In this document: positions 1 through 64,000 of the stretch, piece after piece | Layout: each line of letters starts with the position of its first letter | How positions within the stretch are numbered: the stretch's first letter is position 1 | Assembly (NCBI RefSeq): GCF_020966755.1 | Contig: NZ_JAJKFT010000010.1 | Span: forward strand, 868,001-932,000 | Direction: 5' to 3' | DNA: 64,000 nucleotides | Source: Blastopirellula sediminis | Lineage (GTDB): Bacteria; Planctomycetota; Planctomycetia; Pirellulales; Pirellulaceae | Translations under genes and position numbers: made by a program | The notes under the pieces: generated by a model | Seen by the model: the letters and a program-made list of their open reading frames with translations, nothing else | The model's database searches: none | Told to the model about the DNA's origin: nothing

Positions 1-359
1 GGCAAGCCGGCCACTTGCCCCAGAATGTCCCAGCAGGCGACGTCAATCGGCGATTTGACGTACGGATGCCCCTTGAGCAGGTAATCCATCTTCCGGTTCA
101 GCTTCGCCAGTTCCGTCGGATCGTCGCCAATCAGTTGCGGCGCAAGTTCGGCGATGCCAGTTCGGACCCCAGCGGCGTAGGCAGGCAAATAAACCGGCCC
201 AAGCGGGCAAGCCTCGCCGTGGCCAATGATCCCTTCATCGGTCTCGACTCGCACGACCGTGCTGTCAAAGACGGAGACGCTTTTTCCTTCGCTCCACGCG
301 TAGTTCCCCTCGCGTAGCGGCAAATCAACCTGGTAAACGGATATCGACGTGATCTTCAT
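1..359 (-). CDS. Enolase-superfamily dehydratase, N-terminal part (cis-3-hydroxy-L-proline dehydratase-like), cut by window edge
   Basis: The reverse strand is open from an ATG at 357-359 to the window edge (about 119 codons). It begins [20 protein letters not shown] and continues with an [17 protein letters not shown] segment and a [12 protein letters not shown] segment. This is the N-terminal capping domain of mandelate racemase/muconate lactonizing enzymes, which bind Mg2+ and abstract an alpha-proton. The wording is closest in my memory to the cis-3-hydroxy-L-proline dehydratase subgroup. The catalytic lysine and the metal ligands lie outside the window, so substrate is inferred only. It is divergent from the sirtuin gene, with a 185-base shared intergenic region. 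Confidence 0.8.
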
Positions 360-544
360 GACGGGGCTCGATAGGAGGTGGCGGAGCAGGAAGGGAAGAC
401 GCTTCGATTATAGCGTACGGACTCAGCATTTGTACACAATAAACGCGCCGGCTAGGTGAACCAGAAGGAAACCAGCCTTGTCGAAACAGCAGTACAATAC
501 CGGCAACGCGGCCTACCCTAATCCTAGCACGTGAGCGTAGAAAA

Positions 545-1309
545 ATGAGCGAAGCGGACGACATCGCTTTGGTCGCCAAATGGCTGGCCGCGTCAAAATC
601 GACCGTTCTGTTTACCGGCGCCGGCATCAGCACCGAGAGCGGCATTCCCGACTTTCGCTCCCCCGGCGGCGTTTGGACCCGCTATCGCACGATCTATTTT
701 GACGAGTTCTGCCGTTCTCCGTCCGCACGCCGCGAGTACTGGGAACAGAAGGCGGAAGCCCATACCGAATTCGCCGCCGCCGCTCCCAACGCTGGACACC
801 AAGTTTTGGCCGAGTGGGAATCGCGCGGAGTCGCTCGCGGGGTCATCACGCAGAACATCGACGGCTTGCACCAAATCGCCGGCAATCAAAACGTGCTGGA
901 ATTGCACGGCACCGCCCGGGCGGCGACCTGTCTCGACTGTTCGGCCCGCTTTGATATCGAGCCGCTGATCGCCGAGTTTCGACAGACCGGCCAGGTTCCC
1001 TTGTGCCCCAAGTGCGTCAAAGGACGTTTGAAGCATGCGACCGTTTCGTTCGGTCAGATGCTGCCGACCGACGTCTTGGAGAGGGCGTACGATTGGTGCG
1101 GCGAGGCGGAGCTGATTTTGGCGATCGGTTCTTCGCTGGTCGTCACGCCAGCCGCCGACTTGCCGGTCTACGTGAAACGAAACGGCGGCCGCATCGTCAT
1201 CTTGAACCGCGACGAAACGGGCCTCGACTCGATCGCCGACGTCAAACTGACCGGCGGCATTGGCGCCACGCTGTCGGCGATTGACGTGGCCCTTTCCGGC
1301 GGCGCTTAG
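545..1309 (+). CDS. cobB: NAD-dependent protein deacylase, Sir2/CobB family
   Basis: A 254-aa sirtuin, normal length for bacterial enzymes. It removes acyl groups from protein lysines using NAD+, giving O-acyl-ADP-ribose and nicotinamide. Visible features are the NAD-binding GAGISTESGIPDFRS block (residues 25-39), TQNID (102-106), the catalytic His121 in ELHG, and a complete zinc site with Cys129, Cys132, Cys154 and Cys157. FGQMLP and GSSLVV complete the Rossmann core. Whether it prefers acetyl or succinyl groups cannot be read safely. The stop overlaps the stop of the convergent membrane-protein gene by four bases. Confidence 0.95.
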   Translation: MSEADDIALVAKWLAASKSTVLFTGAGISTESGIPDFRSPGGVWTRYRTIYFDEFCRSPSARREYWEQKAEAHTEFAAAAPNAGHQVLAEWESRGVARGVITQNIDGLHQIAGNQNVLELHGTARAATCLDCSARFDIEPLIAEFRQTGQVPLCPKCVKGRLKHATVSFGQMLPTDVLERAYDWCGEAELILAIGSSLVVTPAADLPVYVKRNGGRIVILNRDETGLDSIADVKLTGGIGATLSAIDVALSGGA

Positions 1310-1713
1310 AAGAACGCGTTGAAGCCGATCGCGAAGACGATTAGTGCAACATAGAAGGCGAATATCGCCATGATAATCGCTTGAAAGATGGCGGCGACCT
1401 TAATCGAAGTCGCCAGTTTTTGAATCGACATTTGCAGCAAACGACTATCCTGCAAACGGTGCGCTTCGGAGATCAGCGACGCATGTTGCCACAGGAGCAC
1501 TCCCGCCCAGATCGGCAGCCAACCGACGATAATTCCGGAAATCGAAATGATGAGCAAGATCCCCACCAGGATCATCGCAACCGCGAAGATCTTCGACCAG
1601 ACGCCGATCTTTACTAGCGGCTGCAAGATGCCGAGCGAACCCAGCGATTCGACGCCGGTCGTCGAGAGGGAAGAATCGGCTTCGGCAGGAGAGGCGAAAG
1701 GATTGTCCGACAT
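1306..1713 (-). CDS. Small membrane protein, DUF5362-like, with NPFASP N-terminus
   Basis: About 135 aa from the ATG at 1711-1713; a GTG nine bases upstream is possible. The protein opens MSDNPFASPAEA, a polar leader I associate with planctomycete membrane proteins. Two hydrophobic stretches follow, around residues 38-75 (IFAVAMILVGILLIISISG and neighbours) and 105-133, with a charged QDSRLLQMSIQKL segment between. This layout resembles DUF5362; no function is known. It is the last gene of the leftward run that starts at fba and lies 93 bases after lptB. It converges with cobB. A protein with a similar NPYASP head is at 61440-61871. Confidence 0.75.
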   Translation of the reverse strand: MSDNPFASPAEADSSLSTTGVESLGSLGILQPLVKIGVWSKIFAVAMILVGILLIISISGIIVGWLPIWAGVLLWQHASLISEAHRLQDSRLLQMSIQKLATSIKVAAIFQAIIMAIFAFYVALIVFAIGFNAFF

Positions 1714-1806
1714 GCGGTCCACTTTCTACGAAAGAGCGAGTTAGTCGCCGCTGTCGGCGACTAACTATCGTGACCCAATCGCAACGTGACCGCAATCGTT
1801 CGCGAA

Positions 1807-2562
1807 CTAAGCCGCTGCGCCGGTACGGTCAAACGCGCGATGCAGATTGCCAAAGTAGTATTCGATCGCGTCGGGATGCTTCACCACTTCGTCGGGGCGT
1901 CCTTCGCACAAGATCTTGCCGCGATGGACGACGTAGCAGCGGTCGATAATCTCGAGCGTCTTTTCGGCCTGGTGGTCGGTGATCAAAATCGAGATCCCCC
2001 ACTGCCGCAGTTCTTTAATGATCAGCTGGATGCTGTCGACGGTGACCGGATCGATCCCGGTGAACGGTTCGTCGAGCATGATGATTTCAGGATCGGAAAC
2101 CAAACAGCGTGCGATTTCCAATCGGCGACGTTCGCCTCCAGAGAGAGACGCGGCGCGCGACTTGCGAATGTGGGTGATGTCGAACCGGTTAAGCAGCTCT
2201 TCGCACCGTTTGCGGCGCGTCTTGCCGTCCATCCCCAGCAGCTCCATCACGCCGAGCAGGTTCTGCTCGACCGTCAGCTTGCGGAAGACGCTGGAGTCCT
2301 GGGCCAGGTATCCCATTCCGCCGTCGCGGCAACGCTTGAACATCGGCCAGTCGGTGACGTTCTTGCCGTTGAGATAGACCTTTCCCTTGTTTGGTTCGAT
2401 CATACCGCAGGTCATGCGGAAGCTGGTCGTCTTGCCGGCGCCGTTGGAGCCGAGCAAACCGACAATTTCGCCGCGACGGACGTCAAAGGTGACTCCATCG
2501 ACCACTTTGCGTTTGCCGTAGACCTTTTCCAGGTCGTTGGCTGACAGAATGAGCTCTTCCAT
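1807..2562 (-). CDS. lptB: LPS export ABC transporter ATP-binding protein
   Basis: A 251-aa ABC ATPase from the Met at 2562; an alternative Met at 2577 adds five residues and neither has a clear Shine-Dalgarno sequence. LptB is the cytoplasmic ATPase of the LptB2FG complex that extracts LPS from the inner membrane. Motifs seen are Walker A GSNGAGKTT, Q-loop GYLAQDSSVF, signature SLSGGERRR, Walker B IIMLDEPFTGID and switch ITDHQ. The AQDSSVFRKLTVEQN wording and the FTGIDP Walker B are typical of LptB rather than amino-acid ABC ATPases. It starts 45 bases after the larger signal peptidase gene, so both may share a transcript. No lptFG is in view. Confidence 0.92.
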   Translation of the reverse strand: MEELILSANDLEKVYGKRKVVDGVTFDVRRGEIVGLLGSNGAGKTTSFRMTCGMIEPNKGKVYLNGKNVTDWPMFKRCRDGGMGYLAQDSSVFRKLTVEQNLLGVMELLGMDGKTRRKRCEELLNRFDITHIRKSRAASLSGGERRRLEIARCLVSDPEIIMLDEPFTGIDPVTVDSIQLIIKELRQWGISILITDHQAEKTLEIIDRCYVVHRGKILCEGRPDEVVKHPDAIEYYFGNLHRAFDRTGAAA

Positions 2563-2607
2563 GGTCTCGCTGCGCATCCATGCCGCGTCGAGAAGCGATC
2601 GAGCGAG

Positions 2608-4377
2608 TTACTCGATGAACTTCATCCGACGGAAATTAGGAAAGTAAGGAATCGGTTTGTGCGTTGAGTGGGGCCAGTAGACGAACAGCGCCTTGCCGAT
2701 CAGCAAGTCGCCGGGGACGTACTGTTCGCCGATCGGCCACAGGCGGCCGTCCAGGCTCGCCGCGCTATTATCCCCCAGGGGGAAATACTGCTCTTCTTCC
2801 ATCGTGAACGAGACGAGCGCCCGCATGTCCCACAGCTCGGAAGAGTTCCAGAGGTGAGGACTACGCATGATCTCTAAAATCTGATTGTCGGCCTGCGGAC
2901 GATCGCCGCCCGGAGTGTGATAGTCGAGGATCGGTTCATGACTGCGCGATCGACGCGTCTGGGTCGAATCGGCGATGTAGTAAACGTCGCGTTTGATTCG
3001 CAAGCTCTTCGCCGACAACTCGACGCCGCGCGAGCCGATACCGACCGGCAACAGGTCGCCGGGGTCGTCTTCGCTCCAGAACGGCTTCACGTTGCGGGGA
3101 GAGACGAAGGTCGCCGGCGACGACAAGGTAACCAGGCTGTCGTCGACCCAAAGACGCAATTCGTCATCGCAGTTGGCGAAGCGAACCGAATGCTGCCCCG
3201 GTCCGCGAACCGCGGTCTGGGCGGTGATCGTCGGGCCGTCGGCGGCGTCGAACGTGATCTTGTCGCCGATGATCGACAGCGTCGCTTTGCCGGTCGCCAC
3301 GTCAAACGTGCAGCGGAATTTATGCTGTCCCTCGACCAGTTCGAGAATGACCTCGCCGGAATTGGACTTGATGTTCAGATCCGCTTCCACCGCCAGATCG
3401 CCCACCCAATGCATGCCGTAGTCGCGAGCCGGCAAGCCCGGCGTTCCGGCGTAGGAGGCGGCGTTGTAGACGTTGAAGTCGGTGATCAAGCTGCTGTCGT
3501 CTTCGCGAGCTCGTTCGGCGTTCACCTTCTGCCCATGCTTGGCCGAATTCCAATCGGACGAATCGGGGAAAATGTTGCGATAGCGGAGCCAGTCAACTTC
3601 GCCGCCGCTCGGATTGCAGACGTACGGGAACTCGGCGTCATCCTGCTTTTGCCAAGCCGTGCTGCTCAGCGGGAACGGCTCAAAGCGATTGGGGTAACCG
3701 GCTTCTTCGAGATCGGGATTCGGAAAGTCCGAATCATACACCATCTGCAATAGCGTCAGCTGTTTGCGGGGAGGCTTGCGAGCGATCTTGCCGACTTCAT
3801 CTTGCGGATCGTCGGAGATGTAGATGTCGCCGTGCCAGATGTGGACCGTTTCGCCGGGAAGACCGATCAGACGCTTGATGTAGTTGACGCTTGGCTCTTG
3901 CGGCTGTTTGAAGACGATCACGTCCCAGCGCTTGGGCGAGAAGAACTCGTAAGCGAATTTGCTTACCAGGATTCGATCGCCAGGGTACGACGGCATGTTT
4001 TCGATGTTCTGCACCGTGTGGTACAGCGGATCGATCGTGCCGATCAGATTGTGCCCTTCGATCTCTTGTCCGGAACTTGCGTTGACTTCTTCACTGGCGC
4101 CGACGTGATATTCGTAGCCGGTCTCTTCGTCGAGGACGTCTTTGTGCCGACCGAACAAGGTCGGGGCCATCGATCCGGTCGGAATGATGAACGCTTCGGC
4201 CTCGAACGCGCGGAACAACAGCGCCAGCACGATCGCGATCGCCACCGATTCGATGAACTCGCGGGTGATCGCGAAGTTATCGGCCGCCGACTTTTTGGCC
4301 GGAGCGGCCTTCTTCGGCGGCGGCATCGGAGTAGCGCCTTCGGGAATCGCGGATTTGGTTCGGTTCTTACGGGCCAT
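2608..4377 (-). CDS. lepB: Signal peptidase I, long form with about 300-residue insertion
   Basis: A 589-aa S26 peptidase from the ATG at 4375-4377 (MARKNRTKSAIPEG). The open frame runs further upstream but then overlaps the preceding gene. It has a cytosolic Pro/Lys-rich head, a membrane anchor (about 42-58), the nucleophile Ser69 in PTGSMAP, catalytic Lys168 in YIKRLIGLPGE, and a final GDNSAASLDGR box. Classic enzymes are 200-320 aa. Here about 300 residues sit between the Lys box and the GDN box, including a beta-rich part (VILELVEGQHKFRCTFDV) that looks like a sandwich or lamin-G-like fold. It should cleave signal peptides on the outer face of the inner membrane. It is directly downstream of a second paralogue. 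Confidence 0.9.
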   Translation of the reverse strand: MARKNRTKSAIPEGATPMPPPKKAAPAKKSAADNFAITREFIESVAIAIVLALLFRAFEAEAFIIPTGSMAPTLFGRHKDVLDEETGYEYHVGASEEVNASSGQEIEGHNLIGTIDPLYHTVQNIENMPSYPGDRILVSKFAYEFFSPKRWDVIVFKQPQEPSVNYIKRLIGLPGETVHIWHGDIYISDDPQDEVGKIARKPPRKQLTLLQMVYDSDFPNPDLEEAGYPNRFEPFPLSSTAWQKQDDAEFPYVCNPSGGEVDWLRYRNIFPDSSDWNSAKHGQKVNAERAREDDSSLITDFNVYNAASYAGTPGLPARDYGMHWVGDLAVEADLNIKSNSGEVILELVEGQHKFRCTFDVATGKATLSIIGDKITFDAADGPTITAQTAVRGPGQHSVRFANCDDELRLWVDDSLVTLSSPATFVSPRNVKPFWSEDDPGDLLPVGIGSRGVELSAKSLRIKRDVYYIADSTQTRRSRSHEPILDYHTPGGDRPQADNQILEIMRSPHLWNSSELWDMRALVSFTMEEEQYFPLGDNSAASLDGRLWPIGEQYVPGDLLIGKALFVYWPHSTHKPIPYFPNFRRMKFIE

Positions 4378-4456
4378 GCACGTTCTCAGACAATTGGGGC
4401 GCTCGACGGGGGCGCCGGAAGCGAAACTATACCGGATTTGCCGATCCGAAGGAACT

Positions 4457-5605
4457 TTAGTCCGGCCTGCTAGCGGGGACCATCCGGCGGGCGTCTTTCG
4501 CCGAAATCGGGCCGAAATCACGCGAATCTCGCGAAGCCAGGACATTATCCCCCAAAACGAAGTACGCGTCAGCAGGGATCTCGGTTTCAGGAAAATCGGC
4601 GTAGCGGAGATCCCGGTAGATTTTTAGCCCTTTCACCTGGCCGCTGCCTGCCAGGATCCGAACCGGCACGGCGGAGCAGTTGGCGAAATCCAGTTCCGTC
4701 GGCAACTCAACCCCACTGGTGCGTCCTTCCCCACCAAACTGTAGTTTGCCGTCGCAAAGCGCCGCATGGACTGCCAACTCTGGCGGCGGCGAGTGGCCCG
4801 AGCCCGATGACTCCAACGTGGTGGGGGGAGGTTCTTCGCCGGCTAAAATCCAGCGATACGTGGTTTCGAGGGAAGGATTGCTGCAAATCTGCTGGTCGTA
4901 TCCATCAAAACCGAATCTCACTTCCAGCAGTCCGGCGGCTTGCCAGGTAAACGTGCAGATCAGTTCGTCGAGCGGATGGAGTTTGCCTGGCAAACCTTGG
5001 TTATAGGGATAGTCGTCCAGCGGCGGCGCGGCGCCTGCGATCTGAATTCCCTGGCTATGAACCTGGTGATGATATTCGGTCCAGCCGTCGCTCGAAATCT
5101 TGATTCGTGGGTCGTCGGCCAGAGGATCGCCAGCCTCGTAAATCGGAATCATGACCCGCGACAACTCTTCCCACGATTTGACGTATCGCTCGCCGTTGAT
5201 CCAGAGATCTCCGTCGCGACACTCCACCGTTTCGCCCGGAAGTCCTACGACGCGTTTAACGACTTGCTGCGCGGGATTCTCGGGATCGGGAAACATCACC
5301 AGATCAAATCGCTCGATCTCGCCAGCTAGGGGCTTGATCGCGTCGCCGGGTTTCACATCGCCCGTTTTCACGGGAGCTCTGGCGCCGCAGTAATCGCAAA
5401 CCGCCGTCGGAATCGGTCCGCGAGTCGCGTCGATCGCGAAAGTGTGCCCGCACTCGGGACATGCGACGTCATAGTGCGGCCCCAACAAAGCCGGCGCCAT
5501 CGACGGCCCAGCAATGCGATAGGTCGGACGCTGCGCATAGCCGACGTACCAGCCGGCAACGGCCGCGATTGCGAAGAGTACGCCAAGTGCGAGGAGTCGT
5601 TTCAT
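4457..5605 (-). CDS. lepB: Signal peptidase I paralogue with zinc-ribbon insertion
   Basis: A 382-aa S26 peptidase starting at the ATG at 5603-5605 (MKRLLALGVLFAIAAVAGW). The longer open frame upstream is translated intergenic repeat and was discarded. There is one N-terminal membrane segment, nucleophile Ser35 in GPSMAP, catalytic Lys117 in VVKRVVGLPGE, and a C-terminal FVLGDNVLASRDSRDFG box. Between the Ser and Lys boxes lie two CxxC pairs (Cys49/52 and Cys70/73), a probable zinc ribbon that the long paralogue lacks at the same place. A beta-rich insertion precedes the GDN box as in the neighbour. It is 79 bases upstream of the long form, suggesting tandem duplication and divergence. Confidence 0.88.
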   Translation of the reverse strand: MKRLLALGVLFAIAAVAGWYVGYAQRPTYRIAGPSMAPALLGPHYDVACPECGHTFAIDATRGPIPTAVCDYCGARAPVKTGDVKPGDAIKPLAGEIERFDLVMFPDPENPAQQVVKRVVGLPGETVECRDGDLWINGERYVKSWEELSRVMIPIYEAGDPLADDPRIKISSDGWTEYHHQVHSQGIQIAGAAPPLDDYPYNQGLPGKLHPLDELICTFTWQAAGLLEVRFGFDGYDQQICSNPSLETTYRWILAGEEPPPTTLESSGSGHSPPPELAVHAALCDGKLQFGGEGRTSGVELPTELDFANCSAVPVRILAGSGQVKGLKIYRDLRYADFPETEIPADAYFVLGDNVLASRDSRDFGPISAKDARRMVPASRPD

Positions 5606-5708
5606 CTCTTCGATCGTAGCCCGAGGCGCAAGCCGAGGGAATGCGGAGCGAAGAAAAGCGGAAAGCGGAAAGCGGGGATCCGAAAGCGGCCAAGACCCCA
5701 AACACCAA

Positions 5709-5838
5709 CCCGAGGCGCGAGCCGAGGGAAAGCGTTGTGCGGCGACGAAGGGGAACGAGTTCAATTCCAGCCGCGAACCGTAGAAAGTCATTACTCGCTG
5801 ATCTCACCCACATTCCCTCGGCTCGCGCCTCGGGTTAG
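5709..5838. repeat. Family A inverted-repeat element, copy 1, plus a solo arm at 5617
   Basis: The left arm carries CCCGAGGCGCGAGCCGAGGG (5709-5728), and its reverse complement ends in CTCGGGTTAG at 5838. The interior is about 82 bases. A third, slightly different arm (GGCGCAAGCC variant) lies at 5617-5640 in the same orientation as the left arm, so a second partial copy is present. Related full copies are at 35251, 38894 and 45249. Confidence 0.85.
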
Positions 5839-5850
5839 TAACCAACGCAA

Positions 5851-5881
5851 AACGCCCTGGTCGTGGGACCAGGGCGTTTTT
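5851..5881 (-). terminator. Rho-independent terminator of fba
   Basis: A ten-base stem AACGCCCTGG / CCAGGGCGTT with an eight-base loop. On the minus strand the stem is followed by TTTTGCGTT, 38 bases past the fba stop. It also has a T run on the plus strand and may work both ways. Confidence 0.8.
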
Positions 5882-5918
5882 CAGTTTTACAACTGTGGGT
5901 CGTGAATCGGCGCTGCGA

Positions 5919-6935
5919 TTAGAACAGCTTGGCGTCGCGCATCTTGGCGGCCATGCCGGCTTGGCCGAAGGCGGTCATGCGGGCGATGCAGACTTGCTTC
6001 ATCGCTTCACGGGCCGGCTTCATGTAAGCGCGGGGATCGAATTCCGACGGCTTTTCCATCAGCACCTTGCGGATGGCGCCGGTGATCGCCATGCGGTTGT
6101 CGGTGTCGACGTTGATCTTGCGAACGCCGCTCTTGATGCCGCGTTGGATTTCTTCGACCGGCACGCCGAAGGTTTGCTTCATCTCGCCGCCGTACTTGTT
6201 GATGATGTCCTGCAGCTCTTGCGGAACCGACGAGCTGCCGTGCATCACCAGGTGGGTGTTCGGCAACTTCTTGTGAATCGCTTCGATGCGGTCCATCGCC
6301 AACACTTCGCCGGTCGGCTTGGCGGTGAACTTGTAAGCGCCGTGGCTGGTGCCGATCGCGACGGCCAACGCGTCGACGTTGGTCAGCTTCACGAATTCGG
6401 CCGCTTCATCGGGATCGGTCAGCAGCTGATCGTGCGACAGTTCGCCGACGGCGCCGTGGCCATCTTCCGCTTCGCCGGTGCCGCTTTCGAGCGAACCCAA
6501 GCAACCGAGTTCCCCTTCGACGCCGACGCCCTTGGCGTGAGCCAGTTCGACCACCTTCTTGGTGACCGCAACGTTGTAATCAAAGTCGGCCGGAGTCTTG
6601 CCGTCTTCCTTCAGCGAGCCGTCCATCATCACCGAGGTGAAGCCGTTTTCGACGGCGCTCATGCAGGTTTCCGGGCTGTTGCCGTGGTCCTGGTGCATGA
6701 CGATCGGAATCTGCGGATAGAGTTCCGAGGCCGCGATCATCAGGTGACGCAGGTAGTTGTCCTGCGAGTAGGCGCGGGCGCCGCGGGAAGCTTGAACGAT
6801 CACCGGAGCGTCGATTTCGGCCGCAGCCTCCATGATCGACTGGATCTGTTCCATGTTGTTGACGTTGAACGCGGCGACGCCGTATTCGTTTTCGGCGGCA
6901 TGATCGAGCAGGGTGCGGAGCGTAACCAGAGGCAT
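5919..6935 (-). CDS. fba: Fructose-bisphosphate aldolase, class II
   Basis: A 338-aa zinc aldolase that cleaves fructose-1,6-bisphosphate to DHAP and glyceraldehyde-3-phosphate, used in glycolysis, gluconeogenesis and related sugar-phosphate cycles. Seen are [12 protein letters not shown] near the N-terminus, MHQDHGN with Asp83 and zinc ligand His84, [12 protein letters not shown], the second zinc-site [11 protein letters not shown], and [10 protein letters not shown] followed by [10 protein letters not shown], which binds phosphate. The length and the insert after GELGCLG ([12 protein letters not shown]) fit the CbbA-like subtype of class II aldolases. A Shine-Dalgarno-like GAGGAGAG precedes the start. 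The gene ends at a strong terminator. Confidence 0.96.
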
Positions 6936-7074
6936 AGACTTCTCTCCTCAGCAGAACTATTCGGACGCGCTAGAAGCGAAATTGCCGCTCGTTTGCGCCC
7001 TGTGGTAAGTAATTTCCGTGATTGAATCGCTCGATTATCAAACTGCAGGAGCGTTCCGGTCAATCCCCCGGAAA

Positions 7075-7992
7075 TTAATCAAACCTCACGGAGCTATAGC
7101 TTTCCGTAGACTCTGCTTTAACGGGCGAAATCTCCCCTGGCTCGGGAGTTTTTTCTACTTCGCCGGCAAAAAGTCCGTCGGTTTGGCTCGCCGCCAACCG
7201 GATCAAGAGTACCTGACGGCGCCCATCGGAGCGGGTAAAGAACGATTTGCCGACCCCACGCAGCTCGTCGGTGGCGCCCAAAATGAGCGTCTCGCCGGGG
7301 GACATGATCGCCTTCATCGTCAGATCGGTGAGAGGTTCCGAGCGGGGTTTGGCCGCCAATTGAAAGACGCCGTCGCCGCTGGAGGAGAACTCGCGCTGCG
7401 GCTGGCCGTGTTGGATCTCGGGAATCAGTTCAATCAGGACGCGACCGTCTCCCTGCGGATAGGTGAGAATCGCGAAGCGGCACTGCGCCTGGTAATAGGT
7501 CTCGCCGGTTACGGCGTCTCCTTCTTTGACGAAGCAGGTCAGCTCCGGCATCACGTCCGACGCGACCAGCTCGCCCCGTTTCCCTTTGCGGAAACGGCGC
7601 TGTTCGGCGATCGGGACTTCGCCATCTTTGATTAAGACTGACGATTGTCCGTTGAGACCTTCCTTGCCGGAACTCGCCGCCAACAGATCGCGGATTTGCT
7701 GCGGCAAGTGATAGTTGATCAGCCCGACGCGAATCCCGTTTTCATACAGACGGCTGCGCATTGTGGCCGGCATGAATTGCTCATCGACTTCCAACCACAT
7801 CTGCGCGACGGCGTCTTCCTGCACGGTCGGAATACGGACCTTGGTCGTTTCGAGGATAACGGTGTCGTCAGAGAGATTGCCGGAGGGCAACGTCGAGGGC
7901 TCGGTCGTCTTGTCGTTTTGCCACAGCGCGCAGCCGCACACGCAAGTCGCGAGCAGCGCCACAATCGACAAACGATAGACCGGCGGGAACAT
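7075..7992 (-). CDS. Lipoprotein of unknown function
   Basis: A 305-aa protein with a lipoprotein signal (MFPPVYRLSIVALLATCVCGC; the lipidated Cys is the 21st residue) and an acidic, Thr/Ser-rich linker. The mature part contains VRVGL-like, VLIELIPEIQHGQP and LGATDELRGVGKSFF segments. The alternation of short beta strands and ELIPEIQHG recalls secretin-associated proteins, but I cannot assign a family. It probably sits in the outer membrane or periplasm. It lies alone on the minus strand, 139 bases upstream of the fba start, with no visible terminator between. Confidence 0.7.
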   Translation of the reverse strand: MFPPVYRLSIVALLATCVCGCALWQNDKTTEPSTLPSGNLSDDTVILETTKVRIPTVQEDAVAQMWLEVDEQFMPATMRSRLYENGIRVGLINYHLPQQIRDLLAASSGKEGLNGQSSVLIKDGEVPIAEQRRFRKGKRGELVASDVMPELTCFVKEGDAVTGETYYQAQCRFAILTYPQGDGRVLIELIPEIQHGQPQREFSSSGDGVFQLAAKPRSEPLTDLTMKAIMSPGETLILGATDELRGVGKSFFTRSDGRRQVLLIRLAASQTDGLFAGEVEKTPEPGEISPVKAESTESYSSVRFD

Positions 7993-8181
7993 CCTCGGTT
8001 CAATCCAGGAGACAAGGTTGCTAGCTGCAATGGGAATGAGTTCACCATGCGGCCGGAAAACCGCCGCAGCGAAATCTCGCGAGGAGAGTACGTCCCCAAG
8101 CGGAGTTGGGTCAACAGCAACCGCCCCGAAAACATCAATAGTGGGGGATGTAAGATGCGACGCGCCGGTTGGCGTTTCGGA

Positions 8182-8343
8182 TTAGAAGTCGCTCTGCTGG
8201 AAATCTTGACCGGTCGAGCTGCTCCAGCGATCGCTGCTATCCGCGGCGCTATAAGCGCCCCCCAAGAACCACTCGCAGACCGCGCAGCCAGGCAGCGTGG
8301 TGAGAAGGAGCAGCAGCAGAATGACGAGCGTGATTTTCGACAT
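8182..8343 (-). CDS. Very small lipoprotein, 53 aa
   Basis: Starts at the ATG at 8341-8343 (MSKITLVILLLLLLTTLPGC). The lipobox LPGC is followed by a short Ser/Asp-rich tail ending QQSDF. The open frame is longer, but the upstream residues have no signal-peptide character, so the internal Met is preferred. Function is unknown; it resembles entericidin-like or structural mini-lipoproteins only in size. It is divergent from the SYLF gene, with a 160-base shared promoter region, and lies 189 bases upstream of the 305-aa lipoprotein on the same strand. Confidence 0.6.
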   Translation of the reverse strand: MSKITLVILLLLLLTTLPGCAVCEWFLGGAYSAADSSDRWSSSTGQDFQQSDF

Positions 8344-8503
8344 AGGGGGATCATCGGCATATGCGAGGGGGAAATCAATGGGAATCGCTCCCTCAAACGC
8401 CGCTGCTAGCGAAGATTTCTCTGTTTGCCCTGCAACCCAAACCGGGTAAATTGCCGTACCAAACGATGGGAGACACCCAGTGCGACGAACAAGGAGGATT
8501 CGC

Positions 8504-9553
8504 ATGAACTATGCAAACCTGACGCTAGCGGCTCTTTGCACGGTCGCCCTGTCGGTCGGTACGCCGGCCATGGCCCAATCGCTCGAATCGCAAACGGTCG
8601 TGCAAGCGACCGGCGTGTTGAATGAAATCATGCAGATCCCGGCCAAAGGGATCCCACATAAGATGCTCGCCGATGCCCAAGGGCTGGTGATCATTCCGAA
8701 CATGATCAAAGGGGGCTTCGTCGTCGGCGTCCGTCATGGCAACGGCGTCGTGATGGTTCGTGATGCGAACACCGGCGGTTGGACCGCTCCGCAGTTCGTC
8801 AGCATGACCGGCGGCAGCGTCGGCTGGCAGGTCGGCGTTCAATCGACCGACGTTATCCTCGTCTTCCGCACGCAGAAAAGCGTGCAAGGTTTGCTGCAAG
8901 GGAAGTTCACCTTGGGAGTCGACGCCGCGGCGGCCGCTGGTCCGGTGGGACGTCAAGCTTCGGCCGGCACCGACCTGGAGCTGAAGTCGGAGATCTACTC
9001 GTACAATCGGAGCCGCGGGCTCTTCATCGGCGCGTCGCTTGACGGCAGCGCGTTGCAAATGAACCAGGCCGCGACGCAGGCCTACTACGCCAACGGCGTT
9101 CCGCCGGAAGCGAACGAACTGGTCGCGACGGTTCTCAGGTATTCGGCGCCGGTCCCGGCCGGCATGACGGTCGTTGGAGAACAACAGCCGCAGATGCAGT
9201 TGAGCGGTCCGTCTCCGGCCGTGGAAACGGTCGGCCAAGCCTCGGAGCATCTGAACCAGTTGCAAGCCGAAACCGCGTCAGCCTCGCAGCGTCTGGCCGC
9301 CGTGCTCGACGACAACTGGCGCCGCTATCTGGCGCTGCCGGCCGAAGTCTATACGCCGGGTCGACAACCGTCGCCGCAAGCGCTGGCCTCGTCCCTGGAA
9401 AACTTCCGCCGCGTCATGGCAAATCCGGAGTACGCCCAACTGTCGCAGCGGGCCGATTTTCGTTCGCTAGTCGCGTTGCTGGAGCAGTACGCGGCCGCTC
9501 TTGCCCAGCCGGTCGCTGATAATGGGCTGCAATTGCCTCCTCCACCGATGTAA
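8504..9553 (+). CDS. Secreted SYLF (Ysc84/DUF500) domain protein
   Basis: 349 aa from the ATG at 8504, set by a textbook AAGGAGGA eight bases upstream; the GTG at 8480 is ignored. A signal peptide (MNYANLTLAALCTVALSVG, then AMAQ) is followed by the lipid-binding SYLF domain at about 30-205: AQGLVIIPNMIKGGFVVGVRHGNGVV, WTAPQFVSMTGGSVGWQVG, VDAAAAAGPVGRQASAGTD and IYSYNRSRGLFIGASLDG. SYLF proteins bind phosphoinositides in eukaryotes; the bacterial role is unclear. The C-terminal 130 residues are helical and Gln/Ala/Pro-rich. The gene stands alone. Confidence 0.85.
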   Translation: MNYANLTLAALCTVALSVGTPAMAQSLESQTVVQATGVLNEIMQIPAKGIPHKMLADAQGLVIIPNMIKGGFVVGVRHGNGVVMVRDANTGGWTAPQFVSMTGGSVGWQVGVQSTDVILVFRTQKSVQGLLQGKFTLGVDAAAAAGPVGRQASAGTDLELKSEIYSYNRSRGLFIGASLDGSALQMNQAATQAYYANGVPPEANELVATVLRYSAPVPAGMTVVGEQQPQMQLSGPSPAVETVGQASEHLNQLQAETASASQRLAAVLDDNWRRYLALPAEVYTPGRQPSPQALASSLENFRRVMANPEYAQLSQRADFRSLVALLEQYAAALAQPVADNGLQLPPPPM

Positions 9554-9677
9554 TCGAGCGTAAAGCGACAGAACTTCGCGGAGATCCGTACCCCTCGGGG
9601 TACGTAATTCCGAAGACTTGCGGTTAGAATGTTAGGTACCCTTTCCCCAACATGCCGCCGCAAGTTCGATTAACGCC

Positions 9678-11648
9678 GTGGATTCGCAAAACCCCGAAAA
9701 TCTCATCGCTCAGCTGCGCGAGCGGTTGAATGAAGCTGAGTCGAACCGCGCCGAACTGGAGCGCGAGAACCGCGAGCTGCGACAACAAGTCGCAGCGCTC
9801 CGCGGTTTGGCCGACAATCTTCCCTGCTTCCTCTTCCAGACGAAGAACAAAGTCGACGGCAGCGAGCTCGAAATGCCCTTCGTCGGCAATGGCATTACGC
9901 GTTTCGGCTATACGCCGGAGCAGGTCTACCAACGTCCTGAGTTGATGATCGAAATGATCCATCCGGACGATCGCGAGCTCTACTTCGCCAAGGCCGACGC
10001 CTGCTTGAAAGATCCGAGCCTGCCGTTCGCGATCGACATGCGAATTGTCGCTCCCGACCAAAGCGTCCACTGGGCCCGCGTCCGCTCCAACGCGATGCGT
10101 CTTTCGGACGACTTTCTTTCGTACAACGGCGTCTGCATTGACGTCACGGAAGAGAAAGAAATTGAGGCGGCCCTGGCCGAATCGCAGTCGCAATTGAAGT
10201 TGGCGCTGACTCCGCCGCACGTCGGGGTTTACTTTTGGGACATCCCGACGAACAAGGTGACGATTACCGGAAAGCATTTTCCCGTTTACGGTCGCCAGTT
10301 CGAAGACGATGCAATGAGCCTTGACGACTTCTTCAATGCGATGCATCCGGAAGATCGCCCCAGAACGAAAGAAGTCCTGAAAGAAATACTCGCTAACCAA
10401 AACACGTATGAAGTGAATTATCGGGTCATCTGGCCGGACGGATCGATTCACCACCTCTCTGATCGCGGCGTCGTCATTCGCAATGACAAAGGCCAGGCGG
10501 TGCAATTCTGCGGCGTCTGCTGGGACGTGACCCATCTCGAACAGTCGCGCGGCGAACTGGAAACGAAAGTGGTGGAAGCGAGCGCCGAGATCGACGCGAT
10601 GGCTGCACGCTGGCAAGCGATGAGCGACTGCTCGCCCGACTTCCTGATGACGCTCGATCGCAATGGCCGCACGCAATACATCAATCGAACGGCGGCGGGA
10701 GTGACGCGTGAGCAAGTCATCGGCAGCCCTATGATCGACTTTGCGACGCCGGAAGATCGAGATTCGATCTTGGAGAATCTGAAAGCGACGCTCGAACGGG
10801 GCGAAATGAAGCAATGGGAAACGAGCTTTCCCTACGAGGGGGGCGTGCTCGACCTGCTTGTCCGCTGCGGACCGCTGATCCTTGACGGCGAAATCCAAGG
10901 GGCGGTGATCGCTTCAACCGACGTTTCGGAACTGCGGCGAACGCAGCGAAGATTGGCGCACGACGAACAACTGCTGCGTGAGCTCTGGCAACTGCAGGAA
11001 AAAGAACGCCAACTGACGGCGCTGGAGATTCACGACGGGTTCGTGCAGTATGTCGTCGGCGCCCAATTCGCGCTCGACGCCGTTCGCTATCGGTTGCAGG
11101 ATGAGGGTCACCCGGCTTTGGAAGATCAAGCCAAAGGACTGGAGATGCTCCGTTCGGCGATCGTCGAAGCCCGCCGCACCATTAGCCGTTTACGTCCGCT
11201 GGTGATCGACGACGACGGTCTGGTCGAGGCGCTCCGCTACTTAGCGGCCGAGGAGCAGGATCGGTACGGATTCGACGCCACGATTGACTGCGAGGGAAAA
11301 TTCGAAGACCTCGATCCGTTGCTTACCGGCGCCATGTTCCGCATCGTTCAGGAAGGGGTCTCCAACGTCCGTCGACACAGCGGTACGTCGCACGCCGACG
11401 TCGCGGTGCGCCGGAAAGGGGATCGCCTCGAAATCGGAATCAACGACCGCGGTAAAGGCTTCGACCTGAAGAAAGTCTCCAACGAACGCTTTGGCGTTCG
11501 CGGCATCATCGAGCGTGCGCGACTCTTCGGCGGATCGGCGAAGATTGACAGCTCGCTCGGCAAAGGGACGCGGATCTTCGTGCAACTGCCGACGCTGGCG
11601 CGGCAAACCGAGTTGCACGCGCTTCAGCAATCGATGACGCAGAAGTAA
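9678..11648 (+). CDS. Sensor histidine kinase with three PAS domains, NarL/DegS type
   Basis: 656 aa from a GTG start without obvious Shine-Dalgarno. A coiled-coil head (10-40) precedes PAS repeats at about 42-160, 168-288 and 308-420. The first two keep HPDDRELYF / HPEDRPRTK and CIDVTEE / CWDVTHLE PAC endings. The dimerisation domain is HisKA_3: LEIHDGFVQYVVGAQ, phospho-acceptor His452. The HATPase domain shows FRIVQEGVSNVRRHSG (N box), INDRGKGFD and FGVRGIIERARLFGG (G boxes). No membrane segment is visible, so it is probably cytosolic. The usual partner is a LuxR-type regulator; none is adjacent. It converges with the next gene, two bases apart. Confidence 0.92.
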   Translation: MDSQNPENLIAQLRERLNEAESNRAELERENRELRQQVAALRGLADNLPCFLFQTKNKVDGSELEMPFVGNGITRFGYTPEQVYQRPELMIEMIHPDDRELYFAKADACLKDPSLPFAIDMRIVAPDQSVHWARVRSNAMRLSDDFLSYNGVCIDVTEEKEIEAALAESQSQLKLALTPPHVGVYFWDIPTNKVTITGKHFPVYGRQFEDDAMSLDDFFNAMHPEDRPRTKEVLKEILANQNTYEVNYRVIWPDGSIHHLSDRGVVIRNDKGQAVQFCGVCWDVTHLEQSRGELETKVVEASAEIDAMAARWQAMSDCSPDFLMTLDRNGRTQYINRTAAGVTREQVIGSPMIDFATPEDRDSILENLKATLERGEMKQWETSFPYEGGVLDLLVRCGPLILDGEIQGAVIASTDVSELRRTQRRLAHDEQLLRELWQLQEKERQLTALEIHDGFVQYVVGAQFALDAVRYRLQDEGHPALEDQAKGLEMLRSAIVEARRTISRLRPLVIDDDGLVEALRYLAAEEQDRYGFDATIDCEGKFEDLDPLLTGAMFRIVQEGVSNVRRHSGTSHADVAVRRKGDRLEIGINDRGKGFDLKKVSNERFGVRGIIERARLFGGSAKIDSSLGKGTRIFVQLPTLARQTELHALQQSMTQK

Positions 11649-11650
11649 GA

Positions 11651-12196
11651 CTAGTGCTGCGGAGCCATCGGCGGACGAATCGGTCCCGGGCCGCCGCCGA
11701 ACGGCAACCGCGGATTCTGAATCATCTTCACCGGTTGTTCGCTCGCTGCGCGCGATTGCAGTTCGGTGCGAAGGCCGTCTCCCGTCGGTATCGGTTGCGG
11801 TCCGAAGCCATACCCGGCGCCATAACCAATTCCTGCCGGATAATATCCGCCGGGATAGCTGTAGGGGACGCCGTATCCGATCGGTCCGTAACCAATTGGC
11901 CCGATGCCGACGAAGCCGCCGTATCCCAGGCCATAACCGCCGCCCCAATAACCAAATCCCGGTCCGTTGCCGAAGTCGCCCCCCCAGAAATTCATCGCCG
12001 GCATCGGCGCGTTATAGGGCGCGAGCACTTCGGGCGTTTTGCCGCGGCGTTCTTTGTCGGACTGGCCCGCCATCATGAACGAGTAGAAATTGTCGTCGCT
12101 TTTGGTGGCGTCGCCGTCTTGCGCAAAAATTTCTGCCGACCAAAGCAGCGTCATCGCTACGCAAAAAATCGCAATGCGGTTTTGAGTCGCGAACAT
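11651..12196 (-). CDS. Secreted Gly/Tyr/Pro-rich protein
   Basis: 181 aa with a signal peptide ending ...WSAEIFAQ. The middle (about 70-140) is low complexity with GYG, GYGPIGYG and GGYYPAGIGYG repeats built from Gly, Tyr, Pro and Ile. The C-terminal tail is Pro/Arg-rich (PFGGGPGPIRPPMAPQH). Such regions often form flexible or adhesive surfaces, but nothing identifies a role here. It is divergent from the metallopeptidase-like gene and converges with the histidine kinase. Confidence 0.7.
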   Translation of the reverse strand: MFATQNRIAIFCVAMTLLWSAEIFAQDGDATKSDDNFYSFMMAGQSDKERRGKTPEVLAPYNAPMPAMNFWGGDFGNGPGFGYWGGGYGLGYGGFVGIGPIGYGPIGYGVPYSYPGGYYPAGIGYGAGYGFGPQPIPTGDGLRTELQSRAASEQPVKMIQNPRLPFGGGPGPIRPPMAPQH

Positions 12197-12399
12197 GATT
12201 GTCGTCCCGGTTGGTGAAAAACTACCGTAGGCGAGGGTGATTTCCCCTCTATCGAAAGCTTAGCTCGCAGTTTGCGCGCAGGTCGGAACAAATCGATTTT
12301 TCCGGAGACTCCTTTAATTTCCTGTCCAGTGCGCCCGTCTTGGCTATGATCAGTATGATCTTTGCGCGGTCTATCCTCAGGAACAGGGAGAAACGTCTC

Positions 12400-13116
12400 G
12401 TGATCTTGCGTACTGCTTGCCTTACCTTGCTGCTGTCTCTGACTCTGGCGCCAACCTATTGCCGCGCCGCCGAAGACCTCGCGAAGAAATGGTATCCCGC
12501 GACCGCCAAGGCGCCGATCACGCCGCAGTTCGTATTGGTCGCCGACGAAGCAGGCGACGACGAACAAGCGAAAGCGTGGGGCGAAGAGGCGAAGCGACTG
12601 TGCGATCAATGGTTCCCGATCATCTGCCAGTTGCTCGACACCGAAGATTGGACGCCGCCCGAGCGCGTTGAATTGGTGCTGAAGAAACAGCAAGACGCCC
12701 CCGGCGTGACGATCGGCCAGAACATCTACATCAGCATGCCCTGGATCAAATCGCATCCCGAAGATTTTGGGATGGTGATCCACGAACTGACGCACGTCGT
12801 GCAGTCGTATCCGCGGGCTCGCAACAAGCCGGGCTGGCTGGTTGAAGGAATCGCCGACTACATCCGCTATTGGAAGTACGAAGCGGAACGCCCTCGCTAT
12901 CCGCTGAATCGCGATCGAGCCAAGTACACTGACGGCTACAACAACACCGCCGCGTTCCTCGCCTTTCTGACTTGGAAATACGATCGCCGCATCGTGCCGA
13001 AATTGGACGGGGCGCTCCGCGGCCGCGAGTATAACGAGAAGATGTTTGAGGAGCTGACCGGCAAAAGCCTTGACGACTTGTGGGCCGACTTCATGGCCAA
13101 CAATCCCATGGCGTAA
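12400..13116 (+). CDS. Secreted metallopeptidase-like protein of the basic secretory protein (BSP) family
   Basis: 238 aa from the GTG at 12400, preceded by CAGGGAG at good spacing; the TTG sixty bases upstream spoils the signal peptide. The signal sequence ends ...LAPTYCRA. The core holds VIHELTHVVQSY, an HExxH zinc site (His128, Glu129, His132), followed by GWLVEGIADYIRYW, which supplies the likely third ligand, and NTAAFLAFLTWKYD. This order is that of the BSP/PF04450 family, related to gluzincin peptidases. Substrate is unknown; it should act in the periplasm or outside the cell. Confidence 0.82.
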   Translation: MILRTACLTLLLSLTLAPTYCRAAEDLAKKWYPATAKAPITPQFVLVADEAGDDEQAKAWGEEAKRLCDQWFPIICQLLDTEDWTPPERVELVLKKQQDAPGVTIGQNIYISMPWIKSHPEDFGMVIHELTHVVQSYPRARNKPGWLVEGIADYIRYWKYEAERPRYPLNRDRAKYTDGYNNTAAFLAFLTWKYDRRIVPKLDGALRGREYNEKMFEELTGKSLDDLWADFMANNPMA

Positions 13117-13211
13117 ACTGAAGCGGAATCGCGTTTTGGCGGGGCGAATCTACGCGTACAATAGGCGAGATTCCGACTTCTTCGATTTGGACTTACCCTG
13201 GGACTTTTGCG

Positions 13212-13721
13212 ATGCGTTTGGACTGTCGACTTCTCCTCTGCTTCTGTGTGCTCGTTAGCGCTGGTTGCGTTCCACCCCAGCGCGCTTCTTCGCCCGCCGC
13301 CTCCGCCGTCGCCATGATCAACGAAACGGCGGTGCTGACCGAATCGGGGGCCGCGTGGGGAAGAGTGATGGGGCCTTGGTTCCAGGGAGAAGCGGTCGAC
13401 CTGGACGCCGCCGACCAGGCGCAAGCGAACCTGGACACGACGCTAAGCGGCGTCCGCGCCAAGATCGAAGCGATGCCGGCGTCGAACGACGCCGGAGTCG
13501 CCAAGTTCCGCCGTGACATGCTGGAGTATCTTGAATTCCAAGCGAAGGTGAACCGCGAAGTCGGCAGCTATGTTGCGATCGCCCACGAAGAAAACCCAGC
13601 CTCGCAGGCGACCAGGGAGCAAGTGTCGATTTCATTCCGTGCGATCAACGACGAGGAAATCGCGTGGAAGAGCCGGCTCCACGACGCCGCTCGCAACTTG
13701 GGCGTCACGATTATGGAGTGA
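13212..13721 (+). CDS. Small lipoprotein of unknown function
   Basis: 169 aa with a lipobox VSAGC after a hydrophobic MRLDCRLLLCFCVLV head. The mature part is mostly helical, with DAADQAQANLDTTLSGVRAKIEAM and KFRRDMLEYLEFQAKVNREV suggesting a helical bundle or coiled coil. No family recognised. It follows the metallopeptidase-like gene by 95 bases on the same strand and may share its transcript. It converges with the PqaA-type gene, 40 bases away. Confidence 0.7.
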   Translation: MRLDCRLLLCFCVLVSAGCVPPQRASSPAASAVAMINETAVLTESGAAWGRVMGPWFQGEAVDLDAADQAQANLDTTLSGVRAKIEAMPASNDAGVAKFRRDMLEYLEFQAKVNREVGSYVAIAHEENPASQATREQVSISFRAINDEEIAWKSRLHDAARNLGVTIME

Positions 13722-13761
13722 TTTCTCCCTCATCGCTTCGCCTCTTGCCTACGTGGAAAAC

Positions 13762-15090
13762 CTACTGACGACGAATCTGCGTCGTCAGCGAATAAACGTG
13801 CCCTCCCAGCTCGTAGCGAGCTTCGGCGTACATCGCGATAAAACCTTCCGCCGGAAGATCGACGCTGACCATGTAGCCCCCTTCTGTCGCTTGGATCGGC
13901 GTCGCCGACCACTTCGACGGGCGAAAATCGCCGTCGCTGGAGGTCGCGGACCAAAGACGAACTTCCTTCGGCGTCACGTCGCTCTGCACGTTCAGCGTGA
14001 TCTTGCGATCGGCTTCGCCGTATTGCCACTGCAAATCGGGCATCGGCTTTTCATCGGCCACATGTTTGACGAAGGCGACCAGCGTGGTTAGCGCCGTTTC
14101 GACTCCTCCCTCTAGTCCATGCCCGGCGTTCGGGATGTACAGAATGTGCTTTTGCCCGGACAAGCCGTCCCAGTAGATATTGAGGGCGTCGACGACCCAG
14201 TACGGATCATTGGTGCCGTTGATGATCAGCTTCGGCAGCGTCAACTGCGAGCGATAGGTGTAGGGATCAACCCATCGCCAAAGGGGAACTTCCGGTTGCT
14301 CCTGCATCACGCGGACCAGACCTTTGCTGGTGTAGTCTTCGATCTGCGGGCTGTACTTTCCCCAGACGTCGATCTGGTGCTTCATCTGCGGCTGGAAGTT
14401 GAGAGTATCGATCACGATCGGCGCAATGCCGGCGACGCGCGGATCGGCCACCGCCGTCAGCCAGGTGGTCCAGCCGCGCTTTGACGCGCCGGAGACGACG
14501 AACTTCTCGACCTTCCCATCCCACTCCTGTTTGGCGACGGCCTGCATTACGTCCATCGCGCGAACGGCGCTCTTGGCCATCGGGAAGAGGAGCGGCCATG
14601 TAGCATCTTTGGAATCGAGATACCGCAGGAACGATTCGGTGATCAGGTCATCTTCCACACGATCGCCGAGCAGCGGTTGATTCGGCACTTGCAGCAAATA
14701 GCCGACGCAAACCCCGCCGGCGTTGGCCATGCGTGCGCCGGCGATCATGTCGCCGCTCCGCAACTTGCCGCCGATTCGGCCGCCGGTGATGAAGAGGAGG
14801 GCATGTTCGGGATGGGCGAGTTCTTTTGGTTCGAAGATCGCCAGCGTGTGAGTCCAGGAGATCCCTTGCCAGGTTTGCGAAGTGAATTCGACCTCGTGCA
14901 GTCGCCCCATCGCCAACGGCAGTTCAGTCGTTTTGACCAACTTCCAGGTAAAGCTGTCGTCCGCTTTGGCGACATAGTCTTGGAGCGCCGTTGGGGTCGG
15001 ATCGGCGATCGACTCGGCCCAAAGATGCCGCGGAGCGGCGAATGCGAACGTGAGCGCGACAAACCAACAGACGACCCGGAGGCGAATCAT
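13762..15090 (-). CDS. PhoPQ-activated pathogenicity-related (PqaA-type) alpha/beta hydrolase
   Basis: 442 aa from the ATG at 15088-15090, with signal peptide MIRLRVVCWFVALTFAFAA. The family (PF10142) is named after Salmonella PqaA; members are exported alpha/beta-hydrolase-fold proteins of uncertain substrate, common in planctomycetes. Seen are LLFITGGRIGG, the nucleophile elbow VVSGASKRGWTTW, APIVIDTLNFQPQMKHQ, LPKLIINGTNDPYWVVD and PNAGHGLEGG, giving a Ser-Asp-His triad. The C-terminal 110 residues look like a small beta domain. It is the third gene after DUF1559 and a lipoprotein, with gaps of 64 and 66 bases. Confidence 0.9.
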   Translation of the reverse strand: MIRLRVVCWFVALTFAFAAPRHLWAESIADPTPTALQDYVAKADDSFTWKLVKTTELPLAMGRLHEVEFTSQTWQGISWTHTLAIFEPKELAHPEHALLFITGGRIGGKLRSGDMIAGARMANAGGVCVGYLLQVPNQPLLGDRVEDDLITESFLRYLDSKDATWPLLFPMAKSAVRAMDVMQAVAKQEWDGKVEKFVVSGASKRGWTTWLTAVADPRVAGIAPIVIDTLNFQPQMKHQIDVWGKYSPQIEDYTSKGLVRVMQEQPEVPLWRWVDPYTYRSQLTLPKLIINGTNDPYWVVDALNIYWDGLSGQKHILYIPNAGHGLEGGVETALTTLVAFVKHVADEKPMPDLQWQYGEADRKITLNVQSDVTPKEVRLWSATSSDGDFRPSKWSATPIQATEGGYMVSVDLPAEGFIAMYAEARYELGGHVYSLTTQIRRQ

Positions 15091-15156
15091 AGACGGACTT
15101 TCCAACGAAGGAGGGAAGAATGCGGCGAAGCGGATTGGGAGCGTTTGCGACGACGC

Positions 15157-15603
15157 TTATTTCGTCGTCAGCGCGATCGTCCCCATGTCGATCGGCTGGT
15201 CATCGGCGATCGACAGTTTGATGGGAGACTTCTCTGGTTTCATGTAGCGGTTCTTCAAGCGATCAGGACCGACGAAGCCGGCCGAAATTGCGTTGTACTT
15301 GCCCCAGAAAAACGTCAGCGAATAGTCGCCGGGAGGAACACCATCCCCATCTTGATAGGTCGACAACTGAAACGCTCCGTCCGGACCGGTCAGCGCTTGC
15401 GTGACCGAAGGATGCTCGGGATCGATTCCGTCGGCCGGGTGACACTTGATCACGATGGGACTGCCGGGGGCGGCGCCATCCACGGTAACCTTACCCAAGA
15501 CTTTGGTCGTCGGTTTCGCGTAATAAGCGTGCTCTTGATGGCTGCACCCACCGGGGAAGAGAGCTGCGCCGGCGAGCAGCGCAGCGAATTTCCAATTGCT
15601 CAT
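15157..15603 (-). CDS. Lipoprotein with transthyretin-like/carboxypeptidase-regulatory fold, DUF1559 partner
   Basis: 148 aa; lipobox FPGGC after a hydrophobic head. The mature part begins with VLGKVTVDGAAPGSPIVI and then TGPDGAFQLSTYQDGDGVPPG, DYSLTFFWG, the strand pattern of planctomycete surface lipoproteins with a carboxypeptidase-regulatory-like sandwich. GAGGAAAGG lies upstream of the ATG. It directly follows a DUF1559 gene, a pairing repeated at 18810-19223. The role may be a cell-surface or pseudopilus accessory; this is inference from position. Confidence 0.8.
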   Translation of the reverse strand: MSNWKFAALLAGAALFPGGCSHQEHAYYAKPTTKVLGKVTVDGAAPGSPIVIKCHPADGIDPEHPSVTQALTGPDGAFQLSTYQDGDGVPPGDYSLTFFWGKYNAISAGFVGPDRLKNRYMKPEKSPIKLSIADDQPIDMGTIALTTK

Positions 15604-15667
15604 TCAACCTTTCCTCAAGGAGGTGAAAAACGGCAAAGTAAGAGAGGCCGCGCGCTACGGCAAATGA

Positions 15668-16699
15668 CTAGTAGTCGCCGATGACTTCCCCATTATTCAG
15701 CGTCACCAGCGATGCGAAGGTATACGACGCGATCGTCGAAGGAATAAAGCGAACCGATCCGTCGCACATCAGGAAATTGGCGCCGCCTGGGTGAAACGAG
15801 TAATAGCCGACGCTTCGTCCGTTGGAGCAATTGATGATGCACGGGCCGCCGCTGCCGGTAAACGAACCGTCGTACAGCGAGCCTTGCGCCCAATGTTCGC
15901 CGATCAAGATATCTCCCCAAGCTCCCCCTTGCGCCGGACCAGCCGCCGCAGTAAGAGTTGCGTCGATCTTTCGCAGCTTGTAGACGTTCGATCCGCCAAG
16001 TCGTTCGCCGACCAGAAAGGTGTTCGACGTGCCGTCGACAATATTTGCGATCCGCGGACACGAGCTCTTGCCGCCGTAACCAGTCTGCCAAAGAACGCCG
16101 CTCCGATTCGTCGCCGGATTAGACGCATATGCGACCGCGGCGAAATCGCCCCGAATGCCGCTGGTCGCACAGTAATCGCTACGCGCGGCAGTCCAGGTTA
16201 GATCGAGCGGCGGAACGCCGGTATCAAGCGAGCCGGCCGGAACGCCGTAGTTATGGATGGTTTCTTCGGCCGCGGAGGGGCACATGAACGCATCGATCGG
16301 AGTCTTGATTACCTCCAAGTTGGCGGTCGCCGCAGCCGCCGGAAAGCCGATTGCAGCGGCCTGGTCCATCGCCGGAACGCGCGAGTCCCATTTGTCGTCC
16401 AGCGCCGTTTGTTCCAAGTAGGAAAGGATCTGAAACGGCCAACCCGATCCATTCAAGTCGCCGGTAATGTTCCAGCCGAACGGGAAGCATTTGTACGTGC
16501 CGTGATAGTTGTGAAACGCCAGACCTTGCTGCTTGAGATTGTTCAAGCATTGGCTGCGCCGCGCCGCTTCGCGGGCTTGCTGCACCGCGGGCAACAAGAG
16601 AGCGATCAGAACTCCAATGATCGCAATCACCACCAAGAGTTCGACCAACGTAAAACCGTTACGTCGGTTCACGGAAGCGCACGCGCGATGCCAGATCAT
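15668..16699 (-). CDS. DUF1559 protein with prepilin-type N-terminus
   Basis: 343 aa. The N-terminal methylation motif is [20 protein letters not shown], cleaved after the Gly by prepilin peptidase, then [17 protein letters not shown] and [21 protein letters not shown]. The C-terminus has the DUF1559 hallmark [18 protein letters not shown]. These are exported pseudopilin-like proteins massively expanded in planctomycetes; their function is not settled. AAGGA sits eight bases before the ATG. A long 5' gap upstream contains a small terminated transcription unit (17069-17239). Confidence 0.95.
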
Positions 16700-17068
16700 A
16701 ACGCCGTTCCTTGATCAAGTTGTAAGGAGAAGAGAGGGAGAATAGCGGACAAAACGTCACACGACCGTGAGGCCCCGCTTCGCTTTCGCCTTTGGCTATT
16801 GAAGGGAATCGTTTGAAATTGAGCAAGCGAAATCTAAGCGCACTGGATCAAATTGATTCATTTCAAACCGAATGCGGCGAAACTTAACAAGATCCATGCG
16901 TGATCGTTTCATTAGAAACAATTCGCCTGCATCACAAACGCTTCCTGGTTTGCGATGTACTCAATGCGCTCACGAAGAAGAAGAGGCGACGTCAAATACC
17001 ACGTTTCGGGCAACGTGAATCGTCATCGTCGCTGCGCTTTCCACGCAATTAGAAGTTGGAGGACGCGC

Positions 17069-17109
17069 AAAAAAACAGGACGTGCGAAAAGCAAGCTCTT
17101 CGCACGTCC
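17069..17109 (-). terminator. Strong Rho-independent terminator
   Basis: Perfect 11-base stem GGACGTGCGAA (17078-17088) / TTCGCACGTCC (17099-17109) with a ten-base loop. On the minus strand it is followed by TG and seven T residues. No annotated gene on that strand ends here, so it must end a small transcript or act as an attenuator ahead of the DUF1559 gene 370 bases further on. Confidence 0.88.
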
Positions 17110-17141
17110 CGATTGAAACCAAATCAGATCAAAAAAGGATC

Positions 17142-17239
17142 CAATGTGGCAGTGGGGCGCCTACCGGCAACCCGCCGGCAGCCGTTAGGCGTCACCACCT
17201 CTTCGGCTAATACAGACAGATTCCACTGAACCACCTCCT
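17142..17239 (-). ncRNA. Candidate small RNA or leader with structured hairpin
   Basis: Reading leftward, AGGAGG at 17234-17239 is followed by a 13-codon frame and then a two-level hairpin: outer CGCCTA (17158-17163) with TAGGCG (17186-17191), and inner CCGGC (17164-17168) with GCCGG (17174-17178) around an AACCC loop. A strong terminator lies 30 bases past it. The compact layout suggests a small RNA of about 170 bases, or the leader of the downstream DUF1559 gene. No known RNA family is recognised. Confidence 0.4.
17185..17226 (-). CDS. Possible 13-residue leader peptide
   Basis: GTG start at 17224-17226, seven bases after a perfect AGGAGG, encoding VESVCISRRGGDA then TAA. The stop codon falls inside the outer stem of the following hairpin, a layout typical of translation-coupled attenuators. 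A second frame from a GTG at 17232-17234 runs 36 codons to 17124, but that start overlaps the Shine-Dalgarno and is not favoured. Coding status rests only on start-site quality. Confidence 0.3.
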   Translation of the reverse strand: MESVCISRRGGDA

Positions 17240-17515
17240 TTCCACTAAAGCCACCCCAGCCTCTGCCGATTAAGCCTGTTAGACGGCGTCGGTCTGGGCT
17301 CTAGTAAATTGCGTCGCGTCAACGCAACCCGATAACTCAACTTTGCACCACTTGGTTGTCTTCTGCAAGAGCAATTTTCGCAGTGGCACTTACGTAGACA
17401 ACCCAACTTGGGATGGGTTCGCGCCCGCGGAGAAATCTTTCGCCGAACGTAACTGCCAATCTACCAACGACTTTCAAACAGCTGGGCAAATCCGCGTACA
17501 GAAAGTTCGTTTTCA

Positions 17516-17941
17516 TCAGACAAATCGAAACGGCAGCATCCTCCACAACCGCTGATCCCGCAGATAGAGCCCGAGCCAAGCCATGACCGGCAGGATCACT
17601 TGCATCGTGAAGTCTTCTCCCTTCAGCCAATGGACGCAGATCGCGCCTCCCATGTATCCGGTCAGCAGAATCGCCCCCAGCATCGAAGTCGGCGGAATCA
17701 AATAAAGGACCGCACAGGTCGTTAGCAAGATGCCGAGGGGCAGCAGTTTCTCTACCGGGAAACCACCTTCCTCCATCTGCTTGACCACTTCCGGATCCAA
17801 CTCTCCGCCCAGCGCCATCGACAGCTTCATCACGCCGGCCGCCAAAAACGCCAACCCCGCCAGAACGCTGATCACGCGTCCGATCCAGACGGCGATCATG
17901 TTCGGCTTCGGTTTCTCCATCGCAGTTTCCGATTCGCTCAT
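17516..17941 (-). CDS. DoxX-like integral membrane protein
   Basis: 141 aa from the ATG at 17939-17941 (MSESETAMEKPKPN); the longer open frame upstream has no sense and overlaps the divergent gene. Four hydrophobic segments follow: IGRVISVLAGLAFLAAGVMKL, LLPLGILLTTCAVLYLIPP, SMLGAILLTGYMGGAICVHW and MQVILPVMAWLGLYL. The GVMKL end of the first segment and the AILLTGYMGGAICVH wording fit the DoxX_2 family (PF13564). Function is unknown; some relatives are quinone- or thiol-linked. It stands alone. Confidence 0.82.
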   Translation of the reverse strand: MSESETAMEKPKPNMIAVWIGRVISVLAGLAFLAAGVMKLSMALGGELDPEVVKQMEEGGFPVEKLLPLGILLTTCAVLYLIPPTSMLGAILLTGYMGGAICVHWLKGEDFTMQVILPVMAWLGLYLRDQRLWRMLPFRFV

Positions 17942-18143
17942 CTTTATGCCTTTGTGCGTGAAGGGGATGATCACTGAGCAGCAGGTCCCGCAGTATAGCG
18001 AGCGGGGAAAGCGCGACGCAAACAAACGGAACAACGGCTTTTCCCGTAATTCTCGCTCGCCGGCGCGAACCGGTTGCGGCACGTTCCTCTCTCTCACCTT
18101 CCTGTACATTGCCGACTTCGGATCTCGCTGGTGAGGTGACCCC

Positions 18144-18758
18144 ATGAACTACAACCCAGACGCATATGGATATCGGTTGGCCGACGGTTCGTACCAACTC
18201 GAAGGCTTCTCGTTCGATTTCCACGGCGGCAATGCGACTTGCAGCGTCGTCCCAGAAGGTCTCGCCTGGGGCGAGATCGGCAACCAACCGCAAAACGTCG
18301 TCTACTTGACGCTTCGCCTTTCAGGCGACGAACTGGACCACAACAACAACCTTCGTCACCTGCAATATCATGCCGGGATCGACCTCCCGTTCTATTGCTT
18401 GAACAAGTTGCTCGAAGATATCGATGCGCTGCGCAGCGGCGAAATGGAAGAGTTGACGTTTCCATCCAACGTCAAGCAGTTGGAAGCGCGGACCGAGTTC
18501 GCGATTCGTCATGACCCGCAGTGGGGACATTCCTGGATGCTGCATTTCAGCAGCAGCTTCCCGGTTGATTGGAAGAAGAGAAATGTGCCGATTGCCTGGG
18601 AAGTCGATCAGCCTCCAGGACCGGAAGAATCGCGACACGATCCGTTCGCACTGAAGTTGCTCGTTCGCTTTCCAATCGACGACGAATCGTTGGCGATCGC
18701 GCGGGATCGTTTGCGGCACTTCATCCATTGGATTGGCGATAAGGCGCCAGGCTGTTAA
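18144..18758 (+). CDS. Hypothetical cytosolic protein, 204 aa
   Basis: Starts MNYNPDAYGYRLADGSYQLE, with GAGGTGA nine bases before the ATG. There is no signal peptide or membrane segment. The composition is that of a globular protein with many aromatic residues; HDPQWGHSWMLHFSSSFPVDW and FIHWIGDKA stand out. No family recognised. It ends a few bases before a symmetric terminator shared with the convergent lipoprotein gene. Confidence 0.7.
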   Translation: MNYNPDAYGYRLADGSYQLEGFSFDFHGGNATCSVVPEGLAWGEIGNQPQNVVYLTLRLSGDELDHNNNLRHLQYHAGIDLPFYCLNKLLEDIDALRSGEMEELTFPSNVKQLEARTEFAIRHDPQWGHSWMLHFSSSFPVDWKKRNVPIAWEVDQPPGPEESRHDPFALKLLVRFPIDDESLAIARDRLRHFIHWIGDKAPGC

Positions 18759-18761
18759 CAC

Positions 18762-18791
18762 AAAAAAAGAGCCCCAACACGGGGCTCTTTT
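18762..18791. terminator. Bidirectional Rho-independent terminator
   Basis: A-run, AGAGCCCC (18768-18775), AACAC loop, GGGGCTCTTTT (18781-18791). It lies between convergent stops (18758 and 18810) and has T runs on both strands. A near-copy with ATCAC loop is at 20571-20602. Confidence 0.9.
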
Positions 18792-18809
18792 GCTGCCTAC
18801 TTGCGTCCA

Positions 18810-19223
18810 CTATTCCAATTCAAAGACCAGGTCATCGTTCCGCGCCGGCTCGACGTCGACCTTGAGTTTGCTTCCTTCGTTATGCTTGCTCGGGATCGAC
18901 GCTCGCTTTTTGACGTGGCCGGTGCCGTCGTCCATTTTGATCATCTGGTCAGTTTCCCACGAGCCGTAGATCTCGATCTTCTTCACCCCGGCGGTCGACT
19001 CGCCGCTGAACTTGCCGGCGACAATTTCACAGGCGCAAGTCGGCCCACTCCCCAGTTCGGTCGTATCCGGAACAAAGATGATGCGCCCGCTTTCGACCGG
19101 CTTTCCTTGGTAAGTCACCAGACCGGAAACCGGATAGGTCGACGGACCGCTCTTCGTCTGGCAACCGCTCATCAGCAGCACCGCCGCCAACATCATCGCG
19201 ACGCAATATTTCCCCAGCGTCAT
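18810..19223 (-). CDS. Small lipoprotein, DUF1559 partner
   Basis: 137 aa from the ATG at 19221-19223 (MTLGKYCVAMMLAAVLLMSGC) with a clear lipobox. The mature domain starts YPVSGLVTYQGKPVESGRIIFVP, a signature of planctomycete lipoproteins paired with DUF1559 genes, and continues as a small beta sandwich ending DDLVFELE. It starts 57 bases after the DUF1559 stop and so forms a two-gene operon with it. Role unknown; outer-membrane or cell-surface location is inferred. Confidence 0.85.
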   Translation of the reverse strand: MTLGKYCVAMMLAAVLLMSGCQTKSGPSTYPVSGLVTYQGKPVESGRIIFVPDTTELGSGPTCACEIVAGKFSGESTAGVKKIEIYGSWETDQMIKMDDGTGHVKKRASIPSKHNEGSKLKVDVEPARNDDLVFELE

Positions 19224-19280
19224 GAATTCTAAACTCCCCAAGTTGCGAACACGGACTGGAACGACTCGGCTTCGGCGACC

Positions 19281-20198
19281 TTACAGTTCGCCGAGCACCT
19301 GGCCGTCATTACGATTGCCAAAGCGATTCCAGGTCGTCAGATCGACCGTGTCGCCGACAAAGCTGACCGACGCGTCGGCCCGGCCAACCAGCACGCCGCC
19401 GGGATGATAACTGCGAGCGTTCATTCGCAACCATTCGTTCGAGTCGACCGCCGGAGCGTGCGGCAGGTAGTCGACCAGCGCTGAGAAATTACCGGCGTCC
19501 GGCGCAGCGCTGTTCGGCGTGTCGCGCAGCGCGAGCGTCGCGTTGGCGGTTCGCCAGCCGATCATGTAGTAGGCGCCGCGACGATCGACGTCGTCGGGAA
19601 CCAGCACGATCTCGCCGACCATCGCAACATTGCTCGTCCCGTCGATCACGTCGGCGATTCGCGTCCGCGAAGCGACGTAGAACATGCCGTTGGCGTTACG
19701 TTCGTTATCGCGGGCCTTCAAACTTTGACCGCCCCCGTGCGCGACGACGTAATTGCCATGAAAACCGCGGATTGAACCAACCTTCGGATTCGCCGGATCG
19801 GACGGACACATAAAGCCGTTGACGACCGTCGCCCGTTGGGCGAATTCCCACGGAACTCGGCCCGCCTTGATGTCGGTTTGAACCGAATCGGAGAGGGCGG
19901 TCTGTTCGACGAACGGCAAGATCGTTTGGAACCAGCAATAGCGGAGCGGATTGTCGTCCGGGTCCGAGTCGTCGAGCCCGACGAAATATCCCGGCGGAAA
20001 ACGACCGTTGACGTCGTGATAGTTATGCAGCGCCAAACCGATCTGTTTCAGGTTGTTCGTGCACTGCATCTTGCGAGCCGCTTCGCGGGCCTGCTGCACC
20101 GCCGGCAACAACAGCGCGATCAACACGCCGATAATCGCAATCACCACCAGAAGTTCGACTAGGGTAAACCCAGCCTGACGCCCCATCCGCGAAACCAT
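19281..20198 (-). CDS. DUF1559 protein with prepilin-type N-terminus
   Basis: 305 aa, starting [17 protein letters not shown] with GGGAGAAG upstream. It carries the prepilin motif, [20 protein letters not shown], the NYHDVNGRFPPGYF segment and a C-terminal SYHPGGVLVGRADASVSFVGD, in which the usual DG is replaced by AD. It is the first gene of a pair with the lipoprotein downstream. Roughly 230 bases of AT-richer leader separate it from a divergent-looking region upstream. Confidence 0.95.
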   Translation of the reverse strand: MVSRMGRQAGFTLVELLVVIAIIGVLIALLLPAVQQAREAARKMQCTNNLKQIGLALHNYHDVNGRFPPGYFVGLDDSDPDDNPLRYCWFQTILPFVEQTALSDSVQTDIKAGRVPWEFAQRATVVNGFMCPSDPANPKVGSIRGFHGNYVVAHGGGQSLKARDNERNANGMFYVASRTRIADVIDGTSNVAMVGEIVLVPDDVDRRGAYYMIGWRTANATLALRDTPNSAAPDAGNFSALVDYLPHAPAVDSNEWLRMNARSYHPGGVLVGRADASVSFVGDTVDLTTWNRFGNRNDGQVLGEL

Positions 20199-20570
20199 GA
20201 TGCTTCTCCCCAGCCGACACGCGAAAACAGGAATGAGATAAGTCCGTTGAGAGCAGGGCGTAGATAATACAGATCGCCTCTAGACTCTCTTTAAATCGAA
20301 AAAGATATTAACAAAGCCTTGTTTGCCGCGGAATGAAGAACAAGCTCCGTTGCGAACGCCGATCACTCGGAAAAATGCCCTTAGAGAGACATTCAGCGCC
20401 CTTGTCGCGCGACGACAGCGCAGATTTGAACTCTGAGTTTGGCGCGTTCTGCGCTAGAGTCGAGTTTTCGCCGGTTTAATGTGGGGAGAAGCAACCTAGA
20501 TCGCCGTTGCGCAATCCTAAATTCACGAAATTTTTCCGTGACAAACCGAGCAAAGTATTTCCCGCAACAC
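20199..20570. other. Intergenic region between glyA terminator and DUF1559 start
   Basis: About 370 bases with no convincing frame. The part next to 20199 should hold the promoter of the DUF1559/lipoprotein pair, since the glyA transcript stops at the hairpin at 20571-20602. I see no repeat arm or RNA gene here. Confidence 0.6.
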
Positions 20571-20602
20571 AAAAAAAAAGAGCCCCATCACGGGGCTCTT
20601 TT
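20571..20602 (-). terminator. Rho-independent terminator of glyA
   Basis: AGAGCCCC stem, ATCAC loop, GGGGCTCTTTT; on the minus strand a run of nine T residues follows. It is 29 bases past the glyA stop and nearly identical to the terminator at 18762. Confidence 0.92.
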
Positions 20603-20630
20603 CGTTGCGTTCAAGTTTGTCGTTCGAGCG

Positions 20631-21884
20631 TTAGCTCATCTCAACCGGAGCGGCCGGAACAGCGAAGTTCTTGCAGAGCTCCAGCACTTCGGCGCGGATC
20701 GCGGCGTGGGTCTTGTCGTCTTCCGGCGACTTCAGCGCCTTCAGGATCCACTCGCCGACCTGCTTCATTTCGGCTTCCTTCATGCCGCGGGTCGTCAGGG
20801 CCGGCGAACCGACGCGGATGCCGCTCGGGTCCATCGGTTTGCGTTCGTCGAACGGAATCATGTTCTTGTTGACGGTGATGCCGCAGTGATCGAGCACCGC
20901 TTCGGCGATGGCGCCGGTCGTGCCGATCGAGGTGACGTCCATCAGCATCAAGTGGTTGTCGGTACCGCCGGTCATCAAGCGAACGCCGCCGCTCATCAAG
21001 GTTTCGGCCAGCGCCTTGGCGTTGGCGACCACTTGCAGGGCGTAGTCCTTGAACGACGGCTGCAGCGCTTCGCCGAAGCAGATCGCCTTCGCCGCGACAA
21101 TGTGCATCAGCGGACCGCCCTGCGTGCCGGGGAAGACGTTCCGATTGATCAGCTTGGCGTGCTCTTCCTTGCAGAGGATCAAACCGCTGCGGGGACCACG
21201 CAAGGTCTTGTGGGTCGTCGTGGTGACGAAGTCGGCGTACGGCACCGGGCTGTTGTGGACGCCGCCAGCGACCAGACCAGCGTAGTGGGCCATGTCGACG
21301 AACAACTTGGCGCCAACTTCCGCGGCGATTTCGGCGAACTTCACGTGCGGGATTTCACGCGGGTAGGCGCTCGCGCCGGCGACGATCAGCTTCGGCTTGT
21401 GCTCACGCGCCAGCTTGGCGATCTGATCGAAGTCGAGACGCTGCGTTTCGCGATCAACGCCGTAGCTGATGAAGTTGTAGAGCTGCCCTGAAACGTTCAG
21501 CTTCATCCCGTGGGTCAAGTGACCGCCGTGGGCGAGGTCCAAGCCGAGGATCGTGTCGCCCGGCTCAACCGCGGTCAGATAGACGGCGAAGTTGGCCTGC
21601 GAACCGGCGTGCGGCTGAACGTTGGCGTGTTCGGCGCCGAACAGCTCTTTGGCGCGGTCAATCGCGAGTTGTTCGACGACGTCGACAAATTCGCAACCGC
21701 CGTAATAGCGACGGCCCGGGTAACCTTCGGCGTACTTGTTGGTCAGAACCGATCCGGCGGCCTGTTGGATGGCGGCGCTGGTGTAGTTTTCCGACGCGAT
21801 CAGTTCGAGCCCTTCCGCCTGGCGGCGCTGCTCGTGAGCGATCGCTTCCCAAACCGCGGGGTCATTCTGCTTAATGAAATTCAT
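20631..21884 (-). CDS. glyA: Serine hydroxymethyltransferase
   Basis: 417 aa, the normal bacterial length. It converts serine plus tetrahydrofolate to glycine plus methylene-tetrahydrofolate and is the main entry to one-carbon metabolism. Seen are [10 protein letters not shown] (31-35 region), [45 protein letters not shown] and the PLP-binding [14 protein letters not shown] with Lys226. [12 protein letters not shown] and [10 protein letters not shown] complete the active site. It is monocistronic with its own terminator. Confidence 0.97.
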
Positions 21885-22076
21885 GGCGCTTTGAAGTTAG
21901 CGGGGCGAAACGAAAAGGTCGCGATTGGCCTTAAGCGTCCTAAGCAGCGACCGAGGAATCCGTCATTGTCGGGGGGAGGCCCCGATGCGTCAATCGCCCG
22001 GCCGGCGGGAAAAGCGGCGCAGTCGCCCCGAAAGTCGAGGAGAACAGACGCAAATCGCCCAGAAATTGCAGCTTCC

Positions 22077-23432
22077 TTACTTCGCTTCGCCCCAGATGGC
22101 CGGCGCCTGGTAGTCTTTCGGCTGCGGACCGGCGTTTTTGGCCGGAGCCGCAGCGGCGGCCAGCTGGTCGAACTTGGCTCGCAACTGCTCCAGCTTTTTC
22201 ACGTTGGTCTTCGCCAGGTTTTTCTGCTCTCCCAGGTCCTGGCTCAAGTTAAACAGCTCCACCTTTTCCTTCGGCTTGCCGATGTTGTGGACGACCAACT
22301 TCCAGTCTCCCACACGAATCGCCCCTTCGGTCGGCGTGATGTTGCAGACGATCAGGTCATGGGGCGAAGGTTCGCCGGCGGTGATCGTCGGCCAGATGTT
22401 CTTCCCGTCGAGCGGTTTTGCCTGCTCGAGCGAACCGCCGGCTAGTTCGATCAAGGTCGGGTACCAATCGACGATATGCATCGGTTGATCGACCACCGTT
22501 CCCGGCGCGATCTTTCCTTTCCAGGATGCGAACGCACAGACGCGGACGCCCCCTTCATACAGTTCATGCTTGCCGCCTCGCAGCGCTCCATTGTCGGTCA
22601 GCTTCCCTGGCTCTGGTCCGCCGTTGTCGCTGCTAAAGATGAAGAGGGTATCGTCGAGCATCCCTTGCCGCTTCACTTCGTCGACGATCTGGCCCACTGC
22701 TTCATCCAAAGCGGCGACCATCCCGGCGTACGCCTTCCGTCGCTGCTTCATGTCGCCATACGGTTCGGTGTAGCTATCCGGAACTTGCAGCGGCGAGTGG
22801 ACCGCATTAAACGGCACGTAAAGAAAGAGCGGCTTCTTCTTGTCGCGATCTTGAATCAGGCGAACCGCTTCCTTCGCAATCAGATGCGTCGCGTACCCTT
22901 CGTCTCGATTGACCTGGTCGTCTTTGTGCCAATCATGGCCCCCGTCCCGATCGTGGGTGAAGTAGTCGAGCGCGCCGTTGTAGTGACCATATTGATGATC
23001 GAACCCGCGCTCGGTCGGCAGGTAGTCGCGGCTGAGATGCCCCAGATGCCATTTGCCGACGATCGCCGTTTCGTAACCGGCGTCATGCAACGCTTCGGCG
23101 AGCGTCCGTTCTTCGAGCGGCATTCCATAGTCGGCCCAAGGACGAATCACGCCGACCTGCAGGCCATACCGAATCGGATAGCGCCCCGTCATCAGCGCCG
23201 AACGCGTCGGCGAGCAAACCGGCTGCACATAAAACTGCTCGAGCTTGGCGCCGCTGTTGGCGAGCGCGTCCAACTGCGGCGTCTTGATCGGACTACCACG
23301 CCAACTGACGTCGGCCCCGCCCAGGTCATCGGCCAAAAGAAAGATGATGTTGGGGCGAGGAGCGTCGGCGGCGAATGCGACGTTGGCGCCAATCAACAGC
23401 AACAGGACGACGGCGAAAGGACGAGCGAGCAT
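22077..23432 (-). CDS. Secreted sulfatase (arylsulfatase family)
   Basis: 451 aa with signal peptide MLARPFAVVLLLLIGANVAFA. The sulfatase core shows NIIFLLADDLGGADVSW with paired metal-binding Asp residues, then the modification site CSPTR (Cys73, oxidised to formylglycine by the sulfatase-modifying enzyme), ALMTGRYP, VGKWHLGH, GHYNGALDYFTHDRD, and IFSSDNGG. It should hydrolyse sulfate esters, probably of algal polysaccharides, in the periplasm. Planctomycetes carry dozens of these. Position beside other secreted proteins fits polysaccharide use; exact substrate cannot be told. No modifying enzyme is in the window. Confidence 0.94.
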   Translation of the reverse strand: MLARPFAVVLLLLIGANVAFAADAPRPNIIFLLADDLGGADVSWRGSPIKTPQLDALANSGAKLEQFYVQPVCSPTRSALMTGRYPIRYGLQVGVIRPWADYGMPLEERTLAEALHDAGYETAIVGKWHLGHLSRDYLPTERGFDHQYGHYNGALDYFTHDRDGGHDWHKDDQVNRDEGYATHLIAKEAVRLIQDRDKKKPLFLYVPFNAVHSPLQVPDSYTEPYGDMKQRRKAYAGMVAALDEAVGQIVDEVKRQGMLDDTLFIFSSDNGGPEPGKLTDNGALRGGKHELYEGGVRVCAFASWKGKIAPGTVVDQPMHIVDWYPTLIELAGGSLEQAKPLDGKNIWPTITAGEPSPHDLIVCNITPTEGAIRVGDWKLVVHNIGKPKEKVELFNLSQDLGEQKNLAKTNVKKLEQLRAKFDQLAAAAAPAKNAGPQPKDYQAPAIWGEAK

Positions 23433-23528
23433 GGCAAGTCAGCAGAGCAGGGGAGCGGGACGGGGAATTCTTCGACTCCAGTCTAAACCGCCCATCGGCG
23501 GAAAAGTAGCGGCACGCTCGCGGCCAAC

Positions 23529-24419
23529 CTACTTCAACGCCTCCAGAACGTCATCGGTCGTCAGTTTCTTAAAGTTCCCCCGTCTTCCTTTTCGGGCGTC
23601 GTCGATCCAGTGATCTTGAGCGACCACTTTGAATTCGTCCGGGGCAACCGGCTCGTTCGCTTCCAGCAAAACGATCTCATGAAAGGCAAGACGTTCGATC
23701 TGCCCGTCGGCATTGTATTTCGCCCTGGCCAAACGCTGCGGCAGCGCGACTCCTTTGTGAACGACTTGCCCGTACTGGTAATACTCTTCCACGACCTTCC
23801 CGTTGGCATCAAAACGCTTTCCGCTAAGCGGAACGTTCGTTTTGTTGTCGATCGTCCACTCGTATCCCTGGGCGGTTACGCGACTTTGCTGGTCGTCGAT
23901 CGGCGTTACGGTCAACTGACTTGGGTCGGCATTCAGATCGCGGTAGCAAAGATCGCGCAGCTCGGGGTTGTGGCCGCTGAATCTGCCGCCGGCGTCTTCG
24001 ATCATGATTTGATGCGGCTCATCGAGCTTCAGCAGCGTCGTCTTCGGATCGAAATAGAGCGTTTGCTTTTCCCCCTTATGAATCACATCCAACCGCAACC
24101 GATCGCCGGCGACGGTCATACGGACGTATGCGGTATAGAGATAGGGCGATTCACGAAACTTCGCCGTGACCAGGTCCGGCAGTGTCCGCTCCATCGCGCC
24201 GGGAGCGCCAAAGACTTCCCGAAATCGGGTCGCGTTCGGCAACTTGCCTGGGGGCCAATCTTCCATCGTGCAGAAGTAGCGAAACTCGACCGTCGCCGAC
24301 TTCACCTCGGTCTGCAGCTTCTTCCAACTAGCGGCGACCTCTTCCGCCGTTGGGGGCGCAGCATCGGCCGCTACGGTCAGCAAAACAAATGTCGCCAGGA
24401 AAGCGAAGATCCGGAACAT
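23529..24419 (-). CDS. Secreted protein of unknown function, LolA-like character
   Basis: 296 aa with signal peptide MFRIFAFLATFVLLTVAADA. A helical SWKKLQTEVKSATVEFRYFC start is followed by many short strands (RLRLDVIHKGEKQTLYFDPKTT, YEWTIDNKTNVPLSGKRFD, EEYYQYGQVV), and a DEFKVV tail. This pattern is reminiscent of LolA/outer-membrane-lipoprotein carrier folds seen in several planctomycete families, but I cannot name the family. It lies 96 bases upstream of the sulfatase on the same strand. Confidence 0.7.
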   Translation of the reverse strand: MFRIFAFLATFVLLTVAADAAPPTAEEVAASWKKLQTEVKSATVEFRYFCTMEDWPPGKLPNATRFREVFGAPGAMERTLPDLVTAKFRESPYLYTAYVRMTVAGDRLRLDVIHKGEKQTLYFDPKTTLLKLDEPHQIMIEDAGGRFSGHNPELRDLCYRDLNADPSQLTVTPIDDQQSRVTAQGYEWTIDNKTNVPLSGKRFDANGKVVEEYYQYGQVVHKGVALPQRLARAKYNADGQIERLAFHEIVLLEANEPVAPDEFKVVAQDHWIDDARKGRRGNFKKLTTDDVLEALK

Positions 24420-24807
24420 CGTTCACCCTTTCGGTTTCGGGAAGCGGTCAGAGCGTCGGCTCGGTTCAGGATACCCGACCTCACGTTCGATCGGCCAAGT
24501 GATTTTGCCGGAAAGGGGGAAAAGAAAGCCGCCCAGGCGTCAAGAAAAAAAGAGTGTTATTAACACGAAATTGAGAATGGTTTCCGTCGTTTGAAGTTCT
24601 TTGTGGGATTGGACTTGCAAAAAACCAATTCTTTGCCGATACCCGCAACTTTCGGCTTGGACTTCATCCCTTTTTGGTTTCCAATCGCTATAAAATAGAC
24701 TACGTTGAAGGTCACCCACCGCGATTATGATCCCGCCTAAATTCACCGCAGCATTTGATCGCCCTGCCTTCCAAGCTGCGGTATTTCACCGATTTCTAGG
24801 AAGCGCT
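24420..24807. other. 388-base divergent intergenic region
   Basis: Separates the leftward secreted-protein gene from the rightward cytochrome gene. It contains a short palindrome GTGTTATTAACAC near 24553 and an AT-rich TATAAAAT at about 24689 that could be a -10 element for the cytochrome gene. I see no gene; the frame running upstream from the cytochrome ATG is judged untranslated. Confidence 0.55.
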
Positions 24808-25764
24808 ATGTATCTTCGCATCCTGTTCGCCGTTCTGCTTAGCCAGACCCTGTTGGCCGCCGCCCAGGCCCAAGAGATCGTGAACTTTGCGCGCGACGTC
24901 CAGCCGATTCTGGAGGCGCGCTGCATCGAGTGCCACGGCCCCGACAAGGCGAAGAACGACTTCCGCGTCGATGAAGAAGATTCCATGACCTCGTACGTCG
25001 AAGCCGGAGACGTCGAGTCGAGCTCCCTCTGGACCGACTACCTGGTGACCGACGACCCCGACATGAAGATGCCGCCCCCCTCTCCGTCCCATCCTGACGG
25101 CTTGTCGGCCGCCGAATTGGCGACGATCAAGCTGTGGATCGAAGAAGGGGCGAAGTATGATTGGAAGACCGCAGCCCCTGTCGCTCCGACACCGGTTGCG
25201 GCGACGGCGGCCCAAAGCACGATGGAAAAGCTCTTCCTGCTGCACGGCATGTTCCACCCCGCTTCGACCCACTTTCCGATCGCGCTGCTGTCGATGTCGA
25301 TGGTCTTTTTGGCGCTGTCGTTCATCTTCGGCAAGCCGCTTGAATCGGCGGCGTTCCATTGCCTCTGGGTCGGAGCGCTGACCGCGATTCCGGCCTGCGT
25401 CATGGGTTGGGCCTACGCCGCACATGAAGGGTACGGCAATCCGTTCTCGCTCAACTTCATGGACAGCGGCATCGACCGCCATCGCTGGCTCGGCGTCGCC
25501 GTCACGGTCTTCGCCCTGGTGATGATTCCGGTCGCGTACTCCGCCTACAAGCAGGAAGGGAATTTCCGCAAGAAGATGATCTGGTTCATCGGTTGCTGCC
25601 TGGTCGCGATGGCGACCGGCGCGGTCGGTTTCCAAGGGGGCGAATTGGTCTACGGCGAAGGGCACTACCTGAAAGAGTACGATCGCATGTTCCCCGCCGC
25701 ACAGCCGACCGCCGAAACGGAACAAACCGCCGCCGCAGCGAATACGGTCGCCAAGCAGGACTAG
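24808..25764 (+). CDS. Planctomycete-type cytochrome c fused to DUF2231 membrane domain
   Basis: 318 aa from the ATG at 24808; the open frame upstream lacks a signal peptide. A signal sequence (MYLRILFAVLLSQTLLAAAQ) leads into a PSCyt1-type haem domain: RDVQPILEARCIECHG with CxxCH at 39-43, DEEDSMTSYVEAGD, and MKMPPP as the likely distal Met. From about 145 a DUF2231 domain with four membrane segments follows, starting LFLLHGMFHPASTHFPIALL. The haem lies on the periplasmic side. DUF2231 proteins often accompany such cytochromes in planctomycetes; electron partners are unknown. Confidence 0.88.
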   Translation: MYLRILFAVLLSQTLLAAAQAQEIVNFARDVQPILEARCIECHGPDKAKNDFRVDEEDSMTSYVEAGDVESSSLWTDYLVTDDPDMKMPPPSPSHPDGLSAAELATIKLWIEEGAKYDWKTAAPVAPTPVAATAAQSTMEKLFLLHGMFHPASTHFPIALLSMSMVFLALSFIFGKPLESAAFHCLWVGALTAIPACVMGWAYAAHEGYGNPFSLNFMDSGIDRHRWLGVAVTVFALVMIPVAYSAYKQEGNFRKKMIWFIGCCLVAMATGAVGFQGGELVYGEGHYLKEYDRMFPAAQPTAETEQTAAAANTVAKQD

Positions 25765-25776
25765 TCACCGCGATCT

Positions 25777-25920
25777 GGGTGCCGTTGCCACGTCTTCGTG
25801 GCAATGATTGCGGTCTCCAACGCGAATGATCAAACCTCGGGATTTGAGCTGATAAAGGGATTCAACCTTAATCTCTAACTCACGCTCATTCATTGCCACG
25901 AAGACGTGGCAACGGCACCC
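25777..25920. repeat. Family C inverted-repeat element between convergent genes
   Basis: Two perfect 31-base arms (25777-25807 and 25890-25920) flank an 82-base interior. The arm core is GTTGCCACGTCTTCGTGGCA, and each arm contains its own hairpin GCCACG/CGTGGC. The element fills the gap between the cytochrome stop and the stop of the convergent HExxH gene. Only one copy is in the window. There is no transposase. Confidence 0.88.
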
Positions 25921-25921
25921 T

Positions 25922-26821
25922 TTAGTCGTTCTTCTTCGCCGACCGCTCTAGCGCCTGACGGCGAATATCCGCACGAGCCTTATCGAGCCGCTCCGGCCAT
26001 GCGAACTTCGGAGCGGCGGTCGGATCATAGCCGGCCAGATGGTCTTTCAGACGAGTTAGCGGCTTGGTGTAGACCAGCTCGGTATCGCCGAACGCCTCTT
26101 CGCACATCTTCGCGAGGCCTGGATCGTACTCACGCAGCTCTTCGCGGGTGTCGACATAATTGTGATCATGGTCCGGCGGGCGATTGTTGTTGAACCACGA
26201 TTGCACTCCTTCGGCGAAATACTCGTGGTGATTCACCGACGCGTATTTCCCTTCCCACAGTTTCGCCTCCATCGCTTGCTGGTACGTCGCTTTCAACCGG
26301 TCGTCGAAGGTGGGATCAACCCGGACCAGGCCCCGCAGATGCATGTTGTGGGCGAATTCATGGATCAAGATGCACTCGGCGACGTACGGATCGCCGGGGT
26401 AGCCGAGCAGGTTTTCTTCGCCGCACGTGCAATAAGGATCGGTCTGCGAACCGCCGGTGCCGCGGGCTCGCGCGTCCCAATAATCTTTCGGCTCGAAATG
26501 GGCGAACTCCGGCAGGTCGGTCGTGTATTGATCGCAACCGATGATCAGCATCCGCGACCCGCTGCTGATCATCGCGTTCTTCACGTCGGGACGATTCGCC
26601 AACATCTGATCGATCAAGAACGCCGCTTCCTTCAGTGCGTAGTCGCTGACCGACGCCGCGGCCAAGATCGGGTAGCCGCCGGCGTCGACATACTTGCCAT
26701 AGAATGGATCGGCCTTCAGCTCCGCAGGGGGCGCGGTAACGACATACCCTTCGCCGCTCCATGCGGTCGTCGGCGCCAGGGCCGCGATCAAAAGAAAGGC
26801 GGCTTGAACTCGTCGCATCAT
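25922..26821 (-). CDS. Secreted zinc-peptidase-like protein
   Basis: 299 aa from the double Met at 26816-26821, with signal peptide MMRRVQAAFLLIAALAPTTA and WSG. The open frame continues far upstream but runs antisense through the next gene and is rejected. The centre holds ECILIHEFAHNMHLRGL, an HExxH site (His154, Glu155, His158), with a CTCG pair before it. Later WFNNNRPPDHDH and REYDPGLAKMCEEAFG follow. It resembles anthrax-toxin-lethal-factor-like or M-family secreted peptidases, but I cannot fix the family. It converges with the cytochrome gene across a family C repeat. Confidence 0.75.
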   Translation of the reverse strand: MMRRVQAAFLLIAALAPTTAWSGEGYVVTAPPAELKADPFYGKYVDAGGYPILAAASVSDYALKEAAFLIDQMLANRPDVKNAMISSGSRMLIIGCDQYTTDLPEFAHFEPKDYWDARARGTGGSQTDPYCTCGEENLLGYPGDPYVAECILIHEFAHNMHLRGLVRVDPTFDDRLKATYQQAMEAKLWEGKYASVNHHEYFAEGVQSWFNNNRPPDHDHNYVDTREELREYDPGLAKMCEEAFGDTELVYTKPLTRLKDHLAGYDPTAAPKFAWPERLDKARADIRRQALERSAKKND

Positions 26822-26974
26822 CGGTCCTCTCTTGTCGGGGCGGCGAACCTTCCGGCGGGAAAGCCGCCGCGTTCGCCAAATGGACATTGTCCACAATAGC
26901 ATAGAAGAATAAAACGAACTGGCTTCGATGTCAAAACTTGGGGCCGGTTTCGGTCCGCTGCCGCCAAATCTACA

Positions 26975-27553
26975 ATGCCTACACAGCGATTCGAGGTCAC
27001 CACGGAGAGCGGCATGGGTTGGGGGGATTGGTGGAAGCGGCTCTTTGGAGGGTCGGCTTCGCAAAACGAAACCGTCCTGTTCTACGACGTCGAAGTGGGA
27101 AGAGCAGTCTGCATCCCGAAGCGTGAACTCCGCCCCGGCGCCGTCGAAGTCCAAATCCAAGGGATGGACGATCTGGTCTGGATCTTGCCGGACCAAGTCA
27201 GCGCCGGCCCGATCCTGCACGAGCCGTTCGACGAAGAAGTTCGCGACTGCATCCGCGAAATCCAAGCGACCTTCGCCGAACATTACTCGCTCAGCTTCGA
27301 CCAGTGGGAAGAAGGTTTCCGCCGCGATACCAACCCGGCCCAAGAGATCGCCCTCTGGCTGCACGCTGGCGAAGTCTATCGCCACTTCGCCGCCGACGAA
27401 CCATCAGCCGATCGCCGCCAAGACATTTACCGCTGCATCGCCGCCTGTTTGACGGCGAGCGCTGACAACGTCTGGAACGTCCTCGAACCGCAAGTGCTGA
27501 CGCGCGAGGAAGCGGAGCAGGTGGTGAATCGGTATTACCAGAAATCCCCTTAG
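26975..27553 (+). CDS. Hypothetical protein, 192 aa
   Basis: Starts MPTQRFEVTTESGMGWGDWW; an internal Met 13 residues on is a possible start. No signal peptide or membrane segment is seen. The N-terminal half is strand-rich (ETVLFYDVEVGRAVCIPKRE), and the C-terminal half is helical (DEEVRDCIREIQATFAEHY). No family recognised. It is divergent from the HExxH gene, 153 bases away. Confidence 0.65.
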   Translation: MPTQRFEVTTESGMGWGDWWKRLFGGSASQNETVLFYDVEVGRAVCIPKRELRPGAVEVQIQGMDDLVWILPDQVSAGPILHEPFDEEVRDCIREIQATFAEHYSLSFDQWEEGFRRDTNPAQEIALWLHAGEVYRHFAADEPSADRRQDIYRCIAACLTASADNVWNVLEPQVLTREEAEQVVNRYYQKSP

Positions 27554-27674
27554 GTTGGCGGATGCGGGTGCGTCTGGCGCTTGGATTTCGAGCCGATCCA
27601 GCTTATAAGGAGTTGGTCCTTTCTACTCGCGCGGCAAGCGTCCATTCACGCCGATCACGGCAGCAGAAAAATTC

Positions 27675-28859
27675 ATGGTGAAATGTAATTTCTTGGCGAT
27701 CAGTTTCTGCGCGCTAGTGCTACTGACGAGCGTCAATCCGCTGCTATCCGCCGACAGTTCAACGCACTGGTGGAATGCCGACGTCGACAAGGCGCTAGCC
27801 AGCGCCGGAGAGAATCGTGCCGAGCTTCAGCAGGCGCTGGAGCAAGTCCCCGCCGAGCAGCGCAAGGGGATGGCGTTTCTGATTGCCAACATGCCGGACC
27901 AAGATCTTCGCGAACTGCCGAGCAGCTTCCTGCTGACGAACTGCCGCTTGGCCTATGAAACGCGAAGCGCCGCTCCCTGGGGCAAATCGATTCCGGAGGG
28001 TGTCTTTCTGAATGACGTTCTCCCCTACGCCAACTTGGATGAAGAGCGCGACGATTGGCGACTTCGCTTGCACGCGCTCAGCATGCCGATCATTCAAGGT
28101 TGCAAAACTCCCTCTACGGCGGCGCTGAAGTTGAACAAAGAGTTGTTTCCGCAACTCGAAGTGAAATACTCAACCTCTCGACGCGCTCCCAACCAGGGGC
28201 CGGCCGAAACGATGGAAAGCGGCGTCGCCTCGTGCACCGGGTTGTCGATCCTGCTGGTCGACGCTTGTCGTGCGGTCGGGATTCCGGCCCGCGTCGTCGG
28301 CACTCCGCTGTGGACCGACAAACGGGGCAATCATACCTGGGTCGAGATCTGGGACGACGGTTGGCACTTTACCGGCGCTTGCGAAGCAGGCGACGCCAAC
28401 AGCTTGGACGAGGGCTGGTTCGTCGGCGATGCGGCGAAGGCGCAAGAGGATGTCGCCGAGCATGCGATCTATGCGGCCAGCTTTCAGAAAACGCAAACCC
28501 CTTTCCCCATGGTGTGGGCCGACAAAAACAACAGCGTGTCAGCCGTCAACGTGACGCGCAGCTACGCTCCCAAGCAACCGGTCGAATCCAAGACCGCGAA
28601 ACTTTGGGTCCGAGTGGTTCGATCGCCGCGCGAACGAGCCGCCGTGCCGGTCGAGATTCGCGTTCCTGACGGCAAAGAACCGCTGCGAACAGGGATTTCC
28701 AAAGACGAAACCGCCGACCTGAACGACTATCTCGAATTTGATCTCCCGCCTGGGCGAGAGTTCGCCATTCTCGTCGCAGGAACGCGACGCGTCATCAAGT
28801 CGCCGGCCGCCGGCGCAAGCTTGCTGATTGAGATTCAGTTGCCGACCGATTCGAAGTAG
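27675..28859 (+). CDS. Secreted transglutaminase-like superfamily protein
   Basis: 394 aa with an N-terminal signal (MVKCNFLAISFCALVLLTSV). The transglutaminase-like core has MESGVASCTGLSILLVDACRAVGIPARVVG with nucleophile Cys187, then NHTWVEIWDDGWHFTGACE with His220. The usual Asp four residues after the second Trp is Gly here, a substitution that seems normal in this secreted subgroup. The tail is a beta-rich domain. Members act as cysteine peptidases or amidases. It opens a three-gene rightward cluster with 46- and 51-base gaps to the esterase and CBM9-like genes. Confidence 0.85.
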   Translation: MVKCNFLAISFCALVLLTSVNPLLSADSSTHWWNADVDKALASAGENRAELQQALEQVPAEQRKGMAFLIANMPDQDLRELPSSFLLTNCRLAYETRSAAPWGKSIPEGVFLNDVLPYANLDEERDDWRLRLHALSMPIIQGCKTPSTAALKLNKELFPQLEVKYSTSRRAPNQGPAETMESGVASCTGLSILLVDACRAVGIPARVVGTPLWTDKRGNHTWVEIWDDGWHFTGACEAGDANSLDEGWFVGDAAKAQEDVAEHAIYAASFQKTQTPFPMVWADKNNSVSAVNVTRSYAPKQPVESKTAKLWVRVVRSPRERAAVPVEIRVPDGKEPLRTGISKDETADLNDYLEFDLPPGREFAILVAGTRRVIKSPAAGASLLIEIQLPTDSK

Positions 28860-28905
28860 TCGCCGCTTCGCGTTTCATTTCCTCTCTTTTTCAGAAACGT
28901 CGCTG

Positions 28906-30153
28906 ATGCCATCTCGAAGTTGGATTGCTCTCACGTGCGTCGCTTTCGCTTTGGCCGCAGTTGGCACAAACGTCGCTGCGGAAACGTCGGCGGAAGCGGT
29001 CGCCGCGCTCGAGAAGCGATTGAAGCCTTCCTTAGAGTCGCTCGCCGCCTTAAAGACCGAAAGCTTCGCCGAATCGCCGCTCTCCAAGCGCGACGCCGCC
29101 GTCGCTCGCAAGCTAATCTGGAACGCGTATGCGGAAGCGGTTCGCAAAGAACGAACCCAGGAGATCCAGGACAAAGTCATCAAAGACGGCGACTTGGAAA
29201 TGCGTTTCGATCTGAAGACCTTCGGTAAGAAACCTCGCTCCGGTCATAGTCTCTGGATTTCGCTGCACGGCGGCGGTGGAGCTCCCGCGGCGATGAATGA
29301 CCAGCAATGGGAAAACCAAAAGCGGCTCTATTCGCTGGAAGAGGGCGTTTACGTCGCCCCTCGTGCCCCGACCAATACTTGGAACCTGTGGCACGAACCG
29401 CACATCGACCGGATGTTCAATCGCCTGATCGCAGACCTAATCGTGACGCACGACGTCGATCCCAATCGGGTCTACCTCCTGGGTTACTCGGCTGGCGGCG
29501 ACGGCGTTTATCAACTGGCGCCGCGGATGGCCGATCGCTGGGCGGCCGCTTCGATGATGGCCGGGCACCCCAACGGAGTCTCGCTCCTCTCGCTGCGCAA
29601 CACGCCGTTCGCAATTCACATGGGAGGAAACGACGCCGCCTACAATCGCAACAAGGTGGCGGCGGAGTATGGCCAGAAGCTGGACGCGTTGCAAAAGCAA
29701 GATCCCGATGGGTATGTCCATGAAGTCCAGATCTACGAAGGGAAGGGGCACTGGATGGATCGCCTCGACGGTCAAGCGTTGCCCTGGATGGCGCAGCGTA
29801 CCCGCAATCCGCTTCCCACGCGGGTCGTCTGGAATCAAACCGGAACGCCGCATCAACAATCGTATTGGCTCGCCGTTCCGAGCGGCGCCGAAAAAGTCGG
29901 CAGCCTGGTCGTCGCCGATCGCCAAGGCCAGACGATTGAAATCACCCAAGCGGAGAACGTCCCGAATCTTCTGGTCCGTTTGGACGACCGGATGGTCGAT
30001 CTCGATCAGCCGATCGAAGTCAAACAGGGATCGCAGACGATTTACCAAGGGGTCGCTTCACGAACGATCGGCACGATGCTGCGCACGCTGCTCGACTACG
30101 GCGATCCAGAACTGACGTTCGACGCCGAAGTCAGCGTTCAACTCGCCAACTAG
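28906..30153 (+). CDS. Secreted alpha/beta-hydrolase, esterase/depolymerase type
   Basis: 415 aa from the ATG at 28906; the upstream frame overlaps the transglutaminase gene. After a signal peptide (MPSRSWIALTCVAFALAAVG) and a helical stretch comes the hydrolase core: LWISLHGGGGAP (oxyanion loop), NRVYLLGYSAGGDGVYQLA with nucleophile Ser195, and GKGHWMD with the likely catalytic His. It resembles PHB-depolymerase-like esterases. A C-terminal beta-rich domain of about 110 residues follows. Likely co-transcribed with the neighbours for extracellular polymer breakdown, by inference. Confidence 0.85.
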   Translation: MPSRSWIALTCVAFALAAVGTNVAAETSAEAVAALEKRLKPSLESLAALKTESFAESPLSKRDAAVARKLIWNAYAEAVRKERTQEIQDKVIKDGDLEMRFDLKTFGKKPRSGHSLWISLHGGGGAPAAMNDQQWENQKRLYSLEEGVYVAPRAPTNTWNLWHEPHIDRMFNRLIADLIVTHDVDPNRVYLLGYSAGGDGVYQLAPRMADRWAAASMMAGHPNGVSLLSLRNTPFAIHMGGNDAAYNRNKVAAEYGQKLDALQKQDPDGYVHEVQIYEGKGHWMDRLDGQALPWMAQRTRNPLPTRVVWNQTGTPHQQSYWLAVPSGAEKVGSLVVADRQGQTIEITQAENVPNLLVRLDDRMVDLDQPIEVKQGSQTIYQGVASRTIGTMLRTLLDYGDPELTFDAEVSVQLAN

Positions 30154-30204
30154 CGATCTCGCGTACTCCATTTACCTTCACGCCCTTTGCAGGCGATTTT
30201 CCTG

Positions 30205-31296
30205 ATGAACATTTTGAAGTCGCTGGTTACGCGGACGGCGATCGCCGTGGTCGCTCCCCTTACTCTTTCCTTCGCGACGATCGCGCTGGCCGAGTCGCCG
30301 TTCACGCTGACTCCGCGGGGCTATGTCGTCTACCGAGCCGCCGCGGCGCCCAAGATTGACGGCAAGCTGAGCGACGACGAATGGGGCAAGGTTCCGTGGA
30401 GCGAACCGTTTGTCGATATCGAAGGCGCCGACCATCCGGCCCCAACGCACCAGACGCGGATGAAGATGACGTGGGACGACGAGGCGCTCTACATCGCCGC
30501 GGAACTTGTCGAGCCGAACGTCTGGGGGACGTTGACCGAACATGACTCGGTGATCTTTTACGATCCGGACTTTGAAGTCTTCATCGATCCGGACGGCGAT
30601 AACCACATGTACGCCGAGCTGGAGCTGAACGCGCTGAACACGACGTGGGATCTGCTGCTGAACAAACCGTACAAAGATGGCGGCAAGGCGGTGAACGGTT
30701 GGGAGATCATGGGCCTCAAGACCGCCGTCGCGATCAACGGCACGATCAACGATCCAAGCGACGTCGACCAAGGGTGGACGGTAGAAATCTCCTGGCCGTG
30801 GAAGGGACTGCAAGAGTTGTCGACCGCGAAGTTTCCGCCGCAGGATGGAGACCGACTGCGTATCGATTTCTCGCGAGTCGAATGGGACGTCGTTACCAAA
30901 GCGGGAAAGACGGAAAAGGTCCCTAATCGCCCCGAGCACAACTGGGTCTGGTCGCCCCAAGGGGTCATCAACATGCACCGTCCCGAGACCTGGGGCGAAG
31001 CGCTCTTTAGCACCCAAAACGTCGGCGCCGTCACGTTCAAGCAAGACCCGGCCCGCCCTTACAAGACGCTGCTCCATAACGTTTACTACGCTCAAAAGGC
31101 GTACCACGAACAGCATGACGCTTACGCCGCCGATCTATCGCAGCTCGATCTCCACGTCGACGGCCTGAAGCAAGTGACGCTACACGCGACGCCCCATGCG
31201 TTCACCGCTTCGATCAAAACGCCGGAATCGGCAGGCGGAAAGAGCTGGGTGATTGACCAGGATTCGCTTCTTTTAACGCCGGAACCGCGGCGCTAG
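30205..31296 (+). CDS. Secreted carbohydrate-binding (CBM9-like) protein
   Basis: 363 aa from the ATG at 30205. Signal peptide ends ...ATIALA. The domain is the DOMON-like/CBM9 type: APKIDGKLSDDEWGKVPWSEPFVDIEG, TRMKMTWDDEALYIAAEL, VIFYDPDFEVFIDPDGDNHMYAELELNA and GWTVEISWPWKGL. It is found in xylanases and in stand-alone planctomycete proteins that bind sugars. No catalytic domain is attached. It is the last gene of the trio and converges with the methyltransferase, overlapping its stop by four bases. Confidence 0.9.
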   Translation: MNILKSLVTRTAIAVVAPLTLSFATIALAESPFTLTPRGYVVYRAAAAPKIDGKLSDDEWGKVPWSEPFVDIEGADHPAPTHQTRMKMTWDDEALYIAAELVEPNVWGTLTEHDSVIFYDPDFEVFIDPDGDNHMYAELELNALNTTWDLLLNKPYKDGGKAVNGWEIMGLKTAVAINGTINDPSDVDQGWTVEISWPWKGLQELSTAKFPPQDGDRLRIDFSRVEWDVVTKAGKTEKVPNRPEHNWVWSPQGVINMHRPETWGEALFSTQNVGAVTFKQDPARPYKTLLHNVYYAQKAYHEQHDAYAADLSQLDLHVDGLKQVTLHATPHAFTASIKTPESAGGKSWVIDQDSLLLTPEPRR

Positions 31297-32201
31297 AACA
31301 GCACGCGCTCCGTCATCTTCGCCAGTCGCCGCCGCGCCATCTCGCAATACTCGGGCGATTGATCGACGCCCAGATAGTGTCGTCCCAGCTTGCGGGCCAC
31401 GACGCCGACCGTTCCGCTTCCCATGAAGGGATCAAGCGCGATTCCTTCCGGCGGACAGGTCGCGAGCAAACAGGTTTCGACCAGTTTCTCCGGGAAGACG
31501 GCGAAGTGGGCTTCGCGGAATTTGGAGAGGGGGATCGACCAGACGGTTCGTTTGTTGCGTCCTTGGGGATGGAACGCTTGATCCCAGCGGCCGTCGTGCA
31601 GGTTTGAGGAGCCGCCGTTTTTGCCTGCCTCCGGCGTGCTGCCGCGCTGATGGAAGTGGCGGCGGCCTCCCTTCATCTGGCTCTTTTCGCTGAAGGTGAC
31701 GTGCGGCTCGCGGATCGCGTCGGCGTCGTAGTAGTACTCTTTGCTCTTGCTGAAGAAGAAGACGTACTCGTGATCGGTGGTGGGGCGTGTCTTCACGCTC
31801 GACGGCATCGCGTTCGGCTTTTGCCAGATGACGTCGCTCCGCAAGATCCAGCCGGCGTCCTTCATCGCCAAGGCGAATCGCCACGGCATGCCGAGCAGCT
31901 CGCCATTGACGTATTTGTCCCCCAGCACCACCCAAAGGGAACCGCTCTCCTTCAGCGTTCGTTGCACTTGAGCGAAGAGGGCGACCAGACGCTCGATATA
32001 CTCAGCCGGCGTTTTCTCCAGACCGATCTGCTCGTCGCCGGAGTAGTCGCGCTGCTGGAAGTAGGGGGGACTCGTGACGACCGCGTCGATGAATTCGTCG
32101 GGCCACGCGGCGATGACCTGCGTCGCATCGCCGCACTCAATCGAGTCGAGCGGGGGAGGGGAGAGCTTCCCCGATTTGGAGGGCGAGTCCTTTCGCGACA
32201 T
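31293..32201 (-). CDS. Orphan DNA amino-methyltransferase, beta class
   Basis: 302 aa from the ATG at 32199-32201. Upstream residues in the frame overlap argS and are not used. The order is motif IV VVTSPPYFQQ (residues 41-50), a target-recognition region, then motif I DPFMGSGT (257-264) with the LGVD SAM loop, which defines the beta class. SPPY favours cytosine-N4, although N6-adenine cannot be excluded. No restriction gene lies nearby, so it is likely a solitary regulatory or maintenance methylase. It starts five bases after the argS stop, suggesting translational coupling, an odd pairing of genes. Confidence 0.88.
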   Translation of the reverse strand: MSRKDSPSKSGKLSPPPLDSIECGDATQVIAAWPDEFIDAVVTSPPYFQQRDYSGDEQIGLEKTPAEYIERLVALFAQVQRTLKESGSLWVVLGDKYVNGELLGMPWRFALAMKDAGWILRSDVIWQKPNAMPSSVKTRPTTDHEYVFFFSKSKEYYYDADAIREPHVTFSEKSQMKGGRRHFHQRGSTPEAGKNGGSSNLHDGRWDQAFHPQGRNKRTVWSIPLSKFREAHFAVFPEKLVETCLLATCPPEGIALDPFMGSGTVGVVARKLGRHYLGVDQSPEYCEMARRRLAKMTERVLF

Positions 32202-32206
32202 TTGGC

Positions 32207-34171
32207 TCACATTTTGTCGACGGTCGAAATCCCGAGTAACGCGAGCCCCTGTTGTATCACCCGAGCGGTCAAATCGCAAAGCAATAGCCGGCTCTGCTTC
32301 TGCTCGTCGGTCTCGGCCTTCAGCACCGGGCACTGCTCGAAGAAGGTCGAATACGACTTGGCCAGCTCTTCAAACAAGTAGCTGGTCAGCTGATTGGGGC
32401 GATAATCGGCGATCGTATCTTGCAGCGCTTCGGGGAGCCGCAGCACTTTCATCGCCAGCGCCCGTTCGGCCGGAGACGAAACGCCGATCTTGGCGCCGCT
32501 GGTGCGGAGCGCCGCAATATCGACTTCGCCGCGGCGGAAGATGCTTTGCACGCGGGCGTAGGCGTACTGCATGTACGTCGCCGTGTTCCCATTGAGCGCC
32601 AACATCTTGTCGTAGCTGAAGACATAGTCGGTCTCGCGATTCTGCGACAAGTCGCCATACTTCAAACCGCCGATCCCGACCCGCTGCGCGACGTCGGCGT
32701 ACTGCTCTTCGCTGAGCTGTCCATCTTTGTCGTTCTCGCGGACGATCTTGTCGGCGCGGGAAACCGCTTCGTCGAGCAAGCCTTCGAGCCCGACCGTGTC
32801 GCCGGAGCGCGTCTTGTACGGCTTTCCATCTTCTCCCATCACCGTGCCGAAGCTGACATGCTTCAGCTCGATGTCGGCATAACCCCACTTCTTCGCCGCG
32901 GCGAAGAGCTTGTCGAAGTGTTCCCCCTGGCGGAAGTCGACCACGTAGAGGATCGCGTCAGGCTTCCATTCGCGCATCCGATATTCGATCGTCGCCAGGT
33001 CGGTGGTCGCGTAGAGGAACGCCCCATCCTTCTTGCGGATGATCATCGGCGCTTTGAAACCGTCTAGGAAGACGCAGAGCGCGCCTTCCGACTCTTCAGC
33101 GAATCCTTTTTCGATGAAGTCGTTGACGACAGGGCCGAGCTGATTGTGATAGAAGCTTTCCCCCAGTTCGTAGTCGAACGTCACGTCGAGCCGCTGATAA
33201 ATCCGCTGAATGTCTTCGCGGCATTTCGGCAGGAACTCGTGCCAGAGGGCGAGGTTTTCTTCGTCGTCGGCGTGCAGCTTGGCGGTCTCGTTCAAGACGG
33301 CCGTGCCGATGTCGGAATGTTCGGCGGCGATCTTGGCGAACTCCGGATCGGCGGCGAGCGCGCTGAGCTTCGCTTCGTCCTTCACCAACTCTTTGCTCGC
33401 ATCCTCGGCTTGACGCTGCAACTTCTCCAGCTCTTTGGTCGCCTTCTTGTCGGCCGCTTTGTCGCCGGTCGGCGGCATCGCCTTCCGCTCTTCGATTTCG
33501 GCCGCCATTTCCATCAGCTTCGACTTGCGAGCCGGCAGCGACTTCTGACCGTCGATGTAGTCGATGATCTTCCGGACTTCGCGATAGAGCCGCGACAATT
33601 CGGCGACCGGGCTTTCGTGATACGCTTCGTTGTTGCGGAAGTGCTTGAAGCCGTAAATGATCATCCCGAACTGCGTCCCCCAGTCCCCCAGGTGGTTGTC
33701 GGTGATCACTTCATGCCCCAGGAAGCGGAGCGTCTTGGCGAGCGAGTCGCCGATCACGGTCGAGCGGATGTGCCCGACGTGCATCGGTTTGGCGACGTTC
33801 GGCGAAGAGAAGTCGAGGACGTACTTCTTCGGCGCTTCGACCAGCGGCACGCCGATCCGCTCATCGGTCACCGCCGCGGCCAGTTGCGCTTCGATCCAGG
33901 CGTCCTTCAGCTTGATATTGATAAAGCCCGGCCCGGCGATTTCGAGCGGCTCGCACATGTCGGAGAGGTCGATTTTCTCGACGATCTCCGCGGCGATTTC
34001 CCGCGGATTTTTCCCCAACTTCTTGCCGAGCGGCATCGCGCAGTTGGCCTGATAGTCGCCGAATTTGGGGTCGTTGGTCGGCCGAATCATCTCGAGCAAC
34101 GGCGCCGTTTCGTCGACCAGCGGGGACAAAACAGCGTCAAATCGACCACGCAGGACTTGCAGAATGTTCAT
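32207..34171 (-). CDS. argS: Arginyl-tRNA synthetase with extra coiled-coil insertion
   Basis: 654 aa against about 560-590 in most bacteria. It charges tRNA-Arg with arginine. Seen are the Arg-S domain at the N-terminus, FSSPNVAKPMHVGHIRSTVIG with the HVGH form of HIGH (131-134), DWGTQFGMI, GKPYKTRSGDTV, and a C-terminal anticodon-binding DALR domain (LPEALQDTIADYRPNQLTSY). The extra length is a charged Lys/Glu/Ala-rich stretch at about 205-285 (KATKELEKLQRQAEDASKEL), predicted coiled coil. The stop is followed within five bases by the methyltransferase. Confidence 0.96.
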   Translation of the reverse strand: MNILQVLRGRFDAVLSPLVDETAPLLEMIRPTNDPKFGDYQANCAMPLGKKLGKNPREIAAEIVEKIDLSDMCEPLEIAGPGFINIKLKDAWIEAQLAAAVTDERIGVPLVEAPKKYVLDFSSPNVAKPMHVGHIRSTVIGDSLAKTLRFLGHEVITDNHLGDWGTQFGMIIYGFKHFRNNEAYHESPVAELSRLYREVRKIIDYIDGQKSLPARKSKLMEMAAEIEERKAMPPTGDKAADKKATKELEKLQRQAEDASKELVKDEAKLSALAADPEFAKIAAEHSDIGTAVLNETAKLHADDEENLALWHEFLPKCREDIQRIYQRLDVTFDYELGESFYHNQLGPVVNDFIEKGFAEESEGALCVFLDGFKAPMIIRKKDGAFLYATTDLATIEYRMREWKPDAILYVVDFRQGEHFDKLFAAAKKWGYADIELKHVSFGTVMGEDGKPYKTRSGDTVGLEGLLDEAVSRADKIVRENDKDGQLSEEQYADVAQRVGIGGLKYGDLSQNRETDYVFSYDKMLALNGNTATYMQYAYARVQSIFRRGEVDIAALRTSGAKIGVSSPAERALAMKVLRLPEALQDTIADYRPNQLTSYLFEELAKSYSTFFEQCPVLKAETDEQKQSRLLLCDLTARVIQQGLALLGISTVDKM

Positions 34172-34250
34172 ACGGCGTAAGGAGTTGGGTCCAAAAAACG
34201 AGAGCGCAAACGGCCATTTTCAGACGATTTCCGGCATTTTACAAGGGCCG

Positions 34251-34412
34251 GGGAATAGAACACGGAGGCCACGGCGGGGAACGCGGCAAGAGACACGGTA
34301 AGAGAGAGGAAGGTATTTAGACGCTACCGGCGAATAACCGAACCTTCAAATCCTCGCTATTTCTTGCGGCGTTTCTTACCGTGCCGAATCCGTGGCCTCC
34401 GTGTTCCATTCC
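34251..34412. repeat. Family B inverted-repeat element, copy 1
   Basis: Outer arms (34251-34273 and 34390-34412) contain AGAACACGGAGGCCACGG with one mismatch between arms. An inner pair CACGGTAAGA (34293-34302) / TCTTACCGTG (34374-34383) extends the fold. The element would form a long hairpin of about 160 bases. A second copy is at 57298-57472. Confidence 0.85.
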
Positions 34413-34458
34413 TCGACCTTCCCCTGGGCGCTGAGGCGATCAGCAACGACACTCAAGT

Positions 34459-34487
34459 GTGAAAAAGGGGTCAGGTCTCTTTTTCAC
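34459..34487. repeat. Short palindrome GTGAAAAAG...CTTTTTCAC
   Basis: A nine-base perfect inverted repeat flanks GGGTCAGGTCT. It lies 34 bases before the lplA-like ATG. I recall very similar GAAAAAGGGGTCAGGTC motifs near REP-associated transposases in other bacteria, but no such gene is here. It may be a mobile repeat or an operator. Confidence 0.55.
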
Positions 34488-34520
34488 GTCTTACGCCTCA
34501 CTCCACCAGACACGCCGCCG

Positions 34521-35240
34521 ATGTACTTGTTCGATCTCACGTTGCCGACGCCGGAGGAGAATCTGGCTCTCGACGAAGCGTTGCTCGAAGCCAACGAGGC
34601 TGGCGAATTGGTCGGCGACGTTTTGCGGCTATGGGAACCGACCGGGCCGCTGGCGGTGATCGGCCGCGCTTCGAGGATCGCCGAAGAGGCGAATCTGCCG
34701 GCTTGTGCGGAGCGAGGCGTGCCGGTCTTTCGCCGGACCAGCGGAGGCGCCGCGATCGTCGCCGGGCCAGGCTGTTTGATGTACGCGGTCACGCTCAGTC
34801 TGGCCAATCGAGAACATCTCCGGGCAATCGATCTCTGCCATCAGTACGTGATGGAGAAGATGCTCGCCGCGCTGTCGCCCTATGTCGAAGGGGTCGCGTT
34901 CCAAGGGACGTGCGATCTGACCTGGAACAATCGAAAGTTCAGCGGCAACAGCCTCCGCGTCAAGCGCGACCATGTCCTTTATCACGGCACGCTCCTCTAT
35001 GACTTTCCGCTGGAGCTCATCGCCGATTGCCTCCGCCACCCGCCGCGGACGCCTGACTACCGCGAGCAGCGCGACCACACGCAGTTCGTCACCAACTTGC
35101 CGATTTCGCGCGAGCAGCTGAAAGCGGCGCTGATCGAAACGTGGGGCGCCGACCAGCCGCTCACCGAATGGCCGCAGCAGCGAACCGCCGATCTGGTCGC
35201 CGAGCGGTATGCAACCGATGAGTGGAACCAGATGCGGTAG
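34521..35240 (+). CDS. Lipoate-protein ligase A-like (BPL/LPL family)
   Basis: 239 aa from the ATG at 34521; the upstream part of the frame is repeat sequence. BPL/LPL catalytic-domain features are LRLWEPTGPLAVIGRAS, FRRTSGGAAIV (the RRxSGG lipoyl-AMP loop, 71-80), GCLMYAVTLSL and NRKFSGNSLRVKRDHVLYHGTLLYD with the catalytic Lys139. It should attach lipoate or octanoate to E2 or GcvH domains, or act as an amidotransferase. No lipoyl-domain protein is near. The accessory C-terminal domain of E. coli LplA is absent. Confidence 0.85.
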   Translation: MYLFDLTLPTPEENLALDEALLEANEAGELVGDVLRLWEPTGPLAVIGRASRIAEEANLPACAERGVPVFRRTSGGAAIVAGPGCLMYAVTLSLANREHLRAIDLCHQYVMEKMLAALSPYVEGVAFQGTCDLTWNNRKFSGNSLRVKRDHVLYHGTLLYDFPLELIADCLRHPPRTPDYREQRDHTQFVTNLPISREQLKAALIETWGADQPLTEWPQQRTADLVAERYATDEWNQMR

Positions 35241-35250
35241 CGTCACGCGC

Positions 35251-35390
35251 AATACTAGCCCGAGGCGCGAGCCGAGGGAATGTGCGCGAACCTATCGAAA
35301 AAGACACTATCCAGCGCCAGCCGCAAATTGGTTGCGACCTCTTCCCCGCAACCCACCGCATTCCCTCGGCTCGCGCCTCGGGCTAGTATT
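35251..35390. repeat. Family A inverted-repeat element, copy 2
   Basis: Perfect 31-base arms (35251-35281 and 35360-35390) with core CCCGAGGCGCGAGCCGAGGG. The 78-base interior carries GTGCGCGAACCTAT, then GCCGCAAATTGGTTGCGACC, both repeated in the copy at 38894. It follows the lplA-like stop by ten bases and precedes the sigma-factor gene. Confidence 0.93.
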
Positions 35391-35515
35391 TCCCCGCTTT
35401 CCCCATTCCAAAAAAACTTTTCCCTTGCAGAAAGGTTTTCCGCTCTCGCGTGTCTTACCATAGGAGGGCAATCGCCTTCGCTCGCTCTTCTCCCACGCAT
35501 GAAGCGACTTAAACC

Positions 35516-36118
35516 TTGCCGCCACTTCCAGATACGCGCGAAACGCTGATCCGCCGGCTGCCGGACGCCGCTGATGTGGAAGCGTGGGACGCATTTATCG
35601 AGATTTATGAGCCGCTGTTGTTTCGGCTCGCGCGGAGCAAAGGGTTTCAGCAAGCCGACGCCGAGGACTTCGTCCAGGAAGTGCTAGCCGCGGTCTCCAA
35701 AGCGGTCGGGCGATGGGTCGACGACGAAAATCGCGGTACGTTCAAGGCCTGGCTGTTTCGCATTGCGCAAAACATGGCGATCAACTTCATGACTCGGCCG
35801 CGGCATCAACGACTCGGATCGGGCGACAGCCAAATCGCCGGCCTGCTTGCTCAGCATCCTGATCCCAGCAGCGAGTCGACGCAGATGTTCGCCCTCGAAT
35901 ATCGCCGCGAACTCTTTCGCTGTGCGGCGGAGCAAGTTCGCACGCAAGTCAACGAGCGGCAATGGCAAGCGTTCTGGAAGTCGAGCGTCGAAGCGCAGCC
36001 GATTCCGGAAGTCGCAGCGGAGTTAGAAATGAGCGTCGGCAGCATTTACATCGCGCGGAGCCGGATTACCAAACGGATCCGCGAAAAGATCTTCTTCCTT
36101 GAGGAGCAATCACGATGA
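35516..36118 (+). CDS. ECF-type RNA polymerase sigma factor
   Basis: 200 aa from a TTG start; no ATG is available in frame and no Shine-Dalgarno is clear. Region 2 reads IYEPLLFRLARSKGFQQADAEDFVQEVLAAV, and WLFRIAQNMAINFMTR closes it. Region 4 is EVAAELEMSVGSIYIARSRITKRIREK, a helix-turn-helix. This belongs to the planctomycete ECF groups associated with protein kinases. Its last codon overlaps the kinase start (ATGA), so the two are translated together and the kinase probably controls it. Confidence 0.92.
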   Translation: MPPLPDTRETLIRRLPDAADVEAWDAFIEIYEPLLFRLARSKGFQQADAEDFVQEVLAAVSKAVGRWVDDENRGTFKAWLFRIAQNMAINFMTRPRHQRLGSGDSQIAGLLAQHPDPSSESTQMFALEYRRELFRCAAEQVRTQVNERQWQAFWKSSVEAQPIPEVAAELEMSVGSIYIARSRITKRIREKIFFLEEQSR

Positions 36119-37566
36119 CGATCGGCTCTTCCCACTGCAGCGACGAACATTTTTTGCTGTTGCTCGACGGAGATGAAACGTCATTGGAGTTTCGCACCGC
36201 GGCCGAGCATGTCGAACATTGCCCCACGTGCCAACAGCGTTTGACGGAACTCTCCGGCGATCATGACTTCTGGCAGACGCAGCGTCAGCTCTTGAGCCCG
36301 GTCGAAGATGATCAAACCAACACCGGCGAGCTCTATCGTTACCATTCGATCGAAACGAATGTCGCCGAACGCCGCGGCGCCGTCGAAACGCTGGTCCGCG
36401 ACATGCTCCAGTCGCCATCCCATCCCGAAACGCTCGGGCGACTCGGCCGCTATGAAGTGGAACGAATCATCGGCGTCGGCGGGATGGGGATCGTGCTGAA
36501 AGGGTTCGATACCGAACTGCATCGCCCCGTCGCGATCAAACTGCTGGCGCCCCATTTGTCCCGGATCGGCGCCGCGCGGCAGCGATTTGCTCGCGAAGCC
36601 CGCGCTGCGGCGGCGGTCGTGCATGAGCATGTCGTCCCGATTCACAACGTCGAGTCGAACGTCGACCATCCTTATCTGGTGATGCAATACATCGCCGGGC
36701 AATCGCTGCAGGCCCGCGTCGACGAGTCGGGCCCGTTAAGCGTTTCCGAGATCCTGCGAATTGGCATGCAGGCCGCATCGGGACTCGCCGCCGCTCACGC
36801 GCAAGGTTTGGTTCACCGCGACGTCAAGCCGGCGAACATCTTGCTGGAGAATGACGTCGACCGCGCGTACCTGACCGACTTTGGGCTCGCCCGCGCTGCG
36901 GACGACGCCAGCTTGACCTATACCGGCGTCGTCTCCGGCACGCCTCATTACATGTCCCCCGAGCAAGCGGACGGGCGGCCGCTGGATCATCGCTCTGACC
37001 TGTTCAGTCTCGGCTCGGTCCTCTACTTCATGGCGACCGGTCACCCACCGTTTCGGGCCGAACGCCCGATGGCGGTGCTCAAAAGAACGTGCCACGACCC
37101 GCATCGTCCGGCGATGCAGGCCAACGCCGAGATCCCGGAAGAGCTGTCGGAAACGATCGATCGCTTGCTCGAAAAACAACCCGACCGTCGCTTCGCCACG
37201 GCCGCCGACTTGCAGAAGAAGCTGGAGCGGATGCTGGCCGACTTGCAGCAAGGGAAGCTGCGACTAAGACATGCACCGCTTGTTCGCCCTTGGATACTCG
37301 GCAGCGCAGCCATAACGGCGCTGGCGCTGTTCGTGCTGATGGGAATAACGTTCTACATTACCGCCGGTGTGACTCGTCGACCGGCCGATCCAGGACGCCG
37401 TTATCCGATCGTCAACGACAGCGTCGAGTCGATTCAGGCTCGCCTCCAAGCGTTGGAAGGACCAAGCCAAGTCGAGTTGGACTCGCTTCGCTTTCAATTG
37501 AACTCACTGGAAGAGATCCCATTCCCCGAAACGGATTTGCAGGAACGAAATGATGCTCAAAACTAA
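36115..37566 (+). CDS. Transmembrane Ser/Thr kinase with anti-sigma-like zinc head
   Basis: 483 aa. The head has a zf-HC2-like H-x3-C-x2-C (His32, Cys36, Cys39) as in anti-sigma factors. The Hanks-type kinase domain spans about 113-370: GVGGMG loop, catalytic Lys142, HRDVKPANILL (234-244) with catalytic Asp236, DFG (255-257) and GTPHYMSPEQADG. One membrane segment (393-415) is followed by a short extracytoplasmic tail with a coiled coil (about 430-475). It overlaps the sigma-factor gene by four bases and the next gene by 17. Likely a signal-driven regulator of its sigma factor. Confidence 0.93.
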   Translation: MTIGSSHCSDEHFLLLLDGDETSLEFRTAAEHVEHCPTCQQRLTELSGDHDFWQTQRQLLSPVEDDQTNTGELYRYHSIETNVAERRGAVETLVRDMLQSPSHPETLGRLGRYEVERIIGVGGMGIVLKGFDTELHRPVAIKLLAPHLSRIGAARQRFAREARAAAAVVHEHVVPIHNVESNVDHPYLVMQYIAGQSLQARVDESGPLSVSEILRIGMQAASGLAAAHAQGLVHRDVKPANILLENDVDRAYLTDFGLARAADDASLTYTGVVSGTPHYMSPEQADGRPLDHRSDLFSLGSVLYFMATGHPPFRAERPMAVLKRTCHDPHRPAMQANAEIPEELSETIDRLLEKQPDRRFATAADLQKKLERMLADLQQGKLRLRHAPLVRPWILGSAAITALALFVLMGITFYITAGVTRRPADPGRRYPIVNDSVESIQARLQALEGPSQVELDSLRFQLNSLEEIPFPETDLQERNDAQN

Positions 37567-38878
37567 GTGGAATCGTTGGGTCGCGGCGGCGACGTCGTTG
37601 TTACTGGTCGGCGTTACCTACGTCGCACTCTTCGCCCAAGAGCAAGATGCCAAGCCAACGGCAACGCTGACCGCCAAGACGTTGACCATCCAAGGTAAAC
37701 CGAACGAGCCTGACACGTTGATTTTCGTTTCGGGCGAGGAGGGGGGCATTACGCTCAAAACCGAGCAGTCGCCGACTGCGGCGGAAGACGAAGCGGTCAT
37801 CCGTGTGCCGCTCGATTCGAACACTTTTCCCGGCGAGTGGCTGAATCACAACAAAGGGAATCGAGCGATCTTTCTGTTCGCCGAAGGGACCGGCATCACC
37901 AAACAATCGGTGGGAACCCATCGGATCGGCAGCCTCTATGAGATTCGAGAGTTCACGCCGAAGTCGCCCAGCGATAACGTCTTGCTGGTCACATTGGAAA
38001 TCGTGCATCAAATCAATCCCAAGACCGCGGCGCACATCGCTGCCGGCGAGCAGAAAGAAGTCGACGACTATCACGCCAAAAAGTTCCGGTTTCTCCTCCG
38101 CGGCCTTGTGCCGTTGGGCGAACCAATTCCGGATGCGACGGCGCCGATCAATTACCCACGCGATCCCTCGGCATTTCCACCGCAGATGATGCCGATGCCA
38201 CCAGCTGCTGCTAGTCCGAACTTTTCGATTCCGGCCTCTGGATTTCCGACGACTTCTCCGCCGATTACCGCGGCCGTTCCCCAACAGAAGGCATGGTTTG
38301 AAATGCGCCCGAAAACGGAATTGCCAGCGACGGGAACCGCCGCGCCGCATACGTCGGGTCGTTGGGTACCAGGCGAAGTGGCGCCTCCCCATCTCGTGTA
38401 TGAGCCAAAGTCTCCGCCGGTCTCCCATGCTCCTCCAACGTCCTACGCAGCGCCGATCGCAGTCCCCACCAATTTTCCGGCGTCCGCAACCCTTCCCCCG
38501 TCCCCCTACGCAACTCTCGGGCAATATGGTTCGCCCCCTGTCTACTTCCCGCACGCCGCGCCGATGTCCCCCTCCATCATTCCTTCACCGCGGGGCAACG
38601 CGATGCAGGCCGCGATCACCAAGTTAGAAGGGGCGAAGTCAGACGAGGAAAAGGAAACGGCTCGCACCGAACTGCGTAAGGTCCTGACCGAAATCTTCGC
38701 CGCCGATATGCAAAATCGGGACAAGCAGGCGGCCGACATCGAAGCTCGCGTCAAGAAACTGCGCGAGCAGTATGACGCTCGCGAGAACGCCAAGGACGAG
38801 ATTATTGAGCTGCAACTGAAGCTGCTTGAGAAACAGGCCGAAGGGCTGGAGTTTCCTGGCAGCGGACCAGCGCGGTAG
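37550..38878 (+). CDS. Exported Pro-rich protein with C-terminal coiled coil
   Basis: 442 aa, starting MMLKTKWNRWVAAATSLLLV with a signal or anchor segment ending near AQEQ. The first 150 residues are beta-rich and contain TKSVGTHRIGS-like and HQINPKTAAHIAAGEQKEVDDY elements. Residues about 205-345 are Pro/Ala/Ser-rich and disordered. The C-terminus (about 350-440) is a charged coiled coil (EKETARTELRKVLTEIFAADM). No family recognised. It is the third gene of the sigma/kinase operon and may be its extracytoplasmic sensor or its target, by position only. Confidence 0.75.
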   Translation: MMLKTKWNRWVAAATSLLLVGVTYVALFAQEQDAKPTATLTAKTLTIQGKPNEPDTLIFVSGEEGGITLKTEQSPTAAEDEAVIRVPLDSNTFPGEWLNHNKGNRAIFLFAEGTGITKQSVGTHRIGSLYEIREFTPKSPSDNVLLVTLEIVHQINPKTAAHIAAGEQKEVDDYHAKKFRFLLRGLVPLGEPIPDATAPINYPRDPSAFPPQMMPMPPAAASPNFSIPASGFPTTSPPITAAVPQQKAWFEMRPKTELPATGTAAPHTSGRWVPGEVAPPHLVYEPKSPPVSHAPPTSYAAPIAVPTNFPASATLPPSPYATLGQYGSPPVYFPHAAPMSPSIIPSPRGNAMQAAITKLEGAKSDEEKETARTELRKVLTEIFAADMQNRDKQAADIEARVKKLREQYDARENAKDEIIELQLKLLEKQAEGLEFPGSGPAR

Positions 38879-38893
38879 CGTAGCGAAAAAATA

Positions 38894-39025
38894 GTAGCCC
38901 GAGGCGCGAGCCGAGGGAATGTGCGCGAACCTATTGAATAAGGCGTTATCCGTTGCCGGCCGCAAATTGGTTGCGACCTCTTCTCGGCTACATGCCACTT
39001 TCCCTCGGCTCGCGCCTCGGGCTAC
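38894..39025. repeat. Family A inverted-repeat element, copy 3
   Basis: Perfect 26-base arms (38894-38919 and 39000-39025). The 80-base interior matches copy 2 in GTGCGCGAACCTAT and GCCGCAAATTGGTTGCGACC, with substitutions elsewhere. It begins 15 bases after the Pro-rich protein stop. The sharing of the interior shows that whole elements, not just arms, have been copied. Confidence 0.93.
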
Positions 39026-39079
39026 GATGTGTCCGGCTTCGCTTGCGAAGCCGGCATTTTTCTTTTCTTGGGCAGCTTG

Positions 39080-39454
39080 ATGGCGCATCGACATATTCAA
39101 CCGCGGAAGGATGAAACGTTTCTCTCCGTCGAGGAAACCAAAACGCGGTTATCGCTGGCGTTCCCGGAATGCGTCTTTGATGACCAGCAAGGAACGGAGA
39201 TCGCCGACACGATGATCGCCAAGCTCGAGCAACTGCGCGCTCCGGCCGACCTGCTCGCCTTTTATTACGACCGCCGCGACGAAGCGACGCGGTGCTTTGT
39301 GTCTGACTCGTCGATCTCTGCGGAAGGGGTTCAGTTCACCCTGTGGCGCGACGGGCCCCTCTTCATCGGTTTCCATTCGGCTTCGCACGAAGAAGCGACG
39401 TTGCCGCTGCTCGATCGAATCGCCGCAGCGCTCGACTATGAGGTGTCTTGGTAG
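39080..39454 (+). CDS. Hypothetical small protein, 124 aa
   Basis: Starts at the ATG at 39080 (MAHRHIQPRKDETFLSVEET). No signal peptide. It is strongly acidic, with VFDDQQGTEIADTMIAKLEQL and FYYDRRDEATRCFVSDSSI, and ends ALDYEVSW. It looks like a small mixed alpha/beta fold. No family recognised. It lies alone after a family A element. Confidence 0.6.
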   Translation: MAHRHIQPRKDETFLSVEETKTRLSLAFPECVFDDQQGTEIADTMIAKLEQLRAPADLLAFYYDRRDEATRCFVSDSSISAEGVQFTLWRDGPLFIGFHSASHEEATLPLLDRIAAALDYEVSW

Positions 39455-39813
39455 TGGGGCGCCAGGCGCAGGCCGACGCCGATTTGATTTCACGTTCCAG
39501 TTAACGGCAAGATTTTTCGCCTCACAGGGGGATCGAGGGGGCTTTTCTCAATTATTTGCGCGTTTTAACCCGTTGTCTGATTGCGGGTTACGTCAATGCC
39601 TCGTTCAGGGCGCTGACTCGCTGTGTGGCCGTTGTTACAATTGGCCGAACTGGAAATGTCCCGGAGTAACGTAGGCTTTTAATTCCTTTACGGCAGTTTA
39701 CGCAGTCGTCCCCCAACTTCTTTACCCAGCGTCTTAGCCTACAGACCGGTTTCGTCACTTGCGGCGAATTGAGCAAACCACATTTATCCTGACGCACTAG
39801 CTTCTTAAGACAT
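39455..39813. other. 359-base leader region upstream of rpe
   Basis: No gene is seen. It contains an inverted repeat TAACCCG (39566-39572) / CGGGTTA (39584-39590) with an 11-base spacer, which could be an operator or a weak hairpin, and an AT-rich stretch near 39670. The region should carry the promoter of the rpe, phosphatase-like and accD cluster. Confidence 0.6.
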
Positions 39814-40500
39814 ATGTCACGCGACCACCTAGCTCAGCTTCGTGAAGCTGCGCCTGTTATTCTCCCCTCGCTCTTGTTGTGCGACTTCGCCAACTTGGAG
39901 CGTGAGGTTGAGCGCTTGCTAGCAGCCGGCGTGAAAGCTCTGCATCTGGATGTGATGGACGGCATATTTGTCCCAAACATGACCTACGGAATGCCGATTG
40001 TCGCCGCGTTCCGAAAATTGACCGATCTGCCGCTCGACGTTCATTTGATGATCGAGAAGCCGCAGCAGTACATCCGACAATTCCATGAGGCAGGCGCCGA
40101 CGTGATCACCATTCACGCCGAAGCTGTCGATGACGTCGCTAGCACCTTGCGAGAAATCCACTCTCTGGGCTGCGGCGCCGGCGTGGCGATTAATCCCGAC
40201 ACCCCGGTCGACGTCATCTTCGACGCCCTGCCCGAGGCGGATCTCGCGTTAATGATGAGCGTCAACGCCGGTTTCGGCGGTCAGTCGTTCAATCCGGTCG
40301 CCCTCGACAAAATCCGAGAGGTACGGCGGATCAATTCCGACGTGCTGATTGAGATCGACGGCGGCGTAAATTTGGATACTATTGGGCGCTGCACGGAAGC
40401 GGGCGCAGACTTGTTGGTAGTCGGGTCGGCCATTTTCGGCAAACCGGACTACATCACGGCAGTCCGCGACCTGAATTCGGCCGCGGTCGCCGCCTCCTGA
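39814..40500 (+). CDS. rpe: Ribulose-phosphate 3-epimerase
   Basis: 228 aa. Interconverts ribulose-5-phosphate and xylulose-5-phosphate in the pentose phosphate pathway. Seen are LPSLLLCDFANLEREVERL, HLDVMDGIFVPNMTYG with catalytic Asp46, DVHLMIEKPQQYI with the metal-binding His77, the phosphate-site MSVNAGFGGQSF (the usual Pro is Ala), and EIDGGVNLDT with the second Asp. It is followed after 22 bases by the phosphatase-like gene and then by accD, so a three-gene operon is likely. Confidence 0.96.
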   Translation: MSRDHLAQLREAAPVILPSLLLCDFANLEREVERLLAAGVKALHLDVMDGIFVPNMTYGMPIVAAFRKLTDLPLDVHLMIEKPQQYIRQFHEAGADVITIHAEAVDDVASTLREIHSLGCGAGVAINPDTPVDVIFDALPEADLALMMSVNAGFGGQSFNPVALDKIREVRRINSDVLIEIDGGVNLDTIGRCTEAGADLLVVGSAIFGKPDYITAVRDLNSAAVAAS

Positions 40501-40522
40501 TCAGCATAGGTGTAGCTTTTAT

Positions 40523-41107
40523 ATGTTGCGCGTTGCGCTCATTCGTCCCGGCTGTACCGACTACGACATACAAGGCCGGATCCGCGGCACGTTAAACGTT
40601 CCGCTTAGCGACAAAGGTATTACTCAGGTCCAGCACGCGGCCCATGAGATGGCCGATCTCTCGATCGACGTCGTCTACTGCGGCCCCTGCCAACCGGCGG
40701 TGCAAGCGGCCGAAATCATCGCCAAGGTCCACATGGCCAAGGTGAAAAAGATCGACAAGTTTCGGAACCTGGACGTCGGACTGTGGCAAGGGAAACTGAT
40801 CACCGAAGTGAAGCAGAACCAGCCGAAAGTCTATCGACAATGGCAGGAAAACCCGGATGGCATCTGCCCACCTGAGGGAGAGATGCTAGCGGACGCTCGT
40901 AGTCGCGTACGGACCGCCCTGGACAAGATTTGTAAGAAATATCAAAACTCAAAAAGCGTTGCCGCGATCGTAACGCCCGAGCCGATCGCGTCGGTGATTC
41001 GCTGCGAATTGCTACATCACTGCATCGGCGACCTTTGGAAAGCCGAAGAAGGTAACTGCGGCAGTTGGGAACTGATCGAAATCTCCCCCCAACCCGCCCT
41101 TCGTTAA
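40523..41107 (+). CDS. Phosphoglycerate-mutase-fold protein with both catalytic histidines lost
   Basis: 194 aa, histidine phosphatase superfamily by layout: VALIRPGCTDYDIQGRIRG in place of the LIRHGET start, PLSDKGITQVQHAA, CQPAVQAAEIIA, NLDVGLWQGK and PPEGEMLADARSRV. The phospho-acceptor His is Pro9 and the later His motif is VTPEPI. Both residues needed for phosphate transfer are gone, while Arg8 and the GES-like region remain. It may bind a sugar phosphate or protein without hydrolysing it. The coding frame is intact, so it is not a pseudogene. It sits between rpe and accD. Confidence 0.85.
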   Translation: MLRVALIRPGCTDYDIQGRIRGTLNVPLSDKGITQVQHAAHEMADLSIDVVYCGPCQPAVQAAEIIAKVHMAKVKKIDKFRNLDVGLWQGKLITEVKQNQPKVYRQWQENPDGICPPEGEMLADARSRVRTALDKICKKYQNSKSVAAIVTPEPIASVIRCELLHHCIGDLWKAEEGNCGSWELIEISPQPALR

Positions 41108-41158
41108 TTAGAATAAAAGTACCGCCACTGTCGGCGGCAACAGCCAGAAGGAAATCGA

Positions 41159-42019
41159 ATGTCGTCGACTACGCCTGAGTTCGCCGCCGCTGCAGCCGCC
41201 GCCGAAGGTGTCAAACGTGCCAAACGCGGAGTGCCGGAAGGTCTGTGGCAACGCTGCCCCGGATGCCAGGCGGTGATCTTCCGCAAGCAAGCCGAAGAAT
41301 TGCTCAGCGTTTGTCCCGAATGCGAACATCACTGGTACGTCTCGGCCGCCGATCGCATGGAGCAAGTGCTCGATAGCGGCACCTTCGAAGAGTGGGACGC
41401 CGAGCTGATGCCGACCGACCCGCTCAAGTTCGCCGACCAAAAGAAATACGCCGATCGCCTGGTCGCGGAACAAAAGCGAACCGGTCTGCGTGATGCGGCC
41501 CTGACCGGCTGCGGCATGATTCGCGCTCGTCGCGTCGCCATCGGCGTCACTGACTCGGCCTTCATCATGGGAAGCATGGGTTCGGTCGTCGGCGAACGTC
41601 TCGCTCGCCTGGTCGAACGAGCCGCCGATCAAAACCTGCCGCTCATCATCATCAGCGGCTCCGGCGGTGGAGCTCGTATGCACGAAGGGATTCTCTCCCT
41701 GATGCAGATGGCCAAGGTAACCGCCGCGCTGGCTCGCTATCACGAAATGGGCGGTCTGTTCATTTCGGTTCTGACCAACCCGACCATGGGCGGCGTCGCC
41801 GCCAGCTTTGCGTCGCTGGGGGACTTGATCTTCGCCGAACCGAAAGCGCTGATCGGCTTCGCCGGCCCGCGTACGATCAAAGCGACCATTCGCATCGAAC
41901 TGCCGGACGGCTTCCAGACCAGCGAATTCCTGCTGGAACATGGTTTCGTCGACCGCATCGTCCCGCGTGCTCGCCTGAAGAGCGAAATCGCCCGCGCGAT
42001 CGACTACTGCGGCAAGTAG
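41159..42019 (+). CDS. accD: Acetyl-CoA carboxylase carboxyltransferase, beta subunit
   Basis: 286 aa. With AccA it transfers CO2 from biotin to acetyl-CoA, giving malonyl-CoA for fatty-acid synthesis. The N-terminal zinc ribbon is CPGCQAV...CPECEHH (Cys33, 36, 52, 55). The crotonase-like core shows [49 protein letters not shown] and [15 protein letters not shown], both oxyanion loops intact. No accA lies in the window. A strong terminator follows 48 bases after the stop. Confidence 0.96.
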
Positions 42020-42067
42020 TCGGTAGGGCAGGCCGTGCCTGCCTTTACAAACACGCGTTCAAAACAA

Positions 42068-42097
42068 AGGCTGGGTTTCGACCCAGCCTATTTTTTT
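42068..42097 (+). terminator. Rho-independent terminator of accD
   Basis: Stem AGGCTGGGT / ACCCAGCCT with a TTCG tetraloop, then A and seven T residues. It closes the rpe-accD operon. Confidence 0.95.
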
Positions 42098-42205
42098 GCG
42101 CGGGAAGGAAACAACCTGCCTGTCAGTCGCCGCGAGATTTCCCAGACAACCACTTCAGATTATGATGGCCATCGCTCGGTACTAATTCCGCCAGGGAAAT
42201 CGCTC

Positions 42206-43621
42206 ATGCGAATTGCGATCTCAACCGCCGTCATCCTCGTCGCCGCGCTCTTACCATGGATCGGCGCGTGCAATATGCAGTCGGACGAACCGACCGACGA
42301 AGCCGAAACTGTCGCACCATCAGCTGTGCCCGATTTTCCTAAATCTCATCGAGTCGCGTCGCCTGACGAAATCCAGACGCTGATCGACCAGCTTTACGTT
42401 CCTGGCGACGATCGTAATCGAGTCTCGCGTGTAAAGTCGCTTGGCACGCAAGCCATCCCGCTATTGATCGCAGAATTGAGTTCGGAACGGGCATACTCTC
42501 AAAAGTTTCCGATGCCAAAATTCCCTCTGGATGACGAGTGGGCGTTCACTCGCCTTTGCGACGCCCTGGAAGAGACTTCTCCATCCGCCGCGGCGAAACC
42601 GCTTGCCAGATTTGCAACGCATCCTGCCGCGGAAGTCCGACGGAACGCGGCCATTCTGCTCGGAAAGATCGGCACGGAAGAATGCGTCAAGCCGCTTACG
42701 ACGCTGCTGGCCGACGATGATGACCAGGTTCGCGGCTGGGGAATGCTGGGAATTCAACGTGGGCTCGAGGAAGGACGTCGTGACGAGAAGTTTCTGCAAG
42801 CGATCTTCCCGGCGCTAGAGCCGCTACTGGCACTAGAAGATAGTTCGGTAGATGACGAAGCGCCTGGACTGCTGTTGACCATCGATCGTCAACGCGCGGT
42901 CGCCGCCATCCTGAAGAGTGAACGGTTCAATTCGGCGAACATCCAGTTCGCATCCAATCTAAAAGCGCTGAATGAGCTGCAAATATCGGTCCCACACGAA
43001 TTGTTGTTGCCGCAACTCTCGCAGCTGGAGCCAATCAGCGGCGAATTCCCCCACATGTATAACTTTTCTGAGGCGCTCATCGCTTACGCCCGCAACCCAG
43101 ACGCGAACGCCAAAGCGTATTTGCAGAAGCAGCAGAGCGAAAACGAAGATGAAATGGTTCGCGAATACGCCGCCAAAGGATTAGCGATCCTGGACGGCGT
43201 CGACGACGCGGAAGAGTTCATTACGCTTCACTACTACGACGTCGGCTTTGAAAAGTTAACGGCGGAACAGCAGAACTACATCGCGGTGCGGAACTACGAA
43301 CTGGAGGTCGGCAGCGGCGGACATGATCAGTACTTCGTCAATACCAGCGGCGATGAAATTCAAATCGCCCATCGGGGCCTGATGGCGATCGGAGCGATAA
43401 AAAAGGGGAAGGTGCTTGCGGCGGCAATTGCGTTGTTCGGTCCGTCCGGCCCTGCCGTCGATCAAGATGCGAGAATTGAGCAAATGGAGCGGTTTTCGCC
43501 AAAGCAAGATGAGCAATTCAACTCGCTTGACGATCAGTTCTATGAAAACGAAGAGGTGATCCCTGAGATGCTTGCGGATTACGTCTTGGAAAACAAATCC
43601 CACTTCGCTCCCGCGAAATAG
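42206..43621 (+). CDS. Lipoprotein with HEAT repeats and a DMP19-like C-terminal domain
   Basis: 471 aa from the ATG at 42206, with CAGGGAAA upstream. The signal ends IGAC, a lipobox. Residues about 40-300 carry HEAT-like repeats (EVRRNAAILLGKIGTEECVKPL, then DDDQVRGWGMLGI). The last 140 residues match DUF4375/DMP19: EKLTAEQQNYIAVRNYELEVGSGG, QYFVNTSGDEI, AHRGLMAIGA. DMP19 in Neisseria is a DNA-mimic protein, but fusion to an exported HEAT lipoprotein makes DNA mimicry unlikely here. Function unknown. Confidence 0.82.
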   Translation: MRIAISTAVILVAALLPWIGACNMQSDEPTDEAETVAPSAVPDFPKSHRVASPDEIQTLIDQLYVPGDDRNRVSRVKSLGTQAIPLLIAELSSERAYSQKFPMPKFPLDDEWAFTRLCDALEETSPSAAAKPLARFATHPAAEVRRNAAILLGKIGTEECVKPLTTLLADDDDQVRGWGMLGIQRGLEEGRRDEKFLQAIFPALEPLLALEDSSVDDEAPGLLLTIDRQRAVAAILKSERFNSANIQFASNLKALNELQISVPHELLLPQLSQLEPISGEFPHMYNFSEALIAYARNPDANAKAYLQKQQSENEDEMVREYAAKGLAILDGVDDAEEFITLHYYDVGFEKLTAEQQNYIAVRNYELEVGSGGHDQYFVNTSGDEIQIAHRGLMAIGAIKKGKVLAAAIALFGPSGPAVDQDARIEQMERFSPKQDEQFNSLDDQFYENEEVIPEMLADYVLENKSHFAPAK

Positions 43622-43756
43622 CGCAGCTACTGCGTTCTCTATCCTGTTTCTCTACCGCCGATGTCGGTTTTCATCCAATAACCCCAAGCGGTTAGCGAAC
43701 TACTTGATGGTTTTTGGGAAAGCGTAAAATGATTCTAGGCGCAATGGCTTCGCAAC

Positions 43757-44503
43757 ATGGCAGTTGATGCAATGGTCGAAATCACGACTCGCCCGATGAA
43801 CCAAGCGGAGCGGGACCTGCTCCAACGAGAGTCTCGCTCTCTGGGAATGGGGTTCGCCATCGTGCTGTCGTTTCTCGCCTTGCTAGGGGGCGGTTTTCTC
43901 TCGGCGCTGTTGCGGGGCATCGGTCAGCATTTCGGGCCGACGCACTCGCTATTCGCTTACTGGATCGGCTGGGCGATCGCGGTCATTCTCGGCGCCTTCG
44001 CGGCGCGGGCCTATTTCGCCGGCGAACGGCATCGGACCGAAGAGGCGCGGCTCGATCTGGAGAACAGCCAGGTCGAAGAGATCCTGGTGATCGACGCCGA
44101 TGTGGTCGAGATCAGCATCGACGCGTTGGAAGAGCCGGCCCTCGTCTTTCGTCTCGATGAAAGACGTCTGCTGCTGTTGCAGGGGAACTGGCTCTTCAAC
44201 GGCGAAACGTACGGAGCCGACTCGGATCGCAGTCTGGACGATATGGACCCGGAGTTCTTCAACGGACTGCGCACTCCCCATTCGTTTCCTTCTTCCAGCT
44301 TCGTCGTGACGCGTTTCCCACTTTCGCGACAGATTGCCGCGATTCGAGTCGATGGAGAGTATGTCGCGCCGCGCACTCTTCGTGTGAAATATGCGGAGAA
44401 GCATTGCTCGGTGCTGAGCGACTGCGAGATTTTCCCCGGCACGCTCCACTCGTTAGAACAGTCGCTTGCCGACGCCCACGACGCCGTCAGGAACGAAACG
44501 TAA
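43757..44503 (+). CDS. Membrane protein, first of a tandem paralogous pair
   Basis: 248 aa. Two membrane segments are visible (SLGMGFAIVLSFLALLGGGF and LFAYWIGWAIAVILGAFAA). A cytosolic domain follows, with VEEILVIDADVVEISI, LVFRLDERRLLLLQGNWLF, and FPSSSFVVTRFPLSRQIAAI. The next gene has the same layout and shares the patterns VEEI.V..ADV, ALVF and the FPS..FV..RFP block, so the pair arose by duplication. Overlapping or abutting stops and starts suggest co-translation. Function unknown. Confidence 0.75.
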   Translation: MAVDAMVEITTRPMNQAERDLLQRESRSLGMGFAIVLSFLALLGGGFLSALLRGIGQHFGPTHSLFAYWIGWAIAVILGAFAARAYFAGERHRTEEARLDLENSQVEEILVIDADVVEISIDALEEPALVFRLDERRLLLLQGNWLFNGETYGADSDRSLDDMDPEFFNGLRTPHSFPSSSFVVTRFPLSRQIAAIRVDGEYVAPRTLRVKYAEKHCSVLSDCEIFPGTLHSLEQSLADAHDAVRNET

Positions 44504-44504
44504 C

Positions 44505-45236
44505 ATGTCGAAATTTCATCGTCGCGCTGCGACGGAACAGGAATTAAAAATCCTGGCCAAGCAAGCGGAAACGGGCAAAGTGTCGTATGGCTGCATGACG
44601 GTTCTGTTTCTGATCGTCCCGGCAGCGATCCTCTATTTCCTCGGCGATTGGTTCGGCGCCATCATCAGCCCGGAAGCGGCGAGAATTGGTCGCTGGACCT
44701 TGCCGACGCTCGCGCTGGTTCTATATCTGGTCATCCTCCGCGAAGTTATTCAGTCGGCGAACAAACTCCGCGCGCAGATTCAAAGGGATCTGGATCACCA
44801 GGAAGTCGAAGAGATCCGCGTCACCAACGCGGACGTCGGTTTGATCGGATCAGCCCGACCGAATAGCAACCACGCTCTCGTCTTCGGCATGCCCGATCGA
44901 CGGCTGCTGTATGTGAAGCTGCTGCCGGAGCTGTTCGAACCGACGACCTATGGCGCGAAAGACGACGCCGCCGTCGCCAAAGGAGACGTGCTGAATCGTC
45001 TCGCGGCGCCCTATTCGTTTCCCAGCACCGAGTTCGTCCTCCGTCGTTTCCCTTATTCCGGGGCGCTGCTCGGAATCGATGTCGAAGGAGACTACGCACC
45101 GCCGCGCAACTTGCGACCGAGTCTGCGCAACGTGCAGCTCTTCCGCCCCTCAGAGATATTTACGGGGGCGATCGACAATATCACCGAGGTGATTGAGATC
45201 GAGCAAGCGCAGCGGAAGCGGGGCGATTCGCTATAG
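44505..45236 (+). CDS. Membrane protein, second of a tandem paralogous pair
   Basis: 243 aa from the ATG at 44505, one base after the previous stop. N-terminal TEQELKILAKQAETGKVSY, two membrane segments (CMTVLFLIVPAAILYFLG; LPTLALVLYLVILREVI), then a soluble domain with VEEIRVTNADV, HALVFGMPDRRLLYVK and FPSTEFVLRRFPYSGALLGI. It differs from its partner mainly in the loop sequences. No family recognised. Confidence 0.75.
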   Translation: MSKFHRRAATEQELKILAKQAETGKVSYGCMTVLFLIVPAAILYFLGDWFGAIISPEAARIGRWTLPTLALVLYLVILREVIQSANKLRAQIQRDLDHQEVEEIRVTNADVGLIGSARPNSNHALVFGMPDRRLLYVKLLPELFEPTTYGAKDDAAVAKGDVLNRLAAPYSFPSTEFVLRRFPYSGALLGIDVEGDYAPPRNLRPSLRNVQLFRPSEIFTGAIDNITEVIEIEQAQRKRGDSL

Positions 45237-45248
45237 ATCCGCAATCAT

Positions 45249-45400
45249 TAGTAGCCCGAAGCGCAAGCGAGGGAAATGCGGTCTCGATGAAATGACAAGT
45301 GCCGAAGCTCGAATGACGAACCCTCTCTACCTCATCATTCTGATTTCGACATTCGTCATTTAGCCAAACGCATTTCCCTCGCTTGCGCTTCGGGCTACTA
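45249..45400. repeat. Family A-like inverted-repeat element, diverged copy
   Basis: Perfect 32-base arms (45249-45280 and 45369-45400) with GCCCGAAGCGCAAGCGAGGG in place of the usual arm, and a different 88-base interior. It separates the tandem membrane pair from the convergent dehydrogenase gene. Confidence 0.9.
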
Positions 45401-45410
45401 TGCGCGGAGT

Positions 45411-46376
45411 TTAACCCAACACTTCCGGGTTTCGCACATTCTCCGGCGTGCGTCCTTCCAGCCAATCGACCACTTGCTTCGTCGCGCGGCCGCGGAGGTT
45501 CTCCAGCGATTCGACCGACACGAACGCTGCGTGCGGCGTTACGATCACGCGGGGATCGTTCATCGGGGCCTTCGACAGATCGGGCGGTTCCGGATCTTGC
45601 ACGTCGAGCGCCGCGCCGGCGAGTTCGCCTGCTTCGATCGCCGCGGCCAGCGCCGCTTCGTCAATCAGCGCGCCACGCGCGGTGTTGATCAGATAGGCGG
45701 TCGGTTTCATCTTCTGGAACTGCTCGGCGCCAAACATGTGCCGCGTTTCGGCAGTCGCAGGGACCAAGAGCGAGATGTAGTCCGATTCGCTCAAGATCCG
45801 TTCCAGATCGACCGTTTCGACGCCCGGCATCGTCTTGCCGCTGCGGCTGGTGGCGATCACGCGCATGCCGAGCGCCAGCGCTCGTTCGGCCAACAGCGTG
45901 CCGATCTGTCCCAGGCCGACGATCCCGAGCGTTTGTCCGCTTACTCGCCGCATCAGCGGACCGGCCTGCAGTTCGTACCGCCCGTTCTGCGTTTCGTAGT
46001 GGTACATCGCAATCTTCCGGGCACACGCCAACAGCAGCGCCAGCGTATGTTCGGCGACTTCGATCACGCAGTAGTCAGGGATGTTGGTGACCGGGATCTT
46101 TTTCTCGGTGCAGTAGGCGACGTCGATGTTGTCGAGCCCGATGCCAAGCCGCGCGACGATTTTCAAGTTGGGCGAAGCGGCGATCACCTTGGACGTAACC
46201 TTGGCCCAGTTGGTCATGATCGCGTCGACTTGATGTTCGGCGGCGAGAGTCGCCAGCGTATTCTCATCGGTCTGCGTGGCGACGATCAGCTCGACGTCCG
46301 CCTTGTCGAGCGTTTGATGCTCGATCTCAAGATCTTTCCAGGCAAAGTCGGTCAGCAGCGCTTTGAATTTCGGCAT
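45411..46376 (-). CDS. D-isomer-specific 2-hydroxyacid dehydrogenase
   Basis: 321 aa. Family features are the substrate-domain start, LKIVARLGIGLDNID, the Rossmann motif LGIVGLGQIGTLLAERA, NTARGALIDEAALAAAIEAG, LDVQDPEPP and TPHAAFVS with the catalytic His region. The catalytic Arg is in ARGALIDE and the Glu in the LDVQDPEPP loop. It reduces or oxidises a 2-hydroxyacid with NAD(H). The lack of an ACT domain argues against SerA. It stands alone, convergent with the tandem membrane pair. Confidence 0.92.
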   Translation of the reverse strand: MPKFKALLTDFAWKDLEIEHQTLDKADVELIVATQTDENTLATLAAEHQVDAIMTNWAKVTSKVIAASPNLKIVARLGIGLDNIDVAYCTEKKIPVTNIPDYCVIEVAEHTLALLLACARKIAMYHYETQNGRYELQAGPLMRRVSGQTLGIVGLGQIGTLLAERALALGMRVIATSRSGKTMPGVETVDLERILSESDYISLLVPATAETRHMFGAEQFQKMKPTAYLINTARGALIDEAALAAAIEAGELAGAALDVQDPEPPDLSKAPMNDPRVIVTPHAAFVSVESLENLRGRATKQVVDWLEGRTPENVRNPEVLG

Positions 46377-46459
46377 GGCTCGATCGGCAGGGTAGGGGAG
46401 GATGGGGTCAAGGAGCCCATTCTAGCGGATCGCCGCCGTCGATCCTACGCGGCGAAGCG

Positions 46460-47557
46460 TTACTTCAGCCCTTGAATGTAGCGCAGGAAGCGGGCTTCGA
46501 GCATCTCCCAGTTGCTGCCAAACGCCGATTCGAAATCGGCGATCCGCTGCGCTGCAGAATAGTCCGATCCCGGCGGTCGGGCTGCGACGGTCGAGAGATA
46601 GCGGGCGAAATTGCGGGGATCAGTTTCGACCAGGTAGAAGCAGACCGCCCACGATTCGCTGTAAGCGATGTCGGGACGTTTCCCGAAGATCTTGTCCGAC
46701 TCAATCAGCGACTTCAGCGAGCCGCTGGGGCGCGACTTCGCAGCGTAGTCTTGAAACCAATCAAGTCGACCACGATTGATCCGATCGCTCGCACGGCGAT
46801 AGACTGCCGAGTTCCAAACGCCCGGCGCTTCGAACATGGTCGCCAACCCTTCGACAACCCACTTCGGCTGGATCGCCGTCCGGCTATGGATGCCAGCGTT
46901 GAACGCCGTTTGGTGGGTCGCCTCGTGGACCATCGTCGCGGCGTTCTCTTCCCAGAATGCGTCATCCTCCTGGCCGGCCGAGATGTCGTACATCAACACA
47001 CGGTTGGTCCGTCCCGAATAATAGCCGACCATCCCCGGCGTCACGCGGACCCCCAGCTTGGCCGAATGCTTGGCATATTCGGCGAAGGTCGGAAAGACGA
47101 CGGCGACCAGGGGAAACTGAGCCGGAGCGACCCGAAAGCCGCGGCTGGTGAAATATCCCTGGAACGAGCGATGGAGCTCTTCAAAGCGGTTGGCCCAGCG
47201 ATCTCGCTGCCCCGGAGGGTGAACCACCAGGTAATGGCCGGTGCCGGTCACTTCAAACTGGTTCCCAAACTCCCGGAGAAGCTCTCCACGGACCTGCGAC
47301 TGGCTGAGGGGAGTAAATCCGTCCGCGACCTTGGCGTAACTCTCCGCCTCGCTGGGAGCGAATTCCCAAATCTGCCCATCTACCCCCAGCACCAGCACCT
47401 TCTCGGCTGAGTTGAATAGAGAGGTTCCCACCACTTCCTGACCGTCCAGGTCAAATCGGAAGGTCCATGACTGGGCATCGACCTGGCTGCTGCTCCCTAA
47501 TCCGGCGATTAGTGGCAGAAAAATAAACAGCCACTTATGGGGGAGAAGTTTTTTCAT
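46460..47557 (-). CDS. Secreted DUF1570 (peptidase-like) protein
   Basis: 365 aa with signal peptide MKKLLPHKWLFIFLPLIAGLG. The middle reads YLVVHPPGQRDRWANRFEELHRSF and VFPTFAEYAKHSAKLG; the active-site-like ATMVHEATHQTAFN (HExxH, His211, Glu212, His215) is followed by WVVEGLATMFEAPG with the likely third ligand. This is the DUF1570 arrangement, a gluzincin-like zinc-peptidase family frequent in planctomycetes. It is divergent from the next secreted gene, with about 170 bases between starts. Confidence 0.85.
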   Translation of the reverse strand: MKKLLPHKWLFIFLPLIAGLGSSSQVDAQSWTFRFDLDGQEVVGTSLFNSAEKVLVLGVDGQIWEFAPSEAESYAKVADGFTPLSQSQVRGELLREFGNQFEVTGTGHYLVVHPPGQRDRWANRFEELHRSFQGYFTSRGFRVAPAQFPLVAVVFPTFAEYAKHSAKLGVRVTPGMVGYYSGRTNRVLMYDISAGQEDDAFWEENAATMVHEATHQTAFNAGIHSRTAIQPKWVVEGLATMFEAPGVWNSAVYRRASDRINRGRLDWFQDYAAKSRPSGSLKSLIESDKIFGKRPDIAYSESWAVCFYLVETDPRNFARYLSTVAARPPGSDYSAAQRIADFESAFGSNWEMLEARFLRYIQGLK

Positions 47558-47728
47558 GATTTATGGCTCGTAGGACTCGAAGAATCACTTCACAAATGTA
47601 GAATGCAAAAAACCCCCTCGAACGGAGTCTGTGGGATTCTTGTGGAGAATTGCGGCGGCGCCGGTATAATGCGTAGCGATTCTCTCCTCTGCGAAACATC
47701 TCCTCCCTACCATTTCGGACTTAAATCA

Positions 47729-49051
47729 GTGCGCAGTATTCTGTTAGCGCTCACGATTCTCTGTAGCTGCGCGGTCTTCGCGCGAGCGCAAGACGCATCG
47801 TTGACGGAAGCCTCGCAAGCGGATGAGTCACAAGCGAAGTTCTCAAAACAGGTCGCTTACCTGGTACGGCAGCTCGACGCCGGCAGCCTTGCCGAACGGG
47901 ATGAGGCGGAAGCGGGCCTGATGGAACTCGGTCCGAAAGCCCTCGATGAGCTTCCCGAAATCACCGATCGGACGCCGGCCGAAGTAAAGGCGCGACTCGA
48001 AAGGATCACCGCTGTTCTGCAAAAGCTTCAAGCCGACAGCGTCACGCAGCCGCAGTTGGTCACGCTCGATTTCAAAGAAGCGCCCCTCAGCGAAGTGCTG
48101 GCCGAGATTGAAAAACAATCGGGCAATCGCATCGTCGACTTCCGCGGGAACTTCGGTCAACAAAAGACCGATCCGAAGATCTCGATCCAGTGCGACAAGG
48201 CGCTCTTCTGGGAAGCGATCGATCGCGTCTTCGCCGACGCCAACATCACCGCTTACCCTTACGCCGGCGAAAAGAACGCGCTGGCGTTCGTCAATCGCGA
48301 CGCACCTGGTTTGCCGCTGAACCTGGCGACCTATAGCGGCGTCTTTCGCGTTGAACCGACGCGGATTGAAATGCATCGCAACTTGGCGCCGCCGATTTCG
48401 GACGGCATGCGAATCAACTTGCAGGTGACGTGGGAACCGCACCTGACGCCGATCCTGGTCAAGTTTCCGTTCGACGCGCTCGTCGCGGCCGACGATCAAG
48501 GGACCGACTTGAAGCTTGCCGACGGCCCGGTGACGTACGACGTCGCGGTCGACAGCGGTCAGACGTCGGTCGACTTCGTCATTCCGCTCAACGTGCCGCC
48601 GCGCGGTTCGCAAACGATCGAGTCGCTAAAGGGGAAACTCATCTCGCTCGTTCCCGGACGAGTCGAAACGTTCCGCTTTGATCGCCTGGCCAATACTCGC
48701 GGCCTGCGTCAGGAAAAAGGAGGCGTGCAAGTCGCACTCGAGCAGTTCCGCAAGAACCGCGACTTGTATGACGCGCGAGTCGTCGTCCGTTTCCCGGGCG
48801 GCTCCGAAGCGCTGCAGTCCCATTTGGGCTGGGTCGATTCCAACGAAATCTATCTCGAAGCGGCTGACGGCGAACGCCTGGAACATGCCGGCTACGAGCG
48901 ATTCCTCGAAGATTCCGACGCGATCGGGATCGCCTACAAGTTCATTCTCGATGATCGTGAACCGAGCGATTTTACGTTGGTTTACAAAACGCCAGGTTCG
49001 ATCGTGTCGTTGCCGGTCGAGTTCGAGCTCGACGATATCCCCCTTCCTTAA
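47729..49051 (+). CDS. Secreted protein with STN-like segment
   Basis: 440 aa from the GTG at 47729, chosen because the signal peptide VRSILLALTILCSCAVFARAQ then starts cleanly; the frame upstream has no such head. Residues 30-100 are helical. Then LVTLDFKEAPLSEVLAEIEKQSGNRIVDFRG resembles the secretin/TonB short N-terminal (STN) domain. The remainder is beta-rich, ending in VSLPVEFELDDIPLP. The family is not recognised. It is followed on the same strand by a parvulin gene. Confidence 0.7.
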   Translation: MRSILLALTILCSCAVFARAQDASLTEASQADESQAKFSKQVAYLVRQLDAGSLAERDEAEAGLMELGPKALDELPEITDRTPAEVKARLERITAVLQKLQADSVTQPQLVTLDFKEAPLSEVLAEIEKQSGNRIVDFRGNFGQQKTDPKISIQCDKALFWEAIDRVFADANITAYPYAGEKNALAFVNRDAPGLPLNLATYSGVFRVEPTRIEMHRNLAPPISDGMRINLQVTWEPHLTPILVKFPFDALVAADDQGTDLKLADGPVTYDVAVDSGQTSVDFVIPLNVPPRGSQTIESLKGKLISLVPGRVETFRFDRLANTRGLRQEKGGVQVALEQFRKNRDLYDARVVVRFPGGSEALQSHLGWVDSNEIYLEAADGERLEHAGYERFLEDSDAIGIAYKFILDDREPSDFTLVYKTPGSIVSLPVEFELDDIPLP

Positions 49052-49157
49052 GGGAACGCTTTCCCCAGGAGTCGCTTTCGCCCGAAAGCCGCTCTCGAAA
49101 CAAGCGCCGCGCTTCGTTGAAACTTTTGTTCCTCGCACCGTTGGGCGAGATAGCGAT

Positions 49158-50264
49158 ATGACATTTCAGATTTGGCCCGGTCACCTGGTACAACTTGCCG
49201 TCGTATTCGGTCTGTTGTTCTTGCCCGATACGCTCGGCCGCTCCGGGCATTCGGAAAGTGGGGCCGACGAAGAAACTGGGTATATGGACCCTCGTTTCGA
49301 ATCGATGGATCGACCCGCCGGCGTTGAGATCGAAGCGTTCGTCAACAACGCGCCGATTTACGACGTCGACGTCGAACGGGCCGCCGCTAAGGCGTTCGGT
49401 TCGGCCGGTAGCAGCGATCATGATCTGCCGTTCGGTTTGAAGTCGTCGGTCCTCAATCGCCTGATCGATCGCGAGCTAGCGCTGCAGTACATCGAATCGA
49501 CCGACTTCCGGCCTTCTTCGTCCGAGATCAGTCGCGAAGTGAGCCGCATCAAGAAAGAGCTAGAAGCCCGCGGCAAGTCGCTCGACGCATTCCTCACCGA
49601 CAATCACACCGATATGCGGATGCTGCGGCGGAAGATCGCGTGGAGCATCGCCTGGCCGCGCTATGCCGACGCATGTCTGACCGACGACAACCTGCAGCGC
49701 TATTTCGACCAGCATCGTCGCGACTTCGACGGTACGCAGCGCAAGTTGTCGCAGATCTTGCTGGCCACCAACGAAAACGAACCGAGTCAAATGATCGAAC
49801 GCCAACGGGATATCGGCGCGCGACTGCGCGTGCAGATCAAACGAGGCGAAATCGAATTTGCCGAAGCGGCGCGGCGTTACTCTAACGCTCCTTCCAGCGA
49901 GCAAGGAGGAATCGTCGGCTGGATCGGACGTCACGACCAACTTCCGGAAGAGATTCACAATGCGGCGTTTGACGCGCCGATCGGCGAAGTCGCCGGGCCG
50001 ATTCAGACTTCCTTCGGCATTCACCTGATCTGCGTGACCGAAGAAAAGGCTGGCGCCATCCCCTGGGACCAAGTGAAGCAGGAAGTTCGTGTTGCGGCTG
50101 AGCGTTATCTCTTCACCTATACGGCCGATCGTGGACGATCGCAGGCCGAAGTGAAGTACCGCAACTCGTACGAGTACCCAGAAGAATACCGCGATTACAT
50201 GTCCCCGTACCCGGAGCCGCGACGGATGTCGGCGCCTACCTCGATGAAACGAGAAGGGATGTAG
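49158..50264 (+). CDS. Peptidyl-prolyl isomerase, parvulin/SurA type
   Basis: 368 aa from the ATG at 49158; the upstream frame is shadow sequence within the previous gene. A signal or anchor (LVQLAVVFGLLFLPDTLG) is followed by an N-terminal chaperone-like helical domain (AFVNNAPIYDVDVERAAAKA, LNRLIDRELALQYIESTDF) and a parvulin domain at about 195-305: LSQILLATNENE, RGEIEFAEAARRYSNAPSSEQGGIVGWIGR, FGIHLICVTEEKAG. It should help fold exported proteins in the periplasm. A two-gene run with the preceding STN-like protein is possible. Confidence 0.88.
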   Translation: MTFQIWPGHLVQLAVVFGLLFLPDTLGRSGHSESGADEETGYMDPRFESMDRPAGVEIEAFVNNAPIYDVDVERAAAKAFGSAGSSDHDLPFGLKSSVLNRLIDRELALQYIESTDFRPSSSEISREVSRIKKELEARGKSLDAFLTDNHTDMRMLRRKIAWSIAWPRYADACLTDDNLQRYFDQHRRDFDGTQRKLSQILLATNENEPSQMIERQRDIGARLRVQIKRGEIEFAEAARRYSNAPSSEQGGIVGWIGRHDQLPEEIHNAAFDAPIGEVAGPIQTSFGIHLICVTEEKAGAIPWDQVKQEVRVAAERYLFTYTADRGRSQAEVKYRNSYEYPEEYRDYMSPYPEPRRMSAPTSMKREGM

Positions 50265-50288
50265 TCGGAAGTCGACTTTAGAATCAGC

Positions 50289-50330
50289 AAAAAAACCAAA
50301 GCGGGCGACACTAGCCCGCTTTGCTCTTTT
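50289..50330. terminator. Bidirectional terminator overlapping a stop codon
   Basis: Stem AAAGCGGGC / GCCCGCTTT with an interior GACACTA loop that contains the stop of the minus-strand small gene (50311-50313). A-runs on the left and T-rich sequence on the right serve both directions. Confidence 0.88.
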
Positions 50331-50577
50331 CTTGCATCTCTCGCAGCTCTTTGCGGCGCAGCTCTTCGTTTTGGCGATTCGACGCTAGGCAAACCGCGAA
50401 GACTCCCAAGACCACGAACAGCGAGACGAGGATGTAATTCAACACCCAGCTCGGTCCCGCTTCCGCTTCTCCGCCAGCTTCCTGGGCGAACAGAGCCGTC
50501 GCCGGACCCAGGACGAACAACATCGTCAGACAGAAAGCGGTCAAAGCGGCCCAAGCATGGCGAATTCGCGAGATCAT
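50311..50577 (-). CDS. Small exported membrane protein, 88 aa
   Basis: Begins at the ATG at 50575-50577 (MISRIRHAWAALTAFCLTML) with a signal segment ending near ALFAQ. A second Met 78 bases upstream would add 26 Arg-rich residues. The mature part has one membrane segment (WVLNYILVSLFVVLGVFAVCL), followed by a charged helical tail NEELRRKELREMQEK. Function unknown. The 3' end is folded into the shared terminator. Confidence 0.65.
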   Translation of the reverse strand: MISRIRHAWAALTAFCLTMLFVLGPATALFAQEAGGEAEAGPSWVLNYILVSLFVVLGVFAVCLASNRQNEELRRKELREMQEKSKAG

Positions 50578-50878
50578 CGGCAGTCGGTGCGGCAATCGAG
50601 GAGCGAAACGGGAAGAGGCGTCGACGGTCAGCCCGCGACGTCGTTGTCTTGGCATTGTACTCTGACGGGCGCTCGTCAGCCAAACGGGGCGGCGACCGAG
50701 CCGCAAAAAGCCCGCAAAAATTCAAGGTCGCATATCCGCCGCGACCGGCTGAGCCAGAGGAAGTGAAGCAAAATTTCTCAATAACGCAGAGGAAAAACTC
50801 CTTGCCGTCGGGCGGGGATTTATTAGGCTGAACCGTTTGCCCCCGCCCCCCATCTTTTGCGCCTGAGCATCCGCCCCC
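50578..50878. other. 301-base divergent promoter region
   Basis: Lies between the small membrane-protein gene (leftward) and the symporter gene (rightward). It contains a GC-rich block and a G-rich ending near the symporter start. No gene is supported; possible alternative upstream starts of the leftward gene fall here. Confidence 0.55.
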
Positions 50879-52537
50879 ATGGAAACGCTGATCACAATCT
50901 CTTCCTTCGTCTTTTTCACCGCGCTGGTCGGCGTCGTCACGATCATTTTGACGCGTGGCGACCAACATGGCACGTCGACCGGTTACTTTCTCGCCGGCCG
51001 TACGTTGACCGGCGGGTACATCGCCGGGTCGCTGATGCTGACCAACCTCTCGACCGAGCAATTGGTCGGGCTCAACGGCGACGCCTATACCGACGGCATC
51101 AGCGTGATGGCGTGGGAAGTGATTGCGGCGATGTCGCTGGTGATCATGGCCCTCTTCTTTTTGCCCCGCTACTTGCGACAAGGGATCGCCACGATTCCCC
51201 AATTCCTGGAATCGCGGTTTGGCGAATCGACGCGCTCGATCACGTCGTTCATCTTCATCATCGCCTACGCCGGGATCTTGCTTCCGATCATTCTCTACAC
51301 CGGCGCCAAAGGGATGATCGGCATCCTTGATATGGAAAACAAGCTGGGACTGAATGAGATGCCGGTGATTCTCGGCATGTCGAGCAAATGGCTTTTGCTC
51401 TGGGTCATCGTCTGGCTCATCGGCATCATTGGTTCGATCTACGCGATTTTCGGCGGTCTGCGAACGGTCGCCGTTTCGGATACGCTCAACGGCTTTGGGC
51501 TGCTGGTCGGCGGTTTTCTGATCGTGTGGTTCGGCTTGCAGGCGGTCGACCAGGGAAATCCCCTCACCGCGCTGGAAACGCTGCAAACCGCGCATCCCGA
51601 GAAGTTCAATTCAATCGGCCCCGAGGATGGCAAAGTCCCATTCACCACCCTCTTCACCGGCGTTTTGTTGTTAAACCTCTTCTACTGGAGCACCAACCAA
51701 CAGATCATTCAGCGCACCTTCGGCGCTTCGAGCCTGAAAGAAGGTCAGAAGGGGGTGCTGCTGGCTGGCTTCTTGAAGATTCTCGCGCCGGTCATCCTCG
51801 TCTTGCCGGGCATCATTGCGTTTCACCTGTTCGGCCATACCGAGCTGAAACCGGTCGAAGCGTACGGCAAACTGGTGCAAACGGTGTTGCCGGTTTGGCT
51901 CGCGGGATTCTTCGCCGCCGCGATTATGGGGGCGATTCTCAGTTCGTTCAACTCGGCGCTCAATAGCACTGCGACCCTCTTCAGCCTCGGCGTTTACCAA
52001 CACCTGGTGAATCCGAACGCCACCGAAAAACAGGTGATCAGCTCGGGCAAGTGGTTCGGTACGATCATCGCCGCGCTGTCGATGACGATGGCCCCGATGC
52101 TGGAAGGACAAGAGAGCATCTTCGGCTACCTGCAAGCGATGAACGGCCTTTACTTCATCCCGATCTTCTCGGTCGTCTTGATCGGTCTGACGACCAAACG
52201 CGTGCCGGCGATCGCCGCCAACATCGCGCTAGTGGTCGGCTTCGTCGCGATCGCGACCGGCTACTTCTGGCCCGATTTTGCGGCGTTTTTCAAAGACAAC
52301 AACTTCCGCACGTTCCACTTCCTGGGGATTGTATTCGCTTCGCTAATCGCCATCATGTTGATCATTGGTCAGATCAAACCGATGGCCGTTCCGTACGAGG
52401 CGAAGGATAGCGGCGAAGTCGACATGACCAGTTGGCCTCTCGCGTGGCCGATTGGAATCGGATTGGTCCTGACGGTGCTGGCGATCTACGCCTACTTCGC
52501 CGATTTCAGCGTCCTGTGGACCGTAGCGAGTAACTGA
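50879..52537 (+). CDS. Na+/solute symporter, SSS family
   Basis: 552 aa, an integral membrane protein with about 14 membrane segments. SSS signatures are [94 protein letters not shown] and [22 protein letters not shown]. This belongs to the sugar/inositol-like branch by pattern, but substrate is not determinable. It overlaps the cupin gene start by one base (TGATG), so they are co-translated. Confidence 0.93.
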
Positions 52538-52905
52538 TGGATATTTTCAACCTGAACGAAGTCCCCTCGTTCACGACCAAAGACAGCTCGGAGATTCGCG
52601 AGCTGTTGTCGCATCGCAATTCCGCGATCCGTCAGCAAAGCCTGGCCGAAGCGCGAATTCCGATCGGCCGCAAGACGATCGCTCACTATCACAAGCGGAC
52701 CGAAGAGATTTACTACATCACGCAGGGGACCGCCGAGATGAAAATCGACGGCGAAGTCCGTAGCGTGACGGTCGGCGATGCGATCGCGATTCCGCCGGGG
52801 GCGACCCATCAAATCACCAACACCGGATCGGTCGAACTTCGTCTTCTCTGCTGCTGTGCACCGGCGTACGAAGATCACGACACGGTGCTGCTCGAAGACG
52901 TTTAG
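52537..52905 (+). CDS. Cupin domain protein
   Basis: 122 aa, single cupin barrel. Motif 1 is GRKTIAHYHKRTEEIYYITQG with metal-binding His50, His52 and Glu56/57; motif 2 is DAIAIPPGATHQITNTG with His91. These ligands are intact, so it should bind Fe or Mn. The exact reaction is unknown; such cupins often isomerise or oxidise sugars or handle polyketide-like substrates. Translational coupling with the SSS symporter suggests it processes the imported solute. Confidence 0.9.
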   Translation: MDIFNLNEVPSFTTKDSSEIRELLSHRNSAIRQQSLAEARIPIGRKTIAHYHKRTEEIYYITQGTAEMKIDGEVRSVTVGDAIAIPPGATHQITNTGSVELRLLCCCAPAYEDHDTVLLEDV

Positions 52906-52960
52906 ATGCCCAGTTAGCCCCGATTGCTTCGCTATCGGGGCTATCCCAGGATTGGGCTCG

Positions 52961-53323
52961 CTACGAAGCCGACGCGGTCAACGCGTTGGCGGCCGACTTC
53001 AGCGTTTCCAACTGCGCTTTCAGCTCGGCGTCGCCAGCCTTCGCTTCGTACATCGATTGCAGCTTCTTCGCTTCGTCGCGCACCTTGACGAATTCTCCGC
53101 CCCGTTCGGCGGCGCCGTCGAGCGATTCCAGCATCAGGTCGAGTCTCCCCTTCGCGGACTTCGGCGACTTCGCGGCGCCTTCGACGAATTCGACCACCTG
53201 ATTACTGACCGTTTGAGCGACTTCCGGATCGGTAACGCCAACTCCCTGACTTCCTTGTCCAGACGGACAGCCGGTGAAGAAGACCAAACAAGCGAGTACG
53301 AAAAAGAGGCTTCGAATATGCAT
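52961..53323 (-). CDS. Small coiled-coil lipoprotein
   Basis: 120 aa from the ATG at 53321-53323, lipobox FFTGC. The mature part is helical and charged (DPEVAQTVSNQVVEFVEGAAK, RDEAKKLQSMYEAKAGDAEL), quite unlike the beta-sandwich lipoproteins of the other DUF1559 pairs. It follows a DUF1559 gene on the same strand, but the hairpin at 53390-53425 lies between them. Confidence 0.75.
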   Translation of the reverse strand: MHIRSLFFVLACLVFFTGCPSGQGSQGVGVTDPEVAQTVSNQVVEFVEGAAKSPKSAKGRLDLMLESLDGAAERGGEFVKVRDEAKKLQSMYEAKAGDAELKAQLETLKSAANALTASAS

Positions 53324-53389
53324 GGAAGGGGTACCTGTTAAGAGCGAACTTGCCAAAGAAGAAAAGGAACCGGCGTTTCCCCAAAACGG

Positions 53390-53425
53390 AAACCCATCTG
53401 CACGCATCACGCGGCAGATGGGTTT
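53390..53425 (-). terminator. Hairpin between DUF1559 gene and lipoprotein gene
   Basis: Perfect 12-base stem AAACCCATCTGC / GCAGATGGGTTT with a 12-base loop. The T-run on the minus strand is short (CCGTTTT), so it could be a weak terminator or an mRNA stability or processing element between the two genes. Confidence 0.6.
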
Positions 53426-53461
53426 GAAGAAGACGTTTCCGCAAGAGCGACGTCTGCGGCG

Positions 53462-54424
53462 TTACGGTAGCGAGGTCGGGTTTCCATCCGCGATGGAAAG
53501 CGCGTTCGAGTAGACCGTCGAGTCGATCGTTTCGCCGACGAAGCGGCAGCTCGCATCGCCCAAGCACATGATTACGCCGCCGGGATGGAAGCTGCGTGCC
53601 GCGACACCAGCCGTCGAAGCCGCGTCCGGATTCGTGTTCAGACCGAATACGGTTTGGTTCGTGGTGTTCGCCGAGTAGTGGCTCGCGTCCATTCGGGTTT
53701 TCGTGTTTGGCGTGATGATCACTTCCGGCGAAGTGCCTGCATTGCGGCCGCAGAAGGTCGCTCCGGTGTTCCAGCCCCAAGCGCCGCGATCGTCCCCGCC
53801 GCTGCTCAGATTCATGATTTCGCTAAGAATCACGGAGTTGGACGTTCCGTCAGTCATGTCGCGGAACTTGGCGCCATACTGCCCCACCACGTTAAACGCT
53901 CCTTTGCGGGCGCCATTGTTGAAGTCGCCGCGGTTCAATAGTTTTCCGGCGCCTTGGCAGACTGCGTAGTTGACCTTCGCGAAACCGTCGTAGTCTTGGT
54001 TCAGTCGCGTCGTCACCGTCGGATGACTCGGGCAAAGGAACGCTTCCGGTTGCTGGCGAGTAACCAAGTTGTTGGTCGTATCGCGAGCAATAACGCCAAA
54101 GTTGTACTGCGAGTGCAAGTTGTTCTGTTCGATGAACGGCAGAATCATCAGCGCCCAAGTAGCGCCCCAATTCGCATCGCGGCCGTTTTCCGGAACGGTG
54201 GTTCCCGTTCCCAGCCAAATCGCCGCCGGTGGGAAGCTGCCGAACGTATCGTGGTAGTTGTGCATCGCCAGACCAAGCTGCTTCTGCTGATTGGTGCAAG
54301 TCATCCGGCGTGCCGCTTCGCGAGCTTGTTGAACGGCGGGAAGCAACAAGGCGATCAACACGCCAATGATTGCGATCACGACTAGAAGTTCAACGAGGGT
54401 AAACCCTGCGCGTCGATTACGCAT
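53462..54424 (-). CDS. DUF1559 protein with prepilin-type N-terminus
   Basis: 320 aa from the ATG at 54422-54424, with AGGAG eight bases upstream; the extra 64 codons upstream are not used. [20 protein letters not shown] gives the prepilin motif, then [20 protein letters not shown] and AMHNYHDTFGSFPPAAI. The C-terminus carries SFHPGGVIMCLGDASCRFVG. Third DUF1559 in the window. Confidence 0.95.
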   Translation of the reverse strand: MRNRRAGFTLVELLVVIAIIGVLIALLLPAVQQAREAARRMTCTNQQKQLGLAMHNYHDTFGSFPPAAIWLGTGTTVPENGRDANWGATWALMILPFIEQNNLHSQYNFGVIARDTTNNLVTRQQPEAFLCPSHPTVTTRLNQDYDGFAKVNYAVCQGAGKLLNRGDFNNGARKGAFNVVGQYGAKFRDMTDGTSNSVILSEIMNLSSGGDDRGAWGWNTGATFCGRNAGTSPEVIITPNTKTRMDASHYSANTTNQTVFGLNTNPDAASTAGVAARSFHPGGVIMCLGDASCRFVGETIDSTVYSNALSIADGNPTSLP

Positions 54425-54789
54425 CTGTGAGTACTCCTGATGGAAAAGATGAGATGAAAAGGACGCGATGAGACCGCAAACATGAACAGAGATTAAGCGA
54501 TTCATTGCGCAAAGTAAGCCTCCATTGTATCGACACTCTTGAGATCCGTTACGGGGAGGACAGCAAAAAATCTCTATTTTTTTGTAAATGCAAGAATTCG
54601 CCCATTGCGCTGACAATCAGAGGAAAGAAAGGCCCATTAAATTGCATAAATAGTCTGTACTTTCTTGCCTTCGTACATCTGGCGACGGGTACGCCAAGAG
54701 GAATTCAGCCAAATCAGCAGATTTCGGAGTCGCCGACTTGGCTCGATCTAGCCCCGTGAATCGCCTACTGCGTCAGTTCAAAACTGACT
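54425..54789. other. 365-base upstream region of the third DUF1559 gene
   Basis: AT-rich, lower GC than the neighbours, notably near 54560-54660. I see no gene, repeat arm or clear promoter pair. It should contain the DUF1559 promoter. Confidence 0.6.
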
Positions 54790-55050
54790 TCATTTGCCCG
54801 TCAGCGGCGTCGAGTTGATGCTGCGAAACTGCTTTGGCAAATTCGGCATCTCTTTTGGCTGCAAAGCGGAGGACGGGTTCGCGCCAAGCGAGACTTCAAC
54901 TTCCGGCGGAATGATGACGACCTTGTACTGGCCAGGCGTGATGCCGCCGGCGGCCGCGACTTCAATGGACCCATCGGCGTCCAGAAAGGGATGTATCTCG
55001 ACATAAGCCCCCGGAAGAGCTTTTTGGGAGAAACTCCCATTCCAGCCACA
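54790..55050 (-). pseudogene. Remnant of a DUF1559-associated lipoprotein
   Basis: The reverse strand encodes 86 codons open from a stop at 55051-55053 to TGA at 54790. There is no usable start. The translation includes ALPGAYVEIHPFLDADGS, EVAAAGGITPGQYKVVIIPP and LPKQFRSINSTPLTGK, which is the C-terminal half of the planctomycete lipoprotein family that begins with a VSGxVTxxG block. The lipobox and the first domain are missing; a frame with MASLVHPDVAG overlaps the break, so a frameshift or deletion is likely. It lies just after the glycoside-hydrolase-like gene. Confidence 0.7.
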
Positions 55051-55107
55051 TCAGGGTGCACCAATGAGGCCATCTCGGTCGCTCGGCGGAAATCGGTGGC
55101 CGCTAGA

Positions 55108-56661
55108 TTACTCTCCGATCGGTTGCCCCAGCTTTTGCGCCCAAGCGGCAATCGCTTGGTACTTGGGGGAATCGGCCGGGTCTTCGTCGAGCGATTGTAG
55201 CGCGCCCCAGCTACCCCATTTCGACCAACTGCCAACCGAAGAGAAGTAGCAGAAGATTCCGCCTCCGTTGGCTTCCCACGCGGCGAAGTACTTGGCGTAG
55301 ATCTCTCCCAAACGGGGATTGGAGTTCGCGGCGTGCAACAGCTTGGTCAGCTCTTCATTGCTCTCCCCACCACCGACGCCCACAAAGTGCTGTCCCCCTT
55401 CGTAAGCCAACAGCTGTAACTTGTGCTTGGCGGCCAACTGATGGTTTTCTTCCATCCACTTCGTGCACTCGGGAAGGGAATGCTGCTCGGCATGATCGAG
55501 CAGTCGGTCGACGGTCCAGCTGGCGACTTCCTCCGACGAAGGCTTTCCCGTGGGACTCAGGTTCATGCTCAAGTAGGGAGCGATCGCCAGCGCGTCGGCC
55601 TGCTTCGCCGCATCGCGAAAGTTGAGGATCTGCTGGGCGACGTAGGGGTTGGCCGCCTGGGAAGGTAGAACGCGGACGAGGCGCTGCCGGCCGAATTCCT
55701 TTTGCCAGATCTGGAAGATCTCGACCGAGCGATAGGCGGTGTAATACCAGGCCGCTTCCCAGGCCTTGTCGGCAAAGCCGAGCTTCTGCCCCTGTTCGGC
55801 GGCGTAGCGGTTCTGCTGGAATTGGCCGTTCCAGACTTCGTTGGAGTACTCGATATAGACCTTCCGCTGCGGATCAAGCTTCTCCTTGGTCTGCGCCGCG
55901 AAACGTCGGACGTAATCGTCATCCGCCTTGTGCGGCATACAAAACCAAGCGTCGCACTCCAGCCGATTGACCAGGTCGACCATCGCTTCCAAAGGAACTC
56001 CATGTTGCGACCAGGTCGCATCTTCCATCGTTGGGCGCTCGGCCCAGGTCGAGATGGTCGAGTCGTTGGTATGCATGAAGTCCATGAAGCGGAGGCAGGC
56101 GACGCCACGCCACAGCTTCAAAAACGCCGGATTCCACGGCTCCTGCTCATACGTCTCGACATGCCCCGGCATGATGACGCGAATATTGCGGAGGTAGTCG
56201 CTTTTGTCGGTCTCCCGAATCTGCAGGGAGAATCCGCCGCGGCCTGCGTCGACGTTCAGCGTCAATCGCCCTGGCTCTTCCGACGTCACCTCGGCGGCGC
56301 CGGAAAAATCGAGCTTTCCTTTCCCGTCATACAGAACCGTAAAGTCGCCTGACGGATAGTGACCTCCTTGAATCGTGCACAAGGGAGACTCGGCCCAGCA
56401 GCCAGACTCCAGACTTTTGACCCATCCATGTTCATCGAGCGCGAGCTCCGGCCCTTGACCCCACGGCGATCCTTGCTGTTGACTGACCCAAGGTCGCGAC
56501 TGGCGGAAGACGTCGACGAACGGCAGTTCGGTATTCCAATCAACCGGCCCGGCCAGATTCATGCCGAGACTCGCCTTGGATTTGGCGGCCGGTTCAGCAG
56601 CCAATAGCGGCGAGACGAATAGCAAACAGAAGAGGAGGGCGGGGCAAAGGCGAACAATCAT
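55108..56661 (-). CDS. Secreted glycoside-hydrolase-like protein
   Basis: 517 aa with signal peptide MIVRLCPALLFCLLFVSPLLA. A beta-rich leading part (residues 30-165) precedes a barrel-like domain holding FMDFMHTNDSTISTWAERP, DAWFCMPHKADDDYVRRFA, and KVYIEYSNEVWNGQF; the Glu in YSNEVWN is a likely acid/base residue as in clan A hydrolases. RDAAKQADALAIAPYLSMNL and LLAYEGGQHFVG (possible nucleophile Glu) follow. I cannot name the GH family. It is divergent from dps. Confidence 0.75.
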   Translation of the reverse strand: MIVRLCPALLFCLLFVSPLLAAEPAAKSKASLGMNLAGPVDWNTELPFVDVFRQSRPWVSQQQGSPWGQGPELALDEHGWVKSLESGCWAESPLCTIQGGHYPSGDFTVLYDGKGKLDFSGAAEVTSEEPGRLTLNVDAGRGGFSLQIRETDKSDYLRNIRVIMPGHVETYEQEPWNPAFLKLWRGVACLRFMDFMHTNDSTISTWAERPTMEDATWSQHGVPLEAMVDLVNRLECDAWFCMPHKADDDYVRRFAAQTKEKLDPQRKVYIEYSNEVWNGQFQQNRYAAEQGQKLGFADKAWEAAWYYTAYRSVEIFQIWQKEFGRQRLVRVLPSQAANPYVAQQILNFRDAAKQADALAIAPYLSMNLSPTGKPSSEEVASWTVDRLLDHAEQHSLPECTKWMEENHQLAAKHKLQLLAYEGGQHFVGVGGGESNEELTKLLHAANSNPRLGEIYAKYFAAWEANGGGIFCYFSSVGSWSKWGSWGALQSLDEDPADSPKYQAIAAWAQKLGQPIGE

Positions 56662-56842
56662 CGCGAGGCTTTCGTTCGGTTCGTATCGGGGCGGAGTTGA
56701 ACCAGCAGGATCGCTTCAAGATAGCTGGTGGAACTACCGAAGTCACGTTTCCACGGCTGCGCCCCAATTGGCCCCTAATTGCCGCAGTCGTATGATGAAA
56801 GTCGAGCCCTGCGACAGAACGTCACCTCTGGAGATTTCCCCA

Positions 56843-57286
56843 ATGAGCGATCATGGCGCCGCGAAGGAACTAGGCAAGTTGTTGGCCGACTACGCCGTCT
56901 TCTATCAAAAGCTGCGCGGCTATCACTGGAACGTCGTCGGCAAAGATTTCTTTCCGCTGCACGCCAAGTTTGAAGAGTTGTACGACGCCGCGGCCGAAGG
57001 AATTGATGAGTTGGCTGAACGGATTCGCGGCCTCGGCGCTAATCCTCCTTGCACCCTCGCCGAATTCCTCGAACTGACGACGCTGACTGAAGACAACTCG
57101 CAAGCGTCGGCCGAAGCGATGGTCGCCAACCTGTATTCCGACATGGGCAAACTGAACGAGCACGTGAAAAAGGTGCACGCCCATGCCGACGAAATCGGCG
57201 ACACCGGCACCGTGATCATTCTCGAAGACTTTATCGTCAGTCTCGAAAAAGAACGCTGGATGCTCAGTTCTTACTTGCAGGCGTAA
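56843..57286 (+). CDS. dps: Dps-type ferritin-like DNA-protection protein
   Basis: 147 aa from the ATG at 56843; the frame upstream is shadow. The ferroxidase centre is intact: His28 (RGYHWNV), His40 (PLHAKFEELY), Asp55 and Glu59 (GIDELAERI), with the normal spacing of Dps dimers. It should oxidise Fe2+ with peroxide and store it in a 12-mer, protecting DNA in starvation. There is no Lys-rich N-terminal tail for DNA binding. A family B repeat follows the stop. Confidence 0.93.
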   Translation: MSDHGAAKELGKLLADYAVFYQKLRGYHWNVVGKDFFPLHAKFEELYDAAAEGIDELAERIRGLGANPPCTLAEFLELTTLTEDNSQASAEAMVANLYSDMGKLNEHVKKVHAHADEIGDTGTVIILEDFIVSLEKERWMLSSYLQA

Positions 57287-57297
57287 CTTCCGAGAAG

Positions 57298-57472
57298 AAT
57301 AGAACACGGAGGCCACGGATGAATCACGGAGAAACACGGTAAGAAATAAGAATCGGCGGTGAGAAAAGTCGGCGAGTTCCGTTACGGCGGGATTCGGATA
57401 AACCGCTATCTCGACTCTCTTTTCTTACCGCGTTTCTTTCCGTGCTCTTCGCCGTGGCGTCCGTGTTCTATT
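57298..57472. repeat. Family B inverted-repeat element, copy 2
   Basis: Outer arms (57298-57318 and 57452-57472) contain AGAACACGGAGGCCACGG with one mismatch; inner arms CACGGTAAGAAA (57335-57346) / TTTCTTACCGCG (57421-57432). Same architecture as the 34251 copy. Confidence 0.85.
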
Positions 57473-57495
57473 TCTTTCTTTTGCAGGCAAGAAAC

Positions 57496-57555
57496 AAAAA
57501 AAGGCGATCCGGCCAGCGGGGGCAAACTTGGGGGAATTGCCGGCCGGGATCGCCT
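57496..57555 (-). terminator. Long terminator hairpin downstream of the isomerase gene
   Basis: AGGCGATCCGGCC (57502-57514) pairs with GGCCGGGATCGCCT (57542-57555) with one bulge; seven T residues follow on the minus strand. The loop contains two G-runs. It lies about 250 bases past the isomerase stop. Confidence 0.7.
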
Positions 57556-57801
57556 AGTGCGGGAAACGTCAAATAGAACGGGCCGCATTCGTTCGGGCAA
57601 AAATCTTGCGGTCATTTCCTTCGACGCCTCAATTGTTCGCCTCCTTAGGAAAGAAGTCCACTTCCCAGCGATGTGGTTTTCCGCACCAGCAGCGGCGAAT
57701 TCACCGCAAAAGAAACACGCGCAGCGCGTCCCCCACCAAACGGGCGACTTCTCTCGACATGATCGTCATACTTGGATCGAAGTCGACGGTGAGATAACGC
57801 A

Positions 57802-58593
57802 CTAACCAGCGTGCGGAACCAATTGGCGCAGATACTCGAGCGACTGCTCGACCTCGGCGAGCGGATACTCGGGGTTCTCGCGCACGACGGTGAGATAGCC
57901 GTTATAGCTGGCGTCATCCAGCAGCGTCAGCAACATCGGGAAATCGGCCGAGCCTCGACCAAGTTCGACTTCGATGCCGCGGCCGATCGCCAGATCGCGG
58001 ACGCCGTCGCGGGCAACCACATGTCGCACATGCTTCAGCAGCACTTCGAGCGACTCGCGTGCGGAGAATCCGTTAACGATCAGCGCCCCTGGATCGAACT
58101 CGACTCCCAAGAGTCCATCGGGCAAAACGTTGAGCAAGCGATTAAGATCTTCGGCCGATTGCGGCCCCGTTTTGGCCGTCATAAAGACGCCGTTTTGATG
58201 AGCGTAACGCCCAATTTCGGACATCACGTCCCGCAGCAGCGTGAACTTCTCGTCGGTCTCTTCGGCCGGAATGCGACCGATGTGATTGGTCAAAAGTGGG
58301 GCGCCCAGTTTGTAGGCGCAGTCGATCGCCTCTTTGGTCGCGGCGATCCGTCGCTCCAAATCGTCCGAATCGTTGTAACCGCGGCGCGTCGGATAACTCG
58401 CGGCGGAGATCTTCAGATTCAAATCGTCGAGCAGTTTCCGAAACTGGCGAATCCCCGTTTGCGACAATTCGCGGGGGAGAATCTCGGTGCGGAGGTCAAT
58501 TTCGACGCCGCGAGCCCCCAGCTCCGAAGCGACTTGCAGCGCTTTGCGGACCGGAAGACGGAGGGAGCGAAGTTGAACGCCGAAACGAAACAT
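57802..58593 (-). CDS. Sugar-phosphate isomerase/epimerase (AP endonuclease 2-like TIM barrel)
   Basis: 263 aa from the ATG at 58591-58593 (MFRFGVQLRSLRLPV). TIM-barrel pattern: ASELGARGVEIDLRTEILP, KEAIDCAYKLGAPLLTNHIG, RDVMSEIGRYAHQNGVFMTAKTG, LGVEFDPGALIVNG, HVRHVVARDGVRD and EVELGRGSADFPMLLTLLDD, which supply metal-binding Glu, Asp and His residues. Family members isomerise sugars such as myo-inosose, xylose or tagatose; the substrate is unknown. It is divergent from the 888-aa gene. Confidence 0.85.
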   Translation of the reverse strand: MFRFGVQLRSLRLPVRKALQVASELGARGVEIDLRTEILPRELSQTGIRQFRKLLDDLNLKISAASYPTRRGYNDSDDLERRIAATKEAIDCAYKLGAPLLTNHIGRIPAEETDEKFTLLRDVMSEIGRYAHQNGVFMTAKTGPQSAEDLNRLLNVLPDGLLGVEFDPGALIVNGFSARESLEVLLKHVRHVVARDGVRDLAIGRGIEVELGRGSADFPMLLTLLDDASYNGYLTVVRENPEYPLAEVEQSLEYLRQLVPHAG

Positions 58594-58596
58594 AAC

Positions 58597-58623
58597 GATT
58601 GTCGCGATTGTCAGGATTGTCGG
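58597..58623. repeat. Three 9-bp direct repeats, GATTGTCNG
   Basis: GATTGTCGC, GATTGTCAG and GATTGTCGG stand head to tail just upstream of the isomerase ATG in the divergent promoter region. Such short spaced repeats may be a regulator-binding site, or slippage. Confidence 0.55.
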
Positions 58624-58763
58624 ATACAAAAAGGGACTGCCGCAGCTTGCCGGCGACAGGTCCGTCTGGCTTTATCCGTGGAATAAGCCAAGTTTTCAAG
58701 TACCTTTGCGCCCAGCATTTACGTGCAGCGCCGATTTTCGCTCCTTTTGCGCCCTTGTGCGAT

Positions 58764-61430
58764 ATGAATTCGCTTTTGCTGCTGCCGTTGTTGCTCGCCG
58801 CGATGCCTCAGGCCGAGGCTCCGATCGACGCGCGCCATCCCGAAGCGATCCAGCTCTACCATTGCGACTTTTCGCAAAACTTCGACCTCAATTACGACGA
58901 ATGGCCCGATCAATGGACGCGTCGCGGCGGAGTCGGTTTTCCGCGCTATCTTGATATCAAAGTCACCGAAGAGGACTCGGCGGTCGGCGATCGCTCGCTG
59001 AAGATGTCGCTCGACGGCGGCTCGGCGGCGATCTATAGCCCGCCGATCGAAGCGCGAGAAATCTTCAGCTACGTTCTCGAAGCGCGGATGCGGACCGAAG
59101 GGCTGAAGTACGACAAAGCGTTTCTCTCGATCACCTTCTTCGACGCCAAAGAGCAACCGATCGAGACGTTCTACTCCGAGCGTTTCCGCGAAACCGGCGG
59201 TTGGATCAAACTGCGCGTCGGGCCGGTCGCGCCCGTATCGACCGACGTCGCGATGGCGGTGATCGGTCTGCATATCGAACCGGCCGGCAAGATCGACGAA
59301 GACCTGACCGGCGCCGTCTTCTTTGACGACATCTGGTTCGCTCGCTTGCCGAAGATGACCCTCGCTACGCCTGACGGCACGCACGTCTTCTCCGACCCGA
59401 GCAATATCGACATCATCTGCGAAGTATCCGGCATCGTCGAGCGCGATCCGCGGATCGTGTTTGAGCTGGTCGACGTCGGCCGGCAGTCGCTCGCCAAGAT
59501 GGAAAGCCGCTTGAACGGCAAAGTGGTCGCCCGCAAATCGAATCTGGCGTCCGAGTTATTCGGGAAGCAGGCGCAGGCGACCGTCAATTGGGACATCGGC
59601 TACGCCGGCAAGATGGACTGGAAGCCGCCGATCACGCAGTACGGGTTCTATGAGATCCACGCCACCATGATCGGCAGCACAGGGCTGATGCATCGCCGCG
59701 TGATTTCGGTTGCGGTCGTCCCGGACGAACTTCCTCCGTCGACCGGCGAATTCGGCTGGTCGCTCCGCGACGGCGAAGCGCCGCTCGATATGACCAACAT
59801 GGGCAATCTGCTGACCAAGGTCGGCGTGAACTGGGTCAAGTTCCCGGTCTGGTACGGCGAGAACCAAAAGGAACGCGCCAATGAAGTCGCGCGGTTCGCC
59901 GAACGTCTGAAGAAAAACCATATCGAAATGATCGCGCTGGTCGACAAGCCGCCGGAGGATATCCGCTACTTGTTCGGCGAGAACGACAACTTGCTGGTCG
60001 CCAGCATCTTCGCCGAACCGATTCTGTGGCGACCTTATCTCGAACCGGTGATGACCCGGTTGTCGCTGAAGGTCCGCTATTGGCAGTTGGGTTCGGATGA
60101 GGACGTCAGCTTCGTCGGCTATCGCAACTTGCTGGAGAAGCTGGAACAGATCCACGCCGAACTGCGCAAGTCGGGACAAGACATTCGCCTGGGCGTGCCG
60201 TGGCGATGGATGGCCGAGACGCCGTCGGCCCGCAAGCTGCCGTGGGAATTCCTGGCTTATTCCATCATCCCGCAAAACGGGGACGTCAATGACGTCATCC
60301 CGCTGACCAAGGACGAGCTAGGCTCTTACCTCGATAGTTCGAAGGGCCCGACGCAGCGGTTCGTCACGATCTATCCGCTGGCGCGTTCCAAATACACGAC
60401 GAACGAACGAGCCCGCGACTTGCTTGAAAAGATGCTGTCGGCCAAGATCCACCATGCCGAAGCGGTCTTCATTCCGCGCCCGTTCGATCATGAATATGGC
60501 GTAATGAACGAAGACGGTTCGCCGAGCGAATTGCTCCTCCCGTGGCGAACGACCGCGCAGATGATCTCCGGCGCGACGTACTTGGGCCAACTGCAGCTTC
60601 CCAACGACAGCAACAACCACGTCTTTACCCGCGACGGCTCGACGACGATGGTGATCTGGAACGATCGCCCGGTGACCGAGACGATTTACCTGGGAGACGA
60701 CGTCGAAGTGGTCGACCTGTGGGGCCGCCGGGTGAAGCCGACGCAGGACGAACATCGCCAGGTGATCGAGGTCGGACCAATTCCGATGTTTATCGTCGGC
60801 ATGAACGAGTCGGTCGCCAAGATGCGGATGAGCTGCCAGTTTGACCCGGCGGTGCTCAGCAGCAATTTCGGCATTCCCCAACGTCTAAAGCTGTCGACGA
60901 AGAACGAGTTTCCGCAAAGCCTGAGCGGCGTCGTGCGAATCGTCGGTCCCGACGTCTGGGAAATCACGCCGGACGTGACGCCGTTCAAATTGTCGCTCGG
61001 CGGCGAATACGCCAACATGCTCAGCATCTTGCTCCGCAACGACGCTTCGAGCGGTTACCAGCGCGTGCGGCTCGATTTTGAAATCGAAGCGGACAAGACC
61101 TACAAGTTCAGCGTCTATCGCCGCATCTTGATCGGCAGCGGGATGCTGAACGTAGAGTCTTCCTGCCATCTCGACGAAGCGACCGGCGACCTGGTCATTG
61201 AAGCGGAACTGCTCAAACAGGACGACGACTTCTCGACCTTCGACTGCATGCTGTTCGCCCCGGGGCGTAAACGGATGCAAACGCGCGTGACGAACATGTC
61301 GCGGGGGCGGAAGACCGTCACCTACCGAATTCCGAATGGCGCCGATCTGCTGGGTACGAACCTGCTCTTGCAGATTCGCGAAATCGGCGGCGTCCGGATC
61401 TTCAATCATCGCGTCGTCGCCGCGCCCTGA
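58764..61430 (+). CDS. Large secreted protein with glycoside-hydrolase-like barrel
   Basis: 888 aa from the ATG at 58764, with a short signal MNSLLLLPLLLAAMPQAEA. Residues 20-185 form a carbohydrate-binding-like beta sandwich (LYHCDFSQNFDLNYDEWPDQ, then GDRSLKMSLDGGSA). The centre from about 330 is barrel-like: GVNWVKFPVWYGENQKERAN, HIEMIALVDKPPED, VRYWQLGSDEDVSFVG, where the Glu position expected after a WQLGSDE motif is present. Beta-rich domains close the protein. I cannot name a family. It is alone on its strand. Confidence 0.72.
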   Translation: MNSLLLLPLLLAAMPQAEAPIDARHPEAIQLYHCDFSQNFDLNYDEWPDQWTRRGGVGFPRYLDIKVTEEDSAVGDRSLKMSLDGGSAAIYSPPIEAREIFSYVLEARMRTEGLKYDKAFLSITFFDAKEQPIETFYSERFRETGGWIKLRVGPVAPVSTDVAMAVIGLHIEPAGKIDEDLTGAVFFDDIWFARLPKMTLATPDGTHVFSDPSNIDIICEVSGIVERDPRIVFELVDVGRQSLAKMESRLNGKVVARKSNLASELFGKQAQATVNWDIGYAGKMDWKPPITQYGFYEIHATMIGSTGLMHRRVISVAVVPDELPPSTGEFGWSLRDGEAPLDMTNMGNLLTKVGVNWVKFPVWYGENQKERANEVARFAERLKKNHIEMIALVDKPPEDIRYLFGENDNLLVASIFAEPILWRPYLEPVMTRLSLKVRYWQLGSDEDVSFVGYRNLLEKLEQIHAELRKSGQDIRLGVPWRWMAETPSARKLPWEFLAYSIIPQNGDVNDVIPLTKDELGSYLDSSKGPTQRFVTIYPLARSKYTTNERARDLLEKMLSAKIHHAEAVFIPRPFDHEYGVMNEDGSPSELLLPWRTTAQMISGATYLGQLQLPNDSNNHVFTRDGSTTMVIWNDRPVTETIYLGDDVEVVDLWGRRVKPTQDEHRQVIEVGPIPMFIVGMNESVAKMRMSCQFDPAVLSSNFGIPQRLKLSTKNEFPQSLSGVVRIVGPDVWEITPDVTPFKLSLGGEYANMLSILLRNDASSGYQRVRLDFEIEADKTYKFSVYRRILIGSGMLNVESSCHLDEATGDLVIEAELLKQDDDFSTFDCMLFAPGRKRMQTRVTNMSRGRKTVTYRIPNGADLLGTNLLLQIREIGGVRIFNHRVVAAP

Positions 61431-61439
61431 CGCCGAGCG

Positions 61440-61871
61440 CTACTCCCAGTTCAGCGCGTCGAGCGTACGCGCCAAACGGACCGCTTCGCGGAAGGGAGAG
61501 AGGGTCCACTGCGGCTTGTACCGAATGGCGAAGTAGAAATCGACGTCGTATTGCAACGTCACCAGGACCACCGTTTGCGAACGGGGCGTCAACTCGACGC
61601 ACAACGTTTGTCGCGCTCGCGATTCGGCGCCGATTAGACTTCCCCATAGATGACCGCGGCGGAAATGAAGACCCGGGGCGTGACTCGTGCGGTGAAATCC
61701 AACGCCCTTGTAGAAGTCGACGATCCGCTGCGAAAGCGTGTCGGAGGGCGCCACTTGAAACTGATAGCGATCGACGAATCCGCTCCAAATGAAACCAGAC
61801 GGACATTCGGCCCGAATCAGTTCGCCTGATTCTACCGCTTGCGGCGACGCGTATGGATTCAGTTCGGGCAT
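61440..61871 (-). CDS. Hypothetical protein with NPYASP head
   Basis: 143 aa from the ATG at 61869-61871. It opens MPELNPYASPQAVESGEL, resembling the head of the 1306-1713 protein. The rest is soluble and strand-rich (GFIWSGFVDRYQFQVAPSD, RARQTLCVELTPRSQTVVLV, DVDFYFAIRYKPQWTLSPF). No membrane segment or known family. It converges with the 888-aa gene. Confidence 0.7.
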   Translation of the reverse strand: MPELNPYASPQAVESGELIRAECPSGFIWSGFVDRYQFQVAPSDTLSQRIVDFYKGVGFHRTSHAPGLHFRRGHLWGSLIGAESRARQTLCVELTPRSQTVVLVTLQYDVDFYFAIRYKPQWTLSPFREAVRLARTLDALNWE

Positions 61872-62025
61872 ACGAGCGGACCTTCTAGCATCGACAAACG
61901 CCATCCTTTGATGATGACGCCGATTCGAGCGAACGACAAGCGATTTGCGGTACTGGGCGCGCTCGTAAAATGGATGCTAGCTTGGGGCGAGAGACGCCCT
62001 GTTCGCGTCTCTGCGAGTTCCGCTC

Positions 62026-62703
62026 TTAGTCGCTGCCGCGGGTCGACGCCGCTTCTTCACCCGAATGAACCGGCATCAGCGGGACGTCAGCAACCAGTTC
62101 GCCCAACAGCCCGGTCGTTACGGCCAAATCAAACAGCCGGGACTTGGTCGAGATCTTGAGCTTGCGAAAGATGCTGGAGCGACGGAATTGCACCGTCCGC
62201 AGGCTCAGCTGGATCTGGTCGGCGATCTCCTGATTCGTTCGACCGGCGATCATCAGCCGCATCACATGCGACTCTTCCTTGGTCAAGTTCTTCAGCTTTC
62301 GCCGACCGGCGTCGCATTGCTCTTGCTTCTGCTGCCGAGAATAAGCGGCTCCAACGGCCGTCCGAATCGCGGCCAGCAGTTCTTCGCTGCGGCACGGCTT
62401 TTTCAACACGGTCGTCGCGCCCAAATGCATCGCCTGCACGACAAGCGAAACGTCGGCGACATCGGTCAGAAAGACCGCCTCTATCGAAACCGGCAAGGTG
62501 CGAACGTGTCGGAGCAGGCCGATGTGTTCAGCGTTTAGTTTTAGCAACAGGCAACCGCAGGACCCCGGTTGAAGGAGGCCGAGAAGTTGTTCGTTTCTTT
62601 GGATCGAGACGAGCGGCAGCGAGATCGATTCAACCAACCGTTGAAGCGAATCTATCACCGGCATCTCGTCGTCAACGAGGTAAAGCGATGGGACGTTCGT
62701 CAT
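62026..62703 (-). CDS. FixJ-type response regulator lacking the phospho-acceptor Asp
   Basis: 225 aa from the ATG at 62701-62703. The receiver keeps the acidic pair Asp11-Asp12 (LYLVDDEMPV), Thr80 and Lys102, but the position of the phosphorylated Asp is Lys55 (GCLLLKLNAEH). The LuxR-type helix-turn-helix is LTKEESHVMRLMIAGRTNQEIA and SLRTVQFRRSSIFRKLKI. It should bind DNA without normal phosphorylation. No kinase is adjacent; the NarL-type kinase at 9.7 kb is far away. Confidence 0.88.
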   Translation of the reverse strand: MTNVPSLYLVDDEMPVIDSLQRLVESISLPLVSIQRNEQLLGLLQPGSCGCLLLKLNAEHIGLLRHVRTLPVSIEAVFLTDVADVSLVVQAMHLGATTVLKKPCRSEELLAAIRTAVGAAYSRQQKQEQCDAGRRKLKNLTKEESHVMRLMIAGRTNQEIADQIQLSLRTVQFRRSSIFRKLKISTKSRLFDLAVTTGLLGELVADVPLMPVHSGEEAASTRGSD

Positions 62704-63366
62704 GGACTTCCAGCTACGGGCAAAATGTCTCACGCCGCGCAGTTCTCCTGCGCTGCCTTCTATGCCGATAGTGTGCTGCCCATAGCTTTGCCATCTCTAG
62801 CAACGCCGCATCATGCTTCGCTACGCAAAGAAACTTTGCGAGGTGGCTTCTGACGTCCTGCTATGCCAGAAACCGAAGTCGTGACGTGCTGATTGTAGAG
62901 ACGCGCGATTAATTGCGACAAGTGGAAGGTGTAATGAGACGTGTTATCGGAATGCACGACAACTATAGCATACGATTACATTGGGCAAAAACCTGAATTT
63001 CCGCACAATTCCATCCCTTACTGCGCAAACCCAGCCTTCAGGGGAGCGAGATCTGCCACAATCGCGCACGGGTTTGGCCATACGCCTTTTGCGGAAAAAC
63101 TACAAATGGACCGATTTCTCCACCGCTTTACGCGATCCCAAGTAAGTCGGATCAATTCCCCCTGCTTCTTTTTCGGCTTGCACTTCTACAGCCGTGAAGT
63201 CCAGCTTGCTCATGCACAATGCTACCAATTGTCACGCATCAAGGATGCGTTAACTAATCAACTCGGAAACCTCATCCATTGTTTCAAATTTGTTCCCCAA
63301 AAGCTCTGGACCACGAAGTTACTTTGCGAACAAATAAGCGGCGTATCAACGATAGAAAATGCGCGC
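62704..63366. other. 663-base lower-GC region without a firm gene
   Basis: The right part should be the promoter region of the regulator gene. A 37-codon frame on the minus strand (63100-63213, starting MSKLDFTAVEVQAEKE) has no Shine-Dalgarno; it could be a small gene but is not called. The 166-codon plus-strand frame from 62941 lacks coding character and overruns the ilvB terminator. No repeat arm found. Confidence 0.6.
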
Positions 63367-63397
63367 AAAAAAAGCTGGTCCCTGCGGACCAGCTTTT
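63367..63397 (-). terminator. Rho-independent terminator of ilvB
   Basis: Stem GCTGGTCC / GGACCAGC with a CTGC loop; on the minus strand a run of seven T follows. It sits 34 bases past the ilvB stop. Confidence 0.93.
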
Positions 63398-63430
63398 CAC
63401 GTTGTCGTTCGATTGCAGCGGAATGCCCGC

Positions 63431-64000
63431 TTACTCTTTGATGATGTCGTTGACCGTCATGCCCGACGGAATCATCGGCAACACTTGTTCCTGATACGGA
63501 ACCTGCACGTCCAGGACGTACGGGCCATCGTAGTTGATCATCTCTTCGAGCGCCGCTCGCAAATCGGCTTTGCGGCTGACGGTGGCGCCGCCGCAACCAA
63601 AGCCCTTGGCGATCTTCACGAAGTCGGGGTAACGTTCGGCCGCGTAACGCTCCGAGCCGTCGCCGGTCGCTTCCGGATGATCGACCGGACCGAGGTAGGT
63701 GTGAGCGCGGTTGCCGGCCATGAAGCGATCTTCCCACTGCACCACCATGCCAAGGTGCTGATTGTTGAGCAGCATCACTTTGACCGGCAGCTTTTCGCAG
63801 TAGCAGGTCGCCAGCTCTTGGATGTTCATCGTGAAGCTGCCGTCCCCTTCGATGTCGATGCAGAGGGCGTTCGGGAAAGCCGCTTGAGCTCCCATCGCCG
63901 CCGGCAGGCCGAAGCCCATCGTGCCGAGACCGCTGCTGCTGAGCCACGTGCGAGGCTTGGTGAACTTGTAGAACTGCGCGGCCCACATCTGGTGCTGACC
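63431..64000 (-). CDS. ilvB: Acetolactate synthase large subunit, C-terminal part, cut by window edge
   Basis: The last 189 codons. The TPP-binding domain reads [20 protein letters not shown], then [19 protein letters not shown], and [19 protein letters not shown], which holds the GDGS...NN motif; the end is [17 protein letters not shown] joins two pyruvates (or pyruvate and 2-ketobutyrate) in Val/Leu/Ile synthesis. Whether an ilvN regulatory subunit is next to it cannot be seen; ilvB is the last gene of its transcript. Confidence 0.94.

Follow-up and report, generated by a model that had tools for sequence, protein, structure and literature searches.

The inverted repeats found in the window, meaning the whole 64,000-nucleotide stretch of Blastopirellula sediminis DNA that was analysed, are very probably REPINs, single-strand transposons that are non-autonomous, consist of an inverted pair of REP hairpins and are probably moved by cognate HUH transposases. 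This reading rests on direct observations: the anatomy and number of the copies, transposase genes whose arms match those of the repeats, orthologous sites that are empty, the lack of a target duplication and the position of the copies beside stop codons. The kind of element is already known, the less expected part is its turnover in place, with sister species holding a different element or none at several shared spots.

REPINs in the window

The first copy (35251..35390) is an inverted REP pair with a GG body and the tag CTAG on both arms, its left REP arm (35251..35282, + strand) consisting of AATACTAG and the hairpin CCC-GA-GGC-gcga-GCC-GA-GGG and its right arm (35359..35390, - strand) being inverted, with the two complementary over 32 nt at 100%. 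The second copy (38890..39028) has a GG body with the tag GTAG on both arms (38884-38923 with 38996-39035, 40 nt, 88% complementary) and is the interior sister of the first, the two sharing 83% identity across 151 nt and agreeing at 63 of 80 positions of their 80-nt interiors. The REPIN at 45249..45400 has GA arms tagged GTAG (45249-45280 with 45369-45400, 32 nt, 100% complementary) around a palindromic interior of 7-mer repeats, whilst the one at 5702..5840 has a GG body with CCAA and CTAA tags (5704-5730 with 5813-5839, 27 nt, 96% complementary). No strand is assigned to these four REPINs, and a lone REP arm with a GG body and an ATCGTAG tag lies on the + strand at 5613..5643. Isolated GG, GA and CA arms fold as CCC..GGG hairpins with the 5' tag unpaired, and from these folds each REPIN arm is a REP composed of a tag and an imperfect hairpin.

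The first-pass annotation placed each full copy just after a gene stop. That is true of the REPINs at 35251, 38890 and 45249, which start 11, 12 and 13 nt past the stops at 35240, 38878 and 45236, but not of 5702-5840, which lies 79 nt past the stop (5919) of a minus-strand gene with a terminator-like stem in between. The window gave no match to Rfam at the gathering threshold and no tRNA or tmRNA.

Copy number and tags

The 17-nt arm core TAGCCCGARGCGCRAGC has 165 exact occurrences (86+79) in the 7.05-Mb genome and none (0+0) when read backwards, which is far in excess of chance. The inverted-repeat copies are real, with arms as first described, and the suggested genome-wide search for the arms does return many copies. 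In 1.544 Mb of the species' own sequence, a sample in which the C2 and C4 stretches were chosen largely for holding arms, 184 REPs form 58 REPINs and 68 of the 184 are unpaired. REPINs of 126-162 nt make up 48 of the 58, with spacers mostly of 80-110 nt. The tag is CTAG on 50 of the 116 REPIN arms, GTAG on 37, CTAA on 18 and another on 11. Both arms carry the same named tag in 19 of the 28 GG/GG REPINs; adding one pair of two other tags gives 20, a number that none of 10000 shuffles reached (mean 8.3).

Interiors and arm types

The conserved interior that had been claimed holds between the copies at 35251 and 38890, as the interior blocks named for them are strongly common to those two only. 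About 10 other REPINs can be aligned, together with their arms, along most of the 140 nt at 70-75%, but most of the sampled REPINs hold other interiors. Interiors do not track arm type, and near-identical interiors occur inside different arm types. The strongest case for an arm switch is that of 621980 (CA) and 700902 (GA), which are 94% identical in the middle against 76% and 73% in the outer 33 columns; judged by eye, ATGGATTCGG beside the right arm is common to these two and to 705362. As proof of arm switching the interiors are weakened by their occurrence without arms, since the 52 loci with 7-mer palindrome and GTAGGGTGGGTGG-type interiors have both arms at 26, one arm at 9 and no arms at 17.

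Homogenisation of the arms within an element, by hairpin-templated correction, was considered and found unsupported beyond descent within subfamilies. The match of left to right arms is reached by 12 of 10000 shuffles within arm type for GG, 9253 for GA and 5162 for CA, and the similarity of the GG arms goes with the GG tag subtypes. A quick pattern for REP stem covariation across planctomycetes was noisy and is not used as support: the outer three were completely paired at 45 of 180 sites, where shuffles averaged 29.3 and went up to 42, and the reversed control matched 45 sites vs 230; the tag counts from this pattern share its noise.

Transposase genes and their arms

There are 11 Y1_Tnp matches in the genome, none of them within the 64-kb window, which agrees with the earlier remark that no transposase was in view. 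Inverted family arms bracket three of them, IS200/RAYT-like HUH genes whose arms are GA/GTAG, GG/GTAG and GG/CTAG. At least three genes in congeners are bracketed likewise, by GG/CTAG in G002 (L285), CA/CTAG in G003 (L284) and GG/CTAA in G001 (L286, a split gene), and family arms lie alongside the remnants L289 and L292 in G002 and L296 in G003. The TnpA_REP-like genes with ends matching the arms that the first-pass annotation proposed looking for are therefore present. Taking the four genomes of the genus together, there are at least five arm types that each flank a transposase gene in one of them, and in a tree the arm subtype follows the transposase lineage. In the species' own genome, where CA REPINs are common, no transposase gene flanked by CA arms was found. 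Further afield, of 80 relatives taken from other genomes, 48 have inverted arms (score of at least 20) around the gene; with mismatched flanks, 9 of 400 pairs reach that score.

The AlphaFold model of the GA transposase (mean pLDDT 92.3) matches IS608, ISDra2 and the E. coli RAYT 4er8 with E of 2e-4 to 5e-4 and TM of about 0.5. H97 of the HUH motif is invariant in 44 rows and a regular expression for HUH matches 45 of 46 relatives; in the Y----Q signature Y153 is invariant and Q158 conserved at 90% or more in the 44 rows, with the strict expression, in which D, N or E must follow as well, matching 29 of 46. None of the arm-bracketed transposases reaches the curated cut-off of 80 bits for the standard RAYT family, NCBIfam REP_Tyr_transpos, L038 scoring 21.6 bits and L035 and L040 not being listed at E 0.01, while the REP-less L036 scores 23.3 and another Y1 gene, L034, 96.1.

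Orthologous sites in congeners

The empty sites that the first-pass annotation proposed looking for in relatives exist, the orthologous site of the 35251 REPIN carrying no family arm in G001, G002 or G003. The species' own GG/CTAG transposase unit is likewise absent between the same flanks in all three congeners. By eye, the 38890 junction in G001 holds one decayed right arm with a different interior; the site orthologous to 45249 has a CTAG-tagged REPIN in G003, with none seen in G001 and G002, and the 5613 locus has REP-like arms in all three. Depending on the species, an orthologous site may be occupied by a lone REP, by a REPIN or by an entire transposase unit. Neither of the outcomes named beforehand as speaking against a mobile element, a lack of further copies or constant conservation as terminators, was seen.

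A colinear site in G001 is available for 23 of the REP clusters, of which 12 are still REP-like and 11 were scored empty. Two of those 11 are not empty, 560760 being a truncated REP and 38890 the decayed right arm; 471080 and 492046 are other repeats in G001, and at 559658, 715312 and 913252 the unaligned flank exceeds 500 nt in this comparison. The 12 clusters that are still REP-like and the two remnants indicate that many of the insertions are old.

Alternative explanations

The repeats might be transcription terminators or stabilisers of mRNA 3' ends, kept by selection and not mobile, and their positions would suit such a role. By our own simple gene calling no REPIN of the 58 lies inside a called gene; the neighbouring genes are convergent for 30, tandem for 27 and divergent for 1, despite only 34.5 kb of convergent gaps compared with 81.5 kb of divergent gaps, and the median distance to the nearest stop is 15 nt, with 39 of 57 within 30 nt. 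Terminator-like matches in 33001-46500 number 27 vs 16.1 (sd 4.4) in shuffles, and three of them fall inside arms, one at 35365 on the + strand and two on the - strand at 38912 and 38915, ahead of a T-run; a further match is at 5726 on the - strand. However, the 35251 element is missing in all three congeners, and transposase genes are bracketed by the same arms. Just past the 38890 element, reading as the upstream gene does, comes a terminator-like hairpin that is stronger and has a T-run (39033..39054, + strand), and a terminator-like hairpin (5849..5880, no strand assigned) also adjoins the 5702 element. It is quite possible that REPINs affect transcription or mRNA as a side effect; that they are terminators and nothing else is not supported, and we regard this explanation as very unlikely.

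Still more improbable are classical MITEs of a DDE transposase, to which a length of about 140 nt, near-perfect terminal inverted repeats and no evident coding capacity would point, as none of the 58 REPINs has identical flanks of 5, 6 or 8 nt at four boundary offsets and the arms are themselves hairpins that bracket HUH/Y1 genes, the Y1 family being the one covered by the transposase search. The first-pass suggestion of a MITE or REP-type unit therefore stands in its second half. Just as unlikely as termination is that an ancestral element was kept at each site by descent, with the species differing through point mutation and decay and not through transposition or exchange. The sites in G001 that are still REP-like would fit this, 7 of the 12 having the same best arm type, but the other 5 differ, there are sites without the element (700902, 725485 and 903256), the transposase unit is absent in the congeners, and interiors do not follow arm type.

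Proposed mechanism and known systems

We infer that a REPIN, in which a spacer is enclosed by an inverted pair of REP hairpins that each carry a short 5' tag (GTAG, CTAG or CTAA), most likely moves when its locus is single-stranded and the REP can fold. An HUH/tyrosine transposase encoded elsewhere would recognise tag and hairpin, nick near the tag and rejoin the strand in trans, so that the target would not be duplicated. Every arm subtype probably has a transposase lineage of its own, the gene of which is bracketed by the same arms. Insertions persist mostly just past stop codons, perhaps through a bias in survival. More tentatively, and on balance doubtful, resident REPs may serve as docking points where whole REP-bounded cargoes are exchanged by the transposase (a REPIN, a full transposase unit or a lone REP) in a natural cassette exchange, in which case interiors would hop between several transposase systems and both arms would change type together.

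In the available text of PMC3116915, REPINs of Pseudomonas fluorescens and other RAYT genomes are inverted REP doublets around a spacer, and like them the present elements form single-strand hairpins, are intergenic and have cognate RAYT genes; unlike them they are longer, mostly carry tags other than GTAG, and share interiors between several arm types. GTAG-tagged REPs have been reported in Planctomycetes (PMC3733652, as far as its available text goes) as palindromic units with an unpaired 5' tag, often paired and mostly downstream of genes, all of which applies here, although GTAG, the 5' tag of that REP superfamily, is on only 37 of 116 REPIN arms. The 'orthoswitch', in which REP classes change beside orthologous RAYTs (PMC3686654, available portion), is matched by different REP classes at orthologous positions and by abundant REPs whose RAYT is absent; in that account the REPs flank syntenic RAYT genes, whereas here dispersed REPIN sites are also involved and interiors are shared between arm types.

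The arm-bracketed transposases resemble the rare class 3 TnpA_Y1 type, which according to the accessible part of PMC6006769 occurs mainly in Planctomycetes. Common to both, by comparison with the published description, are the HUH and Y----Q motifs, planctomycete hosts and REP-like structures of an atypical form that flank the gene and can be present in many copies. By eye, on our own reading, the CCGA before the inner stem in GG and GA arms may fit the CnGA foot of class 3. REPIN pairs, empty sites and possible arm switching set the present system apart from class 3 as described there, that text giving only flanking structures and copy numbers. A literature search pairing REPIN with Blastopirellula found nothing.

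How REPINs spread is still unsettled, and this genus, with its many arm types and different elements at the same spots, offers a direct way to test specificity, arm switching and exchange. It also extends what is described for the class 3-like transposases by REPIN pairs and by a transposase unit that is apparently mobile.

Anatomy and abundance of the repeats

The inverted repeats at window positions 35251-35390 and 38890-39028, which the first-pass annotation had taken as copies of one element, are confirmed as real repeats, and so are their relatives at 5613, 5702-5840 and 45249-45400. Every arm is a REP, with a 5' tag left unpaired and then an imperfect hairpin, and two inverted REPs around an interior make up a REPIN. 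The conserved part of the arms begins at about AA(T/C)A(C/G)TAG, often with a C before it. The hairpin of the GG type of arm is CCC-GA-GGC-gcga-GCC-GA-GGG; GA and CA arms have a shorter inner stem. When folded with DNA parameters all three types give the hairpin with the tag unpaired, and the elements at 35251, 38890 and 45249 each fold as a single long hairpin. The interiors at 38890 and 35251 are sisters, yet the arms at 38890 are tagged GTAG and those at 35251 CTAG.

The exact arm core is found at 165 sites in the B. sediminis genome (7.05 Mb in ten contigs, the window being C10:868001-932000), with none in the control. Among 29 relatives searched it occurs at 20-27 sites in each of three congeners (G001, G002, G003), in none of 15 genomes from other genera of the same family and, among 11 genomes representing other families of the order, in a single one that has 2 sites; the exact arm is close to genus-specific. 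Counting REPs with at most five mismatches to one of three templates, 1.544 Mb of B. sediminis sequence holds 184 REPs, forming 58 REPINs and leaving 68 REPs unpaired; this survey covered 1.144 Mb of C10 in two long unbroken stretches (39 REPINs), together with stretches of C2 and C4 mostly selected for holding arms. The REPINs are GG/GG (28), GA/GA (13), CA/CA (12) or mixed (5). GA arms carry the GTAG tag in 26 of 30 cases and CTAG in none, CA arms carry CTAG in 25 of 26, and GG arms carry CTAG, CTAA or GTAG. In 19 of the 28 GG REPINs the two arms agree in a named tag, which with one pair of two 'other' tags gives a score of 20 against a shuffle mean of 8.3, and none of 10,000 shuffles reach 20. 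At C10:715312-715831 five direct REPs are arrayed at intervals of 96-98 nt together with one inverted REP.

Associated transposases

The genome has 11 matches to Y1_Tnp, nine above cut-off, and none of the 11 is in the window. Three of its Y1 genes lie between inverted arms of this REP family, L035 (GG body, GTAG tag), L038 (GA/GTAG) and L040 (GG/CTAG). In the congeners, L285 of G002 has GG/CTAG arms on either side, L284 of G003 is bracketed by CA/CTAG REPINs, the split gene L286 of G001 is bracketed by GG/CTAA arms, and arms of the family adjoin the transposase pieces L289/L292 (G002) and L296 (G003). The proteins bear the HUH and Y----Q motifs, with T19, W20, N94, H97 and Y153 among the invariant columns of a 44-row alignment. 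For the GA enzyme, the predicted structure (mean pLDDT 92.3) matches IS608 TnpA, ISDra2 TnpA and E. coli RAYT 4er8 (E 2e-4 to 5e-4, TM about 0.5). Pfam Y1_Tnp is passed by L035 and L038 and narrowly missed by L040, and under the NCBIfam RAYT model L038 scores 21.6 against the 80 needed, with L035 and L040 unlisted.

The transposase genes of the genus form one clade (98/97), within which the GG/CTAG genes from two of the species group together (99/89), the GG/CTAA gene sits beside this pair with weak support (93/66) and the remaining branches have no settled order; L293, a further G003 gene, falls outside. The clade includes a long-branched trio, L295 (C10:1368161), L290 (G001:C1:362895) and L288 (G003:C1:190099), that retains the HUH and tyrosine region and has no REP of this family near the gene. 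The downstream flank is alignable in all three and the locus is therefore shared; these are possibly domesticated RAYTs.

A scan of genome contigs found 199 relatives, of which 80 were kept, 78 titled as planctomycetes and two as 'bacterium' only. Inverted arms surround the gene at a score of at least 20 in 48 of the 80; of 400 mismatched pairs of flanks, 9 reach that score. On a noisy pattern count, the tags of these relatives are mostly other NNAG forms (CAAG, TGAG, CCAG, TTAG).

Mobility and turnover

C10:468001-932000 was compared with the syntenic parts of G001 that lie outside C3 56001-74000. Of its 31 REP clusters, 12 have a REP-like counterpart at the orthologous position, 11 were scored without and 8 have no colinear match; on reading, two of the 11 'empty' sites showed a remnant, leaving 9 of 23. 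The tightest empty sites are 700902, 903256 and 725485, at which the aligned flanks in G001 are 22, 27 and 84 nt apart with no arm between them, and at 903256, the 35251 copy, no arm is found in G001, G002 or G003. The B. sediminis GG/CTAG transposase unit, REP to REP, sits in about 770-790 nt of non-aligning sequence, and since the same flanks enclose 86 (G001), 146 (G003) and 144 nt (G002) with no REP, the unit itself appears, from this comparison, to be mobile. No target duplication was seen for any of the 58 REPINs. A segment of about 12 kb, C10:835139 to 847273-850042, is inverted relative to G001, with REP clusters at the breakpoints.

The best arm type differs from that of G001 at five of the 12 shared sites (607149, 669985, 719179, 766097, 873617) and agrees at seven. 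The differences at 607149 and 669985 depend on intervals in which more than 500 nt of flank does not align, and that at 669985 depends also on a five-mismatch arm. Site 719179 holds a GG/CTAA REPIN in B. sediminis, a CA REPIN in G001, a full GG/CTAG transposase unit in G002 and a lone REP in G003, the last two having the GCCGAAGG variant in common. At the site of the B. sediminis GA unit, G002 carries a REPIN that joins a GG-like to a CA-like arm, G001 has, by eye, a GTAG-tagged REP interrupted by another insert, and in G003 no REP was seen. The junction of the 38890 element still has a right arm in G001, next to a different interior, and the 45249 site is occupied in G003 by a CTAG-tagged REPIN.

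Another kind of element, whose arms start TTTTGA(A/G)GTTGCGC, is by eye inserted into a REP at one and the same point, following GCGCAAG, in G003 (L168, orthologous to window 5613) and in G001 (L306); the G003 insert has GGCGCAAG on either side and carries a CTAG-tagged REPIN inside (by eye). In G001 and G002 the site orthologous to window 5613-5840 has a phosphatase-like gene (by eye) between REP-like arms; B. sediminis lacks this gene at the site.

Position and interiors

Simple gene calling places 30 of the 58 REPINs between convergent, 27 between tandem and one between divergent genes, at a median of 15 nt from a stop. These positions fit with purging from genes and promoters, and resemble those reported for GTAG REPs. 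It could be proposed that REPINs act mainly as terminators, and a terminator scan does flag stems within arms at 35365 (+), 38912 and 38915 (-) and 5726 (-), so that the elements may affect transcription as a side effect. However, the 35251 site shows no conservation, and the 38890 element is followed by a terminator-like hairpin with a T-run; termination as the main function is neither needed nor supported.

Among the interiors, 22 of 58 form one cluster of 7-mer palindromes spread across all three arm types. For 8 of 20 matched-arm cases, the closest interior belongs to an element of the same arm type (shuffle mean 6.1; 1330 of 5000 shuffles reach 8). Different arm types could have captured interiors independently, because such interiors also occur without arms. 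Stand-alone GTAGGGTGGGTGGAGCAAGCG / GTAGGTTGGGTGCAGCG elements (C10:1243846, C2:141528 and others) look like a second GTAG-tagged family, and related sequence is the interior of two REPINs of the present family, at 471080 and 1507000. Window 25777-25920 holds a separate inverted-repeat element with 34-nt arms (GGGTGCCGTTGCCACG...), which by eye resemble the GGGTGCCACTGG arms flanking L034, a standard RAYT, and a third repeat, with ACACGGAGGCCACGG arms, is at 34246-34418 and 57294-57472.

Overall, the repeats form a family of REPINs accompanied by class 3-like transposases. The mechanistic steps are inferred from work on IS608 and TnpA_REP (PMC8266576, PMC3116915). The kind is already known, and the variant here is one with several tags in which turnover in place is visible.
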